Source: Verrucomicrobiota bacterium (GTDB lineage: Bacteria; Verrucomicrobiota; Verrucomicrobiia; Limisphaerales; AV2). From it: 18,495 nucleotides of DNA. Of this stretch, positions 1-18,495 are shown piece after piece. The notes under the pieces were generated by a model. It had not been told where the DNA came from and made no database searches. It saw nothing but the letters and a program-made list of their open reading frames with translations. Position 1 is the first letter of the stretch; each line of letters begins with the position of its first letter. The stretch covers positions 1 to 18,495 of the forward strand of contig QHPA01000063.1 in assembly GCA_003218935.1 (NCBI GenBank), given 5' to 3'. The position numbers and the translations under genes are program-made.

Positions 1-48
1 GACGACTGAACGTTGTAACGTTTTAACGATTTAACCTTGTAACGATTT
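1..48. repeat. CGTTA-type degenerate spacer repeat downstream of nuoB
   Basis: The stretch between the nuoB stop and the window edge is made of near-identical short units: TTGTAACG occurs twice, with TTTTAACG and ATTTAACC variants between. It is AT-rich compared with the surrounding genes. A related but different spacer (GTTCAACGTTC units) lies on the other side of nuoB. It encodes nothing visible; a role as an inter-cistronic spacer is an inference. Confidence 0.5.
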
Positions 49-663
49 TCAACCATGACGCACCAGTGTTGGAGGTTTCCAGACGCTGAGGTTCTTTGTC
101 GGCACCAAATCATGCTCGCCGAACTGCGGCACGGGAAATTCGCTGGGCGCATCCGGATCCAGATGGCGCGGGCGCCCGTTTCCGCTCAATTTCTGCTCAT
201 CAATTCGCTTCTGCAGCGTCATGAACGAGTGGATCAGCGCTTCGGGCCGCGGCGGGCAGCCGGGGATGTGCACGTCCACGGGAATGTAACGATCGATGCC
301 TTTGAGCACGTTGTAGCCCTGCTTGAACGGTCCGCCGGAAATCGCGCACGCGCCCATCGCGATAACGTATTTCGGTTCCGGCATCTGGTTGTAAAGGCGA
401 ACCACTTGTGGCGCCATTTTCTTGGTCACCGTGCCGGCGACGATCATCAGGCCGGCCTGGCGAGGCGAGGGACGAAAGATTTCGGCGCCGAAACGGGCGA
501 GGTCGTAGCGCGCCATCGTGCTCGCAATCATTTCAATGGCGCAGCAGGCCAGGCCGAATTGCAGCGGCCAGACCGAGTTCTTCCGGCCCCAGTTATAGAT
601 TTCTTCCAGGGTGGTCGTGAAGATCCCTTGCTTGCCCAACTCACTGCGCAGTCCTTCGTCCAT
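49..663 (-). CDS. nuoB: NADH-quinone oxidoreductase subunit B (complex I, N2 cluster subunit)
   Basis: This is the NuoB/PSST subunit of respiratory complex I, which carries the terminal 4Fe-4S cluster N2 that passes electrons to quinone at the membrane interface. The four expected cluster ligands are present: adjacent cysteines 40 and 41 in GLACCAIEM, Cys106 in MGACAISGG and Cys136 in PGCPPRPE. The ATG at 663 is preferred, giving 204 aa; a TTG 15 bases upstream would add five residues that look non-native. No Shine-Dalgarno is visible. The C-terminal tail of roughly 50 residues after the last cysteine is polar and of the length seen in bacterial homologues. It lies 76 bases downstream of nuoA on the same strand, the usual nuoA-nuoB order, and nuoC would be expected just beyond the left edge. 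Identification is secure. Confidence 0.97.
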
Positions 664-739
664 TGCGAAGCAGTTCAAAGTTCAACGTTCAACGTTCGAT
701 GTTCTGAGGCTCTGGCCGCACGTTTCACGACGCGCGAAA
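664..739. repeat. GTTCAACGTTC spacer between nuoA and nuoB
   Basis: Between nuoA and nuoB lies a spacer with overlapping units GTTCAAAGTTCAACGTTC and ACGTTCGATGTTC at about 674-703. nuo genes are usually packed with little or no gap, so 76 bases of repetitive spacer inside the operon is unusual. No promoter or terminator hairpin is evident. Confidence 0.45.
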
Positions 740-1120
740 TCATTTCCAGTTCAACACGCCTTTCTGCCAGGCCCAAATCAGCCCTTCCACCAACAACGCC
801 AGAAACAACATCATTGCCGCGAACGCGCCGGCCGACAGGCTGGTGAACGCGACCGCGAACGGCAGCAGAAAAATCGTTTCCACATCGAATATCAAAAAAA
901 TGATGGCGTAGAGGTAATACTCGGATTTGAACTGCACCCAGGCGTCGCCCTTCGACTCCAGGCCGCACTCGTAAGTGGCATTCTTGTCAGGTCCGGGTTT
1001 TAGCGGAGAAAATTTCCTGAACCAAAGCCGCGCGAGGCCCATAGGGACAAGGGCGAAAAGAACCGCCGCAACCGCGAAAACAACGATCAACAGATAGGGA
1101 TCATTCTCAGCCGCATTCAT
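740..1120 (-). CDS. nuoA: NADH-quinone oxidoreductase subunit A
   Basis: This is a small membrane subunit of complex I, 126 aa, the normal family length. Three hydrophobic segments are visible, at about residues 9-30, 69-89 and 94-117. The family hallmark is present: the loop YECGLESKGDA carries the conserved Cys near residue 52, followed by the acidic FLIFDVETIFLLP segment of the second membrane helix, where the Asp and Glu are conserved in ND3/NuoA. The ATG start at 1120 fits the family N-terminus. It is the first gene of a leftward nuo operon (nuoB follows) and is divergent from the secreted-protein gene at 1461. A plausible sigma70-type promoter lies 36 bases upstream. Identification is secure. 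Confidence 0.96.
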   Translation of the reverse strand: MNAAENDPYLLIVVFAVAAVLFALVPMGLARLWFRKFSPLKPGPDKNATYECGLESKGDAWVQFKSEYYLYAIIFLIFDVETIFLLPFAVAFTSLSAGAFAAMMLFLALLVEGLIWAWQKGVLNWK

Positions 1121-1155
1121 GCAATGGCTTCAGCTTGTTACTTTTTTCACAAGCC

Positions 1156-1184
1156 ACGTTATCGGTGGAAAATCAACGCGTCAA
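1156..1184 (-). promoter_or_regulatory. Candidate sigma70 promoter for nuoAB
   Basis: On the minus strand, TTGACG (1184-1179) is followed after exactly 17 bases by TAACGT (1161-1156). The -35 matches consensus at 5 of 6 positions and the -10 at 3 of 6. The implied transcript would have a leader of about 30 bases before the nuoA ATG. This is pattern recognition only. Confidence 0.35.
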
Positions 1185-1451
1185 GGAATGGCGGCGAACC
1201 TGGCACCTGGAGTCGGGAAGAGTCGGCTCAACGCAAATCCGTTGTGCAACGTTAGGTTCAGCGCTCCCGCACCGTCATCACCCGCAGCGACCCGGCGCAA
1301 GTGTTACTGAAGCGCAGAACCCCACCCAAGACACTCCCTCGAGGCTTTCCGGTTTGACTATCTGCTTCAAAACAATACCTTACGACTCCGGGTCGCGTTT
1401 GAGCCGGAAGCGCAAACGAAGATAGAAACCTTGCTCAACGTGAAATGATCC

Positions 1452-1457
1452 AAGGAG
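1452..1457 (+). promoter_or_regulatory. Shine-Dalgarno AAGGAG of the secreted protein gene
   Basis: AAGGAG lies three bases upstream of the ATG at 1461. The spacing is short but the match is good, and it is one of very few recognisable ribosome-binding sites in this window, so it supports this start. Confidence 0.55.
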
Positions 1458-1460
1458 TAA

Positions 1461-4358
1461 ATGACTAGCGGATCGGCAGGCTTGCTTTTTCGGTGTGCTC
1501 TGTTTGCGCAGGCGTTGATGAACGTCGTCGCGCAGGCGTCACAGGTTATTTACGTAAGCCAAAGCGCCTCCGGCCTAACCAACGGCCAGAGTTGGTCCAC
1601 GGCATATGGGACGGTGCAAACGGCTCTCGCGGACGCAGCGGCCGGCGACGAAATTTGGGTGGCAACGGGAACTTACTTCGGAACCATTCGATTGAAGGAA
1701 GGTGTGGCACTTTACGGCGGCTTTGCTGGCACGGAGACGAGCCGAACCCAACGCGACTGGAACGTTCACCGCACAATTCTGGATGGCCAAGGGAGCAACA
1801 ACGTCGCCGTTGTTCCCGCAACCAGCACTTTGGCGACGCGGCTGGACGGGTTCACGCTCCAAAACGGCGCGGCGGATTACGGGGCTGGAATTTATTGCGC
1901 AGGCGGGTCGCCGGTATTGGCGAACAACACGATCGTCCGGAACAATTCACCGGGAATCGTCGGCGGCAGCGGAATTCTGGCTGACACAGCCCTCGATCTC
2001 GCCTCGCAAACGCCGCTGAGCTTCTTTACCAACGTCGCCGAACGTTTGTTGGAAACCAAAGGCCTTCGCATCGACAGCATCCCGCTCTATCCGAGCAACG
2101 GATACAGCGCCGATATCCACCGCCTTCTGCAAGTCGCGGCGAATCTCTACGATGCAACCACCAATCGCGGCGCGAGCTATCCGTTTTATCCGTCGGTCTT
2201 CCGCCCGGTCTTCACCAACGACGCGGGAAACATACGGATTTGCGGTTTTGTAGAAGCTGAAAACGCCGACTTCATGACGAATCGTTGGCTCGACCTGGGG
2301 TTGGACGAGGACCGCGCGGCGTTGAGCGATGATTCTGTTCGCTTCAACGCCAACGTCTTCGGGCAAGCGATTGTGGTGGGCGGGAAGAAGGGACTGCCCA
2401 ATTTCAACGAAGTCTCACTGGAGACGGACGTGTTGGTCGCGCGACGGCTGCAAGCCGCCAAGTCGAGCCCTCAAAGCCCGGCTGTGACATATCGGCAATC
2501 GTATGAACTCAGTATCTCCAACTCTTTCGGTGTGGAGGCCTGGAATTCCTACACCCAGGCGTTTCCGCGTCCGCTGGAGCTGCGGGTGACAAATCACTTC
2601 CGGGCCAGCCTTGTCAGCAGCAACCAGTCGCCGCCGATCGTTCTCGCCTCGGTGGACACTGTCCAGGGCAGTTCCACCAATCTCGATTCGACGAATCTCT
2701 GGAACTCGATGGAGTTCCGCGTGCCGTTATCCGGCCAGGTTACGCTGGTCCCCGACTCCGCCTTGTTCTATTCCCCGCCTTACCTTCGTCCGCTGACCAG
2801 TTCCAACATTTACGATGCGACGCCGGGATTCGCCGTTCCTCAACTTACGATTCTGATCACGCAGAGCCTTCAATATATCCTGGTGGATCAGTCGAGCGGC
2901 CGGGTTCTGGACCTGGTCAATCTTGACGGCCTGGTTGCGGGGATGGATGTCAATCGTTTCCTCGCAGGATCGACCAATACTCCGGACTTCGGCTCAAGAG
3001 CAGGGATGTTCTGGCTCACGAACCGGGACACCTCAACGCCGATGACCTGGGGCATCACGAACCAGATTTATGTCGCATCGCAGAACGTGCTTTCCGATGC
3101 GGAGTGGAACGACTATATGCTGAGTCCGATTGCCGGGTCTCAGAAAGAGAAGGCCATCGACGGATTTCGCAAATTTCTGGGTCTGCCGCCGCTGTTCGAC
3201 CCGGCGGACACCAACCCGCCGCCCGGGCTGGTCATGCAGGTGCCGTTCACGCCCGCGCGCAGATTATCCCAAACCCTTTGGTGGCAGGCCAACGATCCGC
3301 TGGTGCATTATCATATCGCAGACTTGTTCGATCCTGTTTTCACCGACACCAACAATATCCTTGTCCTTTTGCCGCGTCAGAGTCCGCCCGCTTCAAACCT
3401 GGGCTTTCTGAACCACCGTTACCGACCGTGGGGCGGCAGTCCGGGCAAAGATCCCAACGCCTCAGCCTTCGACAGCGCGCTCAAAGATCGGCTGATTCGG
3501 CAGTCGGACGATTGGGATTTCCCGTCCGAAACAACCGTGAACCTCAACTGGCTTGATCGCGTCCATCGCGGCACACCGTGGCAAACCATTTACTTCGGAT
3601 CGTCCATCGAACCTGTTCAGAATTGGACGCGCTGGTCCGGGAACGCAGCCACTCACCCGACGAACGACTGGCAATTGATCGAACTTTTCCTCAGCCGAGG
3701 CCTCAGCCTTGACCTGGCTTCGGTTTCCGGCGCCTCGCCGTTGCTCGTGAACAACACCATCGCCGCCAACAGCGGGTCCACGAATGGCACGATCTGCATC
3801 GCCCCTGGCTCGACGCCCGCGCTGGTGAACAACATCATCGCATTCAATTCGAGTGGCGTCTTCAAACAAGGCGCGGAGACGGTGATCGCGCGGACAAATT
3901 GCGTCTTCGCCAACGGGTCCTTCGATTACTCCGGACTATCCGCAGGCGCCGGCGACCTTGCGGCTGATCCCGAATTTGTTTCTCCGGCGAGCGGAAATTT
4001 CGATCTGCTGGCCACCTCTCCCTGTATTGACGCCGGGGACGACTCGGTTTTTTCAGCGGCCTGGCTGCTCGACGAACCGGCGCGCCGGCAGGGCGCGCAC
4101 GCTGAAATCGGAGCGTATGAATTGAGTCCGTCCAGTCCGGGGGTGATCACCGATTTGTTTGAGGATTCGTCCGGGGGCCCAGTTGAGTTCAAGCTGAAGG
4201 GATTTACCGGCCGGCGATTCGCCATCGAAACCTCGACGAACCTGGTGGGTTGGCTGCCGGTGCTCACCAATTCCACTGCCGATGGGTTCTTCTTGTTCAG
4301 GGATGCGCCTACTAGCGGGTCCAACGAACGGTTCTACCGCGCACGGCTGGTGCCATGA
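1461..4358 (+). CDS. Large secreted protein: split right-handed beta-helix with Verrucomicrobia-type C-terminal module
   Basis: This 965 aa protein has a signal peptide (hydrophobic to about residue 24, likely cut after VAQA) and so is exported. Residues 27-172 look like the start of a pectate-lyase-type parallel beta-helix: IYVSQSASG, YGTVQTALADAAAGDEIWVATG, GIYCAGGSPVLANNTIVRNN. Residues 750-890 resume the same fold (SPLLVNNTIAANSG, TPALVNNIIAFNSSG, then the closing SPCIDAGDD and AEIGAYEL). Between them sits a stretch of about 575 residues with no helix repeats, containing HRLLQVAANLYDATTNR, RPWGGSPGKDP and RVHRGTPWQTIYFGS. The last 65 residues (FAIETSTNLVGWLPV...FYRARLVP) match a C-terminal module I associate with Pedosphaera-like secreted proteins. 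The middle part may relate to large Verru_Chthon-type proteins, but that is a weak impression. The substrate, if it is an enzyme, is unknown. Confidence 0.8.
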   Translation: MTSGSAGLLFRCALFAQALMNVVAQASQVIYVSQSASGLTNGQSWSTAYGTVQTALADAAAGDEIWVATGTYFGTIRLKEGVALYGGFAGTETSRTQRDWNVHRTILDGQGSNNVAVVPATSTLATRLDGFTLQNGAADYGAGIYCAGGSPVLANNTIVRNNSPGIVGGSGILADTALDLASQTPLSFFTNVAERLLETKGLRIDSIPLYPSNGYSADIHRLLQVAANLYDATTNRGASYPFYPSVFRPVFTNDAGNIRICGFVEAENADFMTNRWLDLGLDEDRAALSDDSVRFNANVFGQAIVVGGKKGLPNFNEVSLETDVLVARRLQAAKSSPQSPAVTYRQSYELSISNSFGVEAWNSYTQAFPRPLELRVTNHFRASLVSSNQSPPIVLASVDTVQGSSTNLDSTNLWNSMEFRVPLSGQVTLVPDSALFYSPPYLRPLTSSNIYDATPGFAVPQLTILITQSLQYILVDQSSGRVLDLVNLDGLVAGMDVNRFLAGSTNTPDFGSRAGMFWLTNRDTSTPMTWGITNQIYVASQNVLSDAEWNDYMLSPIAGSQKEKAIDGFRKFLGLPPLFDPADTNPPPGLVMQVPFTPARRLSQTLWWQANDPLVHYHIADLFDPVFTDTNNILVLLPRQSPPASNLGFLNHRYRPWGGSPGKDPNASAFDSALKDRLIRQSDDWDFPSETTVNLNWLDRVHRGTPWQTIYFGSSIEPVQNWTRWSGNAATHPTNDWQLIELFLSRGLSLDLASVSGASPLLVNNTIAANSGSTNGTICIAPGSTPALVNNIIAFNSSGVFKQGAETVIARTNCVFANGSFDYSGLSAGAGDLAADPEFVSPASGNFDLLATSPCIDAGDDSVFSAAWLLDEPARRQGAHAEIGAYELSPSSPGVITDLFEDSSGGPVEFKLKGFTGRRFAIETSTNLVGWLPVLTNSTADGFFLFRDAPTSGSNERFYRARLVP

Positions 4359-4476
4359 TCCTCTGAAGAACTGAAAGAATTGAGTTTGTGTCAATACTAA
4401 GGACTGACCCGAATGACCCCGACACCGAGATTTGACTTACGAAACCGCTTTCAATCAAGCCGGACGCCGAGGCCGC

Positions 4477-4749
4477 CTACTTGGCGCCGGGATGATGCCG
4501 TTTCAGACCGACCGACTGGGCGATGTCATCGAACTCTTCATGAGTGACCTCGTGCAGCTCTTTCCCTTTGGCTTTGAGCTTTTCGTTGATCTTGACCGCC
4601 TTTTCGGTCATCTCTTCGTGCGTTTCCTTGCTGCCGCCGACCAGGGCGAAGTTGGGGCCGGTCGTCACGCGCTTGTGGCCGTCGGAATCCAAACCGACGC
4701 CGAGCATGATGGCCTTGGCCTTTTTCTTCTTCTTGGAAACGTTCGGCAT
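4477..4749 (-). CDS. Small basic conserved hypothetical protein, 90 aa
   Basis: I do not recognise a named family. The protein begins MPNVSKKKKKAKA, a lysine-rich tail, then LGVGLDSDGHKRVTTGPNFALVGG, then a charged stretch of about 45 residues with heptad-like helix character (SKETHEEMTEKAVKINEKL...HEEFDDIAQSVGL). No signal peptide or membrane segment is present, so it should be cytoplasmic. Its ordered composition with clear helix periodicity, ATG start and lack of a better reading frame on the opposite strand suggest a real gene. The basic tail could contact nucleic acid or ribosome, but that is a guess. It lies downstream of, and on the same strand as, the glycosyltransferase/SDR pair, separated by a palindromic repeat. 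No Shine-Dalgarno is visible. Confidence 0.7.
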   Translation of the reverse strand: MPNVSKKKKKAKAIMLGVGLDSDGHKRVTTGPNFALVGGSKETHEEMTEKAVKINEKLKAKGKELHEVTHEEFDDIAQSVGLKRHHPGAK

Positions 4750-4828
4750 GGAGGGAGATTAGCGTCAAACGCGCGAAATTCAAGGAGCAAACCAGGCTTT
4801 GCTCGCCCTCCGTCGCCCGTTTGCCTCT

Positions 4829-4947
4829 TAGCCGACGACGTGAGGAGGCGGATAGCCAAGCGCCGAATTCCAAATCCCGAACCGGATGTTGTCCGGCGCC
4901 TGAGTTTTTGGGAGGTGGGAGCTTCCGCCTCGTTACCTCGTCGGCTA
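4829..4947. repeat. Palindromic repeat element with 24-base inverted arms
   Basis: The arms are 4829-4852 (TAGCCGACGACGTGAGGAGG and four more bases) and 4924-4947. They pair with about three mismatches over 24 bases, enclosing about 70 bases. The right arm ends in the TAG stop codon of the SDR gene on the minus strand. The size and architecture fit a non-autonomous, MITE- or REP-like intergenic element; no transposase is near. Confidence 0.6.
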
Positions 4948-5622
4948 CGGAGCAGTCAATGGCTGACCGTTGTGTTTTGGTCCAAGACTCAACAGAAAGG
5001 GAACAGCCTTCTTCGCCCATTCCTCCGCCGTCGGATAAGCCGACGCCGAACCGCCGAAGCAGCTTTGCAGCATGTCGGTGTTGATGATGCCGGGATTCAG
5101 CGGGATGGCGGCCATGCCCGCGGGCAATTCCTGCGCCAGCGCCTGGGTGAGTCCTTCAATCGCCCATTTCGTCGCGCAATATGGGGCGACTTCGGCATCG
5201 GTCGAACGGCCCCAGCCGGAGCTAAAGTTCACAATCACACCGCTCCCGCGCTCGATCATCGCCGGAACGAAATGGCGAATCACATTCACGACGCCTTTGA
5301 GGTTGACGTCGACGACTTGGTCGAATTCCTCGGCACTGACTTTCCATAACGGCGCATTTTTGTTGATGATCGCGGCGTTGTTCAGCAGCAGGTCCGGTGG
5401 GCCCGGCGTCTTGAGCAAGCGTTTCGCCCACGCCTTGACCTTTTCATCCGAGGCGACGTCCACAGCATCAAAGTCGTGTGGCTTGTCAAAACGTCCGCGC
5501 AATTCCGAGATGGACTTTGCGGAACGACCGCAGCCAAGCACGGTATGGCCGAGCCGGATGAATTCCTGCGCCATCGCGCGTCCCAGCCCGCGCGACACGC
5601 CGGTAATCACCACGCGCTTCAT
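4945..5622 (-). CDS. SDR-family oxidoreductase
   Basis: This is a classical short-chain dehydrogenase/reductase, 225 aa, expected to be a soluble NAD(P)(H)-dependent oxidoreductase. Visible motifs: the TGVSRGLG nucleotide-binding loop at 7-14; NNAA at 81-84 where most members have NNAG; VDVNLKG near 105-110; and the catalytic Ser135, Tyr148 and Lys152 (YCATK). The C-terminus GPKHNGQPLTAP is a typical SDR ending. The start at 5622 is chosen because ATGA overlaps the stop of the upstream glycosyltransferase, which implies translational coupling, and because it puts the Rossmann strand at the N-terminus. An in-frame ATG at 5637 is the alternative. The stop codon lies inside a palindromic repeat. 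The substrate cannot be inferred. Confidence 0.9.
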   Translation of the reverse strand: MKRVVITGVSRGLGRAMAQEFIRLGHTVLGCGRSAKSISELRGRFDKPHDFDAVDVASDEKVKAWAKRLLKTPGPPDLLLNNAAIINKNAPLWKVSAEEFDQVVDVNLKGVVNVIRHFVPAMIERGSGVIVNFSSGWGRSTDAEVAPYCATKWAIEGLTQALAQELPAGMAAIPLNPGIINTDMLQSCFGGSASAYPTAEEWAKKAVPFLLSLGPKHNGQPLTAP

Positions 5623-6656
5623 TGCCGGTTTCGCCATCGTTTCAATCGCCAGTAGAACATCCCGAAGAAAATCGCGCCGCAACCGTTGACGCCCATCGTA
5701 TAGCCAAGTTTGTAAAACACCCCGTTGTTTTTCTCCGCGTAAATCGCCACGTCATGGCCGATGAGCAGGTTTGGCATCGACGCCGGCATGAGCGCGCCCT
5801 GGACCAGGCCGCGAACGAAACCTGCCGGGTGATGACTGCGGCTCAGTTGTTGGCCGACCCGGTTCAGTATCCAGCCGATGACGAAAGCGAGGAGAAGGAT
5901 GGAGACCAGGCGCGTGACCAAATTCCATCGCGAAGGCGCTGGTGCGGAAACGTTGATGGTAGATGCTGGCATCGGGGAGAGCATGTTTTTGACCTGCTCC
6001 GTCGGGCAAGCAGAATTTAGTCGCGTATCGCGCACCGGTCGGATTTTGCTCTGCTCGTTCCGGTAAATCACCTGCACCGGCACGAACTCGACCTTCTGGC
6101 CGGCGGCGATGAATTTGCAGAGCAGTTCGGACTCGATTTCAAAGTGGTCGGCGAGCAGGTGAACCTGCGCCCACGTCTCCAGCCGCATCAGCCGAAAACC
6201 GCATTGCGTGTCGGGCAACGTGTGCCCGGTCAGTCGCGAAATCCGGTCACTCATCCAGCGGTTCACCCGGCGTCGTACCCACGGCATGCCGTCTGGATTC
6301 GTCATTCGATTGCCCACGATCAGTTCGGCCCCGGTTTTTTCGGCGCACGCCAGAAACGCAGTAATGTCCTCCGGGGCGTGCTGCCCGTCGCCGTCCATCG
6401 ATAATGCCCAGGTGAACCCGCGTTCGAGCGCGCGACTCCAACCGGCCCCCAAAGCCGCGCCTTTGCCCCGCCGTTTCGCGTGGCGAATCACCTCCGCGCC
6501 ACATCCAGCTGCCAGTTCGGATGTGCCATCGTTGGAACCATCGTCCACCACGATCACAGCCGCCACATACTTGCGCACCGCCTGGACGAGCGGCTCGATG
6601 GTCGCCGCTTCGTTCAGGCAGGGAATCACGACGGCGCATTGCGACGGCAAGTTCAT
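5619..6656 (-). CDS. Family 2 glycosyltransferase with an extra C-terminal membrane domain
   Basis: The first ~210 residues are a GT-A glycosyltransferase of the polyprenyl-phosphate sugar transferase type. In ATG numbering they show VIPCLNEA (10-17), VVDDGSNDGT (36-45), the metal-binding DGDGQH (88-93), DTQCGFRLM (149-157) and the ending YRNEQSKIRPVRDT. Such enzymes normally stop shortly after this. Here the frame continues for about 135 residues with a membrane segment (VTRLVSILLLAFVIGWIL), a conserved-looking LMPASMPNLLIGHDVAIYAE and a second hydrophobic segment (GVNGCGAIFFGMFYW). The ATG at 6656 is preferred over a TTG two codons upstream, giving 345 aa. It overlaps the downstream SDR by four bases. 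The extension may be a genuine fusion or two genes joined by loss of a stop; it could anchor the enzyme in the inner membrane. Confidence 0.9.
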   Translation of the reverse strand: MNLPSQCAVVIPCLNEAATIEPLVQAVRKYVAAVIVVDDGSNDGTSELAAGCGAEVIRHAKRRGKGAALGAGWSRALERGFTWALSMDGDGQHAPEDITAFLACAEKTGAELIVGNRMTNPDGMPWVRRRVNRWMSDRISRLTGHTLPDTQCGFRLMRLETWAQVHLLADHFEIESELLCKFIAAGQKVEFVPVQVIYRNEQSKIRPVRDTRLNSACPTEQVKNMLSPMPASTINVSAPAPSRWNLVTRLVSILLLAFVIGWILNRVGQQLSRSHHPAGFVRGLVQGALMPASMPNLLIGHDVAIYAEKNNGVFYKLGYTMGVNGCGAIFFGMFYWRLKRWRNRQ

Positions 6657-7004
6657 GCCCAAACGCTAGGCCAAGTAACGTTGTGGCCAAGATAAATTTG
6701 CTTCCGGGATTTGCGCCATCGAAGTGCGGCTGGTCTCATGCCGCAGCCGCTTCGGAATTCCTCGCCACCCACTGCCGCCTCCAAAGTCGCGGCGGGCTGA
6801 GGGGATAGCCGGTGCTCCGTGCAACAACGTCTCTACCCATGCACGGTGGGGCGAGACTCCGTCGAGCCCTGACCTCCGTTGGATACAAAATTAGGGCTCG
6901 ACGGAGTCTCGCCCCACCATGCATGGAGAGGCCTCGCCCCACGAAACTGTGCCACCGGCAGAAATTGGTTTGCGCTCCGTCCAGAGACGGTTTTAACTGA
7001 GCCG
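6657..7004. other. Intergenic region containing hairpin element copy A
   Basis: This is the gap between the divergent glycosyltransferase and radical SAM genes. Its clearest content is the long hairpin at 6837-6926, followed at 6933-6942 by CTCGCCCCAC, a partial copy of one arm end. The radical SAM frame is open through part of this region, but its first TTG lies in the hairpin loop and is unlikely to be a start. No convincing promoter was seen. Confidence 0.5.
6837..6926. repeat. Long hairpin repeat element, copy A
   Basis: Two arms of 34 bases (6837-6870 and 6893-6926) are inverted copies with one mismatch, around a 22-base loop. The arm core is GGTGGGGCGAGACTCCGTCG followed by AGCCCT. Two further copies lie at 15011-15116 and 18374-18482. 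The copies differ in loop length and sequence while the arms are kept, which points to selection on, or mobility of, the arms. Confidence 0.9.
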
Positions 7005-8051
7005 GTGATTGACGAGCCGTTTTTCCCAACGACCGACATCCTGAAATCCCGCGACCAAGCTCAACATGACTTTCACGAGCGCGCCGCGCGCGTTGCCGTC
7101 GAAACGTTCGGGCGCCAGGTCTTTGTTCGAGCGGTAGTCGAGGTCTCCAATTTTTGCCGCGAAAATTGTTCCTACTGCGGCATGCGGCGCGACAACCGCG
7201 GTCTGGCCCGACACCGCGCCCGACTCGATCAACTGGCGGAATTGCTGGTCCACCATCGACCTGCCAGCGTCACCGATGTCAATCTCCAGGCAGGCGAAGA
7301 CCCGCTCATCGTTCGCGAGGTCGTTTTGCCGCTCATCAAAATCCTGCGCCACGAAACATCAATCGGCCTCAGCGTCTGTCTGGGAACATTGAATCGCTCG
7401 CTCTACGGGGCGCTGAGATCCGCTGGCGCATCGACTTACATCATTAAATTCGAAGTCGCCGATCCCGAACTTTACGCGCAGATGGAGGCGCCCGGCACAT
7501 TTGACGAACGCGTTGAGCACATCCGCTTGCTGGCGGCCACAGGCTGGAATGTCAGTTCCGGTTTCATCGCCGGTTTGCCCGGCGAAACTGAAGGCGCGTT
7601 GCTCGCCAATTTCTCCCTCGCGCGCAGGTTGCCGCTCGAAGGTTGCAGCGTCAGCCCCTTTATTCCGGGCGAAGCCACGCCGTTTGCGAACGCGCCGACC
7701 GCCGACATTGATTTGACTTTGAACTGCATGGCCGCCCTGCGCCTGATGCGACCGCGCTGGGTGATTCCCGCCGTCAGCGCGCTCAATCTTGCCGGGCCGG
7801 GCGGCGGATATCGCCGCGGCTTGCGCACGGGCGCGAACCTGGTCACGATCAATCTCACTCCGCCCGGTCTGCGCGAGGATTACGTCCTCTACCGGCGCGA
7901 CCGCTTCATCATGACCGAGGAACGCATTCTCGCCGCCATCGAAGCTGAAGGGCTGAAGGCGTCGAAGCAAAGCCTGGCGGATTATTACCGGCAGAAAAAC
8001 GCGCTCACAACCAGCCCGCCGCGTTCCCGGCTTGAAAGGGTCGCTGTTTGA
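7005..8051 (+). CDS. HydE-like radical SAM enzyme (BioB/HydE/PylB superfamily)
   Basis: This is a radical S-adenosylmethionine enzyme with the CX3CX2C 4Fe-4S motif in NFCRENCSYCGMRRDN (cysteines 51, 55, 58). Text around it matches HydE rather than biotin synthase: EVSNFC, CGMRRDN, LQAGEDP, GFIAGLPGET (compare HydE VGLPGQT) and SPFIPGEATPFAN. Using the GTG at 7005 gives 348 aa, the size I recall for Thermotoga maritima HydE, with a normal distance to the cluster motif. The open frame reaches back to a TTG in a hairpin loop, rejected as a start. HydE helps build the [FeFe]-hydrogenase H-cluster, but no HydF, HydG or hydrogenase is here, and the second C-terminal cysteine cluster of some HydEs is absent. 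It converges on the methyltransferase gene with three bases between stops. The true reaction is unknown. Confidence 0.88.
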   Translation: MIDEPFFPTTDILKSRDQAQHDFHERAARVAVETFGRQVFVRAVVEVSNFCRENCSYCGMRRDNRGLARHRARLDQLAELLVHHRPASVTDVNLQAGEDPLIVREVVLPLIKILRHETSIGLSVCLGTLNRSLYGALRSAGASTYIIKFEVADPELYAQMEAPGTFDERVEHIRLLAATGWNVSSGFIAGLPGETEGALLANFSLARRLPLEGCSVSPFIPGEATPFANAPTADIDLTLNCMAALRLMRPRWVIPAVSALNLAGPGGGYRRGLRTGANLVTINLTPPGLREDYVLYRRDRFIMTEERILAAIEAEGLKASKQSLADYYRQKNALTTSPPRSRLERVAV

Positions 8052-8054
8052 ACT

Positions 8055-8822
8055 TCAGCTTTTTGCGCCCAGATATTCGCTGAGAATGGTAGCCCTGGTT
8101 CTGCGCTCGACGGACTTGAATCCCGCGCCGCACAACGCCGTGAGGATGGCTGCCGGCGGAACGCATTCGGCAATCGTTGCCCAATAGTATTCCACGAGCC
8201 TCACTGAGTCGCGGCGGCGAGTGGCCAGCCGCGTCAGAAGCGGCAGCAGGCGTTGCATGTAAAAACGCATCAGCGCAAAGCCGGCTCGCGACGAGGGACG
8301 GGTAATTTCGAGAATCAACACTCTGCCGCGCGCGCGCAACACACGATGGAACTCGGTGAAAAGCTGGCTCAAGTCCTCGACATGCCTCAGGGCGTAACCC
8401 ATGACGACGAAATCAAACGCCGCGTCCTGAAATGGCAGTGATTCGCCGAGACCCTGCGCCAGTTGAATGCCGTGCAGCTTCTGATTTTCTTCCAGCATCC
8501 CTCCGCTCGGATCGAGGCCGATCAAATCACGCGGGGCAATTCCCAAAGCGAGCGCAGCCTGCGCGACCAGACCGGTGCCGGTGGCCACGTCGAGCACGCG
8601 CATGCCCGGCGTCACGCCTGCCTGCCGCAGAGCGCCCCGGCGATATCGGCGGTCGGTGCCGAACGACATCGCACCACTCATCCAATTGTAATCGCGCGCG
8701 GCGCGATCAAACAAATCGGCGACAAACCGGGCCCGCTGCGCCGGCGCGGGATAAAATGCGGTGAGCGTTCGGTGCGGGACCAGTTTCGACGTCGCTTCGA
8801 CCTGCTTTTGCGCGGCGCTCAT
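8055..8822 (-). CDS. UbiE/COQ5-type class I SAM methyltransferase
   Basis: This 255 aa cytoplasmic methyltransferase has the class I fold. Motif I, VLDVATGTGL, is at 76-85; the acidic end of strand 2, GLDPSGGML, is near 102-110; GESLPFQDAAFD is near 126-137; and ALRHVEDL follows. The N-terminal VADLFDRAARDYNWMSG strongly resembles the UbiE/MenG opening (FDR.A..YD.MN). UbiE proteins C-methylate quinone precursors, but related enzymes act in secondary metabolism. Its start overlaps the stop of the upstream halogenase-family gene by ATGA, so the two are probably translated together and act on the same product. It is less likely to be the housekeeping menaquinone enzyme given that partnership, though this cannot be excluded. 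Confidence 0.88.
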   Translation of the reverse strand: MSAAQKQVEATSKLVPHRTLTAFYPAPAQRARFVADLFDRAARDYNWMSGAMSFGTDRRYRRGALRQAGVTPGMRVLDVATGTGLVAQAALALGIAPRDLIGLDPSGGMLEENQKLHGIQLAQGLGESLPFQDAAFDFVVMGYALRHVEDLSQLFTEFHRVLRARGRVLILEITRPSSRAGFALMRFYMQRLLPLLTRLATRRRDSVRLVEYYWATIAECVPPAAILTALCGAGFKSVERRTRATILSEYLGAKS

Positions 8823-10393
8823 CGCTGCGGTGTGACACGGCGGACCGGGACCATCAGCGCGTCAGGTTGATGCGCCGCCGCCGGCCGTTGCCACCAGCTT
8901 CGCCATCCCTCCGTCATTTCCAGTCGGAGCCATCCGGCCAGCGCGCCGAAGATCGGCAACACGCTCGCACGTGCAAAAGTGTAGCCTTTGAACATGAAGC
9001 GGCGATTGGCATTTTGCTTTTGGAGTCGGGCGCCCTCGCGCCGCAAGCGGGCGATCTGCGCAAAGCGACGATTGTAAGTCCGCATCAGATGAAAGAATGG
9101 CCCGGAGAACGGTGAGGTGAAGACCGATTCGCACAGGGCGATCTTCCCGCGCTTGAACGGCTGCGAAGCCACGCCGAAGTAGTAAAGTCCGAGGTCCAGC
9201 AAAAAGGCAAGCCGCACCAGATCGTATTCCCCGAGATACTCGTATTTGTCCTTGTAAATCGCGGTGAACCAGCGCTCGTAACTGCGCGCAAAGTCGCGAT
9301 TGTGCTTCGCCACCAGCGGCGCGATATCTTCGCCGCGTTGCTGCGACAAAATCAACTTCACCGTCGAGCTCACCGTGAACGAAATCCAGTCCATGCCCGG
9401 ACTGTAGAGCGGATCGAGGAACCCGCTCGCGTCGCCGACGAGCGCGAAACCATCGCCCGCGACCGTCCTGCTGGAATAGGGCAGGTTCTTGCGCCAATGG
9501 ACGTCGCCCTCGCGCCACTGGGCGTCAGCCAGAATCTCGCGGGCCACCGGATGCTGCATGAGGAAGTTTTTCAACCGTTCGCCGGGCCAACCGCCTTCCG
9601 GCCATTGCACGCGCCGCTGATCGAACACGACGCCGACGCTCACGTCGCCGCCCTTGAGCGGAATACACCACGCCCACCAGCCGTCGCCGGTAAAATGGTT
9701 GGTGGCCGTAGCGCGAATGCCGTGGCAGGCCATCGCCCAATGGGGAAATTTCTCGGCGAGTTCGAGTCCATCCAAATCTTTCACGCCGGTCCAGCGCGCC
9801 CAGACGGCGGTGGTCGGATGGGCGGTGTTCGGCTGCCGCCAGCCTTCCTGTCGCGCCAGCAACGCGGCCACACCGGAAGCGTCCACCACCCAGCGCGCCT
9901 GCACTGAGTCAGTCCGCTCCTGCCGGCGCACCTCGACCGTTTGCAGTTCACTCGCGGACAGATGAACCTTTCCCACACTTGCGGGTCGCCAGAGTTCCGC
10001 CCCCAGCGCGCAGGCCCGCCGCAGAACCTCCTCGTCGAGCACCGCGCGATCCACTTGAAAGGCCGGCACGCGAGAGAGATAACGCCCGCCAATCTCACTG
10101 CAATCGGCCAGTGACTTCGTCCGTTCGTTAAAGAACCAAAAGCGCATCCCTTGTTTCACCAGATGCGCTTCGTTCAAGTGCTGCGTCAGTCCGAGAACAC
10201 GCGTCAGGAAGTAACCGCTGACCTCCACCGTCGCTTCGCCGACGCGTCGGGTGAACGCCGCCGATTTTTCGAGGATCAGCACCCGCAGCTTCGGATGCTC
10301 GCGCAACAACAGGAAGGCCGTCGCCGCTCCCGACAAGGCCCCGCCGATAATGATGGCATCGTAAACCCGCGCGTCCTGGGCCGGTGCGTTCAC
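8819..10393 (-). CDS. Flavin-dependent halogenase-family FAD oxidoreductase
   Basis: This 524 aa FAD protein belongs to the tryptophan-halogenase-like superfamily. It has the N-terminal dinucleotide-binding strand IIIGGALSGAA (14-24), VGEATV (51-56) and a lysine at residue 80 in LVKQGMRFWF, where flavin halogenases place the catalytic lysine. It also has WAWCIP at 240-245, an exact match to the halogenase WxWxIP signature, and GDASGFLDPLYSPG at 320-333 (second FAD contact). The C-terminal ~150 residues are family-specific, with hydrophobic stretches. The start is GTG at 10393, 12 bases after the stop of the secreted-protein gene; it ends in an ATGA overlap with the methyltransferase. Many relatives are reductases or monooxygenases rather than halogenases, so halogenation is a motif-based prediction. 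A flavin reductase partner is not in the window. Confidence 0.88.
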   Translation of the reverse strand: MNAPAQDARVYDAIIIGGALSGAATAFLLLREHPKLRVLILEKSAAFTRRVGEATVEVSGYFLTRVLGLTQHLNEAHLVKQGMRFWFFNERTKSLADCSEIGGRYLSRVPAFQVDRAVLDEEVLRRACALGAELWRPASVGKVHLSASELQTVEVRRQERTDSVQARWVVDASGVAALLARQEGWRQPNTAHPTTAVWARWTGVKDLDGLELAEKFPHWAMACHGIRATATNHFTGDGWWAWCIPLKGGDVSVGVVFDQRRVQWPEGGWPGERLKNFLMQHPVAREILADAQWREGDVHWRKNLPYSSRTVAGDGFALVGDASGFLDPLYSPGMDWISFTVSSTVKLILSQQRGEDIAPLVAKHNRDFARSYERWFTAIYKDKYEYLGEYDLVRLAFLLDLGLYYFGVASQPFKRGKIALCESVFTSPFSGPFFHLMRTYNRRFAQIARLRREGARLQKQNANRRFMFKGYTFARASVLPIFGALAGWLRLEMTEGWRSWWQRPAAAHQPDALMVPVRRVTPQR

Positions 10394-10405
10394 AGAACGT
10401 CAGGG

Positions 10406-10996
10406 TTAATCGACTCGCCCCGGTTTCAAATCGCTCGTCACTACTTTGCCGTCTTCGGCGGAGATGTGGATTTCACCGATGTTGACCGTCTCACTCGGCT
10501 TGCGGATTTTGGTCGCCCACAGTTTGACCTTCCAGACCGGCTGGTCGCCCTCGCCGCGTTCCAGCCTCATTTCCGTGTTTGTCAGGGTAACGTTTTTGAG
10601 GAGCGGATCGCTTTTGGCGATTTGAATGGCCTTGTCCGAGTCGATTTTCAACTTCTCCCTGGCCAACTCGCGGTGCGAGCGGCTAATCGGCTCAAGAATG
10701 CGAGCCGGACGCTTGACGGAGACTTTCGTGCCGGCGGCGAATTTGACTTCCGTGGCTTTGGCGGTTGCATCGGGGTCGTAATAAACGACATACCAGATGT
10801 TCGGCATCAGAGTGCCGATCGATTTTTCCGAACGAATCTGCACCACGCGGCCTTTAGCCTCTTCACCGACGTGACGGTTGCCTTCCTTGATCAGTTCAAA
10901 CGCCGTCGGCTCCGCCGCCAACGACGCTATCTGGCTCAGCCCGCCGGCAAGCAGCAGGGCAGCCAGCCATTGTCCACCCGACAATTTCATTTTCAT
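10406..10996 (-). CDS. Exported protein of unknown function, possibly PepSY-like
   Basis: This 196 aa protein starts MKMKLSGGQW and has a clear signal peptide with a hydrophobic core LAALLLAGGLSQIASLA, probably cut near residue 27-28. The mature part is mixed alpha/beta: AFELIKEGNRHVGEEAKGRVVQIRSEKS and PNIWYVVYYDPDATAKATEVKF, then DKAIQIAKSDPLLKNVTLTNTEMRLE, VWKVKLWATKI and IHISAEDGKVVTSDL. The last third has the 'helix, strand, VWKVKLW, strand, GKVV' order seen in PepSY domains; that assignment is tentative. It should be periplasmic or envelope-associated. It is the first gene of a probable operon with the halogenase-family protein and methyltransferase. Aryl polyene clusters also carry exported proteins that handle lipid products, so a transport or chaperone role is possible but unproven. 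Confidence 0.75.
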   Translation of the reverse strand: MKMKLSGGQWLAALLLAGGLSQIASLAAEPTAFELIKEGNRHVGEEAKGRVVQIRSEKSIGTLMPNIWYVVYYDPDATAKATEVKFAAGTKVSVKRPARILEPISRSHRELAREKLKIDSDKAIQIAKSDPLLKNVTLTNTEMRLERGEGDQPVWKVKLWATKIRKPSETVNIGEIHISAEDGKVVTSDLKPGRVD

Positions 10997-11002
10997 GCGC
11001 CG

Positions 11003-11031
11003 AATCTAGGCAACGCACGCATGGCTGACAA
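11003..11031 (-). promoter_or_regulatory. Candidate promoter of the minus-strand operon, probably leaderless
   Basis: On the minus strand, TTGTCA (11031-11026, 5 of 6 to consensus) and TAGATT (11008-11003, 4 of 6) are separated by exactly 17 bases. The -10 ends only six bases before the ATG at 10996, so transcription would begin at or next to the start codon. The absence of any Shine-Dalgarno upstream of that ATG fits a leaderless transcript. Confidence 0.45.
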
Positions 11032-11051
11032 CCTTGAAAACCGGCGGGCAT

Positions 11052-11078
11052 TTGACTTGTACTGAGCAGGTTTATTAA
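11052..11078 (+). promoter_or_regulatory. Weak candidate promoter for the ketosynthase operon
   Basis: TTGACT (11052-11057) and TATTAA (11073-11078) lie upstream of the ketosynthase GTG at 11107, but the spacer is only 15 bases. It is the best rightward candidate in the divergent region at 10997-11106, which would serve both operons. Confidence 0.25.
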
Positions 11079-11106
11079 GGTTCCGCCAGACAATCAAACT
11101 GTCGCT

Positions 11107-12348
11107 GTGCTCTTTCCGCTCAAACAACCTCCCGACCCGCCGCTCCGCGTCGTTGTCACCGGCGCGGGCATCGTTACTTCTTTAGGCGTGGGGTGGCAAT
11201 CGAACGCCGCAGGGTTTCGTGACGGACACACAGTGATCCGTCCGGTCACGCTGTTTGATGTCTCGCGCCAGCGCGTAAAGGTCGCGGGAGAAGCAGCACT
11301 GCCCTCTGCTCTGCCCGACACGCGTTTGCCTGCAAAACGGACTCGCCGACTCGACCGCGCCACAAAACTTCTAGTGCTCGCGGCGCACGAAGCATGGCGG
11401 CAATCCGACTGGGAGCCTTCAGACAATCTGCCGGTCGTGCTCGCCACGACCAGCGGCGGCATGAGCCTGGGTCAGGATTACTACCGCCAGGCTATCCGGG
11501 CCCCCAATTCACACCGATGCCAACCGGCGCGCGCGCTGCATTACCAGGCGCAACGCCAGGCGCTCGACCTGACCGACGCGTTCGGATTCAGCGGCCCCAT
11601 TACCATCATCGCCAATGCCTGCGCTTCCGGCGCCAACGCCGTCGGACATGCGTGGGAATTGTTGCGGCGCGGTCATGCGGAACGCGTTTTGACGGGCGGC
11701 TATGATGCGCTCAGTCAACTTGTCTTCGCCGGCTTCGATTCGTTGCAAGCGTTGTCACCGACGCGATGCCGCCCGTTCGACGCGCAGCGTGACGGATTGG
11801 CGCTCGGTGAAGGCGCCGCAATCCTCGCGCTGGAAACGCTCCAGCACGCGCAACGCCGTGGCGCAAAAATCCTTGGCGAAATGGTCGGCTACGGCGCCGC
11901 CACGGACGCGCATCACCTGACTCAGCCGCAGCCGCAAGGCGACGTCGCGTTGGCGACCATGACCGCCGCCTGCCAATCCGCCGGCCTGTCCCCGAAGCAA
12001 ATCGGCTACCTCAACGCGCATGGAACCGGCACACTGCTCAACGACAGCGCGGAAGCCCTGGGCATCAATCGCTGGGCCGGAGAATATGCCGCAAAAATTC
12101 CGGTCAGTTCAACCAAATCGAGCATCGGCCATTTGCTCGGCGCGGCCGGCGCGGTCGAAGTGGTGATCTGCCTGATGGCTCTTGGCGAACAGTGGTTGCC
12201 CCCGACTTCGACGCTCGAATCACCCGACCCGCTGTGTCAGTTTCCGCTCGTGCGGAAACCAACTTCCGCCAGGCTCGAATATGCGTTAACCAACTCGTTC
12301 GGCTTCGGCGGCGCAAATGCGACGGTTGTTTTACGGAGGTGGGCATGA
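11107..12348 (+). CDS. Beta-ketoacyl-ACP synthase (FabF/KSalpha-like, catalytically complete)
   Basis: This is a condensing enzyme of the thiolase fold, 413 aa, the usual FabF length. All active-site elements are present: nucleophile Cys172 in IANACASGANAVGHAW, His305 in LNAHGTGTLLND, the Lys/His pair in STKSSIGHLLGAAGAVE (His342) and the glycine-rich end TNSFGFGGANATVVL. The N-terminus VVVTGAGIVTSLGVGW is the family opening. The start is GTG at 11107, without a Shine-Dalgarno. It is the first gene of a plus-strand set with a catalytically dead homologue, a ketoreductase and an acyl carrier protein. That arrangement parallels KSalpha/KSbeta pairs of type II polyketide and aryl polyene systems, and argues for a specialised rather than housekeeping FabF. 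Confidence 0.95.
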   Translation: MLFPLKQPPDPPLRVVVTGAGIVTSLGVGWQSNAAGFRDGHTVIRPVTLFDVSRQRVKVAGEAALPSALPDTRLPAKRTRRLDRATKLLVLAAHEAWRQSDWEPSDNLPVVLATTSGGMSLGQDYYRQAIRAPNSHRCQPARALHYQAQRQALDLTDAFGFSGPITIIANACASGANAVGHAWELLRRGHAERVLTGGYDALSQLVFAGFDSLQALSPTRCRPFDAQRDGLALGEGAAILALETLQHAQRRGAKILGEMVGYGAATDAHHLTQPQPQGDVALATMTAACQSAGLSPKQIGYLNAHGTGTLLNDSAEALGINRWAGEYAAKIPVSSTKSSIGHLLGAAGAVEVVICLMALGEQWLPPTSTLESPDPLCQFPLVRKPTSARLEYALTNSFGFGGANATVVLRRWA

Positions 12349-12360
12349 AAACGATGAGGC

Positions 12361-12489
12361 GGGGAGCGCGCCCGCCACGGGCGCAGTTTTCCGCGCCCTC
12401 GCGGAAAACCTCCAGCGGACCAAAACTTCGCGCGCCAGACAGCGGGACGCGGGGCGCGTCCCGCAACGCCCGGGGCGGGCGTGCTCCCC
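12361..12489. repeat. Nested palindromic element between the two ketosynthase genes
   Basis: The outer arms GGGGAGCGCGCCCGCC (12361-12376) and its inverse (12474-12489) differ at one base. Inside lie two perfect hairpins: GTTTTCCGCG with its complement (12386-12395/12400-12409, 4-base loop) and GCGGGACGCG with its complement (12442-12451/12455-12464, 3-base loop). This fills most of the 222-base gap and would strongly structure the mRNA. No U-tract follows, so it is not a classic terminator. It looks like a REP/BIME-type dispersed element. Confidence 0.8.
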
Positions 12490-12570
12490 AAGTTCCGGTT
12501 TCGGGATGAAAATTCCAAACTTCAAGCTCCAAGCCCCCGTTTCAGCGCGCCACATTCCAAGTTGGCGAAG
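12490..12570. other. Spacer before the ketosynthase-like gene
   Basis: This holds short similar units such as ATTCCAAACTTCAAG and CTCCAAGC (about 12510-12535). A related AT-richer unit, ATTCCAAATTGCAAATC, occurs in the gap before the ketoreductase gene at 13722-13738. No Shine-Dalgarno precedes the ATG at 12571. Confidence 0.35.
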
Positions 12571-13722
12571 ATGAGCACGGTCGAACCAATCCTCGTCCAG
12601 GGCATCGGCGCCGTTTCGCCCGCCGGCTGGGGTGTGCCGGCGTTGCGCGAGGCGCTGGCCAAAGGCGAGCCGCTGCCCGCGAAGGAACTCGCGCGACCGG
12701 GCTGGGCACGTCCGCTGCGAGTGCGAGCCGTCCCGCCGCCTTCATCGCGGCCGGATTTCATCACACACCCGCGGCTGCGTCGCACCAGCCCAGTTACTCA
12801 ATACGCCGTCGCCGCTGCTCTCGAAGCCTTGGGCGACGACGTGGCGCGCGTTGGCAACGGCTCGTTGCGGCTCGGCATCGTTCTCTGCGTCATGACCGGC
12901 TGCGTGAATTATTCGCGCCGATTTTACGACGAAACACTCAACGATCCGGCCACGGCCAGCCCACTTGTTTTTCCCGAAACCGTCTTTAACGCGCCCGCCA
13001 GTCACCTCGCTGCTCTGCTCGGCACGACCGCCATCAACTACACGTTGGTCGGTGACCCGGGCACTTTTCTCCACGGCCTCGCGTTGGCCGCTGATTGGCT
13101 CTTCGGCGAGCGTGTCGATGGCTGCATTGTCATCGGCACCGAGGAGACGGATTGGCTGACCGCCGACGCGTATCGACTGTTCGCGCGCAGAATCGTTCTC
13201 AGCGAAGGGGCCGGAGCGCTTTACTTGCGGCATGCGGAGCAACCCGCCCCCGGCGCCTCCGCGGGGGCGAGCCAGCGTTCGGAAGTGTCGGGTCAGTTCC
13301 CCTCCCAGGAGAGGTCAGGGATGGTTTCGGCCTCTTCGAGTATAACCGGGGCAAACTCAAACAGACCCACCGTTCAACTTTATTGCGTTACCAGCGCGCA
13401 TCTGTTCTCGTGCAAACAAAGCCGCGCCCAGGCGGCGAAACGGATGCGTGCCGAATTGCCTGCGGGAAAACAGAAACATTTGCTGTGCGACGGAATCCAA
13501 AGCCTGGACAACATCGACGCCGAGGAACGGGAAGCATGGCAAAGCTGGCCCGGCGCGCGGTTGTCACTGAAGATGTTCCTGGGCGAAGGTCTGGCCGCAG
13601 CCTCCGCGTGGCAATGCGTCGCGGCCATCGACGCCTTGCGCCAGGGCAAGTATCCGGCAGCAACGGTGAGCGTGCTCGGCTGCAATCAACAGGCTATTGG
13701 CGCGCATTTTGTGATTTTGTGA
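12571..13722 (+). CDS. Ketosynthase-like protein lacking catalytic residues (chain-length-factor-like)
   Basis: This 383 aa protein has a ketosynthase fold: VQGIGAVSPAGWG at the N-terminus, VLSEGAGALYL (209-219, equivalent to the LALGEGAAIL block), and LSLKMFLGEGLAAASAWQCVAAIDAL near the C-terminus. None of the catalytic residues survives. The cysteine block reads YTLVGDPGTFLHG with no Cys; the HGTGT block reads CDGIQSLDN (His to Asp); and the KSSIGH block reads KMFLGE (His to Glu339). This is what KSbeta/chain length factors look like, so it should partner the active ketosynthase encoded upstream. Residues about 223-265 are a low-complexity insert (QPAPGASAGASQRSEVSG...) coded by DNA with two hairpins, probably an in-frame repeat insertion. 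The ATG at 12571 is preferred over an upstream TTG in the palindrome. Confidence 0.85.
   Translation: MSTVEPILVQGIGAVSPAGWGVPALREALAKGEPLPAKELARPGWARPLRVRAVPPPSSRPDFITHPRLRRTSPVTQYAVAAALEALGDDVARVGNGSLRLGIVLCVMTGCVNYSRRFYDETLNDPATASPLVFPETVFNAPASHLAALLGTTAINYTLVGDPGTFLHGLALAADWLFGERVDGCIVIGTEETDWLTADAYRLFARRIVLSEGAGALYLRHAEQPAPGASAGASQRSEVSGQFPSQERSGMVSASSSITGANSNRPTVQLYCVTSAHLFSCKQSRAQAAKRMRAELPAGKQKHLLCDGIQSLDNIDAEEREAWQSWPGARLSLKMFLGEGLAAASAWQCVAAIDALRQGKYPAATVSVLGCNQQAIGAHFVIL
13243..13370. repeat. Repeat-derived insert inside the ketosynthase-like gene
   Basis: Within the coding frame lie a perfect hairpin CGCCCCCG/CGGGGGCG (13245-13252/13262-13269) and a 27-base palindromic stretch at 13298-13324. 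The reverse complement of that stretch begins CCATCCCTGACCTCTCC, nearly identical to the intergenic repeat at 14527-14543. The encoded peptide is Ser/Gly/Ala-rich and sits between conserved ketosynthase blocks. The insert boundaries are approximate. Confidence 0.55.
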
Positions 13723-13759
13723 TTCCAAATTGCAAATCGCCGATCTCAAATCGCCCCGC

Positions 13760-14491
13760 ATGAGTTCCCGCGTCATCTTCGTCACCGGCGCCAACGGCGG
13801 CCTCGGCCAGGCCATTGCCCGCGCGTTCCTCGCCGAATCGCCGGAGAATTTTGTCTGGCTGGGCGTTCGACAGAACCGTGCGCGCGCAGACAGATTGACG
13901 GAGGCATTTCCCGGCCGTTGCAAGTGCCTCGAACTGGATGTCACTCGAGCCGCCGCATGGCAAAAGGCCGTTGCGGACGCGGTGGCCGAACACAAACGGC
14001 TGGATGTCCTCATCAACAACGCCGGCAAACATCACGATGGTTTACTCGCGCAACTTTCATTCAGCGCGTGGCGGGAGGTCCTGGCGACGAACCTCGACGC
14101 TGCCTTTCACGGTTGTCAGGCGGTGTTGCCCGCCATGATTACGCAGCGCGGCGGCCGCATCGTGAACATCGCTTCGCTCAGCGCCCTGCTCGCGCCCGCC
14201 GGCCAGACCAACTACGCCGCCGCCAAAGCAGGCGTGGTTGCCCTCACGCAATCGCTGGCCAAGGAAGTCGCTCGCATCGGCATCACGGTCAACGCGGTCT
14301 GTCCCGGCTACCTGGAAACCGAACCGCTCGCCGCGATGAGTGAAGAGGAACGCAAAGCCGCATTGGCGCGGGTCCCGATGCGGCGCTTTGGCCGCCCGGA
14401 AGAAGTGGCCGCCGCCGTCCGATTTCTGGCTTGTCCCGAAGCCGGTTACATTACAGGCTCAGTGCTGAAAGTGGACGGCGGAATCTACTGA
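13760..14491 (+). CDS. FabG-type 3-oxoacyl-ACP reductase (SDR)
   Basis: This 243 aa classical SDR closely resembles FabG, which reduces 3-oxoacyl-ACP with NADPH. Seen: TGANGGLG at 9-16, LDV near 60, NNAG at 86-89, the catalytic Ser139, Tyr152 and Lys156 (NYAAAK), and Asn111 of the tetrad. The family C-terminus is also present: GRPEEVAAAVRFLACPEAGYITGSVLKVDGGIY. The ATG at 13760 puts the Rossmann strand at the N-terminus; an in-frame TTG at 13730 would add a non-native peptide. It begins 37 bases after the ketosynthase-like gene and precedes the acyl carrier protein. In this setting it probably performs the ketoreduction step of the dedicated pathway encoded here. Confidence 0.93.
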   Translation: MSSRVIFVTGANGGLGQAIARAFLAESPENFVWLGVRQNRARADRLTEAFPGRCKCLELDVTRAAAWQKAVADAVAEHKRLDVLINNAGKHHDGLLAQLSFSAWREVLATNLDAAFHGCQAVLPAMITQRGGRIVNIASLSALLAPAGQTNYAAAKAGVVALTQSLAKEVARIGITVNAVCPGYLETEPLAAMSEEERKAALARVPMRRFGRPEEVAAAVRFLACPEAGYITGSVLKVDGGIY

Positions 14492-14526
14492 TTCCAGTCG
14501 TTTTCAAAATGGTTCGATGCTCTCCG

Positions 14527-14557
14527 CCATCCCTGCCCTCTCCCCAGGGTGGGAGAG
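14527..14557. repeat. Short palindromic repeat upstream of the ACP gene
   Basis: CCATCCCTGCCCTCTCCC begins a unit whose second half pairs with itself: CTCTCCC (14538-14544) and GGGAGAG (14551-14557) around a 6-base loop. An inverted relative occurs inside the ketosynthase-like gene at 13298-13324. It looks like a dispersed REP-type unit rather than a terminator, since no T-run follows. Confidence 0.6.
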
Positions 14558-14603
14558 AATCGGGCGATAAGACGTGAAGCGGAAAACAATTTGGAATTAC
14601 AAA

Positions 14604-14876
14604 ATGGACGACGTCAACACCCTGAAAGGCCGCATCAAGAGCATGCTGGTGGAAAACCTCATGCTGCCGGTGGCGGTGGCGGAAATCAACGATGACCAGC
14701 CGTTGTTCGGTCCCGGGAGCCTCGGCCTCGACTCGGTGGACGCGTTACAACTGGTCGTGGCGCTCGACAAACATTTTGGCCTGAAAATCCCCGACCCGGC
14801 CACAGCGAAAGAAATCCTGCAAAACGTCAGCACCATTGTTTTGGCCGTGCAAAAGAAAATGGCCGGTGCCGTTTGA
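14604..14876 (+). CDS. Acyl carrier protein
   Basis: This 90 aa acidic helical protein carries the 4'-phosphopantetheine attachment site GLDSVDALQL, with Ser44 as the modified residue. The flanking pattern DDQPLFGPGSLGLDSVDALQLVVALDKHFG, with the extra G-P-G-S before the site, is common in ACPs of type II polyketide/aryl-polyene-like sets rather than in the primary fatty-acid AcpP. The ATG at 14604 is preferred over a GTG at 14574, because the extra ten residues would not fit and TGGAA lies 7 bases upstream of the ATG as a weak ribosome-binding site. It ends the plus-strand ketosynthase/ketoreductase set and presumably tethers the growing acyl chain. It needs a phosphopantetheinyl transferase encoded elsewhere. 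Confidence 0.93.
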   Translation: MDDVNTLKGRIKSMLVENLMLPVAVAEINDDQPLFGPGSLGLDSVDALQLVVALDKHFGLKIPDPATAKEILQNVSTIVLAVQKKMAGAV

Positions 14877-15142
14877 TTTGCGCCTGCGGCGGACTCTGGA
14901 GCAGCCCTGGCATTTAATACGCATACATACTTTTTTGCTGACAGGCCGGCAACACTCTGTTATCAACCGCAATCTATAACAACTGTTTCTAAAACCATGA
15001 GGGCCTACCCACGAACCCGGTGGGGCGAGACTCCGTCGAGCCCTGAATTTCTGCCCTCGGAGGTCAGGGCTCGACGGAGTCTCGCCCCACCGTTCATGAT
15101 CCCGTGGCGCGCCAATATGGCGTGCAGCCTACCCATCCCGTC
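14877..15142. other. Intergenic region before the ABC importer, with hairpin copy B
   Basis: The first ~120 bases are AT-richer than the surroundings and contain TATAAC at 14975-14980, a good -10 match without a convincing -35. The rest is occupied by hairpin copy B, so any transcript starting at that -10 would carry the hairpin in its leader. No Shine-Dalgarno is visible. Confidence 0.4.
15011..15116. repeat. Long hairpin repeat element, copy B
   Basis: Perfect 28-base arms at 15019-15046 and 15064-15091 surround a 17-base loop; the arm core is the same GGTGGGGCGAGACTCCGTCG as in copies A and C. Similarity to copy C continues rightward (GTTCATG, TCCC, GCGC, GCCAAT) to about 15116. That stretch covers a GTG at 15104 that would otherwise be the longest start of the binding-protein gene. 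Confidence 0.9.
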
Positions 15143-16279
15143 ATGCGTATGAAAGCGAAGGCGGCCGTCACCGATCTCGTCGCCAAGGTGGCATTGGGCG
15201 CACTGCTCCTGACGGGCTGCAACAAGAGTTCGGAGAACACCAGCGGCGGCCCGGCTAAAGTCCGGGTGGGGTATATCGGCCTGACCTGCGAGGCGCCGAT
15301 TTTCACCGCTGTCGAAAAGGGCTTCTTCAAGGAAGAGGGCCTGGACGTCACGCTCGTCAAATGCGAGTGGGCGAATTACAAGGACGTGCTGGCGCTGGGC
15401 GGATTCGACGTAACGCATCACCTGGTCATGTACTTTCTCAAACCCGTCGAACAAGGACTGGACGTGAGGTTCACCGGCGGCATCCATCGCGGCTGTCTGC
15501 GGGTCCAGGCAGCGGCGAAGGGGAATATTCGGTCGATAAAAGATTTGCGCGGCAAGCGCATCGGCGTGCCCGGAATGGGAACGCCGCCGTTCATCTTCGC
15601 CAATCGCGTCCTCGGCGCCAATGGCATCGACCCAAGCAGAGAGATCACCTGGCTCGTGTTCCCGGCCGGCGAACTCGGATTGGCCCTCGACAAAGGAGAG
15701 GTGGACGCAGTGGCGAATTCCGAGCCGATCGGCAGTTTGCTGCTCGCCGACGGCAAGGTCCGCAACATCGCCGACCAGGCGGCGGATGCGCCTTACAAAG
15801 ACGAATATTGCTGCGCCGTGCTGGTGAACGGGAAGTATCTCGCGCGTAACCCAAAGGCGTCTGCGGCCGCCACCCGCGCTCTGCTCAAGGCCGCCAAATG
15901 GGTGGAAGCCAATCCTGCGGCGGCCGCAAGACTGTCGGTTGAGAAGAAGTATCTCGCCTCGACCGTGGAACAAAACACGATCGCGATATCGCACCTGCGC
16001 TACGTTCCGAGCATTTCCGGAGCGGAAGCCGCCGTCAGATTGGCGGCCACTGAAATGCAGAGGGCCGGGATGCTCAACCCCTCCACCGATGTGGTTGGAT
16101 TGGCTGGCCGCGCATTCGTCCATCTGGACGGCGTTTCGGATGAATGGCTTGAGTCGCTCCAGGTCGAAAAGGTCGTCGGCGGTCAGGCGCCCCCGGACTG
16201 GGACATTCGCCGCTACGCCCAGAACAGCCTGTCGGATCCGTTCTGCTCAGCCTGTCTAATCTTCCCGGCGGCCCGATGA
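15143..16279 (+). CDS. ABC transporter substrate-binding lipoprotein (NitT/TauT, NMT1-like type)
   Basis: This is a periplasmic solute-binding lipoprotein of an importer in the nitrate/sulfonate/taurine class. The signal peptide MRMKAKAAVTDLVAKVALGA ends in the lipobox LLTGC, so Cys26 is the lipidated residue. Mature features are typical: VRVGYIGLTCEAPIFTAVEKGFF, DVTHHLVMYFL, SIKDLRGKRIGVPGMGTPPFIFANRVL, VFPAGELGLALDKGEVDAV. Cysteines in GLTCEAP, IHRGCLR and DEYCCAV, plus a His pair, are unusual for this class and might bind a metal or thiol ligand. The start at 15143 is chosen over GTG 15104 because the latter lies in a repeat and would displace the signal peptide; ATG 15149 is also possible. 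It overlaps the permease start by ATGA. The ligand is unknown. Confidence 0.9.
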   Translation: MRMKAKAAVTDLVAKVALGALLLTGCNKSSENTSGGPAKVRVGYIGLTCEAPIFTAVEKGFFKEEGLDVTLVKCEWANYKDVLALGGFDVTHHLVMYFLKPVEQGLDVRFTGGIHRGCLRVQAAAKGNIRSIKDLRGKRIGVPGMGTPPFIFANRVLGANGIDPSREITWLVFPAGELGLALDKGEVDAVANSEPIGSLLLADGKVRNIADQAADAPYKDEYCCAVLVNGKYLARNPKASAAATRALLKAAKWVEANPAAAARLSVEKKYLASTVEQNTIAISHLRYVPSISGAEAAVRLAATEMQRAGMLNPSTDVVGLAGRAFVHLDGVSDEWLESLQVEKVVGGQAPPDWDIRRYAQNSLSDPFCSACLIFPAAR

Positions 16280-17313
16280 ACACTTCGGCTCAAGATACCC
16301 ACGACGCGGTTCAGATGAGTGAGGAAAAAGTGGCGCGCGCGGGGAGTATCGGCTCGCCGGCTGCATCACGAGCGCGAGCCCGGACTCTCCTGGCCATCCC
16401 GGTGGCGGCATCCGTCGCGCTCGGCGTTCATCTCTTTGTATCCAAAAACCAGCCGGTGCCGGAAACGAATTCCTACTCCGTGTTTCTGGGTATCATTCTC
16501 GGTTCCGCCGGCGTGGCCGCGGTAGCGCAGTCATTCTGGTCACACCTGCGGCGATGGATGCTGCACATGTGCCCGATTATCGCCGCCGCAGTCTGCTTGT
16601 TGTGCTTCTGGGAAGTGATCACTTCGGGTTTGCGATTGCTCCCGCTGCCGTATTTCCCCAGCCCCGCCGCGGTGCTGCAAAGCCTGATCGACGATCGAGG
16701 TATGCTCTTCCACAGCACCTGCAATTCGCTGATCCTGCTGCTCTCCGGTTACCTGCTCGGCCTGGCGGTCGCTGTGGTAACCGGCGTTTCCATCGGCTGG
16801 CTCAACCAGGCGCGGTATTGGGGCATGCCGCTCTTAAAAGTTGTCGGACCGATCCCGGCCACCGCGTGGATTCCGCTGGCGATGGTCCTGTCGCCCGCAC
16901 CCAGGTTCTCCGCCGTCGGCATCATCGCGCTGGCGGTCTGGTTCCCGGTGACGATGCTCACCGCGTCCGGCATTTCCAACACCCGCGCCTCCTACGTCGA
17001 TGTCGCCCGCACGCTGGGCGCCGGGCGAGCGTACCTGATCTTCCGCGTCGCCATTCCGGCTGCCATGCCGAGTATCTTCATCGGTTTGTTCATGGGCCTC
17101 GGGGCGGCGTTCCTGACGCTCGTGGTGGCGGAGACCGTCGGTGTGAAATCCGGGCTCGGCTGGTATGTGGCCTGGGCTCAGGGTTGGGCCGAGTATGGAA
17201 AGGTGTACGCCGCCCTCGTCATCATGGCGGCTTTCTTCTCAACCATCATGACCCTGTTGTTCAAGGTGCGGGACCGCGTGCTGGTTTGGCAGAAGGGAGT
17301 GATCAAGTGGTAG
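16276..17313 (+). CDS. ABC transporter permease (SsuC/TauC-like)
   Basis: This inner-membrane permease has the BPD_transp_1 fold. The conserved core begins near residue 98 with FWEVITSGLRLLPLPYFPSPAAVLQSL, as in SsuC/TauC/NrtB. The EAA loop that docks the ATPase is VDVARTLGAGRAYLIFRVAIPAAMPSIFIGL (241-271), and the C-terminus ends ...RVLVWQKGVIKW, a standard family ending. At 345 aa it is about 80 residues longer than SsuC: residues 37-56 and 66-88 form two extra N-terminal hydrophobic segments. Its start overlaps the binding-protein stop by ATGA and its end overlaps the ATPase start by seven bases, so the three genes form one translationally coupled operon. Confidence 0.93.
   Translation: MNTSAQDTHDAVQMSEEKVARAGSIGSPAASRARARTLLAIPVAASVALGVHLFVSKNQPVPETNSYSVFLGIILGSAGVAAVAQSFWSHLRRWMLHMCPIIAAAVCLLCFWEVITSGLRLLPLPYFPSPAAVLQSLIDDRGMLFHSTCNSLILLLSGYLLGLAVAVVTGVSIGWLNQARYWGMPLLKVVGPIPATAWIPLAMVLSPAPRFSAVGIIALAVWFPVTMLTASGISNTRASYVDVARTLGAGRAYLIFRVAIPAAMPSIFIGLFMGLGAAFLTLVVAETVGVKSGLGWYVAWAQGWAEYGKVYAALVIMAAFFSTIMTLLFKVRDRVLVWQKGVIKW
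17293..17299 (+). promoter_or_regulatory. Shine-Dalgarno AAGGGAG that fixes the ATPase start
   Basis: AAGGGAG lies seven bases upstream of GTG at 17307, inside the end of the permease gene. The ATPase frame is open far upstream, so this site together with the family N-terminus decides the start. Confidence 0.7.
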
Positions 17314-18338
17314 CCATTCCCGGGAACGTCGCCCGAACTGAAGGCTCCTCGCTGCGCATACTGGGCGTGAGCAAGGACTTTCCAGCCCCGGACAACCCTC
17401 AGGCCCGTGTGTTGGCGCTGAATGCCGTGTCTCTTTCCCTCGCGGCGGGGGAGCTGGTCTCCATTGTTGGCCCCAGTGGCTGCGGCAAGTCCGCGCTCCT
17501 TCGTGTCATCGCCGGACTTGACTCTCCCAATTCAGGTGAGCTTTGGATCGACGATGAACCCATCAGCGGCCCCAACGCCGAACGCGGTCTGGTCTTTCAG
17601 GACCCCAACCTTTTTCCCTGGCTGACGGTCCGGCGCAACATTCAGGCCGGCCTCGTCGCGCGCGGCGTGCTCCAGGAGAAACGCCATGAGGTGGACGAGT
17701 TCATGCGGCTCGTCGGCCTCGCAGCATTCGCCAACGCCTTCCCCCACCATCTATCCGGCGGCATGGCCCAACGGGTCGCTTTGGCGCGGGCGCTGATCAA
17801 TCATCCAAAAGTTCTTCTCCTCGACGAGCCCCTGGGGGCCCTCGACGCCTTCACACGCATGCGCATGCAGGATGAGGTGCTGCGCCTCTGGCAGGCTCGC
17901 CGCACGACCATGCTCCTGGTTACTCACGACATCGATGAAGCCATCTATATGAGCGACCGCATCGTTATCATGACCCCCAGCCCCGGCCGGATCGATCAAA
18001 CCATCGTCGTCGCCCTGCATCGCCCGCGCCAGAGAAGCAGTCCGGAATTCCTTCGCCTCCGGGCCGACATCCTCGAACTGCTCCACTTCGCGGGCAACGC
18101 CACCCGTGACCGGAGTCCGGGCGTCGGCGACAGCTCATCGGGGGAAAATCAGAACCCGCCAGAAAATGCGAAGCCGGAAGAACCTGACTTGGCGCCCCAA
18201 CACACGGAGTCGCGCGCGATCCGCTCCCCTGCCCCGCCCTCCGAACCGCTCGACGCGCAAGTCATCATCATCGGCGGCGGTCCCGCCGGTTCGAGCTTGG
18301 CGCTTAACTTTCCGAGCCGGAAATCGTCCGCGGCGTGA
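17307..18338 (+). CDS. ABC transporter ATP-binding protein with C-terminal flavoprotein fragment
   Basis: Residues 16-260 are a complete ABC ATPase of the SsuB/TauB/NrtD type: Walker A GPSGCGKS (55-62), Q-loop Gln98 in LVFQDPNLFPWLTV, signature LSGGMAQ (149-155), Walker B VLLLDEP (169-175), D-loop GALD and switch His207 in THDIDEA. SsuB-like proteins end near here. This frame continues with about 55 residues rich in Pro, Glu, Ser and Asn, then DAQVIIIGGGPAGSSLAL, the start of an FAD/NAD(P)-binding Rossmann domain, and stops eight residues later. Either a longer ATPase-flavoprotein fusion has been truncated, or the remains of a downstream gene were joined. The ATPase part should be functional. 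The start is GTG 17307, with a good ribosome-binding site. It energises import through the adjacent permease. Confidence 0.92.
   Translation: MVAIPGNVARTEGSSLRILGVSKDFPAPDNPQARVLALNAVSLSLAAGELVSIVGPSGCGKSALLRVIAGLDSPNSGELWIDDEPISGPNAERGLVFQDPNLFPWLTVRRNIQAGLVARGVLQEKRHEVDEFMRLVGLAAFANAFPHHLSGGMAQRVALARALINHPKVLLLDEPLGALDAFTRMRMQDEVLRLWQARRTTMLLVTHDIDEAIYMSDRIVIMTPSPGRIDQTIVVALHRPRQRSSPEFLRLRADILELLHFAGNATRDRSPGVGDSSSGENQNPPENAKPEEPDLAPQHTESRAIRSPAPPSEPLDAQVIIIGGGPAGSSLALNFPSRKSSAA
18246..18338 (+). pseudogene. Remnant of an FAD-dependent oxidoreductase
   Basis: The codons for PLDAQVIIIGGGPAGSSLAL reproduce the N-terminal FAD fingerprint GxGxxG/A of halogenase or geranylgeranyl-reductase-like flavoproteins. 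The following residues FPSRKSSAA are unrelated to any such domain and end in TGA. In the +1 frame the next bases read SEPEIVRGVKVTSAPPS and then stop, which may be another displaced fragment. The rest of the flavoprotein is missing. The break is about 80 bases upstream of hairpin copy C, suggesting deletion or rearrangement. Confidence 0.6.
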
Positions 18339-18373
18339 AGGTGACCAGCGCGCCGCCCTCACCTTTACCCTGC

Positions 18374-18482
18374 CCATGAATCAGGTGGGGCGAGACCCCG
18401 TCGAGCCCTGATTTCTATTCATTGGAGATCAGGGCTCGACGGAGTCTCGCCCCACCGTTCATGGTCCCAATGCGCTGCCAAT
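18374..18482. repeat. Long hairpin repeat element, copy C
   Basis: The arms at 18374-18412 and 18428-18464 pair with a three-base bulge (TCA at 18381-18383) and one or two mismatches, around a 15-base loop. Similarity to copy B continues to about 18482 with a single-base indel. Copies B and C are in the same orientation and bracket the ABC importer genes. Confidence 0.88.
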
Positions 18483-18495
18483 TTTGAAATTCGCG

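Follow-up and report, generated by a model that had tools for sequence, protein, structure and literature searches.

What does a HydE-type radical SAM enzyme do beside a ketosynthase operon? This question is raised by an 18,495-nucleotide stretch of a Verrucomicrobiota contig (QHPA01000063.1; hereafter the window), in which a HydE-like gene neighbours genes for a ketosynthase (KS), a catalytically dead, chain-length-factor-like KS (CLF), a ketoreductase (KR) and an acyl carrier protein (ACP). A first, sequence-only reading of this DNA had called the locus possibly unassigned. This is correct in part, as clusters that antiSMASH labels 'ladderane' or 'arylpolyene' have been published for Verrucomicrobiota (PMC7298704, PMC8692599, PMC9902471, in the portions of text available). 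In a literature search that left out preprints and most subscription journals, we found, among the entries listed, no publication pairing a HydE-type radical SAM protein with a ketosynthase, an aryl polyene cluster or a ladderane cluster. We propose that the window carries the core of a cluster whose probable product is an exported lipid of the polyene type. Its HydE-like member points to a role for this protein family other than in hydrogenases, linked to a lipid-type cluster present in 51 of 116 genomes of the order.

Layout and recurrence of the locus

The eight genes reported between positions 7005 and 14876 are all present at the coordinates first given (Table 1), and their arrangement is not a chance one, since the same set is found again in dozens of genomes. 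The HydE-like and methyltransferase genes are convergent and 3 bp apart; the exported-protein and KS genes are divergent, with 110 bp between them. Translation from the GTG at 7005 gives a HydE-like protein of 348 aa, comparable to many relatives' ORFs (about 340-365 aa), and an alternative, longer TTG start at 6879 sits within a repeat. The CLF start is the ATG of MSTVEP, inferred from relatives, the longest ORF beginning at 12481.

Table 1. Features of the window and the matches that identify them
Feature	Position	Strand	Evidence
GT2 glycosyltransferase fused with small membrane protein, single ORF	5619..6662	-	Pfam Glycos_transf_2
HydE-like radical SAM protein, 348 aa	7005..8051	+	TIGR03956, 177.7 bits (cut-off 254.6)
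UbiE-family SAM methyltransferase	8055..8822	-	Pfam Ubie_methyltran, 92 bits
Trp-halogenase-family FAD protein, 524 aa, WAWCIPL motif	8819..10393	-	Pfam Trp_halogenase, 61.6 bits (cut-off 21)
Exported protein, 196 aa, without family	10406..10996	-	Orthologues in other clusters
KS, FabF-like, catalytic residues intact	11107..12348	+	TIGR03150, 363 bits (cut-off 493.75)
Dead KS, CLF-like	12571..13722	+	Asp/Asp/Glu replace Cys/His/His
KR, FabG-like	13730..14491	+	NF009466, 226.4 bits (cut-off 222)
ACP, LDSVD site	14574..14876	+	Pfam PP-binding, 33 bits
NMT1/SsuA-type ABC transporter: binding protein, permease, ATPase	15104..18338	+	Pfam NMT1, BPD_transp_1, ABC_tran

Two entries of Table 1 were absent from the first gene list. 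One is the GT2 ORF immediately upstream of the HydE-like gene; its two parts are separate ORFs in several relatives, and GT2 adjoins or lies close to the HydE-like gene at L035, L037, L042-L045, L048, L050, L145 and L146. The other is the ABC transporter downstream of the ACP gene. Its binding protein follows the ACP at only four of the 88 mapped loci (the window, L035, L053 and L054), all from one genus, and its part in the cluster is uncertain.

In an alignment with the window genome's own FabF, the KS keeps Cys/His/His where the CLF has Asp, Asp and Glu, and the Gly-Asp of GDPGTF is invariant among 14 aligned CLF sequences. KS, dead KS partner, KR and ACP form a single gene run, the arrangement by which aryl-polyene-type loci are recognised. 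By bit score, the KS is nearer to FabF (1j3n, 296.7 bits) than to 6qsp_A (160.9 bits); with 6qsp as ApeO-ApeC and its chain A as the aryl polyene KS ApeO, the window KS is on these scores not of the ApeO lineage, which counts against the cluster type proposed here. The KR reaches 204.5 bits with the FlxB model (cut-off 340). A stretch FPxTVxNAPAS is common to PDB 9s5h_C and one CLF relative.

Recurrence was assessed in 116 genomes, the window genome included, with cut-offs chosen after viewing gaps in the match lists (E<=1e-10 for the CLF, E<=1e-100 for the HydE-like protein, E<=1e-90 for the AMP-ligase and for the radical SAM family TIGR04072). The CLF is found in 51 genomes and the HydE-like gene in 39, one of which (G034) is counted on no more than a 53% match whose place in the tree is not firm; both occur together in 36 (Fisher P=1e-14). 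After removal of 13 duplicates, 88 loci were mapped with a simple ORF picker, such that a gap (e.g., at the KR) is not proof of absence, and many loci are cut by contig ends. The HydE-like gene occurs on 33 of them, always on the KS strand (33/33) and immediately before the KS in 15. Homologues are thus co-located in other genomes, the absence of which had been named beforehand as counting against the locus, and the HydE-type enzyme, first described as an unusual member, is indeed unusual yet recurrent. In 17 of the 36 genomes with both genes, these lie more than 12 kb apart or on different contigs; contig ends may explain some of these cases, but not G053 (336 kb apart). The data support a KS/CLF/KR/ACP locus that resembles those for aryl polyenes and whose neighbourhood is conserved. 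Very probably, it is the elongation core of an aryl-polyene/ladderane-type reducing type II polyketide/fatty-acid cluster.

Proposed pathway and the place of the HydE-like protein

The E. coli apeA-R aryl polyene clusters combine KS and chain-length factor, KR, dehydratase, ACP, acyl-ACP synthetase, methyltransferase, acyltransferase/glycosyltransferase, RND exporter and LolA (PMC8253772, in the text available). Counterparts of these parts are linked in relatives of the window. The window differs by its radical SAM enzyme and halogenase-family flavoprotein, by a KS nearer to FabF than to 6qsp_A, by a UbiE-type methyltransferase and by the lack of an identified aryl starter enzyme among the annotated neighbours. 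The FASII ('ladderane') clusters of anammox bacteria and Desulfotalea are described, in the available text of Rattray 2009 (PMC2649909), as holding KS paralogues without catalytic residues, a UbiE-related methyltransferase, radical SAM enzymes and an acyl-CoA ligase; one R. baltica KS paralogue has Asp in place of Cys163, which by that description is the replacement seen in the window CLF. By the same description, FASII genes, dead KS, UbiE-related methyltransferase, radical SAM enzyme and ligase are common to both systems, and a CrtI-like enzyme is likewise found at eight of the 88 mapped loci (c17). The differences are that the window genome has a HydE-like enzyme and no match (E<=1e-30) to TIGR04072, the B12-radical-SAM family named for ladderane clusters, and that MMPL/LolA export genes are linked in the window's relatives.

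We lean towards an explanation in which a polyene-type acyl chain would be made on the dedicated ACP by the elongation core, tailored by the HydE-like protein, lipid-anchored and then sent to the outer membrane. By analogy with the E. coli aryl polyene pathway, an AMP-ligase would load a starter acid, KS/CLF, KR and FabZ would extend it without enoyl reduction, LpxL and GT2 would attach the chain, and MMPL and LolA would move the product. It is highly likely that the HydE-like protein works in this polyene-lipid pathway, and tailoring rather than starter supply seems on balance to be its role. Its radical chemistry (C-C, C-H or C-S) may modify the acyl chain or the head group, in parallel with the role that B12-dependent TIGR04072 proteins may have in sister clusters.

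The distribution of the two radical SAM families is consistent with such a parallel. Among the 51 CLF genomes, 31 have the HydE-like gene only, 11 TIGR04072 only, five both and four neither (P=8e-5 for anticorrelation, a value that ignores relatedness). The anticorrelation becomes weaker when the count is limited to the 33 genomes of 90% completeness or more (P=0.005), with the curated TIGR04072 cut-off (P=0.001) and with both limits (P=0.01). Clear switches within a family are seen only in f14 and f34, the two genes also coexist on loci L065, L074, L106 and L114, and only six of 17 genomes have the TIGR04072 gene 4.2 kb or less from the CLF; 12 of the 116 genomes have a TIGR04072 protein above cut-off. 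One genome that is 98% complete (G009) carries the CLF and AMP-ligase with neither radical SAM gene, which suggests that the core can do without such enzymes. The apparent exchange offers a handle on the role of radical SAM enzymes in 'ladderane' clusters, which was raised in 2009 and is unproven in later papers, in the text available (PMC2649909, PMC9821293, PMC13142503). More specifically, a B12-independent enzyme of the HydE clade might have replaced the ladderane-type B12-radical SAM protein, closing a carbon ring or forming another C-C bond in a polyene attached to an ACP or a lipid. We consider this improbable; if true, the membranes of these Verrucomicrobiota would contain a cyclised polyene lipid made by an undescribed route.

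The main rival to tailoring, which we judge rather unlikely, is that the HydE-like protein makes the starter by rearranging or cleaving an amino acid in a PylB- or NosL-like radical reaction, the resulting acid being loaded on the ACP by the AMP-ligase. Enzymes with the fold of HydE, PylB, BioB, ThiH and NosL mostly use small molecules, which favours starter supply, and PylB is the nearest fold after HydE to the predicted structure (TM 0.80), with ThiH, MqnE and NosL matching also. In addition, the AMP-ligase gene is found 2-13 kb from the HydE-like gene in G053, G054, G065 and G072, each without a CLF within 12 kb of it, and the annotated neighbour genes match neither a tyrosine ammonia-lyase model nor one for chorismate lyase. 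Against starter supply, the AMP-ligase is kept in 14 of the 15 CLF genomes that lack the HydE-like gene, including G009 with no radical SAM gene of either family.

The flavoprotein and methyltransferase would be optional modifiers of the product. The flavoprotein shares with the CmlS/Trp-halogenase family the Pfam domain, above cut-off, and the WxWxIP motif, which is found at 15 of the 18 distinct orthologue loci among those listed (the exact motif is missing on L058, L064 and L111); it differs from CmlS in reaching only 103 bits with that model (cut-off 900). Halogenation, as its family and motif might suggest, is possible but somewhat doubtful. The methyltransferase scores below cut-off for each of the 25 NCBIfam models listed. 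The exported protein has orthologues in other clusters (alignment of nine sequences) and matches no Pfam or NCBIfam family; its model (pLDDT 79) has no PDB match at E<=0.001. YpmB entries appear only among the weak fold hits (prob 0.82-0.90, TM <0.4), and the protein was left unnamed.

Partner genes and primary fatty acid synthesis

AMP-ligase, dehydratase and exporter genes were sought around the core and are all linked in relatives. Three relatives (L101, L104 and L123) carry the full set on a single locus, namely MMPL-LpxL exporter/acyltransferase, LolA, FabZ, AMP-ligase, GT2, HydE-like protein, KS, CLF, KR and ACP. The ligase-exporter half and the HydE-like gene share one locus at L145-L147, as they do in members of other orders of the class (L180-L182). 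The AMP-ligase occurs in 50 of the 116 genomes (a count that includes fragments in G000 and G002), 45 of which have the CLF. In the window genome, it is represented by a 112-residue piece (69% identity) at the end of contig C182, and MMPL-LpxL-LolA lie on contig C545, unlinked to the window. No cluster FabZ was found in this genome (one 30% match; assembly 82% complete); FabZ is linked in four same-genus genomes and in other relatives.

The cluster of the window genome might thus be a decayed remnant that retained its core and lost its partner genes. The missing FabZ and the fragmentary AMP-ligase would fit, as would a further FAD enzyme, encoded after the ABC genes, whose reading frame is interrupted near 18338 next to a repeat, its counterpart in L053 being an open 489-aa ORF. 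However, the incomplete assembly is split into 546 contigs, both partner pieces are at contig edges, LpxL-LolA-FabZ and parts of MMPL occur together in the four genomes of the same genus, and the eight window genes are all open, making decay very unlikely.

That the locus simply duplicates ordinary fatty acid synthesis is extremely unlikely. Although FabF and FabG are the best family models of the KS and KR, the primary fabG-acpP-fabF set of the window genome is located on a separate contig (C97), and CLF, exporter and ligase are linked to the locus in relatives. The ACP is 33% identical to the genome's own AcpP in a pairwise comparison. Grouping of the KS and ACP with primary FabF and AcpP had been named beforehand as the outcome against a dedicated locus; the KS tree instead places the KS apart from the primary FabF proteins that these genomes also encode (branch support 97/92), and with the catalytic alignment this led us to reject the KS as a primary enzyme. 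For this tree, 21 cluster loci and 16 FabF loci were tried, of which L180, L132 and L207, and L219, respectively, were left out as they had no ORF match above 300 aa; two long branches (fab_L213 and clu_L182) are retained. Judged from its sequences, the core of KS, CLF-like partner, KR and ACP is separate from primary fatty acid synthesis.

Family membership of the HydE-like protein

The HydE-like protein shares with HydE its fold, about 30% identity and the CX3CX2C motif, which is found in 37 of 37 aligned rows. Its AF2 model (pLDDT 92) has HydE as best PDB folds (TM 0.82-0.85). With the PylB model it scores 109 bits (cut-off 348) and with the BioB model TIGR00433 69 bits (cut-off 225).

That the HydE-like protein and the methyltransferase serve biotin synthesis, in the manner of BioB and BioC, is hardly credible. 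Many of the 120 listed relatives are named 'biotin synthase' at source, and a true bioD (162 bits, cut-off 83.3) adjoins the methyltransferase and HydE-like genes at L180, but at this locus only. This reading was rejected, as canonical BioB is already above cut-off in 106 of the 116 genomes, including the window genome (378.7 bits); moreover, the methyltransferase scores 37 bits for BioC (cut-off 185) versus 126 bits for a UbiE model (cut-off 216).

Least credible of all is an [FeFe]-hydrogenase maturase present here by accident: HydE is the best family model and the closest predicted fold, but the protein misses the TIGR03956 equivalog cut-off, no HydG above cut-off accompanies it, and the HydE-like proteins form their own clade, apart from true HydE (100/100), with 25 positions fixed in their alignment that differ from eight HydE rows (family membership checked for three). 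Six other HydE-like proteins score 177.9-201.7 bits with TIGR03956, against 287-518 bits for three relatives from the phylum that we take as true HydE. The best HydG match of the window genome reaches 170 bits (cut-off 312). Six of the 116 genomes have HydG above cut-off, and none of the six belongs to the 39 HydE-like genomes, a non-overlap that is weak by itself (P=0.10); these six hold a separate match with 28-34% identity to the HydE-like protein.

Pedosphaera parvula, which is in culture, has an orthologue of the HydE-like protein (P0095, 69% identity), making tests in a laboratory strain possibly feasible.

HydE-like gene and its ketosynthase neighbours

All eight genes named in the sequence-only reading (HydE-like radical SAM, UbiE-type methyltransferase, Trp-halogenase-family flavoprotein, exported protein, active ketosynthase (KS), dead KS of the chain-length-factor type (CLF), ketoreductase (KR) and ACP) were found in the window as described. 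Apart from the HydE-like gene, they form two divergent runs whose starts lie 110 bp apart; the HydE-like gene is convergent with the left run, 3 bp from it. The pairing of an active with a dead KS also stands, as the first carries Cys/His/His and the second Asp/Asp/Glu.

Our search covered 116 genomes, of which 115 are relatives and one is the genome of the window itself. The CLF was matched in 56 of them at E<=0.001, of which 51 at E<=1e-10, and the HydE-like protein in 39 at E<=1e-100, with a clean split (at most 34% identity in the remaining genomes, among the matches listed). Both co-occur in 36 of the 116 genomes (P=1e-14). A CLF profile scan of the named genomes yielded 280 encoding stretches; the best 80 of these, together with 20 unnamed regions and the window, and minus 13 duplicates, provided 88 mapped loci. 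A neighbourhood comparison of the kind that the sequence-only reading had called for places a HydE-like gene on 33 of these 88 loci, on the KS strand in every case (33/33). It is located immediately 5' of the KS in 15 loci, and is separated from it by the methyltransferase alone in two (L101, L102), by B12-radical SAM genes in four (L065, L074, L106, L114), by three unassigned ORFs in L097, and, in 11 loci including the window, by genes among which is an opposite-strand flavoprotein, mostly with the exported protein. Flavoprotein and methyltransferase both look optional, as the former is absent between HydE-like gene and KS in 22 of the 33 loci and the window-type methyltransferase in 29. The flavoprotein, of the Trp-halogenase family, carries a WAWCIPL motif, whose exact form is missing in 3 of 18 distinct orthologue loci; it is a candidate halogenase, the motif by itself being no proof of halogenation.

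Comparison with HydE and BioB

The HydE-like protein scores 178 bits against the HydE family model (cut-off 254.6), and a 100/100 branch separates 29 HydE-like proteins from six sequences taken as true HydE. The cluster-binding cysteines are invariant in all 37 aligned rows of both types. At 25 other positions, at least 28 of the 29 HydE-like rows share a residue that none of the eight HydE rows has. These differences include TT to VS, M to G and M to T in the barrel, at positions which we take to contact the substrate in HydE. AlphaFold models the barrel with confidence (pLDDT 92); its nearest fold is that of HydE, followed by PylB. HydG is above cut-off in six of the 116 genomes, none of them with a HydE-like gene (this non-overlap alone is not significant, P=0.10), and BioB in 106, including the window's own. 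From these comparisons, the HydE-like protein most likely has another job than HydE or BioB, and its neighbour genes place it in the polyene pathway. A second subclade (L157, L158, L159, L160, L185), which shares about 51-54% identity with the protein of the window, is found without labelled cluster genes nearby; in L157 and L158 it lies near MlaA/VacJ-like genes.

Two radical SAM families

Among the 51 CLF genomes, 31 carry the HydE-like gene only, 11 TIGR04072 only (E<=1e-90), five both, and four neither (G001, G009, G058, G090). Uncorrected for relatedness, this anticorrelation has P=8e-5 over all 51 genomes, and weakens to P=0.005 in the 33 that are at least 90% complete, P=0.001 with the curated cut-off, and P=0.01 with cut-off and completeness limit combined. 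The distance from the TIGR04072 gene to the CLF is at most 4.2 kb in 6 of 17 genomes, and in L046 this gene occupies the slot 5' of the KS. This pattern of gene content suggests that the two enzymes may perform exchangeable or parallel radical chemistry. Paired B12-radical SAM genes, c13 and c11, directly precede the KS in L046, L074, L106, L114, L115, L122 and L125; judging from the L046 pair only, c13 is of TIGR04072 type and c11 HpnJ/BchE-like.

In G001, the place of the HydE-like gene is uncovered because the contig starts within the methyltransferase. The radical step looks like tailoring, as G009 (98% complete) has CLF and ligase but lacks both radical SAM enzymes; starter supply is a real rival for the HydE-like step.

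Cluster type and layout of the pathway

In the tree proposed earlier as a check against primary FabF, a 97/92 branch sets the KS apart from the FabF proteins of the same genomes; the KS is FabF-like rather than of 6qsp type. The sister-cluster radical SAM c13 passes TIGR04072 'rSAM_ladder_B12' (390 bits, cut-off 360). Window-type clusters match the gene list of the E. coli aryl polyene pathway in the available text of PMC8253772, and resemble the anammox FASII clusters, which, in that of PMC2649909, likewise bring radical SAM enzymes and a UbiE-related methyltransferase together with dead KS paralogues. The locus would thus work like an aryl polyene/ladderane-type reducing system, and we file it as a member of neither. 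Surveys of Verrucomicrobiota have already reported clusters that antiSMASH calls 'ladderane' or 'arylpolyene' (PMC7298704, PMC9902471, PMC8692599), their functions being called unknown in the available text of the first two; our literature search, over text available in part, found no paper on a HydE-type enzyme in a cluster of this sort.

Genes that recur in these neighbourhoods encode, besides two B12-radical SAM proteins and a second methyltransferase, an AMP-ligase, a FabZ-like dehydratase, a CrtI-like oxidoreductase, an MMPL-LpxL fusion, LolA, a phosphodiesterase-like protein and a 242-aa protein. The dehydratase and AMP-ligase sought near the locus are linked to it in relatives: MMPL, LolA, FabZ, AMP-ligase, GT2 glycosyltransferase, HydE-like, KS, CLF, KR and ACP genes all share one locus in 3 of 88 cases (L101, L104, L123), and L145, L146 and L147 have MMPL-LpxL-LolA-FabZ-AMP-ligase near the HydE-like gene. 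A phylum-wide sample (387 genomes, the window's own aside) provided HydE-like proteins at 51-56% identity in three genomes of the same class (G193, G372, G380), surrounded by KS/CLF/ACP/ligase/FabZ genes in 3/3, the G380 gene being broken across two frames.

The window's assembly is fragmented (546 contigs, 82% complete), with an AMP-ligase piece at the end of contig C182 and an MMPL-LpxL-LolA set at the start of C545; four same-genus genomes show LolA then FabZ. In this genus, the cluster appears divided among at least three places, one of them in the window. The single GT2/small membrane protein ORF is either a natural fusion or an assembly effect. The three related repeats measure about 90-107 nt, and two of them have arms that are 94-97% complementary; together they look like a REP/MITE-type family, and L054 too has several matches to them.

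Coordinates of minor features in the window and in loci of relatives
Feature	Location	Remark
GT2 + small membrane protein	window 5619-6662	One ORF; separate ORFs in several relatives
Palindromic repeat	window 6837-6926	One of three related
HydE-like start, likely GTG	window 7005	Because the upstream TTG sits within a palindromic repeat
Dead KS	window 12481-13722	Insertion of ~40 residues (255-293), missing in 13 other aligned proteins
Palindromic repeat	window 15004-15110	One of three related
NMT1/SsuA-type ABC transporter	window 15104-18338	3' of ACP; binding protein on 4/88 loci, all of the window's genus (window, L035, L053, L054)
Second FAD enzyme, start	window 18239-18338	GGGPAG motif; continues the ABC ATPase ORF, ends just ahead of repeat
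Palindromic repeat	window 18369-18475	One of three related
Second FAD enzyme	L053 10962-12431	Open 489-aa version
Dethiobiotin synthase, bona fide	L180 11083-11838	Adjoins methyltransferase and HydE-like genes; one genome, same class
c9, conserved 242-aa protein	L071 4598-5326	Without family; 19/88 loci, usually adjoining AMP-ligase
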